Source: Sphingomonas sp. HMP9 (GTDB taxonomy: Bacteria; Pseudomonadota; Alphaproteobacteria; Sphingomonadales; Sphingomonadaceae). Taken from it: 64,000 nt of DNA. Positions within the stretch are counted from its first letter, which is position 1. Each line of letters begins with the position of its first letter. Shown one piece after another: positions 1 to 64,000 of the stretch. The position numbers and the translations under genes are program-made. The stretch is from the NCBI RefSeq assembly GCF_013374115.1, contig NZ_AP022673.1, forward strand, positions 2,136,501 through 2,200,500. Reading direction: 5' to 3'. A model generated the notes under the pieces. The model worked only from the letters and a program-made list of their open reading frames with translations, searched no databases and had not been told where the DNA came from.

Positions 1-105
1 CACGGCGCACCATTCTGGGTATCGCTGGTGGCCGGCTGCCTACTGACGATCGTGCTGTACGCAGCGATGACCTGGGCCGCACCGAGGCTGGGGATCGAGC
101 TCTAG
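1..105 (+). CDS. C-terminal tail of a membrane protein (partial)
   Basis: Frame 1 is open from the first base to a TAG at 103-105, giving 34 residues. They start HGAPFWVSLVAG and form one strongly hydrophobic helix of about 20 residues, followed by a short polar tail ending GIEL. This looks like the last transmembrane segment of an integral membrane protein, perhaps a transporter. The rest lies outside the window, so the family cannot be named. It converges on gluQRS, with a GC-rich inverted repeat between the two genes. Confidence 0.6.
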   Translation, partial: HGAPFWVSLVAGCLLTIVLYAAMTWAAPRLGIEL

Positions 106-147
106 CAGCGACACGCTCGTTAAAGGCCCTTACCCAAGACGATACCT

Positions 148-250
148 CCACCCCGGCGAAGGCCGGGGCCCAGTTGGAAAGGCCCCAGTAACGGAACGCA
201 GTGCTCAGTTGGCACCGTCCCCCAACTGGGCCCCGGCCTCCGCCGGGGTA
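148..250. repeat. GC-rich inverted repeat, copy 1 (sphingomonad intergenic repeat)
   Basis: The left arm (about 148-178) contains CCGGCGAAGGCCGGGG then CCCAGTTGG. The right arm (about 222-250) is its near-perfect reverse complement, CCAACTGGG followed by CCCCGGCCTCCGCCGGGG. A second copy with the same arms lies at 7728-7835. It sits between two convergent genes, so it could fold into a long hairpin acting as a bidirectional terminator. The repeated arms with differing central sequence mark it as a dispersed repeat family, not a single-site signal. Confidence 0.85.
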
Positions 251-304
251 GTTGCACCAATAAGCCACCGCACCTTCCCCCCCGCACCCCCGCCGCGGGC
301 TTGG

Positions 305-1150
305 TCATCCCCCGCCAGCGCGCACCCGCGCCGCCAGCGCCGCCCCGTCCTCCCCCGCCGCGCGCATCTCCGCCAACGACCGCGCACCATCGCGCTTAGC
401 GAGCCGCCGCCCCGCCGAATCCATCACCAGCGGATGATGGTGATACGCCGGCACCGGCAATCCCAGCAGCGCCTGCAACACCCGGTGGACATGCGTCGCC
501 GCAAACAGGTCCACCCCGCGCACCACGTCCGTCACGCCCTGCGCGGCATCGTCGAGCGTTACCGCAAGATGGTAGCTCGCCGGTGCATCCTTGCGTGCCA
601 GCACGACGTCGCCCTGCGCCAGCGGATCGGCGACGACCGTCCCGGCGGTAGAATCATGCCACGTCAGCGCCCCGACCTCTGCCCCCACCTGTGCCAGCGC
701 CTTCGCCATATCCAGCCGCCAGCAGCACGGCCCGGTGCGCGCCGCAATCTCCGCGTCGGACAGCTCGCGGCAGATCCCCGGATAGGCCGGCCCGACCGCC
801 CCCTGCGGTGCGGACGCACTCGCCGCGATCTCCGCCCGCGTACAGAAACACGGATAGACCAGCGCGCGCGCCTTCAGCCCTTCCAGCGCCGCATCATAGG
901 TCGCCAGCCGGTCGGACTGGACCATCAGCGAGTCCCACCGCAGCCCGAGCCACGTCAGATCCTCGAAAATCCCGTCGACGAATTCGGGCCGACTCCGCGT
1001 CCCGTCGATATCCTCGATCCGCAACACGAACCGCCTGCCGCGCGCGCGCGCGAAGTCGTGCGCACGGACGGCCGACACCGCATGCCCCAGATGCAGCCGC
1101 CCCGTCGGGCTCGGCGCGAACCGCGTTACGACCGGTCCGTCGCTCACCAC
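305..1150 (-). CDS. gluQRS: Glutamyl-Q tRNA(Asp) synthetase
   Basis: This 281-residue protein activates glutamate and attaches it to queuosine at the wobble position of tRNA(Asp). Visible features are the class I start VTRFAPSPTGRLHLGH, whose HLGH at 20-23 is the HIGH signature, and a zinc site made of CFC and, downstream, YPGIC. A LAKRDGA stretch stands at the KMSKS position. It stops where GluRS would continue into its anticodon-binding domain, which is the hallmark of the truncated GluQRS paralogue. The ATG start lies directly before the conserved motif. It is transcribed away from the downstream HNH gene. Confidence 0.95.
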   Translation of the reverse strand: MVSDGPVVTRFAPSPTGRLHLGHAVSAVRAHDFARARGRRFVLRIEDIDGTRSRPEFVDGIFEDLTWLGLRWDSLMVQSDRLATYDAALEGLKARALVYPCFCTRAEIAASASAPQGAVGPAYPGICRELSDAEIAARTGPCCWRLDMAKALAQVGAEVGALTWHDSTAGTVVADPLAQGDVVLARKDAPASYHLAVTLDDAAQGVTDVVRGVDLFAATHVHRVLQALLGLPVPAYHHHPLVMDSAGRRLAKRDGARSLAEMRAAGEDGAALAARVRAGGG

Positions 1151-1239
1151 GCTTGACCGACCGCTGTTCGTCGTGCTGTCATGGCGGTGTCATCGCTATC
1201 GTCCATAGGGCGCTCTGCGAAGCCTGAGTGGGAGGAGCC

Positions 1240-1806
1240 GTGTTTCACCCCGATCTGATGCGTCATCCGGATGGTTGTCCGGCGCTCGTGCTGAATGCCG
1301 ATTATACGCCGCTTTCCTATTATCCGCTCAGCGTCTGGCCGTGGCAAACCGCGGTCAAGGCTGTCTTTCTCGATCGTGTCGACATCGTCGCCACCTATGA
1401 ACGCGAAGTGCGCAGCGCCAATTTCGCGTTGAAATTGCCGTCGGTGATCGCGCTCAAGCAGTTCGTCCGACCGTCGCAATTTCCCGCCTTCACCCGCTTC
1501 AACTTGTTCCTGCGCGACAAGTTCACCTGCCAATATTGCGGCAAGCTGCGCGATCTTACCTTCGACCATGTCATCCCCCGCGCGCAAGGCGGTCGTACCA
1601 CGTGGGAGAACGTCGTCACCGCCTGCTCGCCCTGCAACCTGAAAAAGGGCGGGCGCACGCCGAAACAGGCGGCGATGCCGCTCCATATCGAGGCGATACG
1701 CCCGACCAACTGGCATCTCCAGGAACACGGCCGCAGCTTCCCACCCAACTACCTGCACGACACATGGCACGACTGGTTGTATTGGGACGTCGAGCTCGAG
1801 GCCTGA
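1240..1806 (+). CDS. HNH endonuclease family protein
   Basis: The protein is about 188 residues. It carries a treble-clef HNH module: a CQYCG zinc knuckle, then DHVIPRAQGG with the catalytic DH, an ENVVTAC helix, and a second knuckle CSPCNLKK. The N-terminal part (ALVLNADYTPLSYYPLS) is typical of the conserved single-copy HNH protein of alphaproteobacteria. Its cellular role is not known. The GTG at 1240 is preferred because GGAGG lies at 1231-1235 just before it. An in-frame GTG at 1228 and an ATG at 1258 are alternatives. Confidence 0.9.
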   Translation: MFHPDLMRHPDGCPALVLNADYTPLSYYPLSVWPWQTAVKAVFLDRVDIVATYEREVRSANFALKLPSVIALKQFVRPSQFPAFTRFNLFLRDKFTCQYCGKLRDLTFDHVIPRAQGGRTTWENVVTACSPCNLKKGGRTPKQAAMPLHIEAIRPTNWHLQEHGRSFPPNYLHDTWHDWLYWDVELEA

Positions 1807-1831
1807 CGGCGTCGACACGACGGGAGATTTT

Positions 1832-2206
1832 ATGCAGGTCAAACTGGTAGCGGCGCTCGCCGCAACGGGAATTCTGGTGTCCGCGTGTGGCAACAAGGAC
1901 GAGCAGCGTGCGCAGGCCGACGCCAACGCGGTCGGCTTCGTGCCCCCCTCGGTAACCTCGCGGCTCGACTTCGGTGCGAGCATGGAGCGTCGTTTCCGTA
2001 CGCTCGATCGCAACGCCGACGACCGCATCACCAAGGACGAGCTCCCGGCACCGAATGCGCGCATCAAGGCGTTCGACCGCAACAACGACGGCGTCATTAC
2101 CGCAATCGAATGGAGCGAAGGCACACTCGCCTGGTTCGACAAAATGGACCTCAACCACGACGGCACGGTCACCTCCGAAGAGCGCGCGGAGTCGCGCAAC
2201 CGGTGA
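1832..2206 (+). CDS. EF-hand domain lipoprotein
   Basis: This 124-residue protein has a lipoprotein signal peptide with lipobox LVSAC (lipidated Cys19). Three EF-hand-like calcium loops follow, at residues 59-70, 82-93 and 106-117. Each has Asp or Asn at the ligand positions and ends in Glu, as in DRNNDGVITAIE. It should therefore be a membrane-anchored calcium-binding protein of the cell envelope. Nothing in the sequence shows a partner. It follows the HNH gene by 25 bp and may be co-transcribed with it. Confidence 0.88.
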   Translation: MQVKLVAALAATGILVSACGNKDEQRAQADANAVGFVPPSVTSRLDFGASMERRFRTLDRNADDRITKDELPAPNARIKAFDRNNDGVITAIEWSEGTLAWFDKMDLNHDGTVTSEERAESRNR

Positions 2207-2299
2207 GCCACGTAATTATGTGTCGACGACGGCGGGGCCAACGCGACAAATCTACCGTATGAGGTTGACCTGATCCCTGCCGCAGCGCAGCAGGGAATC

Positions 2300-4975
2300 A
2301 TGGCCAGCCTCCCCGCAATTGCGAACAATTCCGACATCCGCTTCCTCGGCAAACTGCTCGGCGATGTCATCCGCGCCTATGGCGGCGAGCGACTGTTCGA
2401 GGCCACCGAGACGATCCGCAAGGCATCGGTCGAGCGCCACCGCGACGTGTCCGAGGGCAAGGTCGCCGACGACAGCGCGGTCGATCTCAGCCTCGAAAAG
2501 CTCAGCCTCGACGAGACGCTGGATTTCGTCCGGGGCTTCATGTTGTTCTCGATGCTCGCCAATCTCGCCGAGGACCGCCAGGGCATCGCCGCGGAGGACG
2601 GCGCCGACCTCGCCTCCGCGATCGCCCAACTCGAATCCGAAGGCATCGACCGCACGCAGATTCGCGCGCTGCTCGACCACGCGCTGATCGCCCCCGTGCT
2701 CACCGCGCACCCCACCGAAGTGCGCCGCAAGAGCATGATCGATCACCGCAACCGCATCGCCGAACTGATGGCCCTGCGCGATCTCGGCCGCGACACCACG
2801 CCCGATGGCGACAGCGTCGACGACGCGATCCTCCGCCAGATCGCGTTGCTCTGGCAGACGCGCGTGCTGCGTCGCGACCGGCTCTACGTCACCGACGAGG
2901 TCGACACCGCGCTCAGCTATCTGCGCGACGTCTTCCTCCCCGCGCTCCCCGCGCTCTACCAGCGCTGGGACCGCGCGCTCGGCGAACGCATCCCCAGCTT
3001 CCTGCGCCCTGGCAGCTGGATCGGCGGCGACCGCGACGGCAACCCGTACGTCACCGCCGACTCGCTCCGCACCGCGCTGTCGAAGGCGAGCGAAGCGGTG
3101 CTCGGCTATTATTGCGAAGCGGTCCATGCGCTCGGCGCCGAGCTGTCGATCTCGACCGAGCACGCGCCGGCGGATGCCGCGGTGCAGGCGCTCGCCGACG
3201 CCAGCGGCGACGACGCCGCCAGCCGCGCCGACGAACCCTACCGCCGCGCGCTCTCGGGCATCTACGCGCGCCTTGCCGGGATGCACGACGCGCTGACCGG
3301 CAAGCCATCACCGCGCCCCGGCCGTCTCACCGGCGAACCCTATGCCAGCCCAACCGACTTCCGCGCCGATCTCGTCACGCTCGCGCACGGCCTCGGCACC
3401 GCGCTAAAGACCGGGGGCGCGCTCGGCCGGCTGATCCGCGCGGTGGAGACGTTCGGCTTCCACCTCGCTACATTGGACCTCCGCCAGAACAGCGCGGTCC
3501 ACGAACGCGTCGTTGCCGAACTGCTGAAGGTCGCCGGCGTCGAAGACGACTATCTGTCGCTCGACGAAGACGCCCGCGTCGCGCTCCTCCGCCGCGAACT
3601 CGCCAACGCCCGCCCGCTGACCTCGCGGTTCGCCGAATACACCGACGAGACCGCAGGCGAACTCGCCATCGTCCAGGCCGCCGCCGACGCGCACGCCGCC
3701 TACGGCCCCGCCTGCATCGCCAACTACATCGTCTCGATGGCGCAGTCGGTCAGCGACCTCCTTGAAGTGAACCTGCTGCTCAAGGAAGTCGGCCTCTACC
3801 GCCCCGGCGAAACCCCCACCGCGGCGATCATGGCGGTCCCGCTGTTCGAGACGATCGGCGATCTCGAAGCCGCCCCCGACGTCATGACCGCCTGGTTCGC
3901 ACTCCCCGAAATCGCGACGATCTCAAAGGCGCGCGGCCACCAGGAAGTGATGATCGGCTATTCCGACAGCAACAAGGACGGGGGATATCTCACCTCCACC
4001 TGGCAGCTCTCGAAGGCTTCGACCGCGCTCAAACCCGTCTTCGCCGCGGCAGGCGTCGGCATGCAGCTGTTCCACGGTCGCGGCGGCGCAGTCGGGCGCG
4101 GTGGCGGCTCGGCATTCCGCGCGATCCGCGCCCAGCCACCGGGCACCGTCCAGGGCCGCATCCGCATCACCGAACAGGGCGAAGTGATCGCCGCCAAATA
4201 CGGCACGCGCGACGCCGCGATGACCAATCTCGAGGCGATCGCGTCGGCCACGCTGCTCGCGAGCCTGGAGCCGGAACGCCTCTCCAACGCCGACAATGCC
4301 AGCTTCTCGGCCGCGATGGATAAACTCAGCGACACCGCGTTCCACAGTTACCGCGACCTCGTCTACGGCACGGAAGGCTTCCGCACCTTCTTCCGCCAGA
4401 TGACGCCGATCGCGGAGATCGCCGGCCTCAAGATCGGCAGCCGCCCCGCCAGCCGCACCAAGTCCGACCGCATCGAAGACCTGCGCGCGATCCCCTGGGT
4501 GTTCAGCTGGGCGCAGGCGCGCGTCATGCTCCCCGGCTGGTACGGCGTCGGCCGCGCGATCGCCGATTTCGAGGACAAGGCGCTGTTGAAGGACATGGCG
4601 CAGGGCTGGCCGCTCTTCGCCTCCGCGCTCGCCAATCTCGAAATGGTGCTGGCAAAGTCCGACATCGCCATCGCCGAACGCTATGCGGGGCTCGTCGAGG
4701 ACGATAAACTCCGCGAAATCTTCACGACGATCCGCGACGGCTGGCACCAGACCCACGACGGCCTGCTCACCGTCACCGGCCAGTCCCGCCTGCTCGAAAA
4801 GAACCCCGCGCTCGAATCCTCGATCCGCCTCCGCCTCCCCTATATCGAGCCGCTCAACCTGCTCCAGATCGAGTTGATCAAACGCCGCCGCGCCGGAGAA
4901 GACGACCCCCGCATCGGCGAAGGCATCCTCCTATCCATCAACGCCATCGCCACCGCGCTGCGAAATAGCGGCTAA
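2300..4975 (+). CDS. ppc: Phosphoenolpyruvate carboxylase
   Basis: This 891-residue protein is full length for bacterial PEP carboxylase, which carboxylates PEP with bicarbonate to oxaloacetate to refill the TCA cycle. Diagnostic motifs are all visible: VLTAHPTE (catalytic His137), GGDRDGNP, the YSDSNKDGGY stretch, and the glycine-rich HGRGGAVGRGGG loop near the active site. The C-terminus ends in an asparagine-rich INAIATALRNSG tail like other members. The ATG at 2300 follows a purine-rich ribosome site (AGCAGGGA). A hairpin repeat directly after the stop likely terminates it. Confidence 0.98.
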   Translation: MASLPAIANNSDIRFLGKLLGDVIRAYGGERLFEATETIRKASVERHRDVSEGKVADDSAVDLSLEKLSLDETLDFVRGFMLFSMLANLAEDRQGIAAEDGADLASAIAQLESEGIDRTQIRALLDHALIAPVLTAHPTEVRRKSMIDHRNRIAELMALRDLGRDTTPDGDSVDDAILRQIALLWQTRVLRRDRLYVTDEVDTALSYLRDVFLPALPALYQRWDRALGERIPSFLRPGSWIGGDRDGNPYVTADSLRTALSKASEAVLGYYCEAVHALGAELSISTEHAPADAAVQALADASGDDAASRADEPYRRALSGIYARLAGMHDALTGKPSPRPGRLTGEPYASPTDFRADLVTLAHGLGTALKTGGALGRLIRAVETFGFHLATLDLRQNSAVHERVVAELLKVAGVEDDYLSLDEDARVALLRRELANARPLTSRFAEYTDETAGELAIVQAAADAHAAYGPACIANYIVSMAQSVSDLLEVNLLLKEVGLYRPGETPTAAIMAVPLFETIGDLEAAPDVMTAWFALPEIATISKARGHQEVMIGYSDSNKDGGYLTSTWQLSKASTALKPVFAAAGVGMQLFHGRGGAVGRGGGSAFRAIRAQPPGTVQGRIRITEQGEVIAAKYGTRDAAMTNLEAIASATLLASLEPERLSNADNASFSAAMDKLSDTAFHSYRDLVYGTEGFRTFFRQMTPIAEIAGLKIGSRPASRTKSDRIEDLRAIPWVFSWAQARVMLPGWYGVGRAIADFEDKALLKDMAQGWPLFASALANLEMVLAKSDIAIAERYAGLVEDDKLREIFTTIRDGWHQTHDGLLTVTGQSRLLEKNPALESSIRLRLPYIEPLNLLQIELIKRRRAGEDDPRIGEGILLSINAIATALRNSG

Positions 4976-4983
4976 GAAAAGCT

Positions 4984-5087
4984 CCCCTCCCGCCTGCGGG
5001 AGGGGTCGGGGGAGGGGCGCGCCCCAAAGACCGGACGCCAGTACGTACGTCGCCCCCTCCCCTAACCCCTCCCGCAAGCGGGAGGGG
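4984..5087. terminator. Paired hairpins between convergent genes (bidirectional terminator)
   Basis: Two near-identical GC hairpins lie between ppc and the thioesterase gene: 4984-5005 and 5066-5087. Each pairs CCCCTCCCG with CGGGAGGGG around a 4-base loop (CCTG or CAAG). The two hairpins and the CT-rich or GA-rich flanks between them are also inverted copies of each other, so the block is a larger dispersed repeat. Placement right after two convergent stops suggests termination in both directions, although no strong U-tract is present. Confidence 0.75.
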
Positions 5088-5090
5088 AAC

Positions 5091-5483
5091 TTAGGTATAA
5101 AACGGCGCAGCGATATCCTCGCGCACCCGTAGCAACCGCCCGGTCGCCCGGTCCAGCAAAGCCCAGGTCGTCACTGCCTCGAGCTTTACCCGCCCGTCAC
5201 CGCCGACAAACCGCACATGCCGATCGAATCGAGCCCCCTTGGGCAGCGTCTCGACCCACGTCTCGCCAGTCACCGTCTCCCCCGACACCATGCTCGCGCG
5301 GTAATCGATCTCATGCCGCGTCACGACCCACATATAGGCCAGCTTGTGCTCGGCCGGTGCCACAGCCTCCCAATGCGCGGTGGCGATCCGCTGGATCCAC
5401 TGCACCCACACCGCATTGTTGACGTGGCCCAGCTCGTCGATGTCGCCGTCCTCGGCAGTGATCGAGAGCGCGAACCGGCTCAT
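5091..5483 (-). CDS. Acyl-CoA thioesterase, 4HBT hotdog family
   Basis: This 130-residue single hotdog-domain protein is the usual length for the YbgC/FadM-type 4HBT group, which hydrolyses acyl-CoA thioesters. The signature is DIDELGHVNNAVWVQWIQ, with the Asp and the GHVNN loop of the active site, followed by the beta strand HEIDYRASM. The ATG at 5481-5483 overlaps the stop of the upstream oligopeptidase gene by 4 bp (ATGA), so the two are translationally coupled. The frame stays open upstream inside the oligopeptidase gene but codes for nothing recognisable there. The substrate cannot be read from sequence. Confidence 0.9.
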   Translation of the reverse strand: MSRFALSITAEDGDIDELGHVNNAVWVQWIQRIATAHWEAVAPAEHKLAYMWVVTRHEIDYRASMVSGETVTGETWVETLPKGARFDRHVRFVGGDGRVKLEAVTTWALLDRATGRLLRVREDIAAPFYT

Positions 5484-7534
5484 CCCGCGACGCCCAACTG
5501 CCACAGCACGAACGCATGCTCCTCGGCACCTTCGCGCAACGATTCGAACCGCCCCGACTTGCCGCCATGCCCCGCGCCCATGTTGGTCTTGAGCAGCAGC
5601 ACATTGTCGTCGGTCTTCATCAACCGCAACTTGGCCGCCCATTTGGCCGGCTCCCAATAGGTCACACGCGGATCGTTCAGCCCGCCGCTGATGAACATCG
5701 GCGGATAGGCTTGCGCCGTGACGTTATCATACGGCGAATAGGACCGGATCAGCTCGAACGCCGCCTTGTTCTCGATCGGATTGCCCCATTCGGGCCACTC
5801 ACCCGGCGTCAGCGGCAGCGTCTCGTCGAGCATCGTGTTGAGCACATCGACGAACGGCACGTCCGCGATCACTGCGCCCCAGAGTTCGGGATCGGAATTG
5901 ATCACCGCGCCCATCAGCTCGCCGCCCGCAGACCGCCCCGCAATCGCGATCTTCCCCGCCGACGTCCACTTGCCGTCGACCAGCGCCTTGGCGACATCAA
6001 CGAAATCGTTGAACGTATTCGCGCGCTTCTCGAGCTTCCCGTCGAGATACCATTGCTGCCCGAGGTCATCACCACCCCGGATATGCGCGATCGCATAGGC
6101 GAACCCACGATCGAGCAGGCTCATGCGGCCCGTCGAGAAACCCGGCGGGATCGCATAGCCGTATGCGCCGTACGCATAGAGGAACAAAGGCGCCGACCCG
6201 TCGCGCACGAACCCGGCCGGATAGACGATCGACACCGGTATCTCGGTCCCGTCCCGCGCGACGATCTTCAGCCGCTCGGTCGCGTATTTCGCCGGATCGT
6301 AGCCGCTAGGAATCTCCTGCACCTTGAGCATCGTCCGCTCGCCCGTATCGACGTCGTAATCATACACCGTCCCCGGCGTTACCATCGACTCATAGCCGAG
6401 CCGCAGCACGGTCATGTCATATTCGGGATTGTCCCCCAGCCCCGCGACATAGCTCGCCTCGGGAAAGTCGATCCGCTTGCCTTCGGTCGGCGTCTCGTAC
6501 CGGTGGATCGCGATCTGATCCAACCCGTCCTCGCGCCCGTCGACCACGAAGAAGTCCTGATAGCATTCCACCCCCGTCATGTAGAAATGTGGGGAGGCCG
6601 GGATCAGTTCGCTCCACGCGTCCGGCGCCTCGACCAGCGCGGTGCACAGCCGGAAATTCGGATCGACGTCGTTGGTGTGGATGAACAGCGTCCCGTCATG
6701 CTCGTCGACATCATATTCACGCCCGACCTTCCGCGCCGACACAAGAATAGGCACCGCCAATGGCTCGTGCGCAGGCAGCAGATAGAGTTCGCTCGTCACA
6801 TGGTCGCTGGTCGCGATCACGATCCATTTGCGCGAACTCGTCTCGCCGACCCCGACGCGAAAGCCCTCGTCCTCCTCGTGGAACAGCACGACGTCCTCGG
6901 AGATCGGCGTCCCCAACCGGTGGAACCGCGCATTGTCCGTCCGCCACTGCTCGTTCGCCAGGCCGTAGAGAAACCCCGCATCGTCCGCTGTCCAGACGAT
7001 CTCGCTCAGCATCCCCGGAATGACATCGGGCAGATGCTCGCCGGTGGTCAGGTCCTTGACCCGGACCTCGAACCGCTCGCTCCCATTGTCGTCGATCGCA
7101 TAGGCCAGATACCGCCCGTCATTGCTGACCGAGAACGCACCGAGCCGGAAATATTCATGCCCCTCCGCCAGTGCCGGCTCGTCGAGCAGCAACTCGTCGT
7201 CACCCCCCGCAACGGGCTTGCGCCACCACTTCTTATATTGCCCACCGGTCTCGTACGCGGTCCAGTACAGCCAATCGCCGTCCTTCTGCGGCACCGAGGA
7301 TTCATCCTCCTTGATGCGCGCCTTCATCTCTTCGTAGATCGTGTCGACCAGCGCGGCCTGCGGCGCCATCTGCTCCTCGAAATAGACGTTCTCGGCGGCG
7401 AGATACGCCAGCACGTCTTCGTCATCGACCTCGGGATAGTTCGGATCCTTCAGCCACGCATAGGGATCCTCTATCGTCACGCCATGCGTGGTGAAGCTAT
7501 GCGGGCGCTGGTCGGCAATGGGGGGAGTGGTCAT
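5480..7534 (-). CDS. ptrB: Oligopeptidase B (S9 prolyl oligopeptidase family)
   Basis: This 684-residue enzyme has the expected length for oligopeptidase B, which cleaves short peptides after basic residues. An N-terminal beta-propeller opens with EDPYAWLKD. It is followed by an alpha/beta-hydrolase domain with the nucleophile Ser in GRSAGGELMG, the Asp in GGLNDPRV and the His in GAGHGGKSG. The segment AHIRGGDDLGQQWY is the conserved loop of the S9A group. No signal peptide is present, so it is cytosolic. It heads a two-gene unit with the overlapping thioesterase and is divergent from the Xaa-Pro aminopeptidase gene at 8037. Confidence 0.93.
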   Translation of the reverse strand: MTTPPIADQRPHSFTTHGVTIEDPYAWLKDPNYPEVDDEDVLAYLAAENVYFEEQMAPQAALVDTIYEEMKARIKEDESSVPQKDGDWLYWTAYETGGQYKKWWRKPVAGGDDELLLDEPALAEGHEYFRLGAFSVSNDGRYLAYAIDDNGSERFEVRVKDLTTGEHLPDVIPGMLSEIVWTADDAGFLYGLANEQWRTDNARFHRLGTPISEDVVLFHEEDEGFRVGVGETSSRKWIVIATSDHVTSELYLLPAHEPLAVPILVSARKVGREYDVDEHDGTLFIHTNDVDPNFRLCTALVEAPDAWSELIPASPHFYMTGVECYQDFFVVDGREDGLDQIAIHRYETPTEGKRIDFPEASYVAGLGDNPEYDMTVLRLGYESMVTPGTVYDYDVDTGERTMLKVQEIPSGYDPAKYATERLKIVARDGTEIPVSIVYPAGFVRDGSAPLFLYAYGAYGYAIPPGFSTGRMSLLDRGFAYAIAHIRGGDDLGQQWYLDGKLEKRANTFNDFVDVAKALVDGKWTSAGKIAIAGRSAGGELMGAVINSDPELWGAVIADVPFVDVLNTMLDETLPLTPGEWPEWGNPIENKAAFELIRSYSPYDNVTAQAYPPMFISGGLNDPRVTYWEPAKWAAKLRLMKTDDNVLLLKTNMGAGHGGKSGRFESLREGAEEHAFVLWQLGVAG

Positions 7535-7608
7535 GCCAGCGTGTTAGCCGCGCCAAGGGTGGAAGCCAACGCTCGTCCCATTGGACGGAAGCCCCTGCCC
7601 CAATGTTT

Positions 7609-7653
7609 CCCCGCGAAGGCGGGGACCCAGTCTGGGCTCCCGCCTTCGCGGGA
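7609..7653. repeat. GC-rich inverted repeat, second family
   Basis: CCCCGCGAAGGCGGGGACCCAG at 7609-7630 is mirrored by CTGGGCTCCCGCCTTCGCGGGA ending at 7653. The two arms form a hairpin with almost no loop. The arms resemble, but are not the same as, the repeat at 148-250. It lies in the 502-bp spacer between the divergent ptrB and aminopeptidase genes, close to the ptrB start. Confidence 0.7.
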
Positions 7654-7727
7654 GAACAAGGGGAGGGAAGGTACGATAGCAGCTGAAAAGCGCCACCCCG
7701 GCCTAATCTACCACCCCGGCCTACTTC

Positions 7728-7835
7728 ACCACCCCGGCGAAGGCCGGGGCCCAATTGGAGAGGTCGCTGTAAGGGATCGCGTACCTCCGTTAGCAGCGTC
7801 CCCCAATTGGGCCCCGGCCTCCGCCGGGGTGGTGA
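7728..7835. repeat. GC-rich inverted repeat, copy 2 (same family as 148-250)
   Basis: The left arm (7728-7757) reads ACCACCCCGGCGAAGGCC then GGGGCCCAATTGG. The right arm (7803-7835) is the reverse complement, with one base changed in the loop-proximal stem. Just upstream, at about 7693-7725, two partial copies of the left-arm start (CACCCCGGCCT) occur in tandem. The copy lies between divergent genes, so here it cannot be serving as their terminator. Apart from repeats, 7535-8036 holds no gene I can support; a 42-codon frame ending at 8032 has no family resemblance. Confidence 0.85.
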
Positions 7836-8036
7836 CACTGCAAGCGCACTCCGCCCCCCAAGCCCGCTGTCCTACACACCCCGTTTCTGTCACACCCCCC
7901 GGCATGGCCCAAGACCGCCCGATCCGCCCCCGCACCCCCGCCGTCCACCCGGCTGCTGAGGCCCCATCGAGCGCGAACCAAACCCGCGCGAGCGTCTGCA
8001 CTTTCTATACTTCACTTTCGACGAGAGCCTGAACCG

Positions 8037-9833
8037 ATGACCCCAGCCGACCGCCTCACCGCCCTCCGCGCCCAGCTAACCACCGATAAACTCGACGGTT
8101 TCGTGATCCCGCTGACCGACGAGCACATGAGCGAATATGTCGGCGGCTACGCGCAGCGGCTCGGCTGGCTGACCGGCTTCGGCGGGTCGGCCGGGACCGC
8201 GGTGGTGCTCGCCGACCGCGCGGCGATCTTCACCGACGGCCGCTACACGATCCAGGTCCGCGAGCAGGTCGACGGCGCGCTATGGGACTATGCCGACGTC
8301 CCCCAGACCAGTCCCGCCGCCTGGCTAGGCCAGCACGCGCCCGAAGGCGGCCGGATCGGCTACGACGCGTGGCTGCACACCGGAAGCTGGGTCGCCGAAG
8401 CAACTACCGCGCTCGCCGATCGCGGCGCCACGCTGGTCCCAGTCACCGCCAACCCGGTCGACGCGATCTGGACCGACCGACCGCTCCCCTCGCCCGCCAA
8501 GCTGACCGTCCAGCCCGACCAGTTCACCGGCGCCCCGTCCGCCGAGAAGCGTGCGGCAATCGCCGACTGGCTCGCCGAGAACAAAGCCGACGCGGTCGTC
8601 CTCACCGCGCTCGATTCGATCGCCTGGGCCCTCAACGTCCGCGGCGGCGACGTCGACCACACCCCCGTCGCGCTCTCCTATGCGATCGTGAGCGCGGACG
8701 GCACCACCGACCTGTTCGTCGCCCCCGACAAGCTTGACGACGCGGTCCGCCAGCATCTCGGCAACGCCGTCCGCCTTCACGACCGCACCGCGTTCGCCGC
8801 CGCGCTCGGCGCCTATGACGGCAAGCGCGTCGCCGCCGACCCCGAGCGCGCCGTCGCCGCGATCACGCAGGCGCTGAAGGCAGGCGGCGCGAAGATCCTG
8901 CCGCTGCGCGATCCCGTCGTCCTTGCCAAGGCGATCAAGAACCCGGTCGAGATCGGCGGTCACCGCGCCGCCTCCGCGCGCGACGGCGCAGCCCTCTCCC
9001 GCTTCCTGCGCTGGGTCGAAACCGAATGCGTGAAGGGCGGCCAGACCGAACTCTCCGCCGCCGCCAAGCTGCTCGCCTTCCGTCAGGAGACCGGCGTGCT
9101 CAAGGACACCTCGTTCGACACGATCTCCGCGACCGGCCCCCACGGCGCGATCCCGCACTACCACGTCACCGAAGAGTCGAGCGCTCGAATCGAACCCGGT
9201 CAGCTCTACCTCATCGACTCCGGCGGCCAGTACGCAGACGGTACCACCGACGTGACCCGCGTCATGCCGATCGGCGACCCGACCGAGGAAATGCGCGACC
9301 GCTTCACCCGAGTCCTGAAGGGGCATATCGGCATCGCCACCGCAGTCTTCCCCGACGGCACGATGGGCGGCCAGATCGACGCGTTCGCCCGCCGCCCACT
9401 GTGGGAAGCCGGGCTCGATTTCGGCCACGGCACCGGCCACGGCATCGGCGCGTATCTCGCGGTCCACGAAGGCCCGCAGCGGATCGCCGCGCCAAACTAT
9501 CCCGGCGGTGCGGCGATGGAGCCGCTGCGCGCCGGCATGATGCTGTCGAACGAGCCCGGCTATTACAAGGCCGGCGAATACGGCATCCGCATCGAGAACC
9601 TTATCCTGATCGAGCCGCGTGACATTCCCGGCGCCGACCGCGCGATGCTCGGCTTCGAGACGCTCACCTTCTGCCCAATCGAGCGCACCTTGATCGAACC
9701 CGCACTGCTGACGCCCCAGGAGCGAGCCTGGGTCGACGACTACCACGCCAAGGTGCTGGCGGTGCTCACCCAGGAAATGGCCGATGAGGCGGATCGCGCT
9801 TGGCTTGCCGCCAAATGCGCCCCGCTTACTTGA
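8037..9833 (+). CDS. pepP: Xaa-Pro aminopeptidase, long (three-domain) form
   Basis: This 598-residue M24B metallopeptidase removes N-terminal residues preceding proline. It has the length and three-domain layout of the eukaryote-like XPNPEP1 form, about 150 residues longer than E. coli PepP. Metal ligands are visible in the last domain: two Asp in IDSGGQYADGTTDVTR, His in GHGTGHGIG, Glu in NEPGYY and Glu in IRIEN. No signal peptide is seen, so it is cytosolic. The ATG at 8037 follows the divergent promoter region with ptrB. Its stop overlaps the small minus-strand gene at 9826. Confidence 0.93.
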   Translation: MTPADRLTALRAQLTTDKLDGFVIPLTDEHMSEYVGGYAQRLGWLTGFGGSAGTAVVLADRAAIFTDGRYTIQVREQVDGALWDYADVPQTSPAAWLGQHAPEGGRIGYDAWLHTGSWVAEATTALADRGATLVPVTANPVDAIWTDRPLPSPAKLTVQPDQFTGAPSAEKRAAIADWLAENKADAVVLTALDSIAWALNVRGGDVDHTPVALSYAIVSADGTTDLFVAPDKLDDAVRQHLGNAVRLHDRTAFAAALGAYDGKRVAADPERAVAAITQALKAGGAKILPLRDPVVLAKAIKNPVEIGGHRAASARDGAALSRFLRWVETECVKGGQTELSAAAKLLAFRQETGVLKDTSFDTISATGPHGAIPHYHVTEESSARIEPGQLYLIDSGGQYADGTTDVTRVMPIGDPTEEMRDRFTRVLKGHIGIATAVFPDGTMGGQIDAFARRPLWEAGLDFGHGTGHGIGAYLAVHEGPQRIAAPNYPGGAAMEPLRAGMMLSNEPGYYKAGEYGIRIENLILIEPRDIPGADRAMLGFETLTFCPIERTLIEPALLTPQERAWVDDYHAKVLAVLTQEMADEADRAWLAAKCAPLT

Positions 9834-9963
9834 GCGGCTCGTCCTCGGCTGCAGGCGCGGCGCTAACAGCCCGCGCCTGCGCCTTCCGGCGACGCAGGTT
9901 TTCGCGCAGCGCGGCGGCCATACGCTCCGCCTTCTCGGCCGCCTTTCTATCCCGATCATCCAT
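9826..9963 (-). CDS. Small basic hypothetical protein (45 aa)
   Basis: The frame starts at ATG 9961-9963 (MDDRDRKAAEKAERMAAALR) and ends at a TAA that overlaps the tail of the aminopeptidase gene by 8 bp. The first 30 residues form one amphipathic helix rich in Lys, Arg, Ala and Glu; the tail is acidic. Codon use is consistent with the surrounding genes. I recognise a common type of short sphingomonad protein but no named family, so the function is unknown. Confidence 0.6.
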   Translation of the reverse strand: MDDRDRKAAEKAERMAAALRENLRRRKAQARAVSAAPAAEDEPLK

Positions 9964-10052
9964 AAATCCGCCCTACATCGCCGCACGACAGCTTGACAAC
10001 CGCGCCGCCCTCGTCTCTTAGCCCCACTCCGCCGGCAGCGATGCCAGCGAGT

Positions 10053-10127
<75 letters not shown>

Positions 10128-10535
10128 GTTTTCAATGACTTAGCGTCGGCGGGCCGAGTGCCCGCCGACTCTGGCAAGCACCCAGCAAGCCACTATCCAT
10201 GCCCGCGTCGGCTTTCCCAGCTATCGCGATCGGGATGAAGCGCGGCTGGAACGGGACAAGCTGCCCAGAAGCGACCGTCCAACACCACAGATCGCCAGCG
10301 CTTTAGGTAGGTGCGATAGACGGCAGACATCGGCTTTCTACGTTCGGAAGCCGGCGACGCCCAGATCGACCTTGGTGCACCAAGGACCGGGCGGTTCCGG
10401 GTTGGCCGTCGGATGAGCGTGGCGTCATGGAAACGATCGAGATCGATGAAGGATCAGACTTTCAGCCTGCCCCGATGGCGGACTCGAATGTACCGTCAAC
10501 TGAATGATAGACGGTTCGGATCCGTCGGGCCGAAC
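10128..10535. other. 408-bp junction between tRNA-Thr and the island; no supported gene
   Basis: No frame here looks coding. Short open stretches exist (for example 10427-10507, 26 codons) but lack a recognisable family or a good ribosome site. There is no integrase and no second copy of the tRNA 3' end that I can see in this stretch. It probably consists of decayed sequence at the island edge. Confidence 0.5.
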
Positions 10536-12125
10536 CTATGAAAGCGTCGCATCCAGTATGAAGACGTGGACTTCGCGCTCTTCGCTAGACAGCGAAAGAG
10601 CCTGTCGCCTGAGCCTTGCTTCCACGCTGGCGCAAGCACCGGTGTCGTGTTCCACGCGTCCTCCGACTTCCGCTTTGAACCAGGAGTCGCACACGTACCA
10701 TCCGACGAGGTAGAGACCCGCCATATCTCCGGTTGTCGCCAGGTAGCGGTCGGTGAGTTGGTCCCGCATCGCCCTGAAGAGGTCGGGGTTCCAACATCCT
10801 TTGACTTCGATGGTCATCGCCGCGACGAGGCTCCGGCCGTGCGCGAAGGTAGAGGGTGCGAACGCCCGGATCTGTATGTCGGTCCGTTGGCCCTGAGTAG
10901 CCGCGACCCGTGGCCTGATTTCCACTTCTCGATCGGCGGCAATCGACCGTCCCGCGAGATCTTGCCTCAGGTGATCGGCGATGAAATCGGAGAGGAAGTT
11001 CTCATTCTTCGGGGTTGAGAGCTCAGGCCCCTCGTTCCAGAGCGCCCGCACCAGTGGTGTCTGCCCCTTCAGTCGGCGCTGTGCGCGGGCCAGCGACTCC
11101 AGCACCACCTTGCTCAGATCCCTGCTGTTTCGCACCAGTCTCGCCTCAGCATCCTCGGCAAGCTTCAGGAGCGTTTGGGGCGGCACAGCGGTCGCGCGCC
11201 CACGCCCGGGGTCGATCAGGCGTAACTGTTGAAGACGCGCATCCATGGAAGCGTCGAGGATTGATCCCTCGTCCGAATCCTGTTGGTCGTCGTCGCTGTC
11301 AACGGGACCACTGCTCTCTTTCGCTTCTTCCGTGAACCACCGTGGCGGCCTCCATCTGTCGAAGTCTTCCGGCATCTGCGTCGCGCAGGCCAACACTTCG
11401 CGAGCGCCCTGAAGATTGAGCCCCGCCGTCCGCAGGGTGGACAACGGACGGCGCCGATTGCGTTTCTTAGCAAGTTCTGAGGCAAGCGTTGCGAAGATGA
11501 CCTTCGGTAGGCCCGGTGCGACCGCGACCGCCTGACCCACCAGCCACTCGAGATCATGGTCGCAAACGAGGAACGCCGCCTCTAGCAGCCTCTTGGAGAT
11601 GGTCTCGTCCGGGGCGATGCTCGCGATTTGAGCAATGAGGGCACGGCGTAGATCGTCCGTGGCTTCGGTAGGCATGCCGCGGTTGTGCAACGTGTCGGAC
11701 CAGAATACCCAACGATGGTGGTCCGGAATGGCCACGAGCATCGCGGTCAGCGCTTCCCGCACGTCCGGGATTTCAAGGTGGCAAAAGGCACGTTTGGCTA
11801 TTCCGGATGTAATGAGGACGATGGTGTCGAGTTCACCCTCTTGCCAACTCACTCCGGTCGCCACCTCGGCTACCGCCCGTAGCGCGCCGGGCAATTCCGC
11901 GATCGTCATCCCTGCAAGCAGCTTCAGGCAGAAGATCTGGAAAGCGCTCAAATAGGGAGGCCGAACGTGCGGAAGCAGTGCGATCGTGTCGCCGGCGGTC
12001 GCGAGCTTCGGGTGGACGATGCTCAGGACGCGCGCGAGGAGTACCAGGTCGCGGTCGTCGTCGAACCCCACGCGCGCGGCGCTGAGGATGGCCTTCCGCT
12101 CGGATTCCACAGCGGTGAATGCTAG
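10536..12125 (-). pseudogene. C-terminal half of STAND-like NTPase / PD-(D/E)XK nuclease gene, cut by an IS
   Basis: This is the 3' half of a gene whose 5' half lies at 13763-15332. The remaining frame codes for 524 residues from a chance GTG. The body is helical and repeat-like, without a clear named motif. The last 150 residues form a predicted restriction-type nuclease: RTDIQIRA supplies the Asp, then TIEVKG supplies Glu-X-Lys, followed by a Gln-bearing helix (AMRDQLTDRYL) and the strand AGLYLVGWYV. Removing the IS with one copy of its CTAG duplication joins this to the upstream half in the same frame, giving a protein of about 1051 residues. The nuclease would act on DNA or RNA when the NTPase is triggered; that role is inference. 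Confidence 0.8.
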
Positions 12126-13762
12126 CCCGGATTATTCATCGGGATCCCAAATCGGTGGTGGCGATCGTGGCCTAAGTCTCTGATGTGGAGTAGAGACAGG
12201 GTGCTTACGCCGTCCCTCTGCTCCAGACAGAAAGTGCCACGACCGCCATGGCTGACGATAGCGGGTTTTCCTTCACCTTCCCAGCCATTCGTGGTCGGAA
12301 AATTACTGCCGCGTTCGACGGCGGTCGGCTGACGTCGGACGGCGGCGTACTGCTGCTCGCACAGGCCGAGCGGCGGTTGGGGATCGCAGATCGGCTCGCC
12401 GCCTGCATCGCTGATCCGCGCGATCAGGGTCGGGTGATCCACCGGGTCGCCGACATCTTGCGCGCCCGCATGCTGGCGATCTCGTGTGGGTATGAAGACG
12501 CCGACGATCTCGACACCCTGCGGCATGATCCAGGATTCAAGCTGGCGCTCGGCAAACTGCCGGGTGATCCGTTCGGGCTGGCCAGCCAGCCGACGATGAG
12601 CCGGTGGGAGAACGCGCCGACTACGCGCGAGTTGATCCGTCTGACCGGTACGCTGGTCGACCTCTATTGCGCGAGCTACCCCGTGCCACCTGCGGCGGTG
12701 ACGCTCGACATCGACGATACCGTCGACGTCGTACACGGCGCGCAGCAGCTCTCTTTCTGGAACGGGCACTACGGCGAGCGCTGCTTCCTGCCGATCCATG
12801 TCTACGACACCGCTACCGGGCGGCCGGTTGCGATGCTGCTGCGCACCGGCAAGACGCCGTCGGGCAAGGAAGTCGCCGGCCATGTTCGCCGGCTCGTGCG
12901 ACGTATCCGTCGCCACTGGCCCGATACCCGGATCACGCTGCGCGGCGATGGTCATTACGGTCGGCCAGAGCCGATGGCCTGGTGCGAGGCGAACGGCATC
13001 GACTACATCTTCGGGCTGCCCGGCAACCGCACGCTCCACGCCGATCCCGTCATCGTTCGGGAAGGCGATGCCTGCGCGACCGACCGGGCATTGCAGGGAC
13101 TGGTCGAACTACGGCGTTACGCAGAGACGCGCTACGCTGCGAAAACCTGGGGGAATACCGAACGTCGCGTCGTTGCTCGCATCGAGGCGAGCAGCCTCGG
13201 CCTCGACATCCGCCTCGTTGTCACCTCGCTTGCCGAGGGCAGCGCCGAACGGATCTATGACACGCTCTACTGCGCTCGCGGCCAGGCCGAGAACCTAATC
13301 AAGCTGCATAAGGCGCAGCTGAAAAGCGACCGGACCTCCTGCCGCTCGGCCAACGCCAATCAGATGCGGCTCATCCTCCACACCGCCGCCTACTGGCTGA
13401 TGTGGGCCGTGCGGCACGCTATGCCCGCAACCGCCCCGCTTCGCACCGCCGAGTTCGCGACCATCCGCCTGCGGCTGCTCAAGGTCGCCGCGCGCGTCGT
13501 CGAAACAACCAGCCGCATCCGCATCGCCTTCGCAAGCGCCTGTCCCGATGCCGCGCTGTTCCGATCCATCGCGCTCAACTTGCGCACCACGGGCCCATGA
13601 TCGATGCGGCAGTGGCCGCCAGACGAACCCCGCCCAGCAACTCCGCCCCAACCTGTGAACCCGCGATGAGACAGGCGCTTGGGACCCATGCGCCTTGCCC
13701 GCGGCTACACGACGCCTGCGCTGACCCATCGGCTGAGAAACGCTGCCGGTGAATAGATCAGG
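12126..13762 (+). mobile_element. IS1380-family insertion sequence, complete
   Basis: The element is 1637 bp. Its ends are imperfect inverted repeats: CCCGGATTATTCATCGG at 12126 and, at the right end read inward, CCTGATCTATTCACCGG. Both ends are flanked by the 4-bp direct repeat CTAG (12122-12125 and 13763-13766), the target duplication size expected for IS1380. It carries one transposase gene on the plus strand and interrupts a minus-strand gene. The intact structure and clear duplication point to a recent insertion. Confidence 0.92.
12248..13600 (+). CDS. IS1380-family transposase
   Basis: This 450-residue DDE transposase catalyses cut-and-paste movement of the surrounding element. The N-terminus (FDGGRLTSDGGVLLLAQAER) is the IS1380 signature. 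The catalytic strands are LDIDDTVD (first Asp) and LRGDGHYG (second Asp), with the C-terminal Glu in the helix following CARGQAENLI. Length matches full-size members and the frame is intact, so it is probably active. The ATG at 12248 lies about 120 bp inside the left end. Confidence 0.93.
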   Translation: MADDSGFSFTFPAIRGRKITAAFDGGRLTSDGGVLLLAQAERRLGIADRLAACIADPRDQGRVIHRVADILRARMLAISCGYEDADDLDTLRHDPGFKLALGKLPGDPFGLASQPTMSRWENAPTTRELIRLTGTLVDLYCASYPVPPAAVTLDIDDTVDVVHGAQQLSFWNGHYGERCFLPIHVYDTATGRPVAMLLRTGKTPSGKEVAGHVRRLVRRIRRHWPDTRITLRGDGHYGRPEPMAWCEANGIDYIFGLPGNRTLHADPVIVREGDACATDRALQGLVELRRYAETRYAAKTWGNTERRVVARIEASSLGLDIRLVVTSLAEGSAERIYDTLYCARGQAENLIKLHKAQLKSDRTSCRSANANQMRLILHTAAYWLMWAVRHAMPATAPLRTAEFATIRLRLLKVAARVVETTSRIRIAFASACPDAALFRSIALNLRTTGP

Positions 13763-15332
13763 CTAGAGCTTCGAGGCTCGCCGCCCGCACGTCGAACGGC
13801 TCCCGGGGATCTCTTCCAACACGCAGCAGGGTCGCGGGTGGCATTCCTTCGCCCACGAATTGCGCCAGCGATGCTGCGAAGACGCGCTGCTCCGTCGAAA
13901 GGCCCGCGTCGCTCACGATCCCGGCAAGTTCAGAGGAAAGGTCGGTCGAGATCAGGACGAGGTCACCGCTCGCATCGAGCTCCTCATGGTTCAGAAGGCC
14001 TTTTGCGTTCGCCGCCAGCAGCCCTCGCGCGAGCTTCGCCCGCTCTTCGTTGGTCTGCCGGGCTATCCCGGAGCGCAGCACGATCTGGGGATCGTACTCG
14101 ACCAGCCAGTCGAACAAGTCCTTATTTGTCGCTGCGAGCCAGGATGCGACCTCGGAGCGATCGAGTGCGATCGGGTTCAGGGATGGCTCCGCCACTTCGA
14201 TCAGCGGTGCAATCTGTTTGAGATGCATCTTCCGTTGGTTCAAGAAGCGGGCCGCCAGGAAATCCATGAGGCTCGGATGCGCGAACGCGAAGCGATCGCC
14301 ACCTTCGGAACGGAATAGGCTGGTGCCGACGACCTCGTGCACGCCAGTCCGCCGGACCTCCACCCGTCCGCGTTCCGTCGGCTCGTCCCCGCCGACAGCT
14401 GCTTCGATCGACAATGCGGAATCCGTTGCTGCATCTGCGTCAAGATCGATGATGGGTCGTCCGCTAAAGAGCATCATAGCGGCGATGCGGCTTGCGACGG
14501 CAACCCGCCCCTCGACGTCGAGGGTTCCAAGATATAGATCGACGTCGCTGTTCGCGCGCTGCCGCCGTGTCTTTTGGCTTTCGCGCAGAAGCTGTCGAAC
14601 ACCGAGGTCGTACAGCACCTCGCGCCGCACAGGTGGTCTTGGACCGGCCCTCCAGAGGGAGAGCAGCATTCGCAACGTAGCAGGCTGCGCCGCAAGCGGT
14701 CCGGCGCGCACCGCCCGCACATACTGCACGAACTCGGTAGGGGGTACGCCGTCTGTTCGGGCAGCCCTTCTTACATCGGCCTCGGACAATGGCGCGATGC
14801 TCAACTCTTGAGCGTCCGGCCCGAACGCCGCGACAAGTGTTTCTAGAAGGGTCTCACACGGTATGCCACTTCTGACCGCCACCCGGACCGAGACGTGGAG
14901 ATCCGCCGGCCCGGACAAACTGCAAAGGAACCTGCCGAGTTCGTCCATCAGCGTTGGTTGGGTTAGCAGTGCTGTATCGAGCCCCTCGATGAAGATCGTA
15001 TTGCCGACCTGTTCCGCTGCTCGCTGCAAATCGACAAGCGGAAACGAGGGAAATGCTGCAAAGTCGATCTCGCTGAAGGGCCGTCGCTCTACGCTAAGTC
15101 GTTCCCTTTCCTGGAGCATCGCCACGCTCTTCCCGGCGCCCGATGGTCCGCGCAAGAGAAGCACCCCCGGGCCGGCCAGATCGCGGAGTGTCCTAGCCTC
15201 CGCGAATTCTGGAATGAACGAATCAAGATCGGTCGAGAGCAGGCCTTGGATGCCAGGCGTGATCGGCTGACCAACTGGGAGCCAGAGCCTCTCCCAAGGG
15301 TAGACGCGGTCTGGCAGGCGATCGTGTGCCAT
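13763..15332 (-). pseudogene. N-terminal half of STAND-like NTPase / nuclease gene, cut by an IS
   Basis: The frame starts at ATG 15330-15332 and encodes 523 genuine residues up to the IS target. A Walker A motif GPSGAGKS sits at residues 62-69, and a likely Walker B strand is TIFIEGLD. The segment RFAFAHPSLMDFLAARFL is the winged-helix-like region that follows the NTPase core in many STAND proteins. A helical sensor-like region comes next. The C-terminal nuclease half lies beyond the IS at 10536-12125. STAND proteins are known switch ATPases in bacterial immunity; the role here is inferred from the fold combination. Confidence 0.8.
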
Positions 15333-15648
15333 CTATTCCCTAACTACATGTGGGGGTCAGCTTCGCCGGTCATATCGGCGATACCTGGATGCGGGTACGG
15401 TCCATCGCTGCATGGAGAAAATTTGCTGCTTGCCCACGCAGCCGGCGGCGAGCTCGGTGGCCCAGACGTTAGCTCGGGGGTTTCATCTGGAGGCGATGCC
15501 GCCTCCCTCGGACGTTTCCGCGTCGCCAACCTCACAAGTCTTCGTCGGCGATTAGCGGCCCTGACGTTGCATGCGTTTGCGAGCCGTAGGCTCAGGCCGT
15601 CATTGGTCACTGTATTCTGGATGTGGACCTCGCGTATAGGCGAGTCCG
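15333..15648. other. 316-bp intergenic stretch, no supported gene
   Basis: This spacer separates the minus-strand STAND gene start from the plus-strand RNB gene start, so it should hold two divergent promoters. I see no convincing consensus promoter, repeat or small gene in it. Confidence 0.4.
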
Positions 15649-17031
15649 ATGAAAGCACTTGTCGATCCCGATCACGCGCTTGACGCCGGACTTGCCGCGA
15701 TCCGCACCGAATTCCAGGTTCCATCAGGCTTCCCGGCGGACGTGCTGGCTGCAGCGGAACTAGCGGCGCGGCGCGTTCCTACGGCGCACATCGACAGGCT
15801 CGATCTACCCTTCGTTACGCTGGATCCGGCAACTTCGACGGATCTCGATCAGGCGTTCTGCATCGAGACGAGCGGCGAGGATCTTCTGCTGCGCTATGCC
15901 ATCGCCGACGTGGCCTGGTTCGTTGAGCCTGGCGACGTGATCGATGCCGAGGCGTGGGCGCGCGGAGAGACGCTGTACCTGCCCGATGGAAAGGCCGGCC
16001 TGTATCCCCCGATCCTGGGCGAACATGCGGCGAGCCTGCTGCCGGACGGTCCGCGACCTGCGATCGTATTCATCGTTCGCGTCGCACCTGACGGCGGGGT
16101 GAAACTCGACGGGGTGGAACGCGCGATCATCCGCAGTCGGGCCAAGCTGGCCTACGACGGCGTCCGCGCCTCCGATCTGCCACTGCAGATGGACGAGCTG
16201 GCGCAACGCATTGCCGAGGCGGAGCGCCGCCGCGGCGCCTCGCGCGTCGACCCGCCGGAGCAGCAGGTGGAAGCGGTGCCTGGCGGAGGATTTGCGCTGT
16301 CCTTCCGGCCGCGGCTTGTTTCCGAGGATCACAACGCTGCGCTGTCGCTTGCCACCAACCTCGCCGTTGCGGACGCGATGCTCGCGCATCGCACCGGGTT
16401 GTTCAGGGTCATGCCCGAACCTGACACGGAAACGGTGACGCGTCTGCGCGCTACGGCTGCCGCTATGGGCATCTTCTGGCCAGACGATATGTCGCTTCAA
16501 ACCTTCGAACAGACTTTGAACCCTGCGCCCCCTGGTGGCGCTGCGATGATGCTGGCGATCCGGCGTGCCGGGTCCGGGGCGAGCTACGAGCCCTATCGAT
16601 CCGACACGAAGCCTTGGCACGCAGCGATGGGCGCGACCTACGCCCACGCGACGGCACCGTTGCGACGATTCGCCGACCGCCACGTCGTCATGGCGGCGCT
16701 CGCCATCGCAAACGGCCGTGAGGTCCCCGATCCCATCGCCGCGGCGTTCGAGAAGCTGCCGCCCGTCATGGCACGCGCCGGCGCGCGGCAGGGTCAGATC
16801 GATCGAGCGGTACTCGATCTCGCCGAGACCGTGATGCTCGCGGGCCAGGTGGGTAGGACGTTTCCTGCGATCGTCGTAGACGCTGATACGCGGCATGCCC
16901 GCATCCAGTTGCGCGATCTGCCGGTACTCACCCGCATCGCGGCAAATAGACTGACCCCGGGCGACCGGATCGACGCACGCCTTGTCGCGGTGGACGGCGC
17001 GCGGAGAAAGATCGACTTCGACCTCGTCTAG
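15649..17031 (+). CDS. RNB-domain ribonuclease (RNase II/R family)
   Basis: This 460-residue protein is made almost wholly of the RNB catalytic domain, with a short S1-like barrel at the C-terminus. It should degrade single-stranded RNA 3' to 5'. The magnesium site is in TLDPATSTDLDQAF (Asp59, Asp65, Asp67). The fourth Asp of E. coli RNase II is Gln here, which is usual in the STDLDQA subgroup. The late motif ATAPLRRFADRHV matches the conserved arginine region. It lacks the N-terminal cold-shock domains of RNase R, so it is a short stand-alone form. It lies in the island, not with housekeeping RNA genes. Confidence 0.88.
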   Translation: MKALVDPDHALDAGLAAIRTEFQVPSGFPADVLAAAELAARRVPTAHIDRLDLPFVTLDPATSTDLDQAFCIETSGEDLLLRYAIADVAWFVEPGDVIDAEAWARGETLYLPDGKAGLYPPILGEHAASLLPDGPRPAIVFIVRVAPDGGVKLDGVERAIIRSRAKLAYDGVRASDLPLQMDELAQRIAEAERRRGASRVDPPEQQVEAVPGGGFALSFRPRLVSEDHNAALSLATNLAVADAMLAHRTGLFRVMPEPDTETVTRLRATAAAMGIFWPDDMSLQTFEQTLNPAPPGGAAMMLAIRRAGSGASYEPYRSDTKPWHAAMGATYAHATAPLRRFADRHVVMAALAIANGREVPDPIAAAFEKLPPVMARAGARQGQIDRAVLDLAETVMLAGQVGRTFPAIVVDADTRHARIQLRDLPVLTRIAANRLTPGDRIDARLVAVDGARRKIDFDLV

Positions 17032-17370
17032 GACGTCTCGGTCAATCGACCTGGTTCTGACGCTCGACGGCTGGGTCACTACCAGTCGATCATCGTGTGA
17101 CGCCCGCTTAATTCAGGTGGATCCCTGGACTTAAGGCAATCCTACATCGTAGCGAGACGCCTCCTGCCTTGGTCGTTCATAGGGGCGCTCGCATCTACCT
17201 ACGTTGCCCGCAGCGGACGGATGCAATGCGCTGCGCTGCAAAGTCGATTGAAGACCCGACTGACCGTCGTCAACCCTTCAGCTCGACCATCTGCTTCCTG
17301 AAGTTACCCGTCGATCCTAGAATAGATCAGACAGGGAGCCCGGCTGGGTCGTCCCCGACTGGAGACGACT
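17032..17370. other. 339-bp intergenic stretch, no supported gene
   Basis: The stretch lies between the RNB gene and the M41-like gene. The end of it provides a GGAG ribosome site for the TTG start at 17371. I see no RNA gene, terminator with a U-tract or conserved small frame in the rest. Confidence 0.4.
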
Positions 17371-17949
17371 TTGGCAAAGCTCCCGACGAGGCTAGCCGTG
17401 GCGATGCACGAGGCAGGTCATGTAGCTGCTAGGATGCTCACACCGCACGGTCCGCCGATATATTCTGTGTCCGTCGGCGATGGTCATGGAGATGTGCTGG
17501 GCTACGTCGACACGATGGCGGAGTGGCAACCGTCGCGCATGGAAGCGGCGGGAGCTTCGCCTGTAGACGAGTTGCGCCACCGGACATTCGCGTGGAACGA
17601 TATCCTGTTCTATCTGAGTGGTCCCCTGGCCGAACTCCGATGGCGGCGGCGCTCGCGCGAGTTTCTTTGGCTTGCAGCTTCGGAGATGGCCGAGCGTCGC
17701 ATTGGCGACGAAGATATCGACGATGACAGCGATCTCGGCCGTGTGCGGCGGCGACTTTGTTGGCTGCAGCCGGGAGACGAACGCGCCGCCTTCATACGGG
17801 CATGGCTCGAGGCCGAGGAGCTGGTCGCCCGCAACATGCCGGCGACAGAGTGGATTGCGAGAGAACTCTGCGACTGCGGATGTGATGCACGCCTTCGCGG
17901 TCGGCGACGTATGGGGCGTCGGCGGTGCGACTGCGCGCAAGCTCACTGA
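17371..17949 (+). pseudogene. Stand-alone M41-like zinc metallopeptidase, 3' end lost by deletion
   Basis: The first 165 or so residues form an FtsH-type (M41) protease domain without the AAA part. HEAGH at residues 13-17 gives the two His ligands and the catalytic Glu, and DDDSDLGRVRRRL supplies a candidate third ligand Asp. The TTG start is chosen because GGAG lies 8 bp upstream. From about 17865 the frame changes into the opposite reading of umuC sequence, giving an unrelated basic cysteine-rich tail to the stop at 17949. The native C-terminus is therefore missing. The product may still fold, but I treat the gene as broken. Confidence 0.7.
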
Positions 17950-18625
17950 TCTCGGCATCCACACGGCCGGCGCCCTGCGAGACATGCCGATGAAGCAGGC
18001 TCGCGCCGTCGGGACGGTCGTCCTTGAGCGGCTGGTTGCCGAGTTGCGCGGCGTCCCGTCCAACGCGGTCGAGTCCGTTGAGCCGCGCCGCAAGGGCATG
18101 GCCGTCACCCGGTCGTTCGGCACGCCGATCTGCGACTTCGAACGGATGATGGGCGCGTTGTCGCAGTATGCGCTGCGGGCAGGAGAGAAGCTGCGATCGC
18201 ACGGGTTGGTTTCTGCCCGGCTGACCGCGTTCTTCCACACCAACAAGCACAAGCCAGATCGTCCGCAGTACGGCGCATCGAGGATGGTGACCCTTCATCC
18301 GATGACGAACGACAGCCTCGAACTGATCGCAGCAGCCAGGCGCGGTGCGGAGAAGGCGTGGCGCGATGGTTACGCCTATACGAAGGCTGGAATCATGCTC
18401 GACGATCTGTTGCCCGAGGACGAGCGGCCGCGCACTCTGTTCGAGGAGGATACGGCCAAGCGGGACCGACTGATGGGCGCGCTCGACGCGATAAACGCAA
18501 GGTTCGGGACGTGGACGGCGGTAACGGCATCGCAGGGGTTCAAGCGCGAGTGGAAGATGCGATCGGAGATGCGGTCGCCGGCGTGGACAACGGACATAGC
18601 GCAGGTGCCAACGGTTCGAGCCTGA
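17885..18625 (+). pseudogene. umuC: umuC 3' fragment (Y-family DNA polymerase V catalytic subunit)
   Basis: The frame codes for about 246 residues matching the C-terminal part of UmuC. It has the helix-hairpin-helix VGDVWGVGGATARKL, the little-finger domain with RSFGTPI, and the C-terminal region (MGALDAINARFG through SPAWTTDIAQVP) typical of full-length UmuC proteins. The N-terminal palm and fingers with the catalytic Asp and Glu residues are absent. The fragment abuts the M41-like gene, so a deletion joined the two. It cannot be a functional polymerase. An intact umuC would act in SOS translesion synthesis and is common on plasmids and islands. Confidence 0.85.
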
Positions 18626-18675
18626 ACGCAGCGAGACCGTATTGCATTTGGCCTGCAGCGCCGCGAGTACGACGC

Positions 18676-19020
18676 ATGCCCCACGCCAGCAACATCGTCT
18701 ATTGCGACGGCCCCGACAGTCCTCATGCGTTCGACATCGTTCCGCTCCAGCCTCGCAAGGGTAGTCTGGATGCCATGTGCCCGGTCTGTCAGGGCAGAGG
18801 ACAGTGGAACGCGGAGATCGATCTCGTCAGCTTCCGCTGCAAACGCACGGCCTGCGATCGGTGCCGTGGTGCGGGATGGGTCGAGACCGGTAACGATCCG
18901 GTCGGGCTGCCGGATACGGAGATTGCACCGGGCGGATATCCGCGGTGGACCCTCCGCTACGAATCTGCCGACGAAGCCCCCCGCATCGATACCGCGAATC
19001 TCGGACTATCGCAGACCTGA
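18676..19020 (+). CDS. Hypothetical protein with DnaJ-like zinc ribbon
   Basis: The protein is 114 residues from ATG 18676. Two knuckles, CPVCQGRGQW and CDRCRGAGWV, have the CxxCxGxG pattern of the DnaJ zinc centre and should bind one zinc ion. The rest shows no domain I recognise. It lies 50 bp after the umuC fragment and ends just before the convergent minus-strand genes. It resembles conserved sphingomonad hypothetical proteins; the zinc site is seen, the function is not. Confidence 0.72.
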   Translation: MPHASNIVYCDGPDSPHAFDIVPLQPRKGSLDAMCPVCQGRGQWNAEIDLVSFRCKRTACDRCRGAGWVETGNDPVGLPDTEIAPGGYPRWTLRYESADEAPRIDTANLGLSQT

Positions 19021-19024
19021 CCTG

Positions 19025-19210
19025 TTACTGTTCGGGCACTGGCGCGCCGAGCTTCGCCGCTATGCGCGCGACTTCCTCGTCACTCGGCTCTTCCGGCAAC
19101 TCTTCGCCGGGCAGCAATGCTTCGTCGGGAATGCCCGGCGCCGTGCCCGCTATCGGCTCGTCGATAGCCCGCTCATTTGCGCCGTCCGTGATCTTCTCTC
19201 TGTTCGCCAT
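19025..19210 (-). CDS. Small acidic hypothetical protein (61 aa)
   Basis: The frame starts at ATG 19208-19210 (MANREKITDG). It is rich in Glu, Pro and Ala, with EELPEEPSDEEVARIAAKLG forming a probable short helix near the C-terminus. No domain is recognised. It is the last of a run of minus-strand genes (yedK-like, 64-aa, this one) and ends 5 bp from the convergent zinc-ribbon gene. Confidence 0.55.
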   Translation of the reverse strand: MANREKITDGANERAIDEPIAGTAPGIPDEALLPGEELPEEPSDEEVARIAAKLGAPVPEQ

Positions 19211-19278
19211 GACAGACTCCTTCATCGCCCAAACGCACGGACGACGGTACGGAGCCAAACTATTGGTCAGGGACCGCG

Positions 19279-19473
19279 CTACTGCTTGGATGCGGCGGCG
19301 ATCACATCCACCGCAGCGGCGACCCGACGCCAGTCCTGCGGGTTGGCGGTGTCTCGAAGGATGTCGAAGAGCCTGGCCGCGAATTGTTCGGGATCATCGT
19401 CTCCGAACTCTGCCGCGATCATCGACGCTTTTTCCCAGACCTCCCGATCGGACATGGCCGTCTGTTCAACCAA
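19279..19473 (-). CDS. Small hypothetical protein (64 aa) downstream of the SRAP gene
   Basis: The sequence (MSDREVWEKASMIAAEFG, then DDPEQFAARLFDIL) looks like three short helices with an acidic face. A TTG at 19471-19473 is the better-supported start: GGAGG lies 8 bp upstream, and the start overlaps the end of the upstream yedK-like gene. An ATG at 19453-19455 would give 58 residues but lacks a ribosome site. No family is recognised. Confidence 0.55.
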   Translation of the reverse strand: MVEQTAMSDREVWEKASMIAAEFGDDDPEQFAARLFDILRDTANPQDWRRVAAAVDVIAAASKQ

Positions 19474-20122
19474 GAGGCGAACCTCCGCGCGTCGGAAACA
19501 CCGGGCCGCGCACAGTCATCTGATCGGCCGGATATGGCCGCTGCAACGCCAGCACGTCGTCATATCCGCCGGCGAGCCAGCGCTCGTGATCGGTCGGCCG
19601 CAGGATCGTGATCATAGCCTTCGGATGTATCGGCGCCACCAGTTCGTTCGCATCGCATGTGACCATCGCGAAATAGCGCTGGTCGCCGACCTGTCGCCAG
19701 AAGCCCGCGACAGCGAATACGGGTTGATCGGAAACCGCGAACCACATTTCCCCCTTGATCGGCTTCTTGCCGTCGCCGAGGTCGGTGGGCTCGCGCGCCC
19801 ACTCGCAGAACTCCGTCAGTGGGATCAGGCAGCGGTTGGCAGGATCGCTCACGAGCGAACGCCACTGAGGGAGGTGAAGAGTGCGTACGTTGGTCTGCGC
19901 GACCTTGCGGCCGGCCTGCTTCCCCTGCCCCGCCAGGACGTCCCATTCCATCAAGTCGAGCCCAGGTCGATCGCCTTCGTTCCGCACGACATAGGCCCGG
20001 CCGAAGGGTCGCAGTTCCTTCGGATCGAAGCGGTTGTCCATCGGCCTGTCGGTCAGCCACTTCGCACCGAAGCGCTCGGTGATGGTTTCGGGTTCGCCGT
20101 CGAACCTTGCGCGGTTACACAT
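19466..20122 (-). CDS. yedK: SOS response-associated peptidase, SRAP/YedK family
   Basis: This 218-residue SRAP domain protein is related to YedK and human HMCES, which crosslink to abasic sites in single-stranded DNA to protect them. The catalytic Cys2 follows the initiator Met (MCNRARF). Also visible are RCLIPLTEFCEW with the active-site Glu, and the conserved His in APIHPKAM. The ATG at 20120-20122 is required to expose Cys2. The length is full. It sits near the umuC fragment, consistent with a DNA-damage-response segment often carried on mobile DNA. Confidence 0.93.
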   Translation of the reverse strand: MCNRARFDGEPETITERFGAKWLTDRPMDNRFDPKELRPFGRAYVVRNEGDRPGLDLMEWDVLAGQGKQAGRKVAQTNVRTLHLPQWRSLVSDPANRCLIPLTEFCEWAREPTDLGDGKKPIKGEMWFAVSDQPVFAVAGFWRQVGDQRYFAMVTCDANELVAPIHPKAMITILRPTDHERWLAGGYDDVLALQRPYPADQMTVRGPVFPTRGGSPLG

Positions 20123-20235
20123 CAGAACATTCCTACTTCGTCGCTACTGTCGATACGGCACCGGCAACGAAGAGCAAGCTGGCGAGCGCAACCTCGATCC
20201 CCTTCCGAGAGCGATGGGTTTGTCGCGCCCGCGCC

Positions 20236-20568
20236 TCACTCATCGAGGTTCCGACGTCGCATCTCGTCGAGGAGCGTCTCGGCAGCCAGGTCTCCTACCT
20301 CACCCTCGGTCTGTTGATACGCGGCGAGAAGCTCGTCGTCGGTCGCGCTCACCATCAGGCCTTCGGTCTGCGACGTAAAAGTATCGACTTCCTCGGCGGC
20401 TATTTTCGCGGCTTCGTCCGACGACGCTTCGCCGATTCCCGAACCAGCCGCCGGCGCCATGACGGCGTCCTGTTTGAAGACGTCGAACGCTTCCGCCGCT
20501 TCGTTACGTTGCTCAATCAGGGCTCGAAGCTGGCCGAGAAGATCAAACTCAGATAGGTCGTTTTCCAT
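20236..20568 (-). CDS. Acidic hypothetical protein (110 aa)
   Basis: The frame starts at ATG 20566-20568 (MENDLSEFDLLGQLRALIEQ). It has a strong helical heptad pattern over the first 35 residues, an Ala/Gly-rich middle, and an acidic helical C-terminus (DDELLAAYQQTEGEVG). It is divergent from the 108-aa gene at 20614. No family is recognised; the composition is typical of soluble accessory proteins of mobile elements. Confidence 0.55.
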   Translation of the reverse strand: MENDLSEFDLLGQLRALIEQRNEAAEAFDVFKQDAVMAPAAGSGIGEASSDEAAKIAAEEVDTFTSQTEGLMVSATDDELLAAYQQTEGEVGDLAAETLLDEMRRRNLDE

Positions 20569-20613
20569 GACGGCAGCCTATGCGAGCTCGAGTGATTCGG
20601 GCAAACCGTTCGG

Positions 20614-20940
20614 ATGAACATCATGAAAGTGGACGACCAAGCCAAGATCGACCTGTTTCAGGAGATCATGCCTATCGTCATGCAGTACCTGGCGGCGAAC
20701 TCGCCGGACGAAGCACTGATCGCCGACGACATCATCGACTTCTTCGCGTTGTCGATCGCCTCCGTCATCCAGAACGACACGAACCTGACGACCCCGCAGT
20801 TGCAGCGCAGAGGCGTCGAGGCAGCCGGTAAGCACATTGCCCATTGGGTTCGGCTTCTTAAACTCGATCACGAACAGCGCGGCGCATCGCTCCTGGCGAT
20901 GACCATGGGCGCGGTCGCGTCGGACGATACCGAACACTGA
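20614..20940 (+). CDS. Hypothetical alpha-helical protein (108 aa)
   Basis: The protein starts MNIMKVDDQAKIDLFQEIMP and reads as an all-helical acidic protein, with a hydrophobic face in ADDIIDFFALSIASVIQ. A second Met at codon 4 is an alternative start. The 45-bp gap to the divergent 110-aa gene suggests a shared promoter region. No family is recognised. Confidence 0.55.
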   Translation: MNIMKVDDQAKIDLFQEIMPIVMQYLAANSPDEALIADDIIDFFALSIASVIQNDTNLTTPQLQRRGVEAAGKHIAHWVRLLKLDHEQRGASLLAMTMGAVASDDTEH

Positions 20941-21330
20941 CTGCTGCTTCGCGCCGGCATGATCTGCGACCGTGCAGATGGAAATCACCGCATTCGTCAG
21001 GAACGAGAATGCGGTCGTCGTCGAACGCGGGCGACGCGGACCCATTGTTGCCTTGCGGCATCCCGCTTTCCATTGCCTTTGTCGCAGCTACGTTGGCCAT
21101 ACCGGACGCTGTAGGGATCGGATCATCAACTCGTGTGCTACCGGCGTTTCGTAACGGCCGTTCGCCAAGCGCATGGTGCTTATCAGGTTCAAAGAATTGA
21201 AACCGATCTGAACCGATCGGGTGGACTTGGCATCCAGGCACGTTATCCGTCCCGTGCAGGGGAGCCATTACATGCCTGGAACAGCTGAATTCAGCGCAAA
21301 CGCGTCGTCGTTCTCGCTGTCGACGCCACT
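20941..21330. other. 390-bp intergenic stretch, no supported gene
   Basis: No coding frame here has a recognisable product. A small direct repeat occurs at about 21203-21219 (GAAACCGATC then GAACCGATCG), just upstream of the helicase unit. It could be a binding site, but nothing else supports that. Confidence 0.35.
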
Positions 21331-22224
21331 ATGATCGACATGCCAGCTGCCGCAACCGCGCTGGAGGGACCACGTCAGGACGAGTACTGGTCCACGGTGC
21401 GGGACGACAGACCGTACGCCCAAGGCGACATTCTTCGGAAGTTCGCAGCAGGAAGTCCTGATGATCCCGAGTTCGGACTGATCATCACGGCCGATTGCGA
21501 CATCGCCCAGGCAAAGGCTGCGGACCGTCTGACCTTCGTGGAAGTCGTCACCACGCGGACGTACCTCGAGCGGGTCTGGATACCCGATCAGCTTCAGAAG
21601 TTCGTGAAGAAGCAGGCGACCGCCGCGGCGCAGGCCCTCGCGGGAGTGATGCGCCGTTCGGAACTCCCGTTCGAGCTTCGAGGCGACCAACTGCTCGACT
21701 GGCTGAGGCGGAGATCCGTGAAATCGATTGACAAGGCCGTGAACCGGACGGGCAAGGCGCTTGACGCCAAGCTCGTCCTGAATTTGAACGCGTTGCAGTG
21801 TGCGTTGGGGGTCGGCGGTCACATCACGCCGCTTGCGCAATGGCGTGCGCTCCGCACGACTCTTGGTGACTCCGACGAGAAGCAACGCGCCGATCTGACT
21901 TCCGCCCTGGCTGGCGGGGGTGGCTTTCCGGATTTCTTCCTGCTTCCGGAACTGCCCGGCGCGAGCGGGTTCGGCTATGTCGCGCTGCTCCGTTTCATAC
22001 GTACGGTTCACGCGCATGAGGTCTTCGCGAGCGAGGTCGATGCGCGGGTCCAGGGTCAACCCGATGCTCTGCACCGCGTGGGGTGCCTGACCGACGGAAT
22101 CAGGTTCGCGGTGACCCAGAAGCTCGCCTTCCTGTTCTCGCGCATCGGCCTGCCCACGCATTTCGAGGACGCGACAAAGTCCGCGGCGGCTCTGGCCGCC
22201 GAAAGCCTTTTCACTGGAGCCTGA
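21331..22224 (+). CDS. Unknown protein paired with UvrD-like helicase (297 aa)
   Basis: The protein opens with a domain containing YAQGDILRKF and FGLIITADCDIAQAK, a pattern of a small beta-rich fold with a conserved Asp-Cys-Asp. It continues as a mostly helical body with a glycine run (LAGGGGFPDFFLLPEL). I do not recognise a named family. The stop at 22222-22224 lies 2 bp before the helicase ATG, so the two are one transcription and translation unit. The start is uncertain, with ATG at 21331 or 21340; neither has a strong ribosome site. Confidence 0.7.
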   Translation: MIDMPAAATALEGPRQDEYWSTVRDDRPYAQGDILRKFAAGSPDDPEFGLIITADCDIAQAKAADRLTFVEVVTTRTYLERVWIPDQLQKFVKKQATAAAQALAGVMRRSELPFELRGDQLLDWLRRRSVKSIDKAVNRTGKALDAKLVLNLNALQCALGVGGHITPLAQWRALRTTLGDSDEKQRADLTSALAGGGGFPDFFLLPELPGASGFGYVALLRFIRTVHAHEVFASEVDARVQGQPDALHRVGCLTDGIRFAVTQKLAFLFSRIGLPTHFEDATKSAAALAAESLFTGA

Positions 22225-22226
22225 CG

Positions 22227-24449
22227 ATGTCCTACGATGCCTTGGTAATCGACGAGGGCGCGATCGCCATCATCGATACGGCGATGATCGAGTCTAACTG
22301 GTTCGGCGAGTTCGGCCTCCCGGAGAACACGGCCGGGCTACGGCGCGCCGTGGTCGGAAACATCGTCTATCTGCTGTCCGAGAAGGCGGACATCAACGAT
22401 GGTCTTCTGGTGGTCAACACCGGCCCCGACGGCGTCTTCGCGGCCGCCGCGATGCCCCAGGCCAGGTTCGAACGGGTTCTCCGCGTCGCACTGCGCAAGT
22501 TCGATCGCAACATCGCGCTACCCGTCCAGTGGCAGCCATATCATGATGGTGCCCGGCTGTCGGTCTACGGCGAGCCGGTCGGCAAACGATCGAAGGTCAG
22601 GCTCTATTTCGACCAGTCGGCCGGCGACGGTCGCGATCTCTTCGCATATGCCGTGACCGACGGCCCGAAGACGTTGTCCCAGGTGTCTCCGGACAATGCT
22701 CTGTACGAGCGGGCGATCGAGAACCTCGAAGCTGCGGCGTTGGCCGAAACGCCACCGAGTCCGGACGTCGGTTCGTTCGGCATACTGCTGAGCGAACCCC
22801 TGGGCCGTCAGATCTCGGGTGCGGCGACGTTGCAGGAATGGCTCGACCGCAAGCTCAATCCTCATCAGCTTTCATTCGTCGAGAAGTCTCATGACCAGCC
22901 CGTGAGGCTGCGGGGCGCGGCCGGCACGGGCAAGACGCAGGCGATGACGATCAAGTGCATCAAGGACCTTCTGGAGGACCTCAACGACGGAAACGTCAAG
23001 ACGTTCGCTTTCCTGACGCACAGCTCCGCACTTGCGCACGATGTCATCAGGGGGATGTTCTCCGCCCTGGATCCGACCGAAAGATGGCGCACGAGTGAGA
23101 CGGTGGACGGGCAACCAAAGCTGTGGGTCGGCACGCTGTATGAATTGGCCGAGGAACGGCTGAGCTACGCCCAGAAGGGGCTCAGACCGTTGTCCCTGGA
23201 CGGGCAGGAAGGCCGAGAATACCAGAAGATCCTGATCGAGGATTCGATCAGGAAGATCATCGACTATGCAAGGATCGTACTCGACGTACTTTCCGACGAG
23301 GCTGAATTCCTCGATACCTTGTCGTCTGCGGAGCGGCGGGCGGCGCTGGTCGACGATCTGATGAACGAATTCGCCGGCGTTCTCGATGCGGAGAACATCC
23401 GCAAGGGTACGTCGGACGCCGAACGCTATCTGAGTGGCCCCCGCGAGCCATGGCAGATGCAGCTCAAGACCAAAGCTCAACGCGAGGCGGTGCTCGAGAT
23501 ACACGACGCCTATCGCGCCCTGCTCAAGCACGAGCGTCTCCTGAGCATGGATCAGATGACGGCTGATTTCGGCCGCTATCTTACGACTCATGAGTGGGAG
23601 CAGCTTCGCGAGAAGCTTGGGTTCGATGTCATCTTCGTCGATGAATATCACTATTTCAGCCGAAACGAGGCGATGACGCTGCAGGGAATATTCCATCCCC
23701 GCGCGCGGAAATCGGGCAAATGGCCATTGCTGATGGCCTATGATTTGAAGCAGAGCACGTCGGATGCCGCTTTGGGCGGCGGCATGGAGCGGTTCCGCAA
23801 CCCCGGCGTGGGCGTCTCGGCAATGATCGACCTGAAGGAGAACTACCGCTCGACGCCGCAGATCACGAAACTCCTGCAGGACCTCGACGCGTCATTCCCG
23901 GCGATGGACCTCGAGGGCGAATACGACACTCACATCGCCTCCTCCGAGCAGGCGATCGGGCCGGTTCCATTGCTCAAGATCTACGCGCGTGACCAGGATC
24001 TTCTCGATGCCGTATTCGAGGAGGCAACCGCCGACGCCAGGAAGATCGGCGGCCGCAAGGTCGCGGTGCTGTGCCTGAACGACTATCTCTTCGAACGCTA
24101 CCTCAAAGCATCTCGCATCGCCGGCAAGTACGTGTCCCTGACGACGCGGGAGGATCTGAAAGGCGTGCAATACGCGAGGGGGCGCTGCATATTCAGCATG
24201 CCGGAGTACGTCGCGGGGCTTCAGTTCGATGCGGTGTACCTGCTTCACGTCGACCAGTCCGACCTCGGGGACGAAATGCTCAGCCAGGGCGCCCGGCGAC
24301 GCTACGTCAACAGGGTATATCTCGGCGCGAGCCGTGCCCAGACGAAACTGATGATGTCGGCATCCATCGAGCGTGGGGGCCGAAGCGAGATACTGGACAG
24401 TCCGCTGCATGCCGGAAGCATGGAACAGCTGGATATCGGACTACGCTAG
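22227..24449 (+). CDS. SF1 (UvrD/Rep-like) helicase with unique N-terminal domain
   Basis: The 740-residue protein has about 200 residues of unrecognised N-terminal domain, then an SF1A core. Walker A is GAAGTGKT at 230-237, Walker B is VIFVDEYHYF (Asp472, Glu473), motif IV is ENYRSTPQI near 538-546, and motif VI is VYLGASRAQTKLMM near the C-terminus. It should unwind DNA or translocate on single strands using ATP. No nuclease motif is visible. The ATG at 22227 has GGAG upstream (TGGAGCCTGACG) and follows the partner gene by 2 bp. Such two-gene helicase units are frequent in defence islands, so a defence role is plausible but unproven. Confidence 0.85.
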   Translation: MSYDALVIDEGAIAIIDTAMIESNWFGEFGLPENTAGLRRAVVGNIVYLLSEKADINDGLLVVNTGPDGVFAAAAMPQARFERVLRVALRKFDRNIALPVQWQPYHDGARLSVYGEPVGKRSKVRLYFDQSAGDGRDLFAYAVTDGPKTLSQVSPDNALYERAIENLEAAALAETPPSPDVGSFGILLSEPLGRQISGAATLQEWLDRKLNPHQLSFVEKSHDQPVRLRGAAGTGKTQAMTIKCIKDLLEDLNDGNVKTFAFLTHSSALAHDVIRGMFSALDPTERWRTSETVDGQPKLWVGTLYELAEERLSYAQKGLRPLSLDGQEGREYQKILIEDSIRKIIDYARIVLDVLSDEAEFLDTLSSAERRAALVDDLMNEFAGVLDAENIRKGTSDAERYLSGPREPWQMQLKTKAQREAVLEIHDAYRALLKHERLLSMDQMTADFGRYLTTHEWEQLREKLGFDVIFVDEYHYFSRNEAMTLQGIFHPRARKSGKWPLLMAYDLKQSTSDAALGGGMERFRNPGVGVSAMIDLKENYRSTPQITKLLQDLDASFPAMDLEGEYDTHIASSEQAIGPVPLLKIYARDQDLLDAVFEEATADARKIGGRKVAVLCLNDYLFERYLKASRIAGKYVSLTTREDLKGVQYARGRCIFSMPEYVAGLQFDAVYLLHVDQSDLGDEMLSQGARRRYVNRVYLGASRAQTKLMMSASIERGGRSEILDSPLHAGSMEQLDIGLR

Positions 24450-24477
24450 GAGACATGGACGTCAACGCCAGATGTTT

Positions 24478-24646
24478 GGAGGGTGGGCGGCCGCCGTCCC
24501 CCACGGACAGTATGGAGATTTGAAGGTCACTGCCTTGCCTCGGGATAACGCACCACGCTGAACATCTGCTTAGGGTCGCACCATGCCGCCATAGGGTCAC
24601 ATTCTTCAGCAGTGTGGCGAGCGCAGATGAATAGGTGCGAGGATTT
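24478..24646 (-). pseudogene. Remnant of a second caspase/MBL module (3' end of 491-aa homologue plus 5' end of MBL homologue)
   Basis: On the minus strand the tail reads FSVVRYPEARQ-stop, against FTVLRYPEAKQ-stop in the intact gene at 30886. About 125 nt (24522-24646) align base by base with 30877-31004. Past the stop, a frame coding LQISILSVGDGG corresponds to the start of the MBL-fold protein (FHLSVLPAMDGD). Homology stops on both sides, and an indel separates the two frames. It lies directly behind the helicase gene. The remaining 264 bp to 24910 hold nothing I can identify. Confidence 0.8.
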
Positions 24647-24910
24647 TACCTACGCCTTGCCTCACCGAACCACCGCGAGCTGCCACGTTTCTAGCGCGCT
24701 TGTATGACGTGGCGCCTCCCTCAAGTTATGTGGCTCGTCGGCGCAACTCGACGATCCGCGGCGCGTGACCGGGCATTGCCTTGATGTCCGACACGTCGAA
24801 CACCTTCGATCACAAGCAGTACGCGCGACGCGCCGTGCCGCAATGCAACTGCAGCCCGTCATCGACCGGCGTGCGTCTCGGACACTGCCGCCGACGCACG
24901 CCTCGGGTCA

Positions 24911-25909
24911 TCACAACGGAAAGAGCTGGTCGCGCGGTTCGAGCGTTTCGGCGTCGAACACGTGGAAGCGAGGCTCGAGGGTGACTTTGGAGATTCCCGC
25001 GGAGTCTGCCGCGTCAATGACGACCGCCCCCTCCAGCAGGGGACTTTCAACTATGACGCTCGCCGGCTTGCCGGATAGACCAAGCGTGGAAGCCGGCTTC
25101 TCAGGCCCCCGAAGTGAGAGACTAGAGTCCGTGTAGGAGATCTGATCGGTGATCGCGAAGCTCCCTTTGATGAGCCCGTCTGCCCAACGGAGGGTCAGTG
25201 ACAGGTCGTCGCAATGTAGAACGAAGCCGTTCTCGCTTTCGCGCATGCGCCTTATCACCGCGGGAACGTCCTGCCCGCTGCTGCGAAGAGCCGTCAGGGC
25301 CACGGCGTCGATCGCGCCGGCCGCTCCGACGCCGTCGAACCAATTCTTGCGAACGCTGCGAACGGTCTGACTGAGAACGACCCGTTCGTCCGTCAGATCG
25401 CTGACGATGGCCTCGCCATATTGGGCGACGACGCTGTAGCGGTTGGGAACGAGCGCCGCGCTCAGCATCTCGATGGTCACTTCTACACTGGGGACTGGGT
25501 TTGATCCTGCCTCGACCGTAGGGGGTTGGATGTCGAGTAGCTTCCATGCGAGGCCGCGCCGCTTCGCCTTCGCGATCTCCCGCTTTGCGGCGACCTTCGT
25601 TTCGGCGATGATCTCTTCGAGCACATCGTGGTAGTCGAGCATGCGTTGATAGCTGGACGCCTGCTCCTCAACCAACTCTACGATGTCCGCGAACGTGAGT
25701 TCGTCGCTATCACTGACCACGGACTGGACGGTGACTCTCACCTTCGCGGCGGGGTACCGAAATCGAATCCGAGTGTCTCGACCGGTCTCGCTCTTGAATG
25801 TGGCGACGATCTTCTCCGGGGCCATGTCGATCCCATCATCTTTAAGCTTCCGGGCAATCAGGAGCTTGGCGAGTTGGACGTCCGGCGTATCGATCGTTGT
25901 GTGCATCAT
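24911..25909 (-). CDS. Unknown protein (332 aa)
   Basis: The protein starts MMHTTIDTPDVQLAKLLIAR. The first 60 residues suggest a small helix-strand domain. Residues 75-125 form a long charged helix (EEIIAETKVAAKREIAKAKR), probably coiled. The rest is beta-rich with no motif I know. The ATG at 25907-25909 overlaps the stop of an upstream frame (25906-26199) by 4 bp, so translation was coupled to something upstream. Its own stop is followed by the remnant region. No function can be assigned. Confidence 0.65.
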   Translation of the reverse strand: MMHTTIDTPDVQLAKLLIARKLKDDGIDMAPEKIVATFKSETGRDTRIRFRYPAAKVRVTVQSVVSDSDELTFADIVELVEEQASSYQRMLDYHDVLEEIIAETKVAAKREIAKAKRRGLAWKLLDIQPPTVEAGSNPVPSVEVTIEMLSAALVPNRYSVVAQYGEAIVSDLTDERVVLSQTVRSVRKNWFDGVGAAGAIDAVALTALRSSGQDVPAVIRRMRESENGFVLHCDDLSLTLRWADGLIKGSFAITDQISYTDSSLSLRGPEKPASTLGLSGKPASVIVESPLLEGAVVIDAADSAGISKVTLEPRFHVFDAETLEPRDQLFPL

Positions 25910-26199
25910 GAGACTTCACCTTTCCAGCCCAGCTTGTTGGGCGCAGGATCTTTTTTCCGCTCCATTGCGTGATCCAAGAAAAAGCGCCCCGCCAGGCGAC
26001 TTGAAGCAAAGTCATTAAGAAACATGATCGCCACGGCAGCCGTGCCGGGCGCAGACGAGCCGCTGCGCCGGTTCCGTCGGGGGATGGCTACGAGATCCCG
26101 GTTGACCGCGCCGAACTCATGAGCACGTGCACGAGCGGTTCGGAAGAACGCCGTGTGGTCATGACAAGCGGGCGACTGGCTGGTTGGGCCCGACCGCAT
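25906..26199 (-). CDS. Possible small or truncated gene coupled to the 332-aa gene
   Basis: The frame ends in TGA at 25906-25908, overlapping the ATG of the next gene (ATGA), which is typical of real operon neighbours. The C-terminal 40 residues (MFLNDFASSRLAGRFFLDHA, then MERKKDPAPNKLG) look protein-like. The upstream part is rich in Arg and Ser and may be decayed. It could be a short gene starting at Met near 26024 or the end of a lost larger gene. Unknown function; low certainty. Confidence 0.35.
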   Translation of the reverse strand: MRSGPTSQSPACHDHTAFFRTARARAHEFGAVNRDLVAIPRRNRRSGSSAPGTAAVAIMFLNDFASSRLAGRFFLDHAMERKKDPAPNKLGWKGEVS

Positions 26200-26458
26200 C
26201 TGTTGGCCGGTGGTTAGACCGCACAGACACCGGAGGGAGGGGGGACCCGCTTGTTAATATCCTGGCGTCAGCTCGAGGCGAAGTCACGAGCGGGCTCAAG
26301 GTCGAACAATCAACCCGGAGAGGCCCCTGCCCTTAGGTCTACGAGACATTTGACCATGTCCCCTGCACGAGATTCGGCGGGGCCTTGGTTCCGGTGCGAG
26401 CCCCCGCCGTTGGCAACCTGATCCGACCTGCCGTCTTGCCAGCACGGCCGCATCCTGC

Positions 26459-26489
26459 TTGACTACCCCCCTATGTAGAGTATCTACAT
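26459..26489 (+). promoter_or_regulatory. padR promoter with overlapping palindromic operator
   Basis: A TTGACT hexamer at 26459-26464 and TATCTA at 26481-26486, 16 bp apart, form a likely promoter. The perfect palindrome ATGTAGA-GTA-TCTACAT at 26473-26489 covers the -10 element. It fits the ATGT-N(8-9)-ACAT pattern known for PadR operators, so the regulator probably represses itself. The ATG lies only 6 bp after the -10 box, so the message should be leaderless or nearly so. Confidence 0.7.
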
Positions 26490-26492
26490 TGC

Positions 26493-26798
26493 ATGGCAGA
26501 TAAACCACCCCGCCTTACGCCACAGACAGCACGAGTTCTCGACTGCCTCATCTCGGGTTCTGGACTTTCGGGTGTTGAGATCGGCCGTCTGACCGGGTTG
26601 GCATCCGGAACGCTCTATCCGCTTTTGTTGAGGCTGGAGGATGCTCGGTGGGTTTCGAGCGAATGGGAGACTACTGACCCCAGCGAGCTTGGTCGTCCTC
26701 GACGTCGCTTCTACTCGATGACGAACCTTGGTCTCGCCTTCGTGAGAAGAGCGGCGGCGGCGCAGTTGGGCCCTCTTTCGCGTCTGGCATCCGCATGA
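26493..26798 (+). CDS. PadR-family transcriptional regulator
   Basis: This 101-residue protein is nearly all winged helix. The recognition region GVEIGRLTGLASGTLYPLLL, followed by EDARWV and GRPRRRFYSMT for the wing, is the PadR signature. It is a short subfamily-2-like form lacking a long C-terminal dimer helix. It likely represses its own promoter through the palindrome at 26473-26489. Its stop overlaps the next ATG by 4 bp, so it is coupled to the membrane protein gene, which is the expected target. Confidence 0.9.
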   Translation: MADKPPRLTPQTARVLDCLISGSGLSGVEIGRLTGLASGTLYPLLLRLEDARWVSSEWETTDPSELGRPRRRFYSMTNLGLAFVRRAAAAQLGPLSRLASA

Positions 26799-27361
26799 GC
26801 TGGTTGGCTGGACTGGTGCTCGCTGGGTTTGGCGCCCTGATGACCGATTGGGTCGGCAAGGAGGCGCAGAACTGGGCACCGAAGCTGATACTCCGCTTCC
26901 TCACCACAGCCGTGCGGCGCCTGCCGGAGACGCGACGGACGAGGCTGGGGGAGGAATGGCAGGCGTCCCTTCTCGAGCTACCCACCCCGCTCTCGCAGAT
27001 CATGTTCACGGTGGGCATCGTGATCGCCGCCGAGCGGATCAGGGCACGGGAGCGAGGGAAGGCCGGTACCGGGCTCACCGGCGTGCATTCTGGCATGGGG
27101 GCGGTCGCAGGCGCGGTCGTCATGACCGGGGCGGCTGTCTCGACCACGCGGCGAGTACGTGGCATCGTCTGGTTCTCGGCCTGCGTGATGATTGTTCTCG
27201 GCTTCTACCTCGTGAATATACAGGTGATGACCATGAGGACGCAGCTCAAAGCCACCGAGGCTTCGATCCGCAAGGCACGGCGCGAGATCACGGTTCTGGA
27301 AGCAAGGGTTGCCGCGGGCGAGGCGGCCATCCGTCCGGCGGCGGGATCGATGCCGAGATAG
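26795..27361 (+). CDS. Membrane protein coupled to PadR regulator
   Basis: The protein is 188 residues. Hydrophobic segments lie at about 4-20, 68-82, 98-116 and 122-144, so it has three to four membrane helices. Between the first two is a polar block with RRLGEEWQASLLEL, a pattern seen in other PadR-linked membrane proteins. Residues 146-178 form a heptad-like coiled coil (RTQLKATEASIRKARREI) on one side of the membrane. The function is unknown. The ATG overlaps the padR stop. Confidence 0.7.
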   Translation: MSWLAGLVLAGFGALMTDWVGKEAQNWAPKLILRFLTTAVRRLPETRRTRLGEEWQASLLELPTPLSQIMFTVGIVIAAERIRARERGKAGTGLTGVHSGMGAVAGAVVMTGAAVSTTRRVRGIVWFSACVMIVLGFYLVNIQVMTMRTQLKATEASIRKARREITVLEARVAAGEAAIRPAAGSMPR

Positions 27362-27446
27362 ACCTGCGATCGTTCGGAGCTCCGACGTTCCCGATCGACC
27401 TTGGCGTTCGCTTCAGACCATTTCAGACGGATGCGATCGGTTCTAC

Positions 27447-29108
27447 TCAGGCCGCGGTCGCAGGTTGGATCGCGCATTCCGTGAAGTCGCGCCATCCTCG
27501 CACCTTTGGGAAATATGCCCGGTCGTTGCCGATGATGCGGAGACGGGTCGCGGCCTCGTCACCCGGCTTATCGCCATCGAAGGCCTCCCCCATGAAGATG
27601 CCGGGGATATGGGCCAGCAGGACGGCTCCGTCATCGAACCTGTTGCCGGTCGCGTCGATCACGACATGGCCGCGAACCAGTCGTTTGCAGGGGTCCGGAT
27701 CCACGATGTCGGCGGGCAGCGAGAACTCCGTCACCCACACGAAGCGTGGGAGCTGCATGACCCCGATCTCGTCGAGCAGTTCGGGCGCGGCCGTGTTGCG
27801 CATCATCCGATGCTTATATTTCCAACCGCTCGTCAGGTAGGTCCGGGCAAGCAGCGTTGTGGGATCACGGCCGTAAAATTCCGGGTCGGCGTCCCAGGTC
27901 GGTCCCGATCGTTTCGTCTTGGCCAGCTTGAGCATCTTCTTACGGTCTTCGACCATCTGCTCGACCTTGTCGCGGGCAATGGCCTCTGCGACCTCTGCCT
28001 TCAGAAAGACCTTGCCTGGCAAAGGCACTATGAGAAAGATCGCGTCGTCCATGGAAGCTTCGGTGGTTGCCGGCTCAGTCTCATCTGCGCCTGATCCATG
28101 GGCATCCAGGTCCGCTCCGGTCGGCGATGTCGCCTCCCTCGTCACCGGCAGCAACTGGTAGGCGCCGCGCTGGTCGTCATTGACCAGGATGTGGATCGTG
28201 CGGTCGGACGGCGCTGGTTCGGCTTCCGCGACCGGCGCGAGGGGTTCCGTGACGGTGCCCACCGCCACGACGGCGTGTCCGACCCGATCTTCCCGTTTCA
28301 AGCCGACGATGACGGGGATGCCGGAGTCGAGATATTGCGAAATCGTACGGGTGTGAGGGATGTCCCATACGTTGTTTTCCGACTGGTAGACGACCGGATG
28401 CTGGCCCATCGACCGCAACGCACGCACGATGTTGTCAGCATTCAGGGATTCGGATCCGACCGGGAGCGACATCGACAACGCCGAATCCGTTGGCTTTATC
28501 GCAGCTTCGGTGATGTCGATGACGGAAAACCAGGCCATCGAATGGCGGTTGTGCAGGTGACGCCCCGCCGCCCATATCGTCGCCTGCGCACATGAACCGG
28601 TGAGTGTGCCCTGCTCTGTGAGCGGCGCGCCCTCCACCTCTAGTTCAGCGCCCAGCAGGTGCACCCGATAGACCGAGCGCACCGCGATCTCGGCGCCGTC
28701 CGGGAGCCCGTGTCTACACGAGACCAAAGCATGACTGACCGGAGCATGCGCAAGCGGGCGTACCACTATGTATCCCAGGTAATTGCCTCTGCCCTCCTCC
28801 TGCAGGCTGACCGCGATCTGAGCCGGATCGGAGGACGCCCAGACGCGACTCAGATCGGACGCGAAGAAGTGTATCCGTCGGCACTGCTTGGGTCGCTGCC
28901 GATGGAGCGTCGAGTAGAACGCTCCGAACGCGGCGGAAAAGTCGCGATCGATGTAGGAGGATTCCTCCAGGAGGTGGACGGCGCCGGCCTGCTTGAACGA
29001 TTCGAGAAGTCCGGACAGCAGGTCACTGCGCCGTTTCGGATCCAGGTCATCGCGCACCGCTTCCCAGTCTTCGGACTCGAGGTCCGCGTATGCGTAAGTG
29101 GATTGCAT
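27447..29108 (-). CDS. Predicted papain-like cysteine protease (553 aa)
   Basis: A papain-type triad can be read. Cys173 is in LTGSCAQATIWAAGRHL, like the GSCWAF helix start. His278 is in VGHAVVAVGTV, the same pattern as papain-family HAV-x-x-VG. Asn310 or Asp311 is in HILVNDDQRGAY. About 170 residues precede it, starting with an acidic helical region. A 200-residue C-terminal domain follows with no recognised motif. No signal peptide is present, so it acts in the cytoplasm. It is the last gene of the minus-strand HTH - 66 aa - protease unit, behind the caspase/MBL genes. The assignment rests on the motif triplet and is not certain. Confidence 0.6.
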   Translation of the reverse strand: MQSTYAYADLESEDWEAVRDDLDPKRRSDLLSGLLESFKQAGAVHLLEESSYIDRDFSAAFGAFYSTLHRQRPKQCRRIHFFASDLSRVWASSDPAQIAVSLQEEGRGNYLGYIVVRPLAHAPVSHALVSCRHGLPDGAEIAVRSVYRVHLLGAELEVEGAPLTEQGTLTGSCAQATIWAAGRHLHNRHSMAWFSVIDITEAAIKPTDSALSMSLPVGSESLNADNIVRALRSMGQHPVVYQSENNVWDIPHTRTISQYLDSGIPVIVGLKREDRVGHAVVAVGTVTEPLAPVAEAEPAPSDRTIHILVNDDQRGAYQLLPVTREATSPTGADLDAHGSGADETEPATTEASMDDAIFLIVPLPGKVFLKAEVAEAIARDKVEQMVEDRKKMLKLAKTKRSGPTWDADPEFYGRDPTTLLARTYLTSGWKYKHRMMRNTAAPELLDEIGVMQLPRFVWVTEFSLPADIVDPDPCKRLVRGHVVIDATGNRFDDGAVLLAHIPGIFMGEAFDGDKPGDEAATRLRIIGNDRAYFPKVRGWRDFTECAIQPATAA

Positions 29109-29130
29109 GCAGAGTGGTCAGCGAGCTCGC

Positions 29131-29331
29131 TCAGCGGAGCCGGATGGTGCCCAGCCGCTGCTCGGCACGCTGGCTGGACATCTCGTAACGCTCGATCTTG
29201 CTGACAGCCTTCTCCGACAGGCCAGGATTTACGCTATCCCGATCCTTGCCGCGGAGGATGACGACTGGCACCGTCGTCCCTGCCGCGATGAACTTGATCA
29301 GCTTCTTGTTCAATGTGTTCCTCTTCGCCAT
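29131..29331 (-). CDS. Small basic hypothetical protein (66 aa)
   Basis: The frame starts at ATG 29329-29331 (MAKRNTLNKKLIKFIAAG). Strands such as TVPVVILRGKD precede a helical tail (SEKAVSKIERYEMSSQRAEQ). It is positively charged, with 10 or more Lys and Arg. It ends 22 bp before the papain-like protease gene and follows the HTH gene by 110 bp, so it is probably in the same transcript. No family is recognised; its small size beside a protease makes a substrate or inhibitor role possible, as inference only. Confidence 0.55.
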   Translation of the reverse strand: MAKRNTLNKKLIKFIAAGTTVPVVILRGKDRDSVNPGLSEKAVSKIERYEMSSQRAEQRLGTIRLR

Positions 29332-29441
29332 GTCGCCGTCCCTCCGTGTAGAGTGTCGGCCACCGGTAGCCCGGTAGCACCGCCCTTGGTTGCTTTCAAT
29401 CCGACGCGTCAGCACGGCAAAGAACGCGGTCTGCCGAATGT

Positions 29442-29750
29442 TCATCGTCGACTTGGGTCGCGCCGGTGGCCCACGAGTCGGACCAACTCGACGCAATCCT
29501 TCTGAATGGACGCGATGAGCGAAGCGATCCGAACGCTCTCCCTGTCTCGAGTGGATGGCTTGCCGCGCGCGTCGAGCCAGGACGTCAGCGCCTCGGTGAC
29601 ACGCCGGCTAGGTCGATGAGCCGCGCGGGCGAGCTTGCTGTAGTGGCCCTGAGTGAGGTTGCAGGCGTCGGCGACCTCGGCTTGCGTGAGGCCGTTATCC
29701 CTGCGCTCATTCTCGACGAGCTCGATCAGAGATGGGGGCTGCGACGACAT
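29442..29750 (-). CDS. Helix-turn-helix (XRE/Cro-like) regulator
   Basis: The protein is 102 residues from ATG 29748-29750. An XRE-like HTH occupies residues 8-45 (NGLTQAEVADACNLTQGHYS), with recognition helix NLTQGHYSKLAR. A helical C-terminus follows. A perfect 14-bp inverted repeat lies 20-60 bp upstream and overlaps the predicted promoter, so the protein probably binds there and controls itself. The frame stays open upstream but only through the adjacent MBL gene. It is between the MBL gene and the 66-aa/protease genes. Confidence 0.8.
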   Translation of the reverse strand: MSSQPPSLIELVENERRDNGLTQAEVADACNLTQGHYSKLARAAHRPSRRVTEALTSWLDARGKPSTRDRESVRIASLIASIQKDCVELVRLVGHRRDPSRR

Positions 29751-29769
29751 GGGAGAAGTATACGCCCCA

Positions 29770-29810
29770 TTGCAGGATATGCAACGCATAATGCTATGCA
29801 TATCCTGCAA
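29770..29810 (-). promoter_or_regulatory. Operator: 14-bp perfect inverted repeat over the HTH gene promoter
   Basis: TTGCAGGATATGCA at 29770-29783 is repeated exactly in reverse complement at 29797-29810, with a 13-bp spacer. Read on the minus strand, TTGCAT (inside the proximal arm) and TATACT lie 16 bp apart, and the ATG follows TATACT by 6 bp. The operator thus covers the -35 region of a predicted leaderless promoter. Confidence 0.75.
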
Positions 29811-29833
29811 TACACTAGCTCCGTTCGAGTGAA

Positions 29834-30889
29834 TCAGATGTCGATTTCCAACGCCCCGTCGGGATCGCCGTAGACGGTGGTGAAGTCGTGCTCGAGCTTC
29901 AAAGCGTCGGCATCCCACGGACCGCTCCATTTCGTCCGGTAGTTGAAGTAGAGCGTCTTCTCTCCGGATGAATATGCAAGCAGCCTCGCGATCGCCTCGG
30001 GATCCGGATGACCGTGCCGCTTGCCGTTGGTCGAGATCACGAAGCGCCGGCAATCGAGTAGCTTGATAAACGCCCGTGTGGTGTTGCCCTTGCTGCCATG
30101 ATGCGAGACCTTCAGCAGGTCTATGGGCAGCCGGCCTCCAGCCGCCTCCGCGAGCGGCTGTATCGACGAGACCAGAAGGTCCGGATGGGCGTCTCCGGCG
30201 AACAGTGCCCGGCGGCCTTGCCATTCCGCGATGAACGCGATGCTGGAGCCGTCTGGCGGTTCCGAGTCCTCAGGGGTGGCGGAAGCTAGTTTGGCAACAT
30301 CGAGCACAGTCGGCATTTCGCCGCCTCCCAACGACTGAAGCCCGGCTGGCGCCGCTTCGCGGGCCGCTATCCGAGCCGCCTCGGCAGTTCGCCAGGAGGA
30401 CCACTTGCGTCGCAAGGCTGCGATCTTCGCCAGATCGGGGGAGAGGATCGTGATCTTGAGCCCTTCGAGGTCGAATGGCTTCGGGCTTGTTTCGACGGAC
30501 ACGGTCCCACTGTCGAATCCGGAATTCAGAGTCCACTCGCGCTCGCCGATCAGTCGCGAATATTCATCTCCCTGGGCGAAGCCGAACGGCTGGATGCCCG
30601 CCATCTGGTCGTATCCGTTGTACCAGACGTGCTTGGGCCGCAACGGCTGTGCGTCGTCATTGGCGATCTTGAGGACGCCGTCGATGTGATCGGCGTCGAT
30701 ATGCGTCAGGACCAGTAGTTCCACCTCGCCCTTGTCGCCCGCTACAGCTTTGAAGCGCTTCTTGAGATGCGCGTAGGCGCTGGCCCGGCCACCATCGATC
30801 ACCACGTGTCGGCAGTTCCCGTCGACTCCGAACGTGAGGAGCAGACAATCTCCGTCCATAGCCGGCAGTACGGAAAGATGAAAGGTCAC
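29834..30889 (-). CDS. Metallo-beta-lactamase-fold hydrolase (ComEC-MBL-like, 351 aa)
   Basis: MBL metal motifs are visible: LTHIDADHIDG (HxDxDH type), LFAGDAHPD (bridging Asp region) and SHHGSKGN, as in the nuclease-like MBL domains related to ComEC. A strand-rich start, VTFHLSVLPAMDGDCLLLTF, is typical. The GTG start overlaps the upstream stop by 4 bp (GTGA), and the same GTGACC context is kept in the remnant at 24500. It is cytosolic, with no signal or membrane segment. The likely substrate is a phosphodiester (nucleic acid or nucleotide signal); this follows from the subfamily only. It is the third gene of the caspase cassette. Confidence 0.85.
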   Translation of the reverse strand: MTFHLSVLPAMDGDCLLLTFGVDGNCRHVVIDGGRASAYAHLKKRFKAVAGDKGEVELLVLTHIDADHIDGVLKIANDDAQPLRPKHVWYNGYDQMAGIQPFGFAQGDEYSRLIGEREWTLNSGFDSGTVSVETSPKPFDLEGLKITILSPDLAKIAALRRKWSSWRTAEAARIAAREAAPAGLQSLGGGEMPTVLDVAKLASATPEDSEPPDGSSIAFIAEWQGRRALFAGDAHPDLLVSSIQPLAEAAGGRLPIDLLKVSHHGSKGNTTRAFIKLLDCRRFVISTNGKRHGHPDPEAIARLLAYSSGEKTLYFNYRTKWSGPWDADALKLEHDFTTVYGDPDGALEIDI

Positions 30890-32361
30890 TGCTTCGCCTC
30901 TGGATAACGCAGTACGGTGAACATCTGCTTCGGGTCGCACCGCGCCGCTATGGGACCCACATCGTTCAGCAGAGTTGCGGCACGCGGATGGTCAGTCGCG
31001 AGGATCTCAAGCATCTCGCGCATCAGCAGAAGCCCTGCGCTGTAGTACGGCACCCCCGCCTCGTATGCCTGCTCCAACGCGGCCATGATCAACGCACCGT
31101 CTTCCGCGGCACCTGGGCGAAGGATCATGTGTCGCGCGTTCACGATCGCGCAGTCCGGCAACCACGGGAACAGCCGGACGATGTCCGGGAGCCATGCGGT
31201 CCAACGGTCCTGTTCATCCGGGTCGCTCACGGCCAAACCGACATAGGCTGCGGCACACGCGGCAAGAGGGTTCGCCATCCTACCGTAGATCCTGCGCTCG
31301 ATGGAGCCATTCCGTTCCAGAGCCGCGATCATGGGGCGGAGCGCCGCCAGACGGCCGCGGTCGAAGTAGGTTAGTAACCCGTCGAACTCGGCGTCGTGGA
31401 TCGCCACGGAGGTGCTCGCGCGACCGGTCAGTCTGGCATCCACGAGGATGTCGACCGGCGAAAAGCCCCCGTCGACACGACGCCAGGGTGCGGGAATCGA
31501 CACGGCCTCCAACCCTTTGGCCCCACGCACCAGACCCCACACACGCGTCCCGGCGGCATCCCCGCGAACGACGTCCGGCGCTAGCCGCCAGATGGACGCA
31601 CCTGGCTGGACCTCGTCCGCGTCTGGCGCCAACCAGGTCTTTCCTCCCGAACTCCAACTCGAGGGTCCGTCCGAAAGTATTCGCCAGCTGTTCATGCCGT
31701 CGAACGTGCCTTTCGGCGCGAGGCCCAACCCGACCGGACGTTCAGTTGTCCGTCCGGTACGCGGCGCCTTCCTGTCCTCTGCGCGCTTCTTCGCCAGGTC
31801 GGAAGTTCTGGAGTGGCTGCTTCCCACTCGGGCAGCGACGGTTTGTTGAGGCCGGAGACCGCCAGCCGCGAACCGCGCCGTCCGCGAACCCACGCGTCCG
31901 CCGACCGCGCCTCGACTGGTTACGGTCGAAGGGACGGTTTTACTCGCGGCGACCCGCCCGTTCGAAGTCGTTCTGGGAAGCGAAATCGTCGCTTCCGATC
32001 GGGGCCGATCACTGACCGCCTCCTCCAATATGTCTGCGAGTGACACCACACCCGATGCCGCCTGCAGACTGAAACCGGCGAAACCGGCCGAGGGCTCCTG
32101 GAAAGTCAGCGGGACGCTGGCTCCCGCTTCCATCTCGAATGCCTGCTGCAACACGCGCCCGGATGCGAGAAAGAGCTGAACGTTGTAACTGCCGGCTTGA
32201 AGGGGGACCTTGAGACCCTCTCCGCTTGAAGGAACGATCAGATCAAGCGCCGACATGTCCGCGCCGTGCGGCGCGAGTCGTTCTATCCGGGCCACGACGT
32301 CGTACGGGTTCGTTCCGCCTCCCTCCCCGAGTATCCTGAGGCTCAACGATCCGTCGATCAT
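30886..32361 (-). CDS. Unknown caspase-cassette protein (491 aa)
   Basis: The first 130 residues look like a beta-sandwich (LDLIVPSSGEGLKVPLQAGS, then NVQLFLASGRVLQQAF). Residues 125-205 are a low-complexity Ser/Thr/Arg linker. The C-terminal 280 residues start with a beta-rich part and end in helical repeats (EDGALIMAALEQAYEAGVPY). It overlaps the caspase stop and the MBL start by 4 bp each, so the three are made together. I do not recognise the family. A truncated homologue tail survives at 24522-24646, so this gene travels with the MBL gene. A scaffold or substrate for the protease is a possible role. Confidence 0.75.
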   Translation of the reverse strand: MIDGSLSLRILGEGGGTNPYDVVARIERLAPHGADMSALDLIVPSSGEGLKVPLQAGSYNVQLFLASGRVLQQAFEMEAGASVPLTFQEPSAGFAGFSLQAASGVVSLADILEEAVSDRPRSEATISLPRTTSNGRVAASKTVPSTVTSRGAVGGRVGSRTARFAAGGLRPQQTVAARVGSSHSRTSDLAKKRAEDRKAPRTGRTTERPVGLGLAPKGTFDGMNSWRILSDGPSSWSSGGKTWLAPDADEVQPGASIWRLAPDVVRGDAAGTRVWGLVRGAKGLEAVSIPAPWRRVDGGFSPVDILVDARLTGRASTSVAIHDAEFDGLLTYFDRGRLAALRPMIAALERNGSIERRIYGRMANPLAACAAAYVGLAVSDPDEQDRWTAWLPDIVRLFPWLPDCAIVNARHMILRPGAAEDGALIMAALEQAYEAGVPYYSAGLLLMREMLEILATDHPRAATLLNDVGPIAARCDPKQMFTVLRYPEAKQ

Positions 32362-33563
32362 GGCAGTCTCCTCGTAATCGAGAGGTCGAACGGCACTTCG
32401 GGCGGAAACACCATGGTGGTGCCATTGCCCTCGGTGAAGGGGGCATCGTCGCCGAAGATGGCGTGAAAGCTGTATTTGTCCGGGTCCAACAGGATCTCCA
32501 TCTCCCGGGCATCGGGCTTGCTACCCGGGTCATGTTCATGGGACCGCGCATCGCCACCGTCGCGCTGGGTCGTGAGGGTGAACTTCGATCCCCATGCCTC
32601 CAACGGGTTGCAGGTGAGGTAGACGGGGACCTGTACGCGCGCCGGCTTATGGATCTTGAACCGGCCCGACTTGATCCTATCCGGCTCCTGCTCGACACCC
32701 GCCGCCTTTGCCAGGCGTGCGGTGTAGGTGCCCAATGCGGTCTGCAACCCGTCCGTCCCGACCCACATGTCGAGATCGCGTTGCGCGCCGCCGCCGCTCA
32801 GAGCGCGAAGAAGCGCCTCGGCGTACAGGCTGAGACCGTTGACCCGTCCCCAGCTTTTCGCGAGGTCGGAAGTCGCGAGATGGATGCTCTGACGTGCTGG
32901 CGTCCCACCACGAGCCTTGATGCTCGAACCATTGAGTACGCGTCTCCCCACTCCGCCAAGCTGCGTCGTCATGTCGACGACGGAGTCCGACGTCCGACAA
33001 GCGTCGACCAGAAAGATCTGATACTCCGGGATCTTCGTCGCCATGGCGGCGTGGAACTTCTCGAAGTTCACCGATTGATCAAACGGGTCCTCCGTGACGG
33101 CCCCGAAATCGCGGCAGAGAAGGGTCTGCGTGCCGGAAAGCACGCCGTGACCGCAAAAGTAGAAGATCGTCTGGCTTTCCTCTGAGCTGGACGCGCGGGA
33201 TAGCCACGCCCGGATCGCAGCCAGTACGGTCTCGGTGCTTCCGTCCGGCAGGTCCGCGTTCGGAATGGTGGCCGCCGCATGCTCATACCGGTACGGCTCC
33301 GGCGTGGATACGACCATGGCAAGGCTGGCAAGGGGACGCTCGTCATTCACGAAGTTGCCGTCGAGAAACCAATCTGCCAACGCCTTCACCGACTGCGGCG
33401 GCGCGTCTAGCTGCTCCATGCCGTCGGCAAGCTCGAGCTTCTCCTTCACACCGTCGATCAGGTGATCGTACTCGCCTATGCCGATGAGCAGGACATGCGT
33501 TCCTGGACCTTCGCGATCAGATGCGAAGATCAGTGCCGGATCCGCTTCATGGATCTCAAGCAA
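32358..33563 (-). CDS. Caspase-like (C14, metacaspase-type) cysteine protease
   Basis: The protein is 401 residues. The caspase fold is clear in the N-terminal half: strand VLLIGIGEYD, then the catalytic His139 in TIFYFCGHGVL and catalytic Cys189 in QIFLVDACRTSD. This is the HG / DxCR pattern of bacterial C14 peptidases, which cut after basic or acidic residues and are known effectors in prokaryotic immunity. The C-terminal 150 residues are beta-rich and unrecognised. The start is a TTG at 33561-33563; no nearby ATG fits, so the true start is uncertain. Its stop overlaps the next gene by 4 bp. Confidence 0.85.
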   Translation of the reverse strand: MLEIHEADPALIFASDREGPGTHVLLIGIGEYDHLIDGVKEKLELADGMEQLDAPPQSVKALADWFLDGNFVNDERPLASLAMVVSTPEPYRYEHAAATIPNADLPDGSTETVLAAIRAWLSRASSSEESQTIFYFCGHGVLSGTQTLLCRDFGAVTEDPFDQSVNFEKFHAAMATKIPEYQIFLVDACRTSDSVVDMTTQLGGVGRRVLNGSSIKARGGTPARQSIHLATSDLAKSWGRVNGLSLYAEALLRALSGGGAQRDLDMWVGTDGLQTALGTYTARLAKAAGVEQEPDRIKSGRFKIHKPARVQVPVYLTCNPLEAWGSKFTLTTQRDGGDARSHEHDPGSKPDAREMEILLDPDKYSFHAIFGDDAPFTEGNGTTMVFPPEVPFDLSITRRLP

Positions 33564-33762
33564 GACGTGTGGTCCAGAATCTTGGAACGGTGCACAAGGA
33601 TTTCCCGGGTTTCGCCCCTTCGACGCTCAACGCGCCAGGATCGGCCGGTCGCTTTACAGGTGGCAATGCAGGAACTCCGCGCCGTGGATCATTGATCGGC
33701 GCAACCGTTTCGGAACGTGGCGTGGCAGGTGCGTGTCATGGGATGACACGGTCGGCGCGGCG

Positions 33763-34715
33763 CTAACTAAAATCCAAGGTGCCAGCGACGGAGGCGACGA
33801 CCCGGGACACCTCCGAGAAGTTGCGTTGATCCAGTTGCTCGCGAAATGCGTCCATCAACTCGCGCAGAACTTCGTGCTGAGCCTCCTCGCGGACCTTCTC
33901 GACGTTGACGCTCACGCCGAGCTTTCGAACGGCCCGGGTCTTCGTATCGAGCAGCCGGTTCTCCAACGACCTGAGTTGCGACGCGTTCTCCATGTCCGCG
34001 TACTTGAAGGCTCGGCTCACTCGCCGCTGGAGCTTGGTCACGTCGGTGGAGACGAGCAGAAGATTGTCGGTATCGACCTTCGGCGCGCTCGTCAGCGTCT
34101 TCGCGCGATCTTCGATGTCCTTGGCATCCTTAGCCAGACGTCGGATCGAATGCTGCGAGGCTTTGGAAATCTCGTAGGCCCGTTTTCCCAACTCATCGCA
34201 CCACTCGATGATCTCGGTCTTCAGCGTCTCCCAGTTGACGTCCTCCTCGAAACCGTCGCGGCGGGAGTTGGGTATGACGAAGGTCGGATCGACGAAGATC
34301 TCCCCCACGTACCAGTCGTTGAACCGACCATAGGACTTTGCGTCGGGAACCTGGGAAAACAGCTCGCCCATGATTTGGGTGCCGTCGATCTGGATGTTCC
34401 TGACCCTGACCCGGATCGCCCGCGTGCTGTCGTTCTTGAATGCCCCGGGCTCGCGCTTGAGACCGACCCAGCCCCACCACTTCCCACTCTCGCCATCCTT
34501 GATGTCGATGTCATTCAGTGTGACGTCATCGCGCCCCACTGTGTATTCCGCACCGTACGATTTGCGGACCTCCACCACCCGGTCACCGGAATGCACGTCG
34601 ATCCGGACTTCCTCCAAGCCCCCCGTCTGTGCCGTGACGGCAACATGTTTACCGATGTTTCGGCTTTTGGCCGCCTTCTCGATCTGCCCCTTGAAGGTGA
34701 AATCGTCGGCGTAGG
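33763..34715 (-). pseudogene. C-terminal half of an HSP90-like (GHKL) ATPase, 5' end removed at IS21
   Basis: The remaining 316 or so residues match the middle and C-terminal parts of the ATPase at 41856: both have WxVGEI/V, then a PN-x-RRD-x-FE motif (here FVIPNSRRDGFEED). A long coiled coil follows (residues after ASQHSIRRLAKDAKDIEDRA). The N-terminal ATP-binding Bergerat fold is missing because the sequence runs straight into the IS21 end at 34716. It lies 200 bp upstream of the caspase gene on the same strand, so it was probably the first gene of that cassette. It is non-functional as an ATPase. Confidence 0.75.
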
Positions 34716-34826
34716 TGTTGATTTCCACTGAGAGCTGACCCGGAGAAGGCATAAATTTCCACCGAGAAGTGACCCGTGTCTCAACCTCACCCCGGCAGGC
34801 TGTCGGGGGATCAAGGAGTGATAGAC

Positions 34827-36350
34827 ATGGCGTTACTGAGCGTGATCCGGCGCTGGGCATTCCGGGACGGGATGTCGATCAGGGAGATAACCCGACGTAC
34901 GGGGCTGTCGCGTAACACGATCCGCAAATACCTGCGGTCGGACGCGGTGGAGCCGAAGTTCGAAGTGGTCGACCGGCCGAGCAAGTTGGATCCGTTCGCC
35001 GACCGGCTATCGGGATGGTTGAAGACGGAAGCTGGCAAATCGCGCAAGCAACGGCGTACGGGCAAGCAGATCCATACCGACCTGGTCGTGCTGGGCTATG
35101 ACGGGTCCTACAGTCGGGTAGCGGCCTTCATCCGGGCGTGGAAGGCCGACCGTCAGGTCCAGGAGCAGACGACGGGCCGGGGCACGTTCGTGCCGCTGGT
35201 GTTCATGCCCGGCGAAGCCTTTCAATTCGACTGGAGCGAGGACTGGGCCATCCTGGGCGGCGAACGGGTGAAGCTGCAGGCAGCGCACACCAAGCTGTCG
35301 CACAGCCGGGCGTTCATCGTGCGAGCGTATCCGCTCCAGACCCACGAGATGCTGTTCGATGCGCACCAGCATGCCTTTCGGGTGCTGGGCGGAGTGCCGC
35401 GGCGCGGGATCTACGACAACATGAAGACCGCGGTCGACCGTATCGGCACGGGCAAGGCGCGGCAGGTCAACGCGCGGTTCGCGGCGATGGCGAGCCACTA
35501 TTTGTTCGAACCCGAATTCTGCAATCCGGCATCGGGCTGGGAGAAAGGTCAGGTTGAGAAGAACGTCCAGGATGCGCGTCGCCGGCTGTGGCAGCGACTG
35601 CCCGAACTTTCCGACATTGCTGCGCTCAACGCATGGCTGGAAGAGCAGTGTATCGCACAGTGGGCACAGATTCCGCACGGCAACCTTCCCGGCACCGTTG
35701 CCGAGGTATGGGCGCAAGAAGTGGCGGACCTGATGAAACCGGGGCGCCCGTTTGATGGCTTCGTCGAACATACCAAGCGGGTATCGCCGACCTGCCTCGT
35801 GCATTTCGACCGCAACCGTTACAGCGTCCCGGCTTCCTTCGCGAACCGGCCGGTGAGCCTGCGGATCTACCCTGAGCGCATCGTCGTGGTCGCGGAAGGG
35901 CGCAGGGTGTGCGAGCACGCCCGGGTGATCGACCGGGCGCACAGCTCGCCAGGACGGACTATCTACGACTGGCGCCATTATCTGGCGGTGGTTCAGCGCA
36001 AGCCGGGTGCCATGCGAAATGGTGCGCCCTTTACCGAATTGCCCGACGCCTTTCGGAAATTGCGCGAGCGATTGCTCAAGCACGCGGGCGGCGACCGGGA
36101 GATGGTCGATATCCTGGCACTGGTGCTCCAGCACGACGAACAAGCGGTGCTGTGCGCGGTCGAACTAGCGCTCGAGGCCGGCGTCGCCACTAAAACCCAC
36201 ATTCTCAACATCCTGCATCGGCTGGTCGACGGCAAGACCGCCAGCGTCACGCCCATCGATGCCCCACAGGCGCTCGTCCTGCGACGTGAACCCCAAGCCG
36301 ATGTCGGCCGCTACGACACGCTTATGAAGGAGGTGCGCCATGCGTCATGA
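34827..36350 (+). CDS. istA: IS21 transposase IstA
   Basis: The 507-residue protein has an N-terminal HTH ([20 protein letters not shown]) and an RNase H-like DDE core: FQFDWSEDW (first Asp), [11 protein letters not shown] (second Asp) and [12 protein letters not shown] (Glu). The C-terminal domain is the usual beta-barrel ([14 protein letters not shown]). The ATG at 34827 is chosen over upstream starts because AAGGAG precedes it by 8 bp. It is intact and overlaps istB by 11 bp. Confidence 0.94.
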
Positions 36351-37119
36351 TCCCGCCAGCGCCGCGGTCGTTGTCATGCTGCGCGATCTTCGCATGTACG
36401 GCATGGCCCAGGCCGTAGGCGACCTCATCGAACAAGGCGCGCCTGCCTTCGATGCGGCCGTTCCCATCCTGTCTCAGCTGCTCAAGGCCGAGATGGCGGA
36501 GCGCGAAGTCAGATCCATCGCCTACCAGATCAAGGCTGCAAAGCTGCCGGCGTACAAGGATCTGACCGGCTTCGATTTTACCTCCGCCGAAGTCGACGAG
36601 ACCATGGTTCGCCAACTCCATCAGGGCGATTTCATCGACGGCGCCGATAACGTCGTCCTGATTGGTGGCCCCGGCACCGGCAAGACGCACATCGCTACCG
36701 CGCTCGCTGTGCAGGCCATCGAGCACCGGCGCCGGAAGGTCCGGTTTTTTGCCACCGTCGACCTGGTCAACGCGCTCGAGCAGGAGAAAGCCATGAACAA
36801 GGCCGGGCAGCTCGCCGAGCGCCTGCTTCGCCTCGATCTCGTCGTCCTCGACGAGCTGGGCTACCTGCCGTTCAGTTCCTCGGGCGGCGCCATGCTGTTC
36901 CACCTGCTCAGCAAACTCTACGAGCAGACCAGCGTCATCATCACCACGAACCTCAGCTTCAGCGAATGGGCCGGCGTCTTCGGCGACGCCAAGATGACAA
37001 CCGCGCTCCTCGACCGCCTTACCCACCATTGCCACATCGTCGAGACCGGCAACGACAGCTTCCGGTTCCGCGTCCGGTCCGAGGCCGACAAACCGAAAAA
37101 GGACAAAGCCTCACCTTGA
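36340..37119 (+). CDS. istB: IS21 helper ATPase IstB
   Basis: The 259-residue AAA+ ATPase assists IstA in target choice. Walker A is GGPGTGKTH near residue 108, and Walker B is [13 protein letters not shown] DnaC-like sensor ([10 protein letters not shown]) and C-terminal [14 protein letters not shown] complete the family pattern. The ATG overlaps the end of istA. Full length and intact. Confidence 0.94.
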
Positions 37120-37207
37120 CCCGCAACCCCGCGGGCATGACATGAACCCTTCGACGCGGGTCACTTCTCGATGAAAACTCCGGGTCAACTCTCAGTGAAA
37201 ATCAACA

Positions 37208-38075
37208 GAACGATCTCTGGCGGGACGAAACCAAGCGGGCGGCGTTCGAGACGAAGCTCGCGGGAGTGTTTGAACGTATTGCGTCATTCACGGTCCGCGA
37301 GACCAAGGCGACGGCCGGGATCCAGCTGCCTGACAAGATCATCGAGAACGTGGCGGTCGAACTCGAACCGCGGCAGGCGGCGCTCTACGCGGATTTCCGT
37401 GATCGGACCCGAGCCGAAGTCCTGACCGAAGACGGTCTGGTCGAGGACGATGCGGAGGCGATCCTCAAACGTCTCCTTCGACTGGTGCAGGTGGCGTCCA
37501 ACCCACGACTTGTCGATGCGGGGTACGAAGAGGCGCCCGGCAAGTTGTCCGTCCTCGACCGCATCGTGGACACCGCCGTCGCGGAGGGATCGAAGGTCAT
37601 CGTCTGGACCAGCTTCGTCGCCAACGCGACCGCGCTGGCCGTGCATCTCGGTCGCCATGCCGCCGTCCTCGTTCACGGATCGCTGGACATGGAGGCGCGC
37701 AACCAGGCAGTCGCCTCGTTCAAGACCGATCCTAGGGTGAAGATCCTCGTCGCGACCCCAGGTGCGGCGAAGGAGGGGCTCACGCTGACCGTCGCGAACC
37801 ATGCCGTGTTCTACGACAGGTCCTTCAGCCTCGACGACTACCTTCAGGCACAGGACCGCATCCACCGCATCTCGCAGACCCAGACCTGCAAGGTCTGGAA
37901 CCTCGTGGGCACTGGAACCGTCGACGAGTGGGTGGACTCGCTGCTCGCGGCCAAAAGGCTCGCCGCGCAGGTTGTGCAATCGGATATTAACGCCGCGCAG
38001 TACAACTCGCTGGCGGACTACGATTTTGGCAAGCTCGTAGGGCAGATACTCGGCGCGGGAAATCATGAGCAGTAG
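37208..38075 (+). pseudogene. SNF2-family helicase, C-terminal lobe only
   Basis: The fragment runs from the IS21 end to TAG-type stop at 38075, about 288 codons. It begins at the linker between lobes (LPDKIIENVAVELEPRQAAL). It keeps the second RecA lobe: KVIVWTSFVANATALAVHL, LVHGSLDMEARN and the motif V/VI block ILVATPGAAKEGLTL to QDRIHRISQT. The first lobe with Walker A and B is gone. SNF2 enzymes translocate on double-stranded DNA; this one cannot. Its end overlaps the ParB-like gene by 11 bp, so it was the first gene of that operon. Confidence 0.85.
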
Positions 38076-39060
38076 TTCACATAGCGGCGTCATCACCCTC
38101 CGCGGCAACGACATACCGACCGTCACCCGGGACATCGAGCAGTCGAAGCTCCGCTTCTATGCCGACAACCCCCGCATATATTCGCTCGTGCGGTCCGATG
38201 GACATGAGCCCGACCAGCAGCTCATTCTCGAGAAGCTGTTGGAGCACGATCACGTTCACGTGCTCAAGGATGACATAGTCGCCAACGGGGGGCTGATCGA
38301 TCCTCTGATCGTACGTGATGGGGACATGGTGGTTCTGGAGGGCAACAGTCGTCTGGCGGCCTACCGCCATCTGGCTGGCAAGGAGCCGATACGCTGGGGT
38401 CGCGTCCGATGCACCGTGCTCCCGGCGGACATGGACGAGCAGCTGATCTTCACCCTGCTCGGCCAGTATCACGTCAAGGGAAAGACCGACTGGGCACCGT
38501 TCGAGAAGGCGGGCTTCATTCACCGGCGGATCACGGAGCAGGCCCTGGAGATTGACGCGGTGGCGGAGGATCTCAGCATACGCAAATCGGAAGCCGAGCA
38601 GCTCGTTCGGGTGTTCCGGTTCATGCTCGACAAGAAGGTCGCCGCTCGTGATCACTGGAGCTATTTCGACGAGTATCTTAAGAGCCGCAAGATTTCCAAG
38701 GCCCGCGAACTCCACCCTGAGCTGGACGACGTTTTCGTGTCGCACGTCGATGCAGGCGTCATCCCCCGCGCGATAGAGGTACGTACCAAGCTCGCCGTCA
38801 TCTGCGGCGGCAACCCCAAGAACCTCAAACGCTATGTCCAGGGCATCGTCGGGTTCGAGGACGCGTACGAGACCGCGTCCGTGGCGGGCGGCGACAACGT
38901 GTCGTTGGCGAAGCTGCGACGTTTCCGCCAGTGGATCGTCCAGAACGACAGCGAGGACGACATGCGCGAGGCGACCAAGGCGGTCCGCGACAAGATGCGG
39001 TTCGAACTCAAGGAGATCGAACGGCGCACCAAGAAGCTGAAAGAGTTGCTGGGTGGCTAG
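38065..39060 (+). CDS. ParB/Srx-domain protein (331 aa)
   Basis: A ParB N-terminal domain spans about residues 20-150. NGGLIDPLIVRDGDMVVLEG followed by NSRLAAYRHL is the conserved strand plus the ParB box EGNSR (92-96), which binds CTP in chromosomal ParB. A helical region with a probable HTH (SIRKSEAEQLVRVFRFML) follows, then a long charged C-terminal helix (ERRTKKLKELLGG). No partitioning partner ParA is nearby, so a role in plasmid segregation is unlikely. It is the second gene of an operon with SNF2, DGQHR, radical SAM and HSP90-like genes; ParB-like proteins of this type occur in DNA-modification and restriction clusters. Confidence 0.85.
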   Translation: MSSSSHSGVITLRGNDIPTVTRDIEQSKLRFYADNPRIYSLVRSDGHEPDQQLILEKLLEHDHVHVLKDDIVANGGLIDPLIVRDGDMVVLEGNSRLAAYRHLAGKEPIRWGRVRCTVLPADMDEQLIFTLLGQYHVKGKTDWAPFEKAGFIHRRITEQALEIDAVAEDLSIRKSEAEQLVRVFRFMLDKKVAARDHWSYFDEYLKSRKISKARELHPELDDVFVSHVDAGVIPRAIEVRTKLAVICGGNPKNLKRYVQGIVGFEDAYETASVAGGDNVSLAKLRRFRQWIVQNDSEDDMREATKAVRDKMRFELKEIERRTKKLKELLGG

Positions 39061-39176
39061 ACAGCGGCGCTCCCCGACCCGCCGAGCCGATGCATTTTTG
39101 CCATTGACCGCGATTTAGAAATCGATCTTGCCGACCTGGTCTGCTAACGGCACATTTCACTGCGGAATCTGCAGCG

Positions 39177-40217
39177 GTGGAATGCAACTTGGCGAGGCGG
39201 ATGATGCACAGGCTGGAATGCCATATCGGTCGATCGGCCAATCGGAGGGTTCTTCTGGGGTTTGCCTCGTCGCGCCTCCTGAAGTCGCTCAGCTGGGCCG
39301 ACATTCTCGACGAGGAGGCCGGCCGGGGTTACCAACGTCGGTTCAATTCGGCCCACAGCCTTGATTTTCGCCGGTACATCCAGACGCCGGGAAGCGCGAC
39401 GATTCCGCTGACGTTCAATCTGCGGCCATCCGAGACGCTGGGGTGGCGCATAGTCGAGCATGATGGCCGGAACGCCGTGCTGGAGATCGATCCCGCCGCC
39501 GGCCGGGTGCTGTCCCAGGTCGACTGCCAGCATCGTCTCGGCCATCTCGGCGAATGCGACGTCGAACTGCCCTTCATGTGCTTCGAGGGCCTGAGCGTCG
39601 TCGAGGAGACCCAGATCTTCGGCGTCATCAACGGCAAGGCCAAGGGCCTGAGCAAGAGCCTCCTGGACTATCAGGATGCGCAGATGTGCAGCGATCTCGC
39701 TTCGGAGAGACCCGAATTGTTCATTGCCCTGTGCCTGACCAACGATGCTGCATCGCCATGGTTCAGAGCGCTCGATTTCGGGGGATCGTCGACGTCGGGA
39801 CTGACGCGGCGCGCTTCTCTCCGGACGATGCAGAAGGCTGCCCGCAGGTTTCTCACCCGATCCGACATACTGCGCAAGGTTCCGGCCGAGACCGCGGCGC
39901 GGCTGGTCATCGACTTCTGGGTCGCGGTGTCGGTGGTGCTGCGCGAGGCCTGGTCGAAACCGCGCACCCACCTCGTGAGCAAGGGGGTTGGCGTGTATGC
40001 GCTCATGGACCTTGCCGGCGATCTGATCGCGGAGGCCGGCGCCAGCGCCAACCGGGACTATTTCATGGCGGAGTTGTCCGACTTCGCGGACGGCTTCGAC
40101 TGGTCATCGTCGGGATCGTTCGCCGGGCTGGGCGGTGAGAAGGGAGCGGCGACTGCCGCACTCCTGCTGCGCGACGCAAGAAGGAAGAGCAAGATGAAGT
40201 TGGTGCAGAATGGCTAA
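39177..40217 (+). CDS. DGQHR-domain (DndB-like) protein
   Basis: The protein (346 residues from GTG 39177; 338 from ATG 39201) carries the hallmark motif of the DGQHR superfamily, here as VDCQHRLGHLG with Cys in place of Gly (Asp116 to Arg120). Before it are GRGYQRRFNSAHSLDFRRYI and IPLTFNLRPSE, a typical layout for the family. DndB, the best-known member, regulates DNA phosphorothioation genes; other members appear in DNA-modification clusters. The C-terminal half is helical. The stop lies inside the radical SAM gene start (8-bp overlap). The start is uncertain: neither candidate has a strong ribosome site. Confidence 0.82.
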   Translation: MECNLARRMMHRLECHIGRSANRRVLLGFASSRLLKSLSWADILDEEAGRGYQRRFNSAHSLDFRRYIQTPGSATIPLTFNLRPSETLGWRIVEHDGRNAVLEIDPAAGRVLSQVDCQHRLGHLGECDVELPFMCFEGLSVVEETQIFGVINGKAKGLSKSLLDYQDAQMCSDLASERPELFIALCLTNDAASPWFRALDFGGSSTSGLTRRASLRTMQKAARRFLTRSDILRKVPAETAARLVIDFWVAVSVVLREAWSKPRTHLVSKGVGVYALMDLAGDLIAEAGASANRDYFMAELSDFADGFDWSSSGSFAGLGGEKGAATAALLLRDARRKSKMKLVQNG

Positions 40218-41859
40218 CAAGCGCATCCTGCTGATCGAGCCCGGGTACAAGAACAAGTACCCTCCCCTGGGCCTCATGAAGATCGCACAGTACCACGGCC
40301 CCGACGGCAAGAACGATAACATCACCTTCGTGAAGGGTGAGGATCCGTCCGTCATGTCGCAGGCGTGGGACCGCATCTACGTGACCACGCTGTTCTCGTT
40401 CGAATACCCGAAGATCGCGACGAGCATCGACTACGCGTTGAAGGTCGCGAACGGCCAGGCGGACAAGGTCTTTGTCGGCGGCATCGCCGCGTCCCTGATG
40501 CACGAACGCTTCCTCAAGGAGCGCCGCTGGCAGGGTGTCAGGTTCATCAAGGGTCTGCTGAGCCAGCCGCCCGCGGTATCGCTTCAGCTCGATGACTTCG
40601 CCGAGGAGCTCTACTCCGACGACGTGACGGGTCGACCGATCGAGGACATGGTGCCAGACTACAGCATCCTGGACCAGATCGAGTACAAGTACCCCGTCCG
40701 CGATGCGTATTTCGCGTACACGTCACGCGGCTGCATTCGGAAATGCCACTTCTGCGGCGTGCCGAAGCTCGAGGGCATGCAGCGTGACGTGGAGTCGCTG
40801 AGCGATCTCGTCCGCGCGATCGACGACAAGTACGGTCCGAAGAAGGACCTCATCCTCATGGACAACAACGTCGTCGCCAGCGCGCGGTTCAAGGATATCA
40901 TCGCCGAGATACGCGACCTCGGCTTCGTGCCGGGCGCCAAGCTGCTTCGGCCGGGGTCGCGGGTACCCGTGCAGCGCCGCGTGGACTTCAATCAGGGCGT
41001 CGACGCACGCATCCTCTGCAAGGATCCGATGTACCTGAAGGAGCTGTCGTCCATCTGCCTGAAGCCGCTGCGGATCGCGTTCGACCATCTCGGGGTGAAG
41101 AAGCCCTACGAGAAGGCGGTCAGATACGCCCACGACCATGGGCTGAACGAGTTGTCCAACTACATGCTGTACAACTTCCATGACGGCCCCGACGATCTGT
41201 TCGAGCGAATGCGACTGAACGTCACGCTGAACGAGGAGCTCGGTGTGAGGATCTGGTCTTTCCCCATGCGGTATCAGCCGACCGATCGGCCGGACCGGGG
41301 GCACATCGGCGAGAAGTGGTCGAGGTACCAGCTTCGATCGATGCAGATCATCCTGCAGGCGACCCACGGCATCGTCAGCGGCGAGCCCAGCTTCTTCAAG
41401 CAGGCCTTCGGGAACACGGCGGCGGACTACGAGCGAATCCTGATGCTACCCCACGATTTCATCTTCAACCGTCATTGGTACGAACGCTTCGGCGGGCAGG
41501 AGGAGCTTGCCCAGTACCGCAGCGCCATGGCCAAACTCGACGAGCATGGTTGCAGGGAGCTGCTCGCCCTTCTCTCATCGACCGATCCGCGTCATTTCCA
41601 CACGCTGGGCAATTTCGCGACGACGGCTGCGGTCCGCCGTGTGCTGCCATTCTACATTCCCAAGCCGAAGGACGAACTCTTCGACATCTGGGCCAGGCAG
41701 AAGGCCCTCACGCGCGGCGAGATCACGGCCGACCAGACCCTTCCAGAGGACGAAAGGGTCGAGGATGCCGGTCTGGACTACGAGGATGAGGCCGTGCTCG
41801 CCACGATGTTCGATGCCGCACCGCAGCGGATTGCCCTTGCGCACCAGGTGGCCGCATGA
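40210..41859 (+). CDS. Radical SAM protein with B12-binding-like N-terminal domain
   Basis: The 549-residue enzyme starts with a Rossmann-like domain (RILLIEPGYKNKYPPLGLMK), the pattern of B12-dependent radical SAM proteins. I find no DxHxxG cobalamin motif, so B12 binding is doubtful. The radical SAM core has the iron-sulfur motif SRGCIRKCHFC (Cys175, Cys179, Cys182). About 200 C-terminal residues are unrecognised. Such enzymes transfer sulfur or methyl groups or rearrange bases; the substrate here is unknown, but neighbours point to DNA. It overlaps the DGQHR gene by 8 bp and the next gene by 4 bp. Confidence 0.88.
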   Translation: MANKRILLIEPGYKNKYPPLGLMKIAQYHGPDGKNDNITFVKGEDPSVMSQAWDRIYVTTLFSFEYPKIATSIDYALKVANGQADKVFVGGIAASLMHERFLKERRWQGVRFIKGLLSQPPAVSLQLDDFAEELYSDDVTGRPIEDMVPDYSILDQIEYKYPVRDAYFAYTSRGCIRKCHFCGVPKLEGMQRDVESLSDLVRAIDDKYGPKKDLILMDNNVVASARFKDIIAEIRDLGFVPGAKLLRPGSRVPVQRRVDFNQGVDARILCKDPMYLKELSSICLKPLRIAFDHLGVKKPYEKAVRYAHDHGLNELSNYMLYNFHDGPDDLFERMRLNVTLNEELGVRIWSFPMRYQPTDRPDRGHIGEKWSRYQLRSMQIILQATHGIVSGEPSFFKQAFGNTAADYERILMLPHDFIFNRHWYERFGGQEELAQYRSAMAKLDEHGCRELLALLSSTDPRHFHTLGNFATTAAVRRVLPFYIPKPKDELFDIWARQKALTRGEITADQTLPEDERVEDAGLDYEDEAVLATMFDAAPQRIALAHQVAA

Positions 41860-43400
41860 GCGTGTCTCAGGTCAAGATCAGGCAGACCGAGGACGATGCA
41901 CCGCAGGGCGCGCCCGCGGTGGTCGGCAAGGATCTGCTGGAGCTGATATCCAGCGCGATGTACGTCGAGCCGCTGACCGTGTTCCGCGAGTACGTGCAGA
42001 ACGCGGCGGACTCGATCGACGACGCCCGAGCCGCAGGCGTTCTTGGCGACGCTGACGCCGGGACCGTCGAGATCCAGTTGGAACCGGGGGCACGATCCAT
42101 CCGGATCCGTGACAACGGCATGGGAATACCGGCTGATCAGTTCGAGGGACGCATGCGTGCCATCGGGGCCAGCACGAAGCGCGGCTCGATGGCCCGCGGG
42201 TTCCGCGGTGTCGGCCGTCTTGGCGGTCTGGCATACGCACAGCGCCTGATCTTCCGGTCACGTTCGACACCCGAAGAGCCGGTGAGGGAGATGATCTGGG
42301 ACTGTCGCCGTCTGCGGACCGGCATCAAGAGCCAGAGCGTCGTGGGTCTCGGCGACTTCGTCACCGAGATCACATCCGTCACGAATGCGTCGGGTGATTT
42401 CCCGCCCCGGTTCTTCGAGGTCGAACTTGCGGGCGTGGTGCGACAGGGTGACGATCGCCTTCTGCGGGCCGAAACCGTCGCCGACTATCTCGCTCAGGTC
42501 ACGCCGGTGCCATTCGCCGAGGAGTTCTCGCTGGGTCGTGACATCGAGGCCTTCCTCGCGCCCCACCGTTCCACGCCTCCGCTGACGATAACGGTCAACG
42601 ACGGCGCTCCGCTCCGACGTCCCTACCGGGACGACACTCCGGCCGGTTTGAGATCCGACATCCGTCTGCGGGAGCTGTCCACCTTCGAGATACCCGGGAT
42701 GGACGGTGGACTTGCCGCGCTCGGCTGGGTGGCACATCACGATTATGATGGCGCCATCCCGTCGGCGGCGCGGATCAAGGGCCTGCGGGCCCGCGTTGGA
42801 GACCTTCAGATCGGCGGTTCGTCTCTGCTGGAGGAGATCTTCCCCGAAGCTCGGTTCAGTTCGTGGACGGTCGGCGAAGTCCACGTGCTCGATCCGAAGA
42901 TCCTCCCCAACGGCCGCCGCGACAACTTCGAGCAGAACGGCCATTATGCGAACTTGTTGAACCATCTCTCCCCGGTCGCCCGGGACATAGCGAGGAGGTG
43001 CCGCTCGAGTTCGGCTGATCGTCAACGCACGCGCGCGTTCGAGACCCAGGCCGCCGCCGTGGACGAGCAGCTCGACGTTCTGGAACAGGGCGCTCTGGGC
43101 GACCAGGCACTCGTCGAACTCTCGGCGACGCTGGAGAAGGCGGTGGCGAGGGTCGAGAGGACGGCCCTCGCGGCTGACATGCACCATCCCGCGAGCGAGA
43201 CGATGCGCGAGCGCAGCGTTCGCCAGCGCGAGCGGCTGGTGGCGATCTGCGGCACCGAACAACCGCCCTCGCCCCTTGATCGCCTGCCCGACGAGAGGCG
43301 TGCCATCTACCAGGAGATGATCGACCTCATCTACCAGTGTTCGGTCAATCGGATCGCGGCGAAGTCGCTGGTTGATAGGATACTGGAAAAGCTCGATTGA
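41856..43400 (+). CDS. HSP90-like (GHKL) ATPase (514 aa)
   Basis: The Bergerat ATP site is complete: FREYVQNAADSIDDA (Glu45, Asn49), IRDNGMGIP (Asp86) and GFRGVGRLGG (115-124). A middle domain follows with the PN-x-RRD-x-FE motif (ILPNGRRDNFEQ). The C-terminal 150 residues are a coiled coil. It resembles the HSP90/HtpG group but is shorter and belongs to the accessory type found in conflict systems. The ATG overlaps the radical SAM stop (ATGA). A truncated paralogue lies at 33763-34715. It is the last gene of the plus-strand operon. Confidence 0.88.
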   Translation: MSVSQVKIRQTEDDAPQGAPAVVGKDLLELISSAMYVEPLTVFREYVQNAADSIDDARAAGVLGDADAGTVEIQLEPGARSIRIRDNGMGIPADQFEGRMRAIGASTKRGSMARGFRGVGRLGGLAYAQRLIFRSRSTPEEPVREMIWDCRRLRTGIKSQSVVGLGDFVTEITSVTNASGDFPPRFFEVELAGVVRQGDDRLLRAETVADYLAQVTPVPFAEEFSLGRDIEAFLAPHRSTPPLTITVNDGAPLRRPYRDDTPAGLRSDIRLRELSTFEIPGMDGGLAALGWVAHHDYDGAIPSAARIKGLRARVGDLQIGGSSLLEEIFPEARFSSWTVGEVHVLDPKILPNGRRDNFEQNGHYANLLNHLSPVARDIARRCRSSSADRQRTRAFETQAAAVDEQLDVLEQGALGDQALVELSATLEKAVARVERTALAADMHHPASETMRERSVRQRERLVAICGTEQPPSPLDRLPDERRAIYQEMIDLIYQCSVNRIAAKSLVDRILEKLD

Positions 43401-43572
43401 GATACGCGGACGGGATCGGTGTCGCACTCCGCGTGGTTCCGACCGCGTTCGCCTCGGGGGCAGGCACACTGTAGAAGGGAAGACGTTCCGGCTGCCCTCG
43501 ATGGATCCGGCTCGTGGTCGGTAGCGCCGCCGAACGTCGGATACCGCGAGCAGTCGCCATCTGCGTCACCGA

Positions 43573-45302
43573 TTAGCGACGATTGTGCTTCTTCCGTTCG
43601 CGACCGACCCATTTGGCGAGCTCGATACGCGCTCTGCGAAGGCCAGCCGCGTCTTTGCAGATCGCCCAAGGAGACATTCCAAGCGCGGCGTCGTGATACT
43701 TCATGAACGATTTCGCGGTGGCCTGATCCAGCCCCTTCTCGGCATCGGCCAGGAGTTGTTGCCGATAGCCGGTCGCAAGTCTGTCCGCGGCAGCAGCCGC
43801 CGCGAGCGCGAAGTGATGAACGTCGACGACGCGGAGAGCCTCGGTCAGGCCGGCTGCGCCGTCGCGTGCCAGTTGGGTCGGCGCGCGGCCCGCCGCGCCC
43901 GACGTGGTGGCCCATGCCGGTCCATCCGTCCCCAGCAATGCGGTGGCCGAACGGGTGATGGACGCCTCGCGTTCTGCTGCCTCGCGCTCCTTCTCTTGCG
44001 CTACGCGGTGTCCTGCTCGAGCGAGCTCGCCTTGAAGGGGCAGACCCAGCGTCTGGCGGACCCAGGTTCCACCTTCGACCATGCCGCGGATCGCCGACAG
44101 GGCGGTTTCGAACGGTTCCCAGGTCGACTTGTCGCTCTCGATCAGCTCTTCGAGAGTGAGATCGAAGCCTGGAATGGGTGCTGTCCGCCATGATGCGAGA
44201 GAGAACTCGCCGTGCTCCTCGACTGGGACGGAGTCCACGATCACGTCGATCGTGGACTCCGACGAGCGGCGGCGACGGTCCTTGATCTGCCATGCAGCAT
44301 GGGCATTCTCGACCGCCGCAATCCGGTCCTTCGGAAGCGTGAACATGCCGAACCGGTCGGACCGCAGCACATCGTGATCGCAGAGATGGTCGAGGAAGGA
44401 CCGTACGGCGTTCTTCGGTAGATCGAGGCTGCGCAGTTCCAGGGGCAGCGCGGCCCGTACGTCGAGCGCCAGAGCTTCAGGCATGTCCGCGGCGACGCAG
44501 TCATCGATGCTTCTCAGTACGCTCGACACGTCGAACTCCGGCAGTTCGAATTCGTCGACGGGAACTTCGATCATCCGCTCGATGATCGCGGCCTGCCAGT
44601 GCTCGTTGACGACGGTGAACCCCATGGCGTTCTGGTCCTCCACCAGAAGACCCAGCAGTCCCCGCTTGGCGATCGCGTCGTGGTCGCCGGTTGCGGCAAC
44701 ACCTGTTTGAATGCCTGCGACGATCTGGACGATCAGATCGGCGTCATCCTCGCGTCTGCGCCGTGCCTGCGCCTCGCGCAGCCTATCTGCAGCCTCCGCC
44801 CGGGCCTGCGCCTCGACCGCCTTCTTCGCCGCGCTCGCCGCCCGTTCCGCGATCGTGGTTGCGAGACGTGCCTGGGCCTCGTCCGCCTTTCGGTTGAAGA
44901 GCCACTCGCGCGGCGCGCCCTTCACGAGCGCCTGTTCGATTTCGTGCCTGTCGCTGCTTTTGCGCCATCTGAAAAGGTCTATCTCAAGGGTCGCGAGCCC
45001 TCTGTCACGCAGCTTGGCGATCTTTTCCGGACCGCAGGCATGCGTCACCATCACCTCTACCAGCACCTGCCTGCCATCCTCCGTCGTGAGGATCACGTCC
45101 GGGACGATGTCACCGAGGCCCTTCTCGAGTTCGGCATGGTCGAACTGGAACATGCGTTCCCTGTAGGTCTGGAGAACGTCCTCGCCGGCGGACGCGAGGA
45201 CCGCGGGAAGCAGGATCAGTTTCTCGCGGTTCAAGACGTCCTTCGCCCAGATGTGCGCATTGGTTTCGGCGTTGTTCCCGCAACCACTTGCGTTCCTCGC
45301 CG
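43573..45302 (-). pseudogene. CoiA-like nuclease-domain protein, 5' end removed by IS4
   Basis: About 575 native residues remain. Near the start is a PD-(D/E)XK core like that of CoiA: AETNAHIWAKDVL (helix), GLGDIVPDVILTTEDGRQ (Asp), then VLVEVMVTH (Glu-X-X, with Met where Lys is usual). A charged coiled coil follows (residues rich in EAQARAEAADRLREAQ), then helical domains. The frame continues into IS4 sequence upstream, so the native N-terminus, where CoiA proteins carry a zinc finger, is lost. It faces the HSP90-like ATPase gene tail to tail, 172 bp apart, and may have belonged to the same system. A partner function in DNA uptake is not implied. Confidence 0.6.
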
Positions 45303-46544
45303 ATCCCCTCATTTTCCGGATGACGTAGGGCGAGAATGGTGATTCTGTTTTCCCGGTTGGAATGGGGAACAGACGTTCATGAATGGCCAGGCGGCGTTTT
45401 CTTCTGATGGGGTTCATTCGTTTGTCGCTGAACTTTTTGGTGAGGATCTGCACGCGAAGCGGGTGACATCGCTTGCAAATGCGACGGTCGGCACGCTGCG
45501 TGCGTCGTCGCTGGCGGTCAGTGCCATCGGGCACGGGCTCGCGCTGGCACAGGGTGGGCTATCGCGTCACGCGATCAAGCAGGTGGACCGGTTGCTGTCG
45601 AATGACGGGATCGATGTCGATGCGCTGATGGCCGGGTGGGTTGTGTATTGCCTTGGCAGTCGCACACAGATCGTCGTCGCGATGGACTGGACCGAGTTCG
45701 ATGCCGACGGTCACTCGACCTTGATGGTGTCGTTGCTCACCGAGCATGGCCGGGCGACACCGTTGTTATGGCTGACAGTGAGCAAAGCGGAGCTAAAGGA
45801 GAGGCGCAACTACTATGAATACTGGGTCGTCACCCGCCTTGCCGAACTCCTGCCGAGCGCGGTGAAGGTGCTTCTGGTCGCAGACCGCGGCTTTGGCGAT
45901 ACCAAGCTGTACGCGGTGCTCCGCGATGAGTTGCGCTTCGATTACGTCATCCGATTTCGCGGCAACATCAAAGTGACGGCCGCAGGCCAGAGCCGTCCGG
46001 CGAAGGAATGGGTCGGCCCCTCGGGGCGCGCCAGGCTGCTGCGCGAGGCGACCGTCACTGCGCAGGACTGCCCGGTCGGGGCTGTGTTGTGCGTGCATGC
46101 CAAGGACATGAAAGAGCCATGGTGCCTTGCCACAAGCCTGATCACGGCGTCGGCAAAGACCCTGATCGACCTCTATTCCCGACGCTGGGGCATCGAGTGC
46201 TCGTTTCGGGATGCCAAAGACTGGCGGTTCGGGATGGGAATGTCGGCAACCCGTATCTCAACGCCAGCCCGGCGCGACAGGCTGTGGTTGATCGCCGCTC
46301 TTGCTATCGTGCTGCTGACCGTGCTCGGAGCCGCAGGCGAAGCCATCGGCTACGACCGGCATCTGCGAACCAGCACGACCAAGCGACGCGTGCACTCCCT
46401 GTTCCGGCAAGGCGTGATGTACTATCAACTGATGCCCACCATGCCCGACGTACGACTACGCCCCCTCATCAGCCGGTTCGAACACCTTATCCAGAAGCAA
46501 CAGATCCTCAAAAAAACCTTCGGGCTAATCTGAAATGAGGGGAT
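45303..46544 (+). mobile_element. IS4-family insertion sequence
   Basis: The element is bounded by ATCCCCTCATTT at 45303-45314 and its exact inverse AAATGAGGGGAT at 46533-46544. It contains one intact transposase whose stop lies inside the right repeat. The outer flanks show no direct repeat and are unrelated (a CoiA-like gene on the left, an IS66 fragment on the right), so the locus was rearranged after insertion. Confidence 0.85.
45379..46533 (+). CDS. IS4-family transposase
   Basis: The 384-residue DDE enzyme has AMDWTEFDADGH (first Asp), LLVADRGFGDTKLY (second Asp) and the IS4 signature YSRRWGIECSFRDAK with the catalytic Glu in the Y-x2-R-x3-E-x6-K pattern. Length and frame are complete. 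It probably remains able to move the element. Confidence 0.93.
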   Translation: MNGQAAFSSDGVHSFVAELFGEDLHAKRVTSLANATVGTLRASSLAVSAIGHGLALAQGGLSRHAIKQVDRLLSNDGIDVDALMAGWVVYCLGSRTQIVVAMDWTEFDADGHSTLMVSLLTEHGRATPLLWLTVSKAELKERRNYYEYWVVTRLAELLPSAVKVLLVADRGFGDTKLYAVLRDELRFDYVIRFRGNIKVTAAGQSRPAKEWVGPSGRARLLREATVTAQDCPVGAVLCVHAKDMKEPWCLATSLITASAKTLIDLYSRRWGIECSFRDAKDWRFGMGMSATRISTPARRDRLWLIAALAIVLLTVLGAAGEAIGYDRHLRTSTTKRRVHSLFRQGVMYYQLMPTMPDVRLRPLISRFEHLIQKQQILKKTFGLI

Positions 46545-46550
46545 TCATGA

Positions 46551-46655
46551 GGCCGCACCGACCTGTTCGTGTTCATGACCCGGCGCGACGTGCCCTACAC
46601 CAACAACGGCTCGGAGCGCGCGCTGCGCATGTCGGTGATCTTCCGCAAGGTAACA
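46551..46655 (+). pseudogene. IS66 transposase fragment
   Basis: About 35 codons match the C-terminal catalytic region of IS66 transposase: TDLFVFMTRRDVPYTNNGSE then RALRMSVIFRKVT. The TNN-x-x-ER motif includes the catalytic Glu. Homology ends at about 46655 and the rest of the gene is absent. It sits directly against the IS4 right end, so the IS4 or a deletion truncated it. Confidence 0.8.
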
Positions 46656-46954
46656 TCATATCGCAGATACATGCCAAGCGCCTGCGGTCCTCACCGGATG
46701 CGTACTTCTAATTGGCCACTTCTCCCGTCGGACTCGGAAATCCGGACAATGATCTCTTACTCGCAGTTGCTGCAAGCAGCGCCGAGCTAAGTGCCGGCAA
46801 ACCCTGGTTGTCGCACATTGTACGTGTGGAATGACCGAAAACAGGTGTTTTGCGCCGCCCGAGCCGGCCTGCCGGAGCTTAGACCCGATGACTGCGGGAA
46901 GCCTTTGCGGCTCTGAGATGTTGGCGATGGAGTAGTCAGCAACGGAGGCGAGTC
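46656..46954. other. Non-coding stretch upstream of IS110 transposase; possible bridge RNA region
   Basis: No gene is seen in these 299 bp. IS110-group elements are known to encode a structured guide (bridge) RNA in the non-coding end upstream of the transposase. The part nearest the gene has short self-complementary stretches (for example GCCGGCCTGCCGGAGC near 46870). I cannot fix the element ends or fold the RNA by eye. Confidence 0.3.
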
Positions 46955-48070
46955 ATGACGGATGTGGCGAAGTATATCGGGCTGGATGTGCATAAGGCGA
47001 CCATCGCGGTCGCGGTTGCCGAGGGCGAACGCGGGGGTGAGGTCCGCTTCGTGGGCACCGTAGCCAACGATGACGATGAGATCAGGAAACTGGTCAAACG
47101 ACTGGCAACACCAGGCGCGACGCTGAGCTTCTGCTACGAGGCTGGTCCTTGCGGCTACGGGTTACAACGTTTGCTGATCAAGCTGGGGCAGCCGTGCATC
47201 GTGATCGCGCCGTCGATGATGCCGAGGCGGCCGGGCGACCACGTAAAGACGGATCGGCGAGATGCGATGACGTTAGCACGCCTGTTGCGGGCGGGGGAAC
47301 TGACGGCGATCTGGGTACCGGATGAGGCACATGAGGCGGTGCGTGACCTGATCCGCGCCCGGCGTAGTGCGCAGGACGATGCGACCGCAGCCAAACAGAC
47401 TGTCCGCAGCTTCCTCCTTCGACACGATCGTCGTTTCGGAGGACGGTCTGCATGGACGAAGATGTATTGGCGATGGCTATCCGAACAGCGCTTTGATTAT
47501 CCGCATCAGCAGCTGGCGTTTGAGGAGCTTCAGAAGCGGGTTTTAGAGGCTCAGGCCCGTGTCATCCGTCTCGAGTCAGCGCTTGGCGAGGCGGTGGCGA
47601 CATGGCATTTCGCCCCGCTGGTGCGCGGACTTCAAGCCCTGCGTGGCATCAAGCTGGTCAGCGCTGCCACGCTGGTGGCCGAAATCGGCGACCTCACTCG
47701 TTTTGATAATCCCAAGCAGCTGATGGCGTATGTCGGCCTTGTCCCGTCCGAGCACTCCAGTGGCGCGCGCACCCATCGCGGCCGCATCACCCGAGCGGGG
47801 AACGCGCAGGCACGCACCACGCTCGTGGAAGCGAGCTGGTCCTATCGGCTGCCGGCGCGTGAGGAACGGCGTTACCGGGAACGCGTCGCCGATCTGCCGG
47901 AGGAGGTTCAAGCTATCGGCTGGAAAGCGCAGGTGCGACTATGTCAGCGTTTCCGTCGATTGTCGGCAACCGGCAAGCCGCAGCCCAAGGTAACGACCGC
48001 GATCGCGCGCGAACTGGTCGGCTATGCCTGGGATATCGCACGCCGGATGGCGCCTGCGAAGGCCAACTGA
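46955..48070 (+). CDS. IS110-family transposase
   Basis: The 371-residue DEDD recombinase has an N-terminal RuvC-like domain (YIGLDVHKATIAVAVAEG, first Asp; CYEAGPCGYGL, Glu; HVKTDRRDAMTLARLL, two Asp). Its C-terminal Tnp domain contains ALRGIKLVSAATLVAEIGD and VPSEHSSGARTHRGRITRAG, where the nucleophilic Ser is expected. It is full length and intact. The element's ends cannot be set by eye because IS110 elements lack terminal inverted repeats. Confidence 0.93.
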   Translation: MTDVAKYIGLDVHKATIAVAVAEGERGGEVRFVGTVANDDDEIRKLVKRLATPGATLSFCYEAGPCGYGLQRLLIKLGQPCIVIAPSMMPRRPGDHVKTDRRDAMTLARLLRAGELTAIWVPDEAHEAVRDLIRARRSAQDDATAAKQTVRSFLLRHDRRFGGRSAWTKMYWRWLSEQRFDYPHQQLAFEELQKRVLEAQARVIRLESALGEAVATWHFAPLVRGLQALRGIKLVSAATLVAEIGDLTRFDNPKQLMAYVGLVPSEHSSGARTHRGRITRAGNAQARTTLVEASWSYRLPAREERRYRERVADLPEEVQAIGWKAQVRLCQRFRRLSATGKPQPKVTTAIARELVGYAWDIARRMAPAKAN

Positions 48071-48410
48071 TTTGCCAGTGGCGACAACAAGAGGAGGCGC
48101 CAGCGCATCAGCTGTATAGCCTTGGCCGGCGTGCCGCGGGCACCCGACTGTGATGGGCAATCCACGGTGTACGGTGGGGCAGGTTCGTCCGACGCCCGAA
48201 CTTAGACGGAGGATAGGCCCAGCGACGGATACGGGTAGTGCGGTGACCAATCCGCGGATGAGAGCTTGATCAATCGTCGTCGATCAGGAGTCCGCGGCAC
48301 ACCCGCCAAGGTTCAAACAGTCGCTGGCGTTGGCGTCAGCGGAGGAGTAAACTTGGCCAGCGTCTCAGATGGCAGTCATGAGAGCGTATATCTGGGTCCG
48401 TTCTATGTAC
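48071..48410. other. 340-bp non-coding stretch between IS110 gene and istB fragment
   Basis: No coding frame is recognised. Part of it must be the right end of the IS110 element and the rest debris up to the istB junction near 48410. A local dyad ATCAATCGTCGTCGATC occurs near 48268. Nothing else is supported. Confidence 0.35.
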
Positions 48411-49037
48411 CGACCCCCAGCTGTGAAGAGCTTCGACACGTTCGACTTTGCGGCCATCCCGGGCCTCAACAAGATGCTCGTGCTGGAGCTTGCCCGCTGC
48501 GAATATGTCCTGCGGCGCGAGAACATCATCGCGCTGGGTAATAGCGGCACGGGCAAGACGCACGTCGCGCTCGCCCTCGGCTTGGCCGCCTGCCAGAAGG
48601 GCTTTACCGTGACGTTCACGACCGCGGCCGCACTCGTCAGCCAACTGCTGGAGGCGCGCGACGAACGCCGCCTGCTGAAGATGCAGCGCGACCTTGCCGC
48701 GGTGAAGCTGCTGATCATCGACGAGCTTGGCTATGTGCCGCTGTCGCCCACTGGCGCCGAGCTGCTGTTCGAGGTGTTCTCCCAAAGGTACGAGCGTGGC
48801 TCCACGATCGTCACCTCCAACCTGCCGTTCGAGGACTGGACCCAGGTGCTCGGCAGCGAGCGGCTCACCGGCGCGCTGCTCGATCGGCTCACCCACCACG
48901 TCAGCATCCTGGCGATGAACGGCGACAGCTACCGGCTGAAGCAGTCCGCCGGGCGCCGACGCTCCGCCGCCAGAAGGGAGCAAAACCAGGCCACCGAGAT
49001 CATCGACCCCGAAACAGGCGAGGTCACCACCACCTGA
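48411..49037 (+). pseudogene. istB: istB fragment (IS21-family ATPase lacking its N-terminus)
   Basis: From about 48411 the frame encodes the last 208 residues of an IstB: AVKSFDTFDFAAIPGLNK, Walker A GNSGTGKTH, Walker B LLIIDELGYVPL, and the C-terminal HHVSILAMNGDSYR. The N-terminal 50-70 residues and istA are missing; upstream sequence is unrelated. It differs from the istB at 36340, so it comes from another IS21 element. An initiation codon in junction DNA (48369) may allow some translation. Confidence 0.85.
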
Positions 49038-49054
49038 TCGACGACAACAACGAT

Positions 49055-49086
49055 ATGAAGAGGGCCCCGATCGGGGCCCTCTTCAT
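49055..49086. terminator. Perfect 32-bp palindrome after istB (terminator hairpin)
   Basis: The sequence from ATGAAGAGGGCCCCGA to its exact mirror forms a fully self-complementary 32-bp palindrome, with no loop bases to spare. It starts 17 bp after the istB stop and would make a very stable RNA hairpin in either direction. No long U-tract follows, so termination is probable but not certain. Confidence 0.7.
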
Positions 49087-49090
49087 CTCG

Positions 49091-49519
49091 TCAGGCCCAC
49101 ATCAACAATGGCCTGCTTTTACTCCGCCCCGCTGGCCTGGAATCCGACCGGCGTTGACACAAGACCTTGCCGTCGATCGCAAGAACCCGGCATTGACCTT
49201 GGGGAAGCACGCTCGCCGCATTCAGATCTGCGGCGTGTGACCGGAACGCTGCCTCGACATGGGCCGTATCAAGTCCGCTCAGGATCGAGCGGATTGACGT
49301 ACGGGCGGGCGGCGCCTTCCAGCTTAGCCCGAACGCTGTGTTCAGACGCTTCAAATGTACCCGGACGAAGGTATGAATGCCGCGGTAGGAGTCGGCGCCG
49401 CTGACAATCGCCAAGATCGCAAACAGGAGGATATAGCGTTGCTCGAAGCGCTTGCCTTCGGCACGGCGTGGATCCGCGACCATATCGAGCCGCTGGAGGA
49501 TAGGGGCAAAAGCGTTCAC
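49091..49519 (-). pseudogene. ISAs1-family transposase, N-terminal fragment
   Basis: The frame starts MNAFAPILQRLDMVADPRRA and matches the DDE_Tnp_1-associated N-terminal domain of ISAs1 (H-repeat) transposases: ILLFAILAIVSGADSYRGIH, then the first catalytic Asp in CRVLAIDGKVL. It breaks off about 20 residues later, where the palindrome and istB debris begin. The second Asp and Glu are missing, so it is inactive. Its 5' end faces the glucan locus. Confidence 0.8.
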
Positions 49520-49678
49520 TGCAGCAACTTCTGATCTGTTTCAGCCGCCTCGGATAGATTCAGACAACTTGCCGTTTGGGAATCCTTGATCGTCATCAGC
49601 GCTCGCAAAATCACCGACCGTGGCGCTGGGGACTCACGAACGAGCCAGCTGACAGTCCGCCGCGCGGCCGCTCAGGCA

Positions 49679-49745
49679 GGAGAACTGAACGACCCTGTGA
49701 GATTCCCCCGCTCGGCCGTTTAACCCGGAGAACTGAACGACCCTG
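49679..49745 (+). repeat. Two 19-bp direct repeats at the island edge
   Basis: GGAGAACTGAACGACCCTG occurs at 49679-49697 and again at 49727-49745. The 48-bp period and the partly shared sequence before each copy (CGGCCGCT and CGGCCGTT) resemble the multiple end repeats of IS21-type elements. They probably mark the lost end of such an element, just before the glucan locus. The rest of 49520-49765 holds nothing I recognise. Confidence 0.6.
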
Positions 49746-49765
49746 CCCATCACCCCCTGTCACGT

Positions 49766-51142
49766 TTACTTAACACCTACAAACAAGCGATAGCTCCAAG
49801 CGGGCATATCAATCGTCTCATCGCCGCCGCCTTGAATCACGGAGGAGCCCATTGCGTCATGCCAACCGCCCGGCAGCGTCAATAGAGATAGTCGGGGGGA
49901 CCGCCGTTCCTTGGAAAGGTTAAATACCGCCAAGACCGTATCGCCATCGACCGAGCGAGAAAAGGACAGGACGTGATGTGCGGCGTCGTTCATAACTTCG
50001 GTAACCCGTCCGCCCCAAGGGCGTGCCCATAACGCCTTGTGCTGCTTCCTTACCGCAAGCAATCGCGCGTAAAGTGCCCCTTCAGGATCTTCATGCCATG
50101 TAATTGGATCATGTTCAAACAACTTTAGCCGCTTACGATTGCCAGCTTCTTGGCCGTTGAATATCAATGGCATGCCCTCGCTGGCAATAGATAGCGCGAT
50201 CGCAGCATTAAGAGCAGGCCCGAAGCGCTCGAACTCAGTACCGCCGGCGATGACGTCGTGATTGCTAACATACAGCATGCGAATTGCATTCGCAGGCCAG
50301 AACTGCGCATCCCAAGCGTAGTAAGCACGGAGTTCATCAACACTGCCGCGTCCAACAGCAATTGCCTCGATTGCTTTCGCCCAAGACCACCCATAGGTCG
50401 CATCAAATGCACCAAAGCTTAGGTCTCGGCTTTCCCATTCCGCCAACATGAAGACCGGCTTAATTCGATCCAGTGCAATCCGCGTCTTCTCCCAGAAGTC
50501 GAGCGGGACCAGCCCGGCAGCGTCAACGCGAAAGCCATCAACACCCGCATCGCGAACCCAGAATGCCATTGAGTCCTTCATATAGCGGCGCAGGCCGGTA
50601 GCGCGATAATCAAACTGAACGACATCACCCCAATTAAACCACGGCGGAGATATTAGTCTGCCGTCCGGACCATGAGCGAACCAATCCGGATGAGCAGCGA
50701 CGAGTGGATTATCCCAAGCGCTATGGTTCCCAACCCAGTCTAGGATGACCTTCATGCCTAACCGGTGCGCCGTAGTCGTAAAGCGGCGAAGATCGTCAAG
50801 GCTGCCATAGGCTGGATCAAGGTCTCGGAAATCACGTACTGAATAAGGGCTCCCAAGCGGCGGTACGGCTCGGACCTTCCCCGATGGGTGAATGGGCATC
50901 AGCCAAACAATCCCAATACCCAGCGCTTTAAGACGGGGCAGGCCTCGCTCAGCAGCTGCAAACGTGCCCTCGGGACTGAACTGGCGAAGGTTAAGCTCAT
51001 AGATTGCCGCGTTCTTTACCCAGTCCGGGTGCTGTACGCCTTGATACGCTGAGGTCGCAGCGATGGGGCGGGTGTTGCTTTTGGCTGACAGCGACGTAGT
51101 TAATGCCATGCCAAGTGCAATGCTGATTATCTTGCTTAACAT
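49766..51142 (-). CDS. GH13 alpha-amylase family enzyme (secreted)
   Basis: The 458-residue protein has a signal peptide (MLSKIISIALGMALTTSLSA). The catalytic barrel shows all GH13 residues: nucleophile Asp207 in GFRVDAAG, acid/base Glu235 in FMLAEWESRD, and Asp296 in YVSNHDV; ILDWVGNHS is region I. It should cut or transfer alpha-1,4 or alpha-1,6 glucosidic links of starch-type glucans in the periplasm. A C-terminal beta domain follows. It is the last gene of the locus, 440 bp after a halogenase-like gene, and borders the IS debris. Subfamily cannot be fixed by eye. Confidence 0.9.
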   Translation of the reverse strand: MLSKIISIALGMALTTSLSAKSNTRPIAATSAYQGVQHPDWVKNAAIYELNLRQFSPEGTFAAAERGLPRLKALGIGIVWLMPIHPSGKVRAVPPLGSPYSVRDFRDLDPAYGSLDDLRRFTTTAHRLGMKVILDWVGNHSAWDNPLVAAHPDWFAHGPDGRLISPPWFNWGDVVQFDYRATGLRRYMKDSMAFWVRDAGVDGFRVDAAGLVPLDFWEKTRIALDRIKPVFMLAEWESRDLSFGAFDATYGWSWAKAIEAIAVGRGSVDELRAYYAWDAQFWPANAIRMLYVSNHDVIAGGTEFERFGPALNAAIALSIASEGMPLIFNGQEAGNRKRLKLFEHDPITWHEDPEGALYARLLAVRKQHKALWARPWGGRVTEVMNDAAHHVLSFSRSVDGDTVLAVFNLSKERRSPRLSLLTLPGGWHDAMGSSVIQGGGDETIDMPAWSYRLFVGVK

Positions 51143-51582
51143 TGCAGCTCTGACGTCTGGCGATGACCCGGCATAATTTCGGATTGCGATGCTGGCGCCG
51201 AACTTCGCGCTGCTATGCTTTGCGTGACTGTCGGAAGTACCCGGCGAAGCTCGCCATTCGACTCCTGCCGCAGCGCGAACAACGCTACCCGCCCCGAAAC
51301 AGCGCGTTGGCCAATCATGATTTTAAAACAGCCAACGACACAGCGTCAGCTCGCTGACGATGTGGACCCGAAATGCCACTTTGCATTGTGTGCTACGCCT
51401 CTCTTAGTCAAAGTCATGGTCCAGTAAAACTGTATCGGTCTAGTCTTCTTGCATACCTGAGCGATATTAATATCGGGAGAGCCAAAGTCTGCGAAAGATA
51501 AAATCGACAATTTGCTAGCTGCGGCTCCTATTATTAGGATATTATCACTATATTGTGATCAAATCATCCGGCGTAAATGGCT
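51143..51582. other. 440-bp AT-richer spacer with short palindromes
   Basis: This gap between the halogenase-like gene and the GH13 gene is clearly lower in GC than its surroundings from about 51420. It contains CGATATTAATATCG (51462-51475, perfect palindrome), CCTA-TTAT-TAGG near 51530, and ATCAC-N6-GTGAT (51546-51561). These could be regulator sites or a terminator after the halogenase gene. No gene is supported; a 60-codon minus-strand frame at 51136-51318 looks random. Confidence 0.4.
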
Positions 51583-53082
51583 TCATTGATTATCCACAGC
51601 AGTTGCACAGTGACTTGCTATGAAATCGGCATGGCGGGGCAGGGCGCCCGCGATCCTTCGCGCGTTCGTCCTTACGTCCCTCAGGAACTTGACGAGACTT
51701 GCTGGGTCGACTCGTTCCGCAAGCGGCGACCAGCCGTCTGGCTCTACACCCTGCCCGATCATCACCTGTAACCATGCGGGATCAGTGAACAGGTCGCCTT
51801 CCTCTTGCGTCAGTTGCGCTCGGGTGCGGAAGCCACGAATTTTCTCAGCCAGCGTTTCGGGAATGGCCATCTCGCGGCAGCCCCGCCAGAATGGCTCTTC
51901 GCGCCCATTGGCGTAATAATGGAGGATCAAGAAGTCACGAATACGGTCGTATTCTGCATGAGTCTGACGGTTGTATGTATCGCGAGCGGCCGTGTTGTCC
52001 TCCAGGGCAGGAAATAGTGTGAAAAGTCGCGCAATCCCGGACTGCACCATATGTATGCTGGTCGACTCAAGCGGTTCCATGAACCCCGAGGCAAGACCCA
52101 GTGCGACGACGTTACGCTCCCAGAAGCGGTGCCGTTTGCCTGTCGCAAAGCGTAATGGGCGCGGATCGCCGATTGCCTTGCCGTCCAGGTTGGAAAGTAA
52201 CCGCGCTGCCGCCTCGTCGTCGGAAAGATGGGCGGCCTGATATACCAGACCGTTGCCAATCCGGTGCTGCAACGGAATGCGCCATTGCCAACCGACCGGC
52301 CTCGCCGTGGCGCGCGTATAGGGTAGTAAAGGCGCAGTCGGTGTGCTGGCAACAGCCATCGCCCGATCGCACGGCAACCAATGCGACCACTCCTCGAATC
52401 CGACCCCCAACGCTTCGCCTAGCAACAGTGAATGGAACCCCGAACAGTCGAGGAAGAAGTCGCCGTCGACCTGCGTGCCGTCCTCGAGCGTGACGCCTGC
52501 GACATCACCGCTCTCGCCTTGACGGCGGACAGCGACGATACGGCCCTCGACCCGTTCGACGGCGCTTGCCTGTGCGACCCTGCTCAGCAGTTGAGCGAGC
52601 AATGTTGCGTCGAGATGATATGCGTAGGCAACATTGTCGTGCCTTCCGAACCGTGCGTCCGTAACGGCACCCGCAGTTGGCATATAGTCGGCCAGCGGTC
52701 CGGCAATACCCAGATCGATACCGCGCAGCCAGTGATGGTGGAATGGCAGGATGCCAAGTTGGCGGCCGACGGCACCAAAAGCGTGAATGTAGCGCGATCC
52801 CACACCGGACCAGTCGACGAATTCGATACCGAGCTTGAACGTACCCTGCGTCGAGGCAAGCAATTTGTTCTCGTCGAGCCCCAGAGCGGCAGTCAGGAAA
52901 CGTATTTGCGGGATCGTCGCCTCGCCGACTCCGACCGTGCTGATCGCATCCGATTCAATTAAGCGGATGCGGGTGGTAGTAGGCACGAAACGCGCAAGCA
53001 TCGCGGCCGTGACCCAGCCGGCGGTGCCGCCGCCAACAATAATTATAGTCCGTAAGGCATTCGGCGTATTCGAGGCTTGCAT
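51583..53082 (-). CDS. Tryptophan halogenase-like flavoprotein 1
   Basis: The 499-residue protein belongs to the flavin-dependent tryptophan halogenase family. The FAD site is IIIVGGGTAGWVTAAML, GVGEATIPQI is the conserved second motif, and Lys83 in TFKLGIEF matches the catalytic Lys of PrnA and RebH. The signature W-x-W-x-I is present in GWQWRIPLQH. Such proteins recur in sphingomonad and related TonB receptor loci, where halogenation has rarely been shown and the natural substrate is unclear. It is the gene after the TonB receptor, 55 bp away. Confidence 0.9.
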   Translation of the reverse strand: MQASNTPNALRTIIIVGGGTAGWVTAAMLARFVPTTTRIRLIESDAISTVGVGEATIPQIRFLTAALGLDENKLLASTQGTFKLGIEFVDWSGVGSRYIHAFGAVGRQLGILPFHHHWLRGIDLGIAGPLADYMPTAGAVTDARFGRHDNVAYAYHLDATLLAQLLSRVAQASAVERVEGRIVAVRRQGESGDVAGVTLEDGTQVDGDFFLDCSGFHSLLLGEALGVGFEEWSHWLPCDRAMAVASTPTAPLLPYTRATARPVGWQWRIPLQHRIGNGLVYQAAHLSDDEAAARLLSNLDGKAIGDPRPLRFATGKRHRFWERNVVALGLASGFMEPLESTSIHMVQSGIARLFTLFPALEDNTAARDTYNRQTHAEYDRIRDFLILHYYANGREEPFWRGCREMAIPETLAEKIRGFRTRAQLTQEEGDLFTDPAWLQVMIGQGVEPDGWSPLAERVDPASLVKFLRDVRTNARRIAGALPRHADFIASHCATAVDNQ

Positions 53083-53137
53083 GGCGCTCTGACTACGATG
53101 AAACCGCCGCCGGCTCGTCCACCAGCGGCGGTCAAGA

Positions 53138-56125
53138 TTAGAATTTATAGGCGATGCCAGCGAGGAAGCGGCGTCCGTAATCCTGCGAGTCGATGATCAG
53201 GCCGGATCCGGAATCCTCAGTGACGAACGGCGCGCTCGTCAGGTTCTGGCCCTGAACGATGATGCCGAGGCCCTTAAGAGGCCCACCTTGCAGTTCGTAA
53301 CCGATCTGCGCATCAACGATGGTCTCGCCGCGCGCCACGCGGTTGCGTGCACCCGGCCCGAGGGAGATCACTTCAGCGAGGAATCCCGAGCGGTAGCGAA
53401 TGCTACCGCGCGACGAGAAGCCCGCCTTCTCGAAGAATACGGTACCGTTCGCGACGTGTTTTGACAGCCCAGGCAGCGATTGGGTTGGGTTGTCGGGATT
53501 CGCCTGAATGTTCGACTTTGTATAGGAATAACTGCCGACCACACCGAACCCGTCGAGGAACGAGGTGAATAGATTGAGCGGCAAGGTTAGTGACGCTTCG
53601 CTGCCATAAATAGTACCGCCGCTTCCGTTCACAGGCTGGGTTAGCACCCCGATCGAAGTGCCAGGCGTACCATCGATGGTAGGCGAGTTCTGAAAGTCAA
53701 ATAGCGTCTTCTGATCGTAAATATACGACTCGAGGTATTTATAAAAGCCAGCAAGCGCGAAATAGGCACCCTTGTTGAAGTAATGCTCGTAAGAGATATC
53801 TGCGCTATCGGCGATCCAGGGCTTGAGTTGCGGATTGCCGCCAGAGGCCGAAAAATAGCCCTGGTAGGGATCGAGGTTGCCAACCTGCCCAGAATTACGT
53901 GAAACGTTGAACGATGCCTTGAGCTGGTCCATACGCGCGCGCGCCAGGGTCCGCGCGATGCCTACACGGAGCACATTGTGATCGTCGAAGCGCATGCTCA
54001 TATTGAGACTGGGCAGCACGTCGACATATTTCCGACCGCCGTCGTTGACGAGGGGGGTGCCGGTAAGGTTCGAGAAGCTGCTGGAAGCCTGATCAGTGTA
54101 GACTATCTGCGCACCGGCGTTGCCGCTGAAAGAGCCGTTGGCCGTCGGCGTATTGAAGTTGAAGCGCAGCCAACCAGTCGCGACATTCTCCTTCAAATCC
54201 CATGTATTGTAAGCAGTCGGCTCGAGCGCCGCTACCAGCTTTGTTAGGATGCCAGCGTTTACAAGGCCGACCGGGTCAAAGCTGACCTGGCCGGGAATGC
54301 CGAGATAAGCGAGGCTGGTAGTGCCCAGATGGTAGCGGTCCGGTACAACAACGCTGGTGTTATGCGCCGGATCATCGATATTTGCTTGCGCCGACAAGAA
54401 CAGTGAGGTCGGCACGTACAGCTTCTTGCGCGCGGTGTAATTGGCGCCAAGCTCGACGGCATAGCCTTCTCCGAGATCGCGCGAGACGCTGCCGCGGATG
54501 GCGTACAACTCGTCCTTGACGTGCGGCGCGCTGTAAAAGCCATCCTGCCCGCCCGGAACCGCATTCGGGCGATCGCCGCCGGCCCAACCCTGGGGGCTGG
54601 TTAGCTTGATCAAGTTGGGGTCGGCATAATTCAACGTCGGATCGAACGTAGTAATCCCGTTCGACTCAGTCTGAAAGCCCAATGTGTCGTATGGGCCGTT
54701 ACCGACGCCGCGCGATGTGCCAGAATAGGTCTCGATATAGACGTCGTCACGCTTGACGCGCGAATAGCTTATGTCGCCTACGAAAGTCCATCCGCCGGTC
54801 GTGTATTTCGAATTTAAGCCGCCCGAGAGAATTTCAGCATTACGTTCTACATAGTCGTTACGAACGATGCCCTTTACGTTGTTCCAAGTCCCGGCGGTGA
54901 TTGAGTTACCGGTTACGGTGTAGCCTGGCGCCAGCGTAGCGTTTGCCCAGTAGAGTGGTAGCTCAATACCACGTAAATTCTGCTCTTCCTTAAATTTAGT
55001 ATAGAGCACGTCGAGTGTCGTCGTCCAATCGCTATTAGGCTGCCATTCGACGGTACCGATAATGCCGGTGCGTGTCAGTTCGTTCGACTGCACGAAAGGC
55101 TTGGCGCCCCCGATCACGTACTTGCCTTGCGCGGAAGCATATTCCGGGCGAACTTTGTAAGTACCGTCGGGCTGCAGCGCGCCATACGTCGCGTTGTTGC
55201 CATCGAACTGAGGATAGCCCCAGGCGTTATAGCGCTCGAATTGGCTCGGCGATTCGCTGTGGGCGATCCCCAGCGTGACACCCAGCGTATCGTTGGCGAA
55301 CTGATCGACATAGGTCGCACTAGCCCGGAAGCCCTTGTCCTTGCTGCCGGCGTTCAGCTTGCCCTTGGTTACGACTTCGCCGCGCAGATTGGCTGCGAAC
55401 ACGCGTTTGCCGTATTCGATCGGGCGAATGGTGCGCAGGTCGATCGTGCCAGACACGCCCTGGCCGATAAGCCCGGCCGAAGGCGTTTTGTAGACCACGA
55501 CCTGGCCGAGCAGCTCGGATGGATATTGGTCAAATTCGACAGCGCGGTTATCGTTGGTCGTCACCTGTTCACGTCCGTTCAGCAACGTCGTCGAAAAGTC
55601 AGGCGCAAAGCCGCGGACGCTAATAACTTGGTCCCGACCATCGACGCGTTGCGCGGTAACACCGGGCAGGCGAGCAATCGACTCGGCGATCGAATTGTCG
55701 GGCAGCTTGCCGATGTCCTCGGCTGAGATGCTTTCGAGAATCTGGTCAGAGTTCCGCTTCTCGGCGATCGCGTTGGCGATGGCCGCGCGGAAGCCGGTGA
55801 CAACGATGTCGTCGCCAGCGGGATCCGCTACGATCGCCTGTCCAATCGATGTCGCCTGAAGCTGCGTGGCATTCCCGCCGGTCTGCTCGACTGGCTGCTC
55901 AGCGCTGGTACCTGGCGTTTGGGTTGCCTGGGGGTTGGCGCTGCTGGGAATATTGGTTGTCGGAACGCTGCCAGTGTCGGTGGAAGTCGCCTGCGCTGAC
56001 GCTGGAGATGCAAAAGCGAGGCCTAGCGAAAGTGCGGCAATGCTGGCCGTGGAGGACAGCCCCCCCCCGCTACGGCGGCTATTCGCAGAGCATGTAGGCT
56101 CATATTTCGAATTCGAATATTTCAT
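53138..56125 (-). CDS. TonB-dependent receptor (carbohydrate type)
   Basis: The 995-residue outer-membrane transporter imports oligosaccharides using TonB energy. The ATG at 56123-56125 is preceded by GGGGAGG. A signal peptide ends near ASPASAQA, followed by a low-complexity Thr/Pro/Gln linker. The TonB box is DDIVVTGF, then the plug with ILESISAEDIGKLPDNSIAE and VISVRGFAPDFSTTLLNG. The long barrel ends in AGIAYKF with the terminal Phe. A frame reading further upstream has no ribosome site. A LacI-type operator lies 54-69 bp before the start codon. Confidence 0.94.
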   Translation of the reverse strand: MKYSNSKYEPTCSANSRRSGGGLSSTASIAALSLGLAFASPASAQATSTDTGSVPTTNIPSSANPQATQTPGTSAEQPVEQTGGNATQLQATSIGQAIVADPAGDDIVVTGFRAAIANAIAEKRNSDQILESISAEDIGKLPDNSIAESIARLPGVTAQRVDGRDQVISVRGFAPDFSTTLLNGREQVTTNDNRAVEFDQYPSELLGQVVVYKTPSAGLIGQGVSGTIDLRTIRPIEYGKRVFAANLRGEVVTKGKLNAGSKDKGFRASATYVDQFANDTLGVTLGIAHSESPSQFERYNAWGYPQFDGNNATYGALQPDGTYKVRPEYASAQGKYVIGGAKPFVQSNELTRTGIIGTVEWQPNSDWTTTLDVLYTKFKEEQNLRGIELPLYWANATLAPGYTVTGNSITAGTWNNVKGIVRNDYVERNAEILSGGLNSKYTTGGWTFVGDISYSRVKRDDVYIETYSGTSRGVGNGPYDTLGFQTESNGITTFDPTLNYADPNLIKLTSPQGWAGGDRPNAVPGGQDGFYSAPHVKDELYAIRGSVSRDLGEGYAVELGANYTARKKLYVPTSLFLSAQANIDDPAHNTSVVVPDRYHLGTTSLAYLGIPGQVSFDPVGLVNAGILTKLVAALEPTAYNTWDLKENVATGWLRFNFNTPTANGSFSGNAGAQIVYTDQASSSFSNLTGTPLVNDGGRKYVDVLPSLNMSMRFDDHNVLRVGIARTLARARMDQLKASFNVSRNSGQVGNLDPYQGYFSASGGNPQLKPWIADSADISYEHYFNKGAYFALAGFYKYLESYIYDQKTLFDFQNSPTIDGTPGTSIGVLTQPVNGSGGTIYGSEASLTLPLNLFTSFLDGFGVVGSYSYTKSNIQANPDNPTQSLPGLSKHVANGTVFFEKAGFSSRGSIRYRSGFLAEVISLGPGARNRVARGETIVDAQIGYELQGGPLKGLGIIVQGQNLTSAPFVTEDSGSGLIIDSQDYGRRFLAGIAYKF

Positions 56126-56178
56126 ACTATCCTCCCCTTTACCGTTCTCTATCGAGCAAGCAGATCGTGAGCACGGTA

Positions 56179-56194
56179 TGCGCAATCGTTTACC
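56179..56194 (-). promoter_or_regulatory. LacI-type operator upstream of the TonB receptor gene
   Basis: On the minus strand the site reads GGTAAACGATTGCGCA. Its core GTAAACGATTGC is the GNAANCG-NTTNC pattern of LacI-family operators. A matching core (GGGTAAACGATTGCA) lies before the GH31 gene at 61334. It sits 54-69 bp before the receptor start codon, at a position fit for repression. Confidence 0.7.
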
Positions 56195-56280
56195 CTTCCT
56201 GTTGTTGGAAGCGCAACGGTACTTGGAAACAAAACCGAAATAATGCCGAGGGTGTGGCTGGAACGACACGGCGTTTCCCG

Positions 56281-57777
56281 TCAAATGCTGAGTCTGCGCA
56301 GCCATTCGTCGTGCGTAGGCATGCACTCAGCCGCTTGCGCTATAATTTGGCGCAGCGCGGCAAGCTTCGCGCTTGCGTCCACATGCGAGCGCTGATCGAC
56401 GAGTGGGGCATATTCGTCTGGATTGATTCCTTGGCCGACCAGCACCGCGAGCCAGTTGGAATTGACGAAAAGTTCGGCTCCAGGCGACACCAGCCGTCCG
56501 CCGGCACGGAAATGTTTGATGCGGTAGGCGAGCTCATCCGGAATCGGCATATTGCGACATCTGCGCCAAAGTTCGCCCTCGGTACGCGAGTTGGCATGGT
56601 AATGAAGGATCAAGAAGTCGCGAATACGGGCATATTCCTGACCTGTGAGTCTGTCGTATTCGGCGCTTGCGAGCGGATCACTGCTCCGGTCCGGGAACAG
56701 CGCAAGGAAGCGTTGGATACCGCTCTGAACGAGATGCAGGCTCGTCGATTCAAGCGGTTCCATAAACCCCGCAGCTAGTCCAAGCGCCAGACAATTACGG
56801 TGCCAGAAACGTTCACGGCGGCCCGTCGTGAAGCGGAGCAAGCGCGGCGCCCCGATCGCTTCGCCCTCGAGGTTCGCGAGGAGGATGTCGCCGGCGGCGT
56901 CTGCGTTTAGGTAATCACTGCAGAATACGTGGCCGTTGCCGGTGCGATGTTGCAGCGGGATACGCCAATGCCAGCCAGCGACGCTCGCAGTCGAGCGGGT
57001 GAAGGGGGGGCGTTCGGCGGTCGATTCCGAAGCGACCGCAACGGCACTGTCGCACGGCAGCCAGCGGCGCCAATCCTCGTACCCGACCCCTAGCGCCTGG
57101 CCCAGCAGGCGCGACGAGAAGCCGGTACAGTCAATGAAGAAATCGCCTTCGATACGGCGGCCGTCGGATAGCGTGATGTAGGTGACGGCGCCTGATTCAC
57201 CATCGAGCCCGACGTCGATGACGCAACCTTCTGTTCGCACCACGCCGCGCGTTTCGGCGATCGTACGCAAGAATGTCGCGAACAGAGATGCATCGAAATG
57301 ATAGGCGTAGTCGAAGGTTGATTGAACCATCCGCGGGTTGGCAACCGGATGCGCGAAGCGACCTCGCTTAGCCATCGCCCACGCCATCGAATAGTCTTCG
57401 AGCGCTCCCCCCCCTCCCGTCGTTCGCTCACGCAGCCACCAATGATGAAGCGGTACGCTGTCGAAGCCGATGCCATAGGTACCGAACGGATGGGCATACC
57501 GCTTGCCCTCGCGGTGCCAGCCAACGAATTCGATGCCAAGCTTGATCGTGGCGCCGGTAGCGCGGATGAAAGTTGGTTCGTCGATCCCGAGTCCCTGAAC
57601 ATAGGTTTTGATTGGTGGGATAGTCGCTTCCCCAACGCCGACTGTGCCGATCTCCTCCGATTCAACCAGTTCGATCGCACATTCGCCGAGCGCAGTCGCA
57701 AGCGATGCGGCCGCCATCCAGCCAGCCGATCCGCCGCCGACTATCACGATCTTTCGTAAGGGCCGCGACGGCATCAT
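56281..57777 (-). CDS. Tryptophan halogenase-like flavoprotein 2
   Basis: The 498-residue protein is a paralogue of the one at 51583. FAD motif IVIVGGGSAGWMAAASL, GVGEATIPPI, Lys79 in TIKLGIEF and GWHWRIPLQH are all present, so the halogenase active-site Lys is kept. The start overlaps the cupin-like stop by 4 bp (ATGA), so the two are coupled. It ends 156 bp before the TonB receptor start. The substrate is unknown. Confidence 0.9.
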   Translation of the reverse strand: MMPSRPLRKIVIVGGGSAGWMAAASLATALGECAIELVESEEIGTVGVGEATIPPIKTYVQGLGIDEPTFIRATGATIKLGIEFVGWHREGKRYAHPFGTYGIGFDSVPLHHWWLRERTTGGGGALEDYSMAWAMAKRGRFAHPVANPRMVQSTFDYAYHFDASLFATFLRTIAETRGVVRTEGCVIDVGLDGESGAVTYITLSDGRRIEGDFFIDCTGFSSRLLGQALGVGYEDWRRWLPCDSAVAVASESTAERPPFTRSTASVAGWHWRIPLQHRTGNGHVFCSDYLNADAAGDILLANLEGEAIGAPRLLRFTTGRRERFWHRNCLALGLAAGFMEPLESTSLHLVQSGIQRFLALFPDRSSDPLASAEYDRLTGQEYARIRDFLILHYHANSRTEGELWRRCRNMPIPDELAYRIKHFRAGGRLVSPGAELFVNSNWLAVLVGQGINPDEYAPLVDQRSHVDASAKLAALRQIIAQAAECMPTHDEWLRRLSI

Positions 57778-58793
57778 GGCCGCAGCGTGCCAGCGATGAT
57801 CGTTGTGATCCGCTTACGTATCTCAGGCGTCATCGCGCCAAACACGCCGCGCGCGTCCTCGGGCAAATGCGACATGGGATCGCCATTCGTACCGAAGATA
57901 TAGTGATCGAACATCGTTCTCCAGGCGTCGCGCTCGGTCTCGGGAAGTTCCCGCAAGGTTAGAAGCGCGTGAAATAGCGTGAGAAGTGGTGTCATCAGGT
58001 AGTCAGGACCATCGCGCCACCAGAAATTGATCATGGCGCCGACCGGATCGAGCGATTCGACGTGATGCCACCACAGGCTTGGCACATAAAGTGCGTCGCC
58101 AGGTCCGAGTTCGGCGACCTCGGCAGCGGCCATGGCATGGGTAAAATTCGGGTATCGCGTGAGGTCTGGCGCGGCGAAATCAACCAGGCTGATCGGCTGA
58201 CCGGCGAGCGTGAAGTCAAGCGGTCCAACATAAAGGTTCTTGACCTGCTCGGTCGGGAATAAGGTGAAGCGGCGGCGCCCTAGCACGACGCAGGCAAGAT
58301 TCTGTGGCACGTCCCAATGTGCGGCGGTGCGCGTCCGGGTGCCGAGCCAGAGCGACACCAACGTCTCGCGACTTTCCTCCAGCAGTGGCATTGGCAATGC
58401 GGCGCGTAGCGCCGGGATCGTCGCGCCGATCGGGATGCCGCCCGCGTAAGCGGAGAAGGCGGTTGGATCGTCGCCATGTGCGAGGATGTATGCGAGCAAC
58501 TCCGTCAGCGTCACCTCGCGGCGTTCGTGGTCGAAGTCCTTGAGATCGTCCGAATAGCCGAACCGGCCCGCGTTCGTGGGCGCGCCGAACCATGCCTTAA
58601 CCGGCGCAGTAGCAGGCACCGCGGTTACATAGTCCGCGAACTTATTGGGAGAGAGCTTTGCGGCGGCAACGATTGGCCAGTCGCTTACGAGGCTACGCAG
58701 CACGACCGGCCGGGCGGCGGGGACTATCTCATTCTCGAAGTAAGCCCGGTCGATGTTTTCGAAAATCGGCACAGAGGGCGTCCCCGGCCACAT
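57774..58793 (-). CDS. Cupin-like (JmjC-related) domain protein
   Basis: The 339-residue protein has the cupin_8/JmjC fold: VVLRSLVSDWPIV at the start, then the metal motif AAHWDVPQNLACVVLGRR with HxD, and the second His in YVPSLWWHHVESL. These are predicted iron and 2-oxoglutarate hydroxylases. The family is a regular companion of halogenase-like proteins in TonB receptor loci. It begins 3 bp after the GH31 stop and overlaps the next gene by 4 bp. The true substrate is unknown. Confidence 0.88.
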   Translation of the reverse strand: MWPGTPSVPIFENIDRAYFENEIVPAARPVVLRSLVSDWPIVAAAKLSPNKFADYVTAVPATAPVKAWFGAPTNAGRFGYSDDLKDFDHERREVTLTELLAYILAHGDDPTAFSAYAGGIPIGATIPALRAALPMPLLEESRETLVSLWLGTRTRTAAHWDVPQNLACVVLGRRRFTLFPTEQVKNLYVGPLDFTLAGQPISLVDFAAPDLTRYPNFTHAMAAAEVAELGPGDALYVPSLWWHHVESLDPVGAMINFWWRDGPDYLMTPLLTLFHALLTLRELPETERDAWRTMFDHYIFGTNGDPMSHLPEDARGVFGAMTPEIRKRITTIIAGTLRP

Positions 58794-58796
58794 CAG

Positions 58797-61286
58797 TTAG
58801 CGGCGCGCAATGGCAACACGAGTTGCGGTCATTGGTGTGTCGATTGTAAAGCTGACAGTTTGCGCGTTTGCGTCGCCAATGCTCGCGACGGTACGATCCC
58901 CGCTCTTTACTGCATTAGTGCCCTTCCACCCATGGACCGTCACCGCCACCTGCTTCCACCACGGCGAGAACCTGCCTTGGGGCGTCTCGAAGTCGAGCGT
59001 CACGCCTTTGGCGGTCACTTGGCACCGCACGGTTTGCCGCATAAACGCACCTGACTGAAAGGCCATCGAATGGCCGTCGTCGGCGTACAGGTCGCCTGCG
59101 CAATCGTCGCCTGGATATACGTCAAGTGATAGCGGCCCCCTAGGGATTTCACTGGTGCTTTGCACGACCTGCTGGCGCGGCAGGATCGTTCCAGCGCGAA
59201 CGAACACCGGTAGGTAGTCAAGCCGCGGGGTTTCAGTGACGATATCGCCCTTGGTCTTCACCCCTCCGGTGGCCTGCGACGCCGACTGGATCTGGCCCTC
59301 AGTGTCCGCCTGTGCAACGCCCGACCGCTTGCCGGTCCAGTAATCGTACCAGCCGCCTGCTGGAAGGCACACATCATAGGCTTGCGGCGATTCCGGCTTG
59401 GGCGGTGGCGCGACTAACAAGCTCTTGCCCAGCGTGAAGGTCATCGACTGGTCGCACGACATCGTGATCGCCGAGGGGTAATCATAAAACACGGGCCTCA
59501 GGATAGGGTCGCCGCTCCGTGCATTCAGTTCGGCTAGGCCATAAAGATATGGCATCAGCTTGTAGCGTTCCTCAATAAAGCGGCGGCGAACCGCGAGCTG
59601 CTCGGGGCCGTCGACCCAAGGCTCGACGCGCGGCGTGCCTTTGGCGGAATGGTTGCGGAATACGGGGTAGAACGCTCCAATTTCGAACCAGCGCGTCAGC
59701 AGATCGGGGCTGGGTCCCCCCGCGAAGCCGCTGACGTCGGCGGCACCGTAGGAGAAGCCTGAAAGCCCCATGTTGATGATCTGCTGCACCGATAGCTTCA
59801 GATGGTCCCAGGTCGCACTATTGTCGCCGGTCCAGGTCACGGCATAGCGCTGCCCGCCCGCATAGCTGGCACGCGTCATGACGAATGCACGTTCGTCGGG
59901 GTTTAGCTTGCGCAAACCCTCATAGGTCGCGCGCGTGTTCTGCATGCCGTAAACATTGTGAAGTTCGGCATGTGTGCCGGTGCGCGGCGCAAAGCCGTCG
60001 CTGTCAATACGATGGACGATGTCAAGCGGCATCGTCTTGGTCGGCGTTTCGAAGATCGCGGGCTCGTTCATGTCATTCCAGGCACCAGCAACGCCGTCGT
60101 CGATCTGCTTTTGGAACAAGGTGCCGTACCAGTCGCGCACCGACGATTGGGTGAAGTCAGGGAATACTGAGGGGCCGGGCCAGACCGGGGCGACGTACAC
60201 ACTGCCGTCGGGGTTGTGGACGAAGCGATCGCCCTTCATTCCCTCGTCATAAGGTCGATAGCCTTGATTTGGCGCGCGGGCGACATGGAGGTCAGTGATC
60301 GTTACGACCTTGAACCCTTCCTTACCGAGGTCGCTCACCATGCCCTTTAGGTCGGGGAATGTTTTCGTATTGACCGTAAACGGACGGTTGCGGTCCTGAA
60401 AGTCGATGTCGAGCCACATCACGTCAGTCGGAATTTTCTCGGACCGCAAACGGGCGGCGACCTGCTTGGTCTCGTCTGCGGACATATAGCTGTAGCGTGA
60501 TTGTTGATAGCCAAGCGCCCACTGCGCCTGAAGCGGTGCCTTTCCAGTCAGGTCAGTGTAGCGGCGGACGACCTCAGCTGTCGAAGGCCCCGCAATCACG
60601 TAATAGTCGATCGGGCCTTCGGGCGCGCCGAACGAAAGGATATTCTCCTCGCGGTGACCAAAGTCGAACGAGGCGCGCCACGTGTTGTCGAGGAAGATGC
60701 CGTAGCTGCCGCCAGCACCGCCAACGCCGATGAAGAAAGGGATCGATTTGTAGATAGGATCGTCGCTGCCGGAAAATCCAAAGGCGTCGGTGTTCCAGTC
60801 GACGAAGCTCTTGCCGCGCCGGTCGAGACCGCCAGTCTTGTCGCCCAAGCCGAAATAATGCTCTGCCTGAGGCATCGACTTGCGAAGCGTAAACCCCTTA
60901 CCCTGTATCATCAGCGGCTCAATCGCGTCGTTTGTGATGACCTTACCGGCTTTGTCAGTTACGGTTAGGCGCATAGTCGCGGGATCGATCGCGACAACCA
61001 TCGCCGCAGTCGAGAATCCGTTGACAGTCGATTTTGCCGACACGGAATGGGCGCGTGCCTCAGGCGAAACTGCCCAACTTGCGTCCTCTGCGAATACACC
61101 GCCTTTTGCGACGCGGACGCGCAGGATGGAATCGCTGATCGCCGCAACCCGCATCGTGATCGCGCCTTGTTTGACATCCACGCCGTTAGCGGTCGCGGTA
61201 ACGGTAGTCTGTGCAAAGGCGGATGCGGATATGCCCAGCGGCGACACAGCGACAAGAGCCAGAGCAATGGCGGGGCGGTTCTTCAA
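58797..61286 (-). CDS. GH31 alpha-glucosidase family enzyme (secreted)
   Basis: The 829-residue enzyme has a signal peptide ending ASAFAQT. The GH31 nucleophile Asp lies in GAWNDMNEPAIF and the acid/base Asp in VTWTGDNSATW. An N-terminal beta-sandwich and two C-terminal beta domains give the usual layout. It should release glucose or a related sugar from alpha-glucans in the periplasm or outside. First gene after the regulator, with a LacI-type operator 48-61 bp before its start. The operon continues through cupin and halogenase genes. Confidence 0.93.
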   Translation of the reverse strand: MKNRPAIALALVAVSPLGISASAFAQTTVTATANGVDVKQGAITMRVAAISDSILRVRVAKGGVFAEDASWAVSPEARAHSVSAKSTVNGFSTAAMVVAIDPATMRLTVTDKAGKVITNDAIEPLMIQGKGFTLRKSMPQAEHYFGLGDKTGGLDRRGKSFVDWNTDAFGFSGSDDPIYKSIPFFIGVGGAGGSYGIFLDNTWRASFDFGHREENILSFGAPEGPIDYYVIAGPSTAEVVRRYTDLTGKAPLQAQWALGYQQSRYSYMSADETKQVAARLRSEKIPTDVMWLDIDFQDRNRPFTVNTKTFPDLKGMVSDLGKEGFKVVTITDLHVARAPNQGYRPYDEGMKGDRFVHNPDGSVYVAPVWPGPSVFPDFTQSSVRDWYGTLFQKQIDDGVAGAWNDMNEPAIFETPTKTMPLDIVHRIDSDGFAPRTGTHAELHNVYGMQNTRATYEGLRKLNPDERAFVMTRASYAGGQRYAVTWTGDNSATWDHLKLSVQQIINMGLSGFSYGAADVSGFAGGPSPDLLTRWFEIGAFYPVFRNHSAKGTPRVEPWVDGPEQLAVRRRFIEERYKLMPYLYGLAELNARSGDPILRPVFYDYPSAITMSCDQSMTFTLGKSLLVAPPPKPESPQAYDVCLPAGGWYDYWTGKRSGVAQADTEGQIQSASQATGGVKTKGDIVTETPRLDYLPVFVRAGTILPRQQVVQSTSEIPRGPLSLDVYPGDDCAGDLYADDGHSMAFQSGAFMRQTVRCQVTAKGVTLDFETPQGRFSPWWKQVAVTVHGWKGTNAVKSGDRTVASIGDANAQTVSFTIDTPMTATRVAIARR

Positions 61287-61333
61287 GACGTCTCTCCCAT
61301 TCGATTCCGAGTTTCACGGTCGATCGTTGCTTA

Positions 61334-61347
61334 TGCAATCGTTTACC
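61334..61347 (-). promoter_or_regulatory. LacI-type operator upstream of the GH31 gene
   Basis: Minus-strand sequence GGTAAACGATTGCA matches the operator before the TonB receptor (56179) over 12 of 12 core bases. It lies between the lacI-like stop (61372) and the GH31 start (61286). Both sites together suggest one regulon under the adjacent LacI protein. Confidence 0.72.
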
Positions 61348-61371
61348 CGGGGTGTGTCAAGCTAGACCATG

Positions 61372-62376
61372 TCATGCGGACTGGCGCCTGACCAAGCTCA
61401 GTGGGATGCGCACCGACCCGGTATCCTTGCCCGCCATCCGGTCGAACAGCAGATCAAGAATTGTCTCTGCGGCCACAGTCAGATCCTGCCGAATCGTGGT
61501 CAGCGACGGCATCATGTGAGCAGCCAGCGTGACGTCGTCGTACCCGACAACTGCGACATCATAGGGCACGTTGCGACCGAGCTGGGCTAAGGCACGGATC
61601 GCGGCCATCGCGATCATGTCGGAAGCGGCGACCACCGCGTCGATGTCTGGTTGCGATGCAAAATCGGCGACGAGCGCCTGGGACACTGGGTCGACTGCCA
61701 GCGGCGTGGGAATGCTGGGACCGGGTTTGATTCCTGCAGCGGCATGTGCGTCGCAGTAACCAGCATAGCGCGCGTAAAGTTCGGGTATGTCAGTCATCCC
61801 CGCAAAAGCGATGCGCGTCTTGCCCATTTTAAGCAAATGCTCAGTCGCAAGCCGCCCGCCCAACCGGTTGTCGGTGCCGACACAGCAATACGGTTCGTTC
61901 GCGCTTTCGCCCCACACTACCAGCGGCTTATAGTTCCGCCCAACTGCTTTTAGCACGGCATCCTGATCCGACTGGCACAGTACGACGATGCCGTCTACGC
62001 GACCGCTGCGCGACAAATTGGCGAGCCATGCAGCGTCATGCGGTGTCACCGCTTCCAACAGCATCGCATGTTCGCGCCGAGCAAGCCCGTCCATGAGGTT
62101 GCCGATCAGCGTTGTGTAGAATGGATCCGAAACACGCTGTGCGCTCTGGTGGCCAAGCGGGATGACGACACCAATCGCCATTGTACGGCCAAGCCGCAAA
62201 TTGCGGGCGGTCTGGTTTATCTGGAAGCCGTAATGATCAGCGACGTCCAGCACGCGCTGGCGCGTCTCGGAACTGATCCGGGCTTTGCCCGACAGCGCGC
62301 GAGACACAGTGGCGGGGGTAACGCCCACGATCGCTGCAATATCCGCCAAGGTCTTGACCTGCCTGATCGTTTCCAC
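61372..62376 (-). CDS. LacI-family transcriptional regulator
   Basis: The 334-residue protein starts at GTG 62374-62376, with GGAG 7 bp upstream. The frame extends 68 codons further, but that part is not LacI-like. The N-terminal HTH is KTLADIAAIVGVTPATVSRA, with hinge helix NQTARNLR. The sugar-binding domain follows (AIGVVIPLG; DGIVVLCQSDQD; VAVVGYDDVTLAAHM). It probably represses the GH31 operon and TonB receptor in the absence of an alpha-glucan signal, through the operators at 61334 and 56179. Confidence 0.93.
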   Translation of the reverse strand: METIRQVKTLADIAAIVGVTPATVSRALSGKARISSETRQRVLDVADHYGFQINQTARNLRLGRTMAIGVVIPLGHQSAQRVSDPFYTTLIGNLMDGLARREHAMLLEAVTPHDAAWLANLSRSGRVDGIVVLCQSDQDAVLKAVGRNYKPLVVWGESANEPYCCVGTDNRLGGRLATEHLLKMGKTRIAFAGMTDIPELYARYAGYCDAHAAAGIKPGPSIPTPLAVDPVSQALVADFASQPDIDAVVAASDMIAMAAIRALAQLGRNVPYDVAVVGYDDVTLAAHMMPSLTTIRQDLTVAAETILDLLFDRMAGKDTGSVRIPLSLVRRQSA

Positions 62377-62862
62377 CCCGTTACTCCAACCCGTGCAGTC
62401 ACCCCGCTTAGGAATGGCGCCTATTTTTACTACCGCCTGACGCTCCTGACAGCTTAGCGTGCGTATCGTCAACGGCGTCGCCCGCTCATTTGGTAGGATG
62501 CGAAAGCGCCGATCGACCATACCCAAAGGAAGACCAAGCGACATATATATCTGCAAATTAATTAGAGAAACGGCTGTCATAACAGTTGCTTATATATACT
62601 CATTAGAAGCAAATGATCGGCAAAAGCTGTAGAACGCGCGAACTGCATTTGCGTACGTTCAAAACCGAAGGATCCCAGTTTACCGAGTGAGGAGGGTATG
62701 GCGCTCACCTCCTTCAAGGAAGAGACCGCCGGGTATATCGCCGAAAAGATGACTGGGCCGCAGTTGTGGTCCGTTGAAAAGGGCCAGGCGGGAGGAAATG
62801 GTTTTGTTCTAGCGGGAGGCATCGCGCTTGGTGGCCTATGGGTCAATCCGCCGTCACCCGAT
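62377..62862. other. 486-bp intergenic stretch, AT-rich in the middle
   Basis: This is the upstream region of the lacI-like gene. About 62540-62620 is AT-rich (for example ACATATATATCTGC and TTATATATACTC) and likely holds its promoter. Short frames (62698-62916 plus; 62577-62936 minus) have no family resemblance. No LacI-type operator is seen here. Confidence 0.4.
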
Positions 62863-64000
62863 CTATTTATCGATGAGGCTCCAGAAACCAATTTTCCGGC
62901 CATGCTGACGCCGTAAGTCGGCGATCCACACCGCATGCGACGACACTAAACTGCCCTCAATAGCGTCCGCCAGCGCCGCTGCCGAAAACAGATCGCGCGC
63001 GGCGTAGGGATAGTTTTTGGAGCTCGCGCGCTCGAGCACGCCGTCAACCAATCGCCGATACACAAGCGTGGCGGCATCGGGATGGTCGAACGCGAGCATG
63101 TCTGCGGCCGGTCGTAGGATCGTGTAGTCCCTGCAGTCCAGCTCATCGGCGCGATCACGCACCAGATCGCCGGCGCGTTTGGAATCCGGCCACTCAATCA
63201 GGAAGGCAAGAGCGAGCGTCGGCTCGCCGTGGCGCAAGACGAAATCGAGGGCATCCCGCTCGGCCGCAAAGTCTTCGAACGCTGGTACGCCCTTCAACCA
63301 GGCACGAAGCACTTCCGGGTCGAGCCAGCGCTCGAAGATTTTGCGGCGCTCTGCCTGGGCCATCCCGGTCCGCTTCAGCTTCTCCAGCGCAAGAAGACGC
63401 AGCCCTGCCATTTCGCGTTCGTTGTGGCCGCGATCGGTTGGAGCGTCGATCCACTCCAGCGCCTCGTCCGCTCGTCCGTGGTTGATAAGCCGTTCCGCGA
63501 CACGCGCATTGAGAAGGCTGTTGCGGCGTTCCGGATCGACCGTGGCGATGAAGGCGTTGACGTCGTCGTCGAGATCCGCCAGCGCCGGCATCAGCCAGTT
63601 GACCTTATAGTCGTAATGCCGTCGCTCTTCACCGCTCAGCGCAGCCTGACGTTCGAGCAACATGCGCCGCATCGCAGCCCGGCCTTCTACGCCCAAGGCA
63701 GGTGACGCCGCCTCCGGTAGCTCATCGAAGACACCGTAGCCGTCAACCTCGATGAGTGAGAGGATTTCAGTCGCAAGAGCGGTCGGGTTCCGGTTGCCAG
63801 AATTAACCCACAAGGCGCCGAGATCTTCACCGCCCTGGCGGAACACATCACCCAGTGACCCGCTGCTGTCATCCGATCGTTCGTACACGGACTCGGCAAG
63901 GCTGAGGAACACTCGCATCTGTTGGATCGCGAGCTCGGGGGATTGCTGTGCCAGTGGTCCGACGATATTTTCGCGCAGCTGATCCAGTTCACGTGCCAGC
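62863..64000 (-). CDS. DUF6880-like protein, 5' end beyond the window
   Basis: The frame is open from the window end to a stop at 62863, giving at least 378 residues. The part before Met63918 (LRENIVGPLAQQSPELAIQQ) continues in frame, so the gene starts outside. The pattern of DUF6880 is visible in FLSLAESVYERSDDSSGSLG and DVFRQGGEDLGALW. The rest is an array of helical repeats (RLINHGRADEALEWID; LALEKLKRTGMAQAERR). The function of the family is unknown. Its stop faces away from the glucan locus. Confidence 0.8.
   Translation of the reverse strand, partial: LARELDQLRENIVGPLAQQSPELAIQQMRVFLSLAESVYERSDDSSGSLGDVFRQGGEDLGALWVNSGNRNPTALATEILSLIEVDGYGVFDELPEAASPALGVEGRAAMRRMLLERQAALSGEERRHYDYKVNWLMPALADLDDDVNAFIATVDPERRNSLLNARVAERLINHGRADEALEWIDAPTDRGHNEREMAGLRLLALEKLKRTGMAQAERRKIFERWLDPEVLRAWLKGVPAFEDFAAERDALDFVLRHGEPTLALAFLIEWPDSKRAGDLVRDRADELDCRDYTILRPAADMLAFDHPDAATLVYRRLVDGVLERASSKNYPYAARDLFSAAALADAIEGSLVSSHAVWIADLRRQHGRKIGFWSLIDK

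Follow-up and report, generated by a model that had tools for sequence, protein, structure and literature searches.

A decayed locus in Sphingomonas sp. HMP9, probably derived from a modular, mobile restriction-modification-like system with a candidate radical SAM DNA-marking core

Restriction-modification systems built around GHKL ATPases (MORC/paraMORC) bring such an ATPase together with nucleases and SNF2-type helicases, in operons that occur sporadically and move laterally, and the neighborhoods described for them carry DNA methylases (Iyer, Abhiman, Aravind 2008, PMC2292703). DndB-type proteins are in turn found in the Dnd and Dpd systems, and ideas related to those presented here are known from both sides. 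We analyzed a 64,000-nucleotide stretch of the Sphingomonas sp. HMP9 genome (hereafter the window), in which an undescribed DNA-modification or conflict system had been predicted from the sequence. The locus probably descends from a modular restriction-modification-like system that spreads horizontally, and has since decayed; in that system a core would write a DNA mark and the nucleases are exchangeable.

Genes and damage in the window

The frames named in the original prediction were confirmed on the plus strand by their coordinates and profile matches. The SNF2 translocase (37208..38075; Helicase_C, E 1.2e-15) is followed by ParB-B (38065..39060; profile ParB_B), a ParB-fold protein with an EGNxRLA motif invariant in its family, which is the last gene of the SNF2 cassette. 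The three core genes encode a DCQHR-type member of the DGQHR/DndB family (39177..40217; TIGR03187, E 7.7e-32, 111.1 bits against a cut-off of 58.85), a radical SAM enzyme (rSAM) with an N-terminal B12-binding-like Rossmann domain (40210..41859; CxxxCxxC and other invariant residues, structure model matches, and the phage family phrog_9298 at E 1.1e-38), and the Hsp90-like ATPase HATP1 (41856..43400). HATP1 belongs to the Bergerat-type ATPases of the Hsp90/GHKL group (HATPase_c_3, 34.9 bits against a cut-off of 25) and is closest to Hsp90/HtpG (HtpG E 1.2e-11 with profile A3; all Foldseek matches listed were of the Hsp90 family).

The overlaps between SNF2 and ParB-B (11 bp), DGQHR and rSAM (8 bp), and rSAM and HATP1 (4 bp) are as predicted. 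The single five-gene operon is not, since a 116-base gap separates ParB-B from the DGQHR gene and, in 18 of 51 relatives, the SNF2 cassette and the rSAM are encoded on opposite strands, indicating two units. A CoiA-like frame on the minus strand (43573-45534, with a later in-frame ATG at 45312) had also been counted as a member of the system. We rejected its membership, as the protein had no match at E <= 1e-3 in the other 100 rSAM loci described below and its 20 plasmid matches share no record with the 12 plasmids carrying a close rSAM. The M. extorquens AM1 megaplasmid, one of the CoiA-like matches, has only a weak rSAM match (28.6% identity, 39% coverage).

The SNF2 gene, implied to be intact, is a C-terminal fragment that covers 59% of the family profile and is cut by an IS21-family insertion sequence (34716..37207; istA 34776-36350, istB 36340-37119), present in 7 copies at 100% identity in the same genome. 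The two ends of the element, 34716 and 37207, are terminal inverted repeats. On its left side, outside the region originally predicted, the minus-strand frame 33763-34860 encodes a C-terminal fragment of HATP2, a second Hsp90-like ATPase, and covers 58% of its profile. This fragment (33766..34715, minus strand), likewise cut by the IS21 element, shares 69.8% identity with the ATP-binding protein whose gene adjoins PIN on plasmid pNL1. In relatives, SNF2 and HATP2 belong to separate modules, namely the ParB-A/nuclease/SNF2/ParB-B cassette and the PIN/ATPase pair, and the window copy lacks ParB-A and the small PD-(D/E)XK nuclease, so that the effectors are the parts lost.

Since no target-site duplication was seen at the ends of the insertion sequence, a deletion at this putative junction is the simplest account; it would have run from within HATP2 through PIN, ParB-A and the small nuclease into SNF2, taking the front of both truncated genes, and the ancestral copy would have carried these genes in that order. 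Queries of the same genome with the PIN protein and with the nuclease-DGQHR fusion introduced below returned nothing, and carry little weight as they were run without a positive control; the ParB-A query, also without a positive control, matched ParB-B alone and no second ParB-A. In the explanation we favor, the locus is likely a decayed copy whose nuclease arms are gone, which would leave either an orphan core for marking or a remnant without activity.

Recurrence of the core with exchangeable nuclease modules

We compared 100 loci, comprising the best 80 of 146 rSAM relatives (genome contigs, by rSAM alignment), 7 plasmid loci and 13 viral contigs, which were annotated with profiles that we derived from the respective protein families. 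The genes recur together in this neighborhood comparison, as the original prediction required. In 94 of the 100 loci HATP1 is the next gene downstream of the rSAM, and in 3 it lies upstream; among the remaining 3 without an adjacent HATP1, one contig ends there. The DCQHR gene was found in 48 loci, with the family motif reading DCQHR in 47 of these relatives, and was absent in 52. Neither protein is obligatory, because these 52 loci lack DCQHR and no Hsp90-like gene was recognized within the 16.8 kb of L128, one of the viral contigs identified through the SNF2 cassette (see below), whose divergent rSAM, also a phrog_9298 member, overlaps ParB-A by 4 bp. The median pairwise identities were 0.63 for rSAM, 0.54 for DCQHR, 0.40 for HATP1, 0.30 for the nuclease and 0.22 for PIN; the core is far more conserved than the effectors.

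The modules around the core are the ParB-A/PD-(D/E)XK/SNF2/ParB-B cassette (51 of the 100 loci), a nuclease-DGQHR fusion (19), PIN with HATP2 (PIN in 30), and HerA types. At least one nuclease or translocase module was present in 36 of 37 loci having at least 8 kb on both flanks after collapse at 85% rSAM identity, and in 50 of 51 after collapse at 95%. The motif P-D...E-A-K...Q of the small cassette nuclease, in which D, EAK and Q are invariant among 19 sequences, suggests a PD-(D/E)XK type; a search of solved structures returned nothing credible for this protein, and Pfam no family. The fusion in the rSAM loci reads E-C-T in place of the E-C-K of two inspected fusions linked to a methyltransferase, and its nuclease may therefore be altered. 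In some loci the HerA variant is similar to the HerA portion at the C-terminus of DndH (E 2.2e-47), and HerA with a putative NurA-like gene stands beside distant rSAMs in L098, L099 and Marinitoga camini virus 1. The labels NurA-like, TcmP and F16 are our presumptive assignments, in part made by eye; Pfam gave no family supporting these three names.

Cassette and fusion occurred on 7 and 5 of the 12 plasmids, respectively, with none carrying both, and among the 100 loci 50 had the cassette alone, 18 the fusion alone, one both and 31 neither. The p value for their exclusivity was 4e-5 before collapsing (62 loci with 8 kb flanks) and 0.0006 after collapse at 95% rSAM identity. At 85% collapse it was 0.09 (all flanks) or 0.28 (8 kb flanks), and strict exclusivity, not being significant there, was dropped.

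Among 72,556 plasmid records, the rSAM, DCQHR and HATP1 queries matched the same 12 with high coverage, corresponding to about 8 independent plasmids by strain name and identity. Beyond the 12, the rSAM matched 5 more records weakly, and 15 records from Providencia matched at 27% in the DGQHR part alone. The cassette genes all fell within the 12 (ParB-A 7/7, ParB-B 7/7, small nuclease 6/6), as did all 5 fusion records at >=97% coverage, next to 31 DGQHR-only matches; PIN matched all 12 and 6 weaker records. In Roseomonas mucosa the PIN-ATPase pair is located about 88 kb away from the core. Intact copies are exemplified by Novosphingobium aromaticivorans DSM 12444 (plasmid pNL1) and Rhizobium leguminosarum WSM1325. 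In scans with ParB-B, SNF2 and ParB-A, all 9 viral contigs with an SNF2 cassette, one of them without a recognized ParB-B, carried an rSAM, and 2 of the 9 had been absent from the rSAM-side search; 19 viral contigs with a generic SNF2 match alone had neither ParB nor rSAM. The cassette thus behaves as a restriction nuclease found only with its partner (rSAM on 7/7 plasmids and 9/9 viral contigs), and in the window itself the nuclease is missing.

The rSAM loci reside on plasmids, prophage-like contigs and genomic islands. Record titles among the best 80 of 146 name Alpha- and Gammaproteobacteria, Acidobacteriota, Verrucomicrobia, Gemmatimonadetes, Nitrospirae, Dehalococcoidia and Acidimicrobiia, many of these records being metagenome-assembled genomes in which contig assignment can be wrong. 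Within the class, the rSAM profile matched 4 of 385 genomes, of which two were accepted, including the genome of the window; two of the 4 matches span 64-69 residues at E ~3e-4 and were taken as generic, and one match is a partial gene. ParB-B matched 6 of the 385 genomes, five of them weakly and without an rSAM in short loci. A scan of the flanks (100 of 275 frames) gave single matches to a Type IIG enzyme, AbiEii, an Argonaute-associated nuclease, UzuA, ShosA and HEC-05, and a phage integrase in 7 of the members scanned; these counts stand without a control set and we claim no enrichment.

The radical SAM enzyme in the position of a DNA methyltransferase

The main reason for favoring a DNA-marking role comes from distant relatives of the fusion. 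The scan of viral contigs yielded at least 31 fusion loci, 24 of which match the DGQHR part alone, so the partner counts rest on the other 7 (L175-L181), which are near full-length at 28-34% identity (32% over 710 residues in one compared pair). Among the matches listed, a D12-class DNA N6-adenine methyltransferase above the Pfam cut-off adjoins the fusion in 7 of 7 contigs, and an rSAM was recognized in none of them. The methyltransferase frame of L181 is partial, and L175 and L176 seem closely related to each other, which may reduce the set to six independent cases. When the window and the 100 rSAM loci were scanned for known methyltransferase motifs, no D12-type frame was found; flanks contained three frames with other N6-type motifs, and there was no C5-type.

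By this sequence comparison, the rSAM core appears to occupy the place of a DNA modification enzyme beside the nuclease-DGQHR protein. As the partner of the fusion is a DNA methyltransferase in some loci and the rSAM core in others, a DNA-marking role is favored; of the predicted DNA-modification or conflict system, the modification/restriction logic is strengthened by this comparison, and the mark and its DNA substrate are what we infer from it.

We propose that the rSAM core would use radical chemistry to mark host DNA chemically, and that HATP1 and the NTPase-fold DCQHR protein would be loading or gating subunits driven by ATP/NTP. The ParB-fold pair would bind unmarked DNA, which the SNF2 translocase would pump and, together with the small PD-(D/E)XK nuclease, cut. 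The nuclease-DGQHR fusion would be an alternative cutter of unmarked DNA, and PIN with HATP2 might be a second effector, perhaps suicidal. Classical methyltransferases diverge in specificity; the uniformly high conservation of the rSAM is unlike them and weighs against the restriction-modification-like reading. That the loci constitute a class of restriction-modification-like immunity, spread over several phyla on mobile elements, in which one conserved, dedicated radical SAM writer is handled by an Hsp90-type ATPase and serves several unrelated reader-nucleases, is a more tentative proposal that falls somewhat short of probable.

The enzyme itself bears on these readings. It had been predicted as a radical SAM protein, a group whose enzymes install sulfur or methyl groups, and its membership in the superfamily holds (CxxxCxxC and rSAM barrel). 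MiaB/RimO methylthiotransferases require auxiliary Fe-S cluster cysteines in their N-terminal domain. In the rSAM, the three cysteines of the single CxxxCxxC motif are the only invariant ones among 26 sequences and no auxiliary cluster is visible, which makes sulfur insertion of the MiaB/RimO kind less likely. A close homolog with a known non-DNA role, which would have spoken against the original prediction, did not appear: sequence matches to solved structures were weak, the best being RimO (E 0.001). In the structure model, the fold matched AprD4 (Z 15.8), MgmA (15.3), MiaB/RimO (14-15) and viperin (5vsl, 9.4), and the nearby folds include protein-acting and small-molecule enzymes. The predicted Rossmann domain resembles the B12 enzymes MgmA and TsrM and also AprD4, which is not known to contain B12.

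With viperin among these folds, the rSAM might instead make an antiviral small molecule or modify free nucleotides, the HATPs sensing infection and the nucleases serving as parallel effectors. The PIN-HATP2 pair and the HerA modules do look like separable effector units. We consider this unlikely, because AprD4, MgmA and MiaB/RimO match better than viperin and because the position of the rSAM core, that of a DNA methyltransferase beside the nuclease-DGQHR fusion, would be left unexplained. It is also improbable that the rSAM modifies a protein, such as ParB, SNF2 or a nuclease subunit, as RimO and MgmA do. Those two enzymes are among the nearest folds and the Hsp90 fold of HATP1, a client-handling fold, could present the client; against this, the nuclease modules are mutually unrelated, making a single fixed protein target hard to name, and no other component is as conserved as the rSAM. 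Lastly, a module that serves mobile elements in DNA repair or at replication forks, with the rSAM reversing a lesion like spore photoproduct lyase and HerA-NurA-like or SNF2-nuclease proteins processing ends, would suit the HerA and putative NurA-like genes beside the distant rSAMs, but is very unlikely given the scattered distribution (convincing in 2 of 385 genomes of the class, that of the window among them), the exchangeable nucleases and the defense-type neighbors.

Should the rSAM indeed mark DNA, as we favor, its hosts would carry a modification that current methylome reading may miss. One conserved writer would then explain several uncharacterized ParB, DGQHR, PIN and HerA gene families nearby, and an Hsp90-type ATPase would gain a defined in vivo role in DNA marking.

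Comparison with described systems

Searches of open-licence PMC papers gave no description of this gene set, and in PADLOC (2023), at thresholds of 0.1 and 0.01, no model names the rSAM, the small nuclease or the PIN protein; within these sources the system is undescribed, as predicted. Plain Dnd, Dpd, DISARM and Zorya systems were rejected, as the similarity is limited to generic SNF2 or DGQHR matches, and for Dnd and Dpd this agrees with the original prediction. With the Dnd phosphorothioation system (DndABCDE-FGH) the locus has a DGQHR/DndB family protein in common. DndC, DndD and DndE were not found among the window genes scanned (32361-46530; Pfam, PADLOC, NCBIfam), where the DndB-type match was the only one and fell below the Pfam cut-off (24.5 of 29.1 bits), and the rSAM is not DndC. 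With Dpd, the DGQHR protein is DpdB-like (E 5.3e-10) and the SNF2 protein DpdE-like (E 3.2e-21), but both miss the curated NCBIfam cut-offs (DpdB, 35 of 300 bits; DpdE, 27 of 500 bits), and DpdA (TGT) had no match among the window genes scanned.

The phage radical SAM proteins of phrog_9298 are of the same family as the window rSAM by profile; those in the phage records inspected are about 305-360 aa long and, as annotated, come without the SNF2 cassette. The two-gene pair of D12 methyltransferase and fusion shares with the rSAM loci a homologous nuclease-DGQHR protein (about 32% identity), and has a DNA adenine methyltransferase where these loci have the rSAM core instead. The word "radical" is absent from PMC2292703. 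The GHKL systems, as treated there, share with the rSAM loci the combination of a GHKL ATPase, SNF2 and nucleases in mobile operons; they carry a methylase, whereas here the ATPase is of the Hsp90/HtpG type and the rSAM stands in the methylase's place. A radical SAM writer in that place, if true, would make a new class.

Possible island boundaries and genes flanking the core in the window

For tRNA-Thr(ggt) at window positions 10053-10135, a second copy of the 3' part with 95% identity was found about 110 kb downstream in the host genome (G000:C1:2257038-2257092, contig coordinates). The repeat suggests that the radical SAM (rSAM) locus may be located within a tRNA-Thr-integrated island of approximately 110 kb. 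Three minus-strand genes adjoin the locus (window 29834-33563), encoding a caspase-like protein (Peptidase_C14), an unassigned 491 a.a. protein whose gene shares 4 bp with the caspase-like gene, and a metallo-beta-lactamase-fold protein, which matched the LmuA model (E = 2.1e-67) and also Avs1a models. The genes thus probably belong to another defence system. As for the CoiA-family-like protein facing the core (window 43573-45534, minus strand), its N-terminal part resembles proteins labelled as competence protein CoiA family, which are encoded on unrelated plasmids.

Defence-related genes in related loci

In the relatives, a second DndB-family gene and its unassigned 275 a.a. partner repeatedly adjoin the core, a pair of the rSAM and an Hsp90-like ATPase (loci L033, L034, L041, and L087). 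A Mesorhizobium plasmid (L004) carries a CBASS-type set, comprising a DncV-like nucleotidyltransferase, patatin, ThiF, and Mov34 (25312-29737), about 5 kb away from its rSAM system. In the viral contigs L175-L181, a D12 DNA methyltransferase is paired with a nuclease-DGQHR protein, apparently as two genes, and this pair is a candidate restriction-modification system in its own right.

HerA-type modules beside the rSAM

HerA and a putative NurA-like gene adjoin distant or variant rSAMs (L049, L088, L098, L099, and Marinitoga camini virus 1, L130), and in the virus these two neighbors carry the annotations HerA and Rad50/Mre11-associated exonuclease. A module of HerA, an ATPase, a TcmP-like protein, and DUF5131 adjoins the core in L036, L047, L063, and L087, and is present in part in L015, L043, L067, L074, and L081. 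The nearest relative of the HerA in this module is the HerA part of DndH, from the Dnd system.
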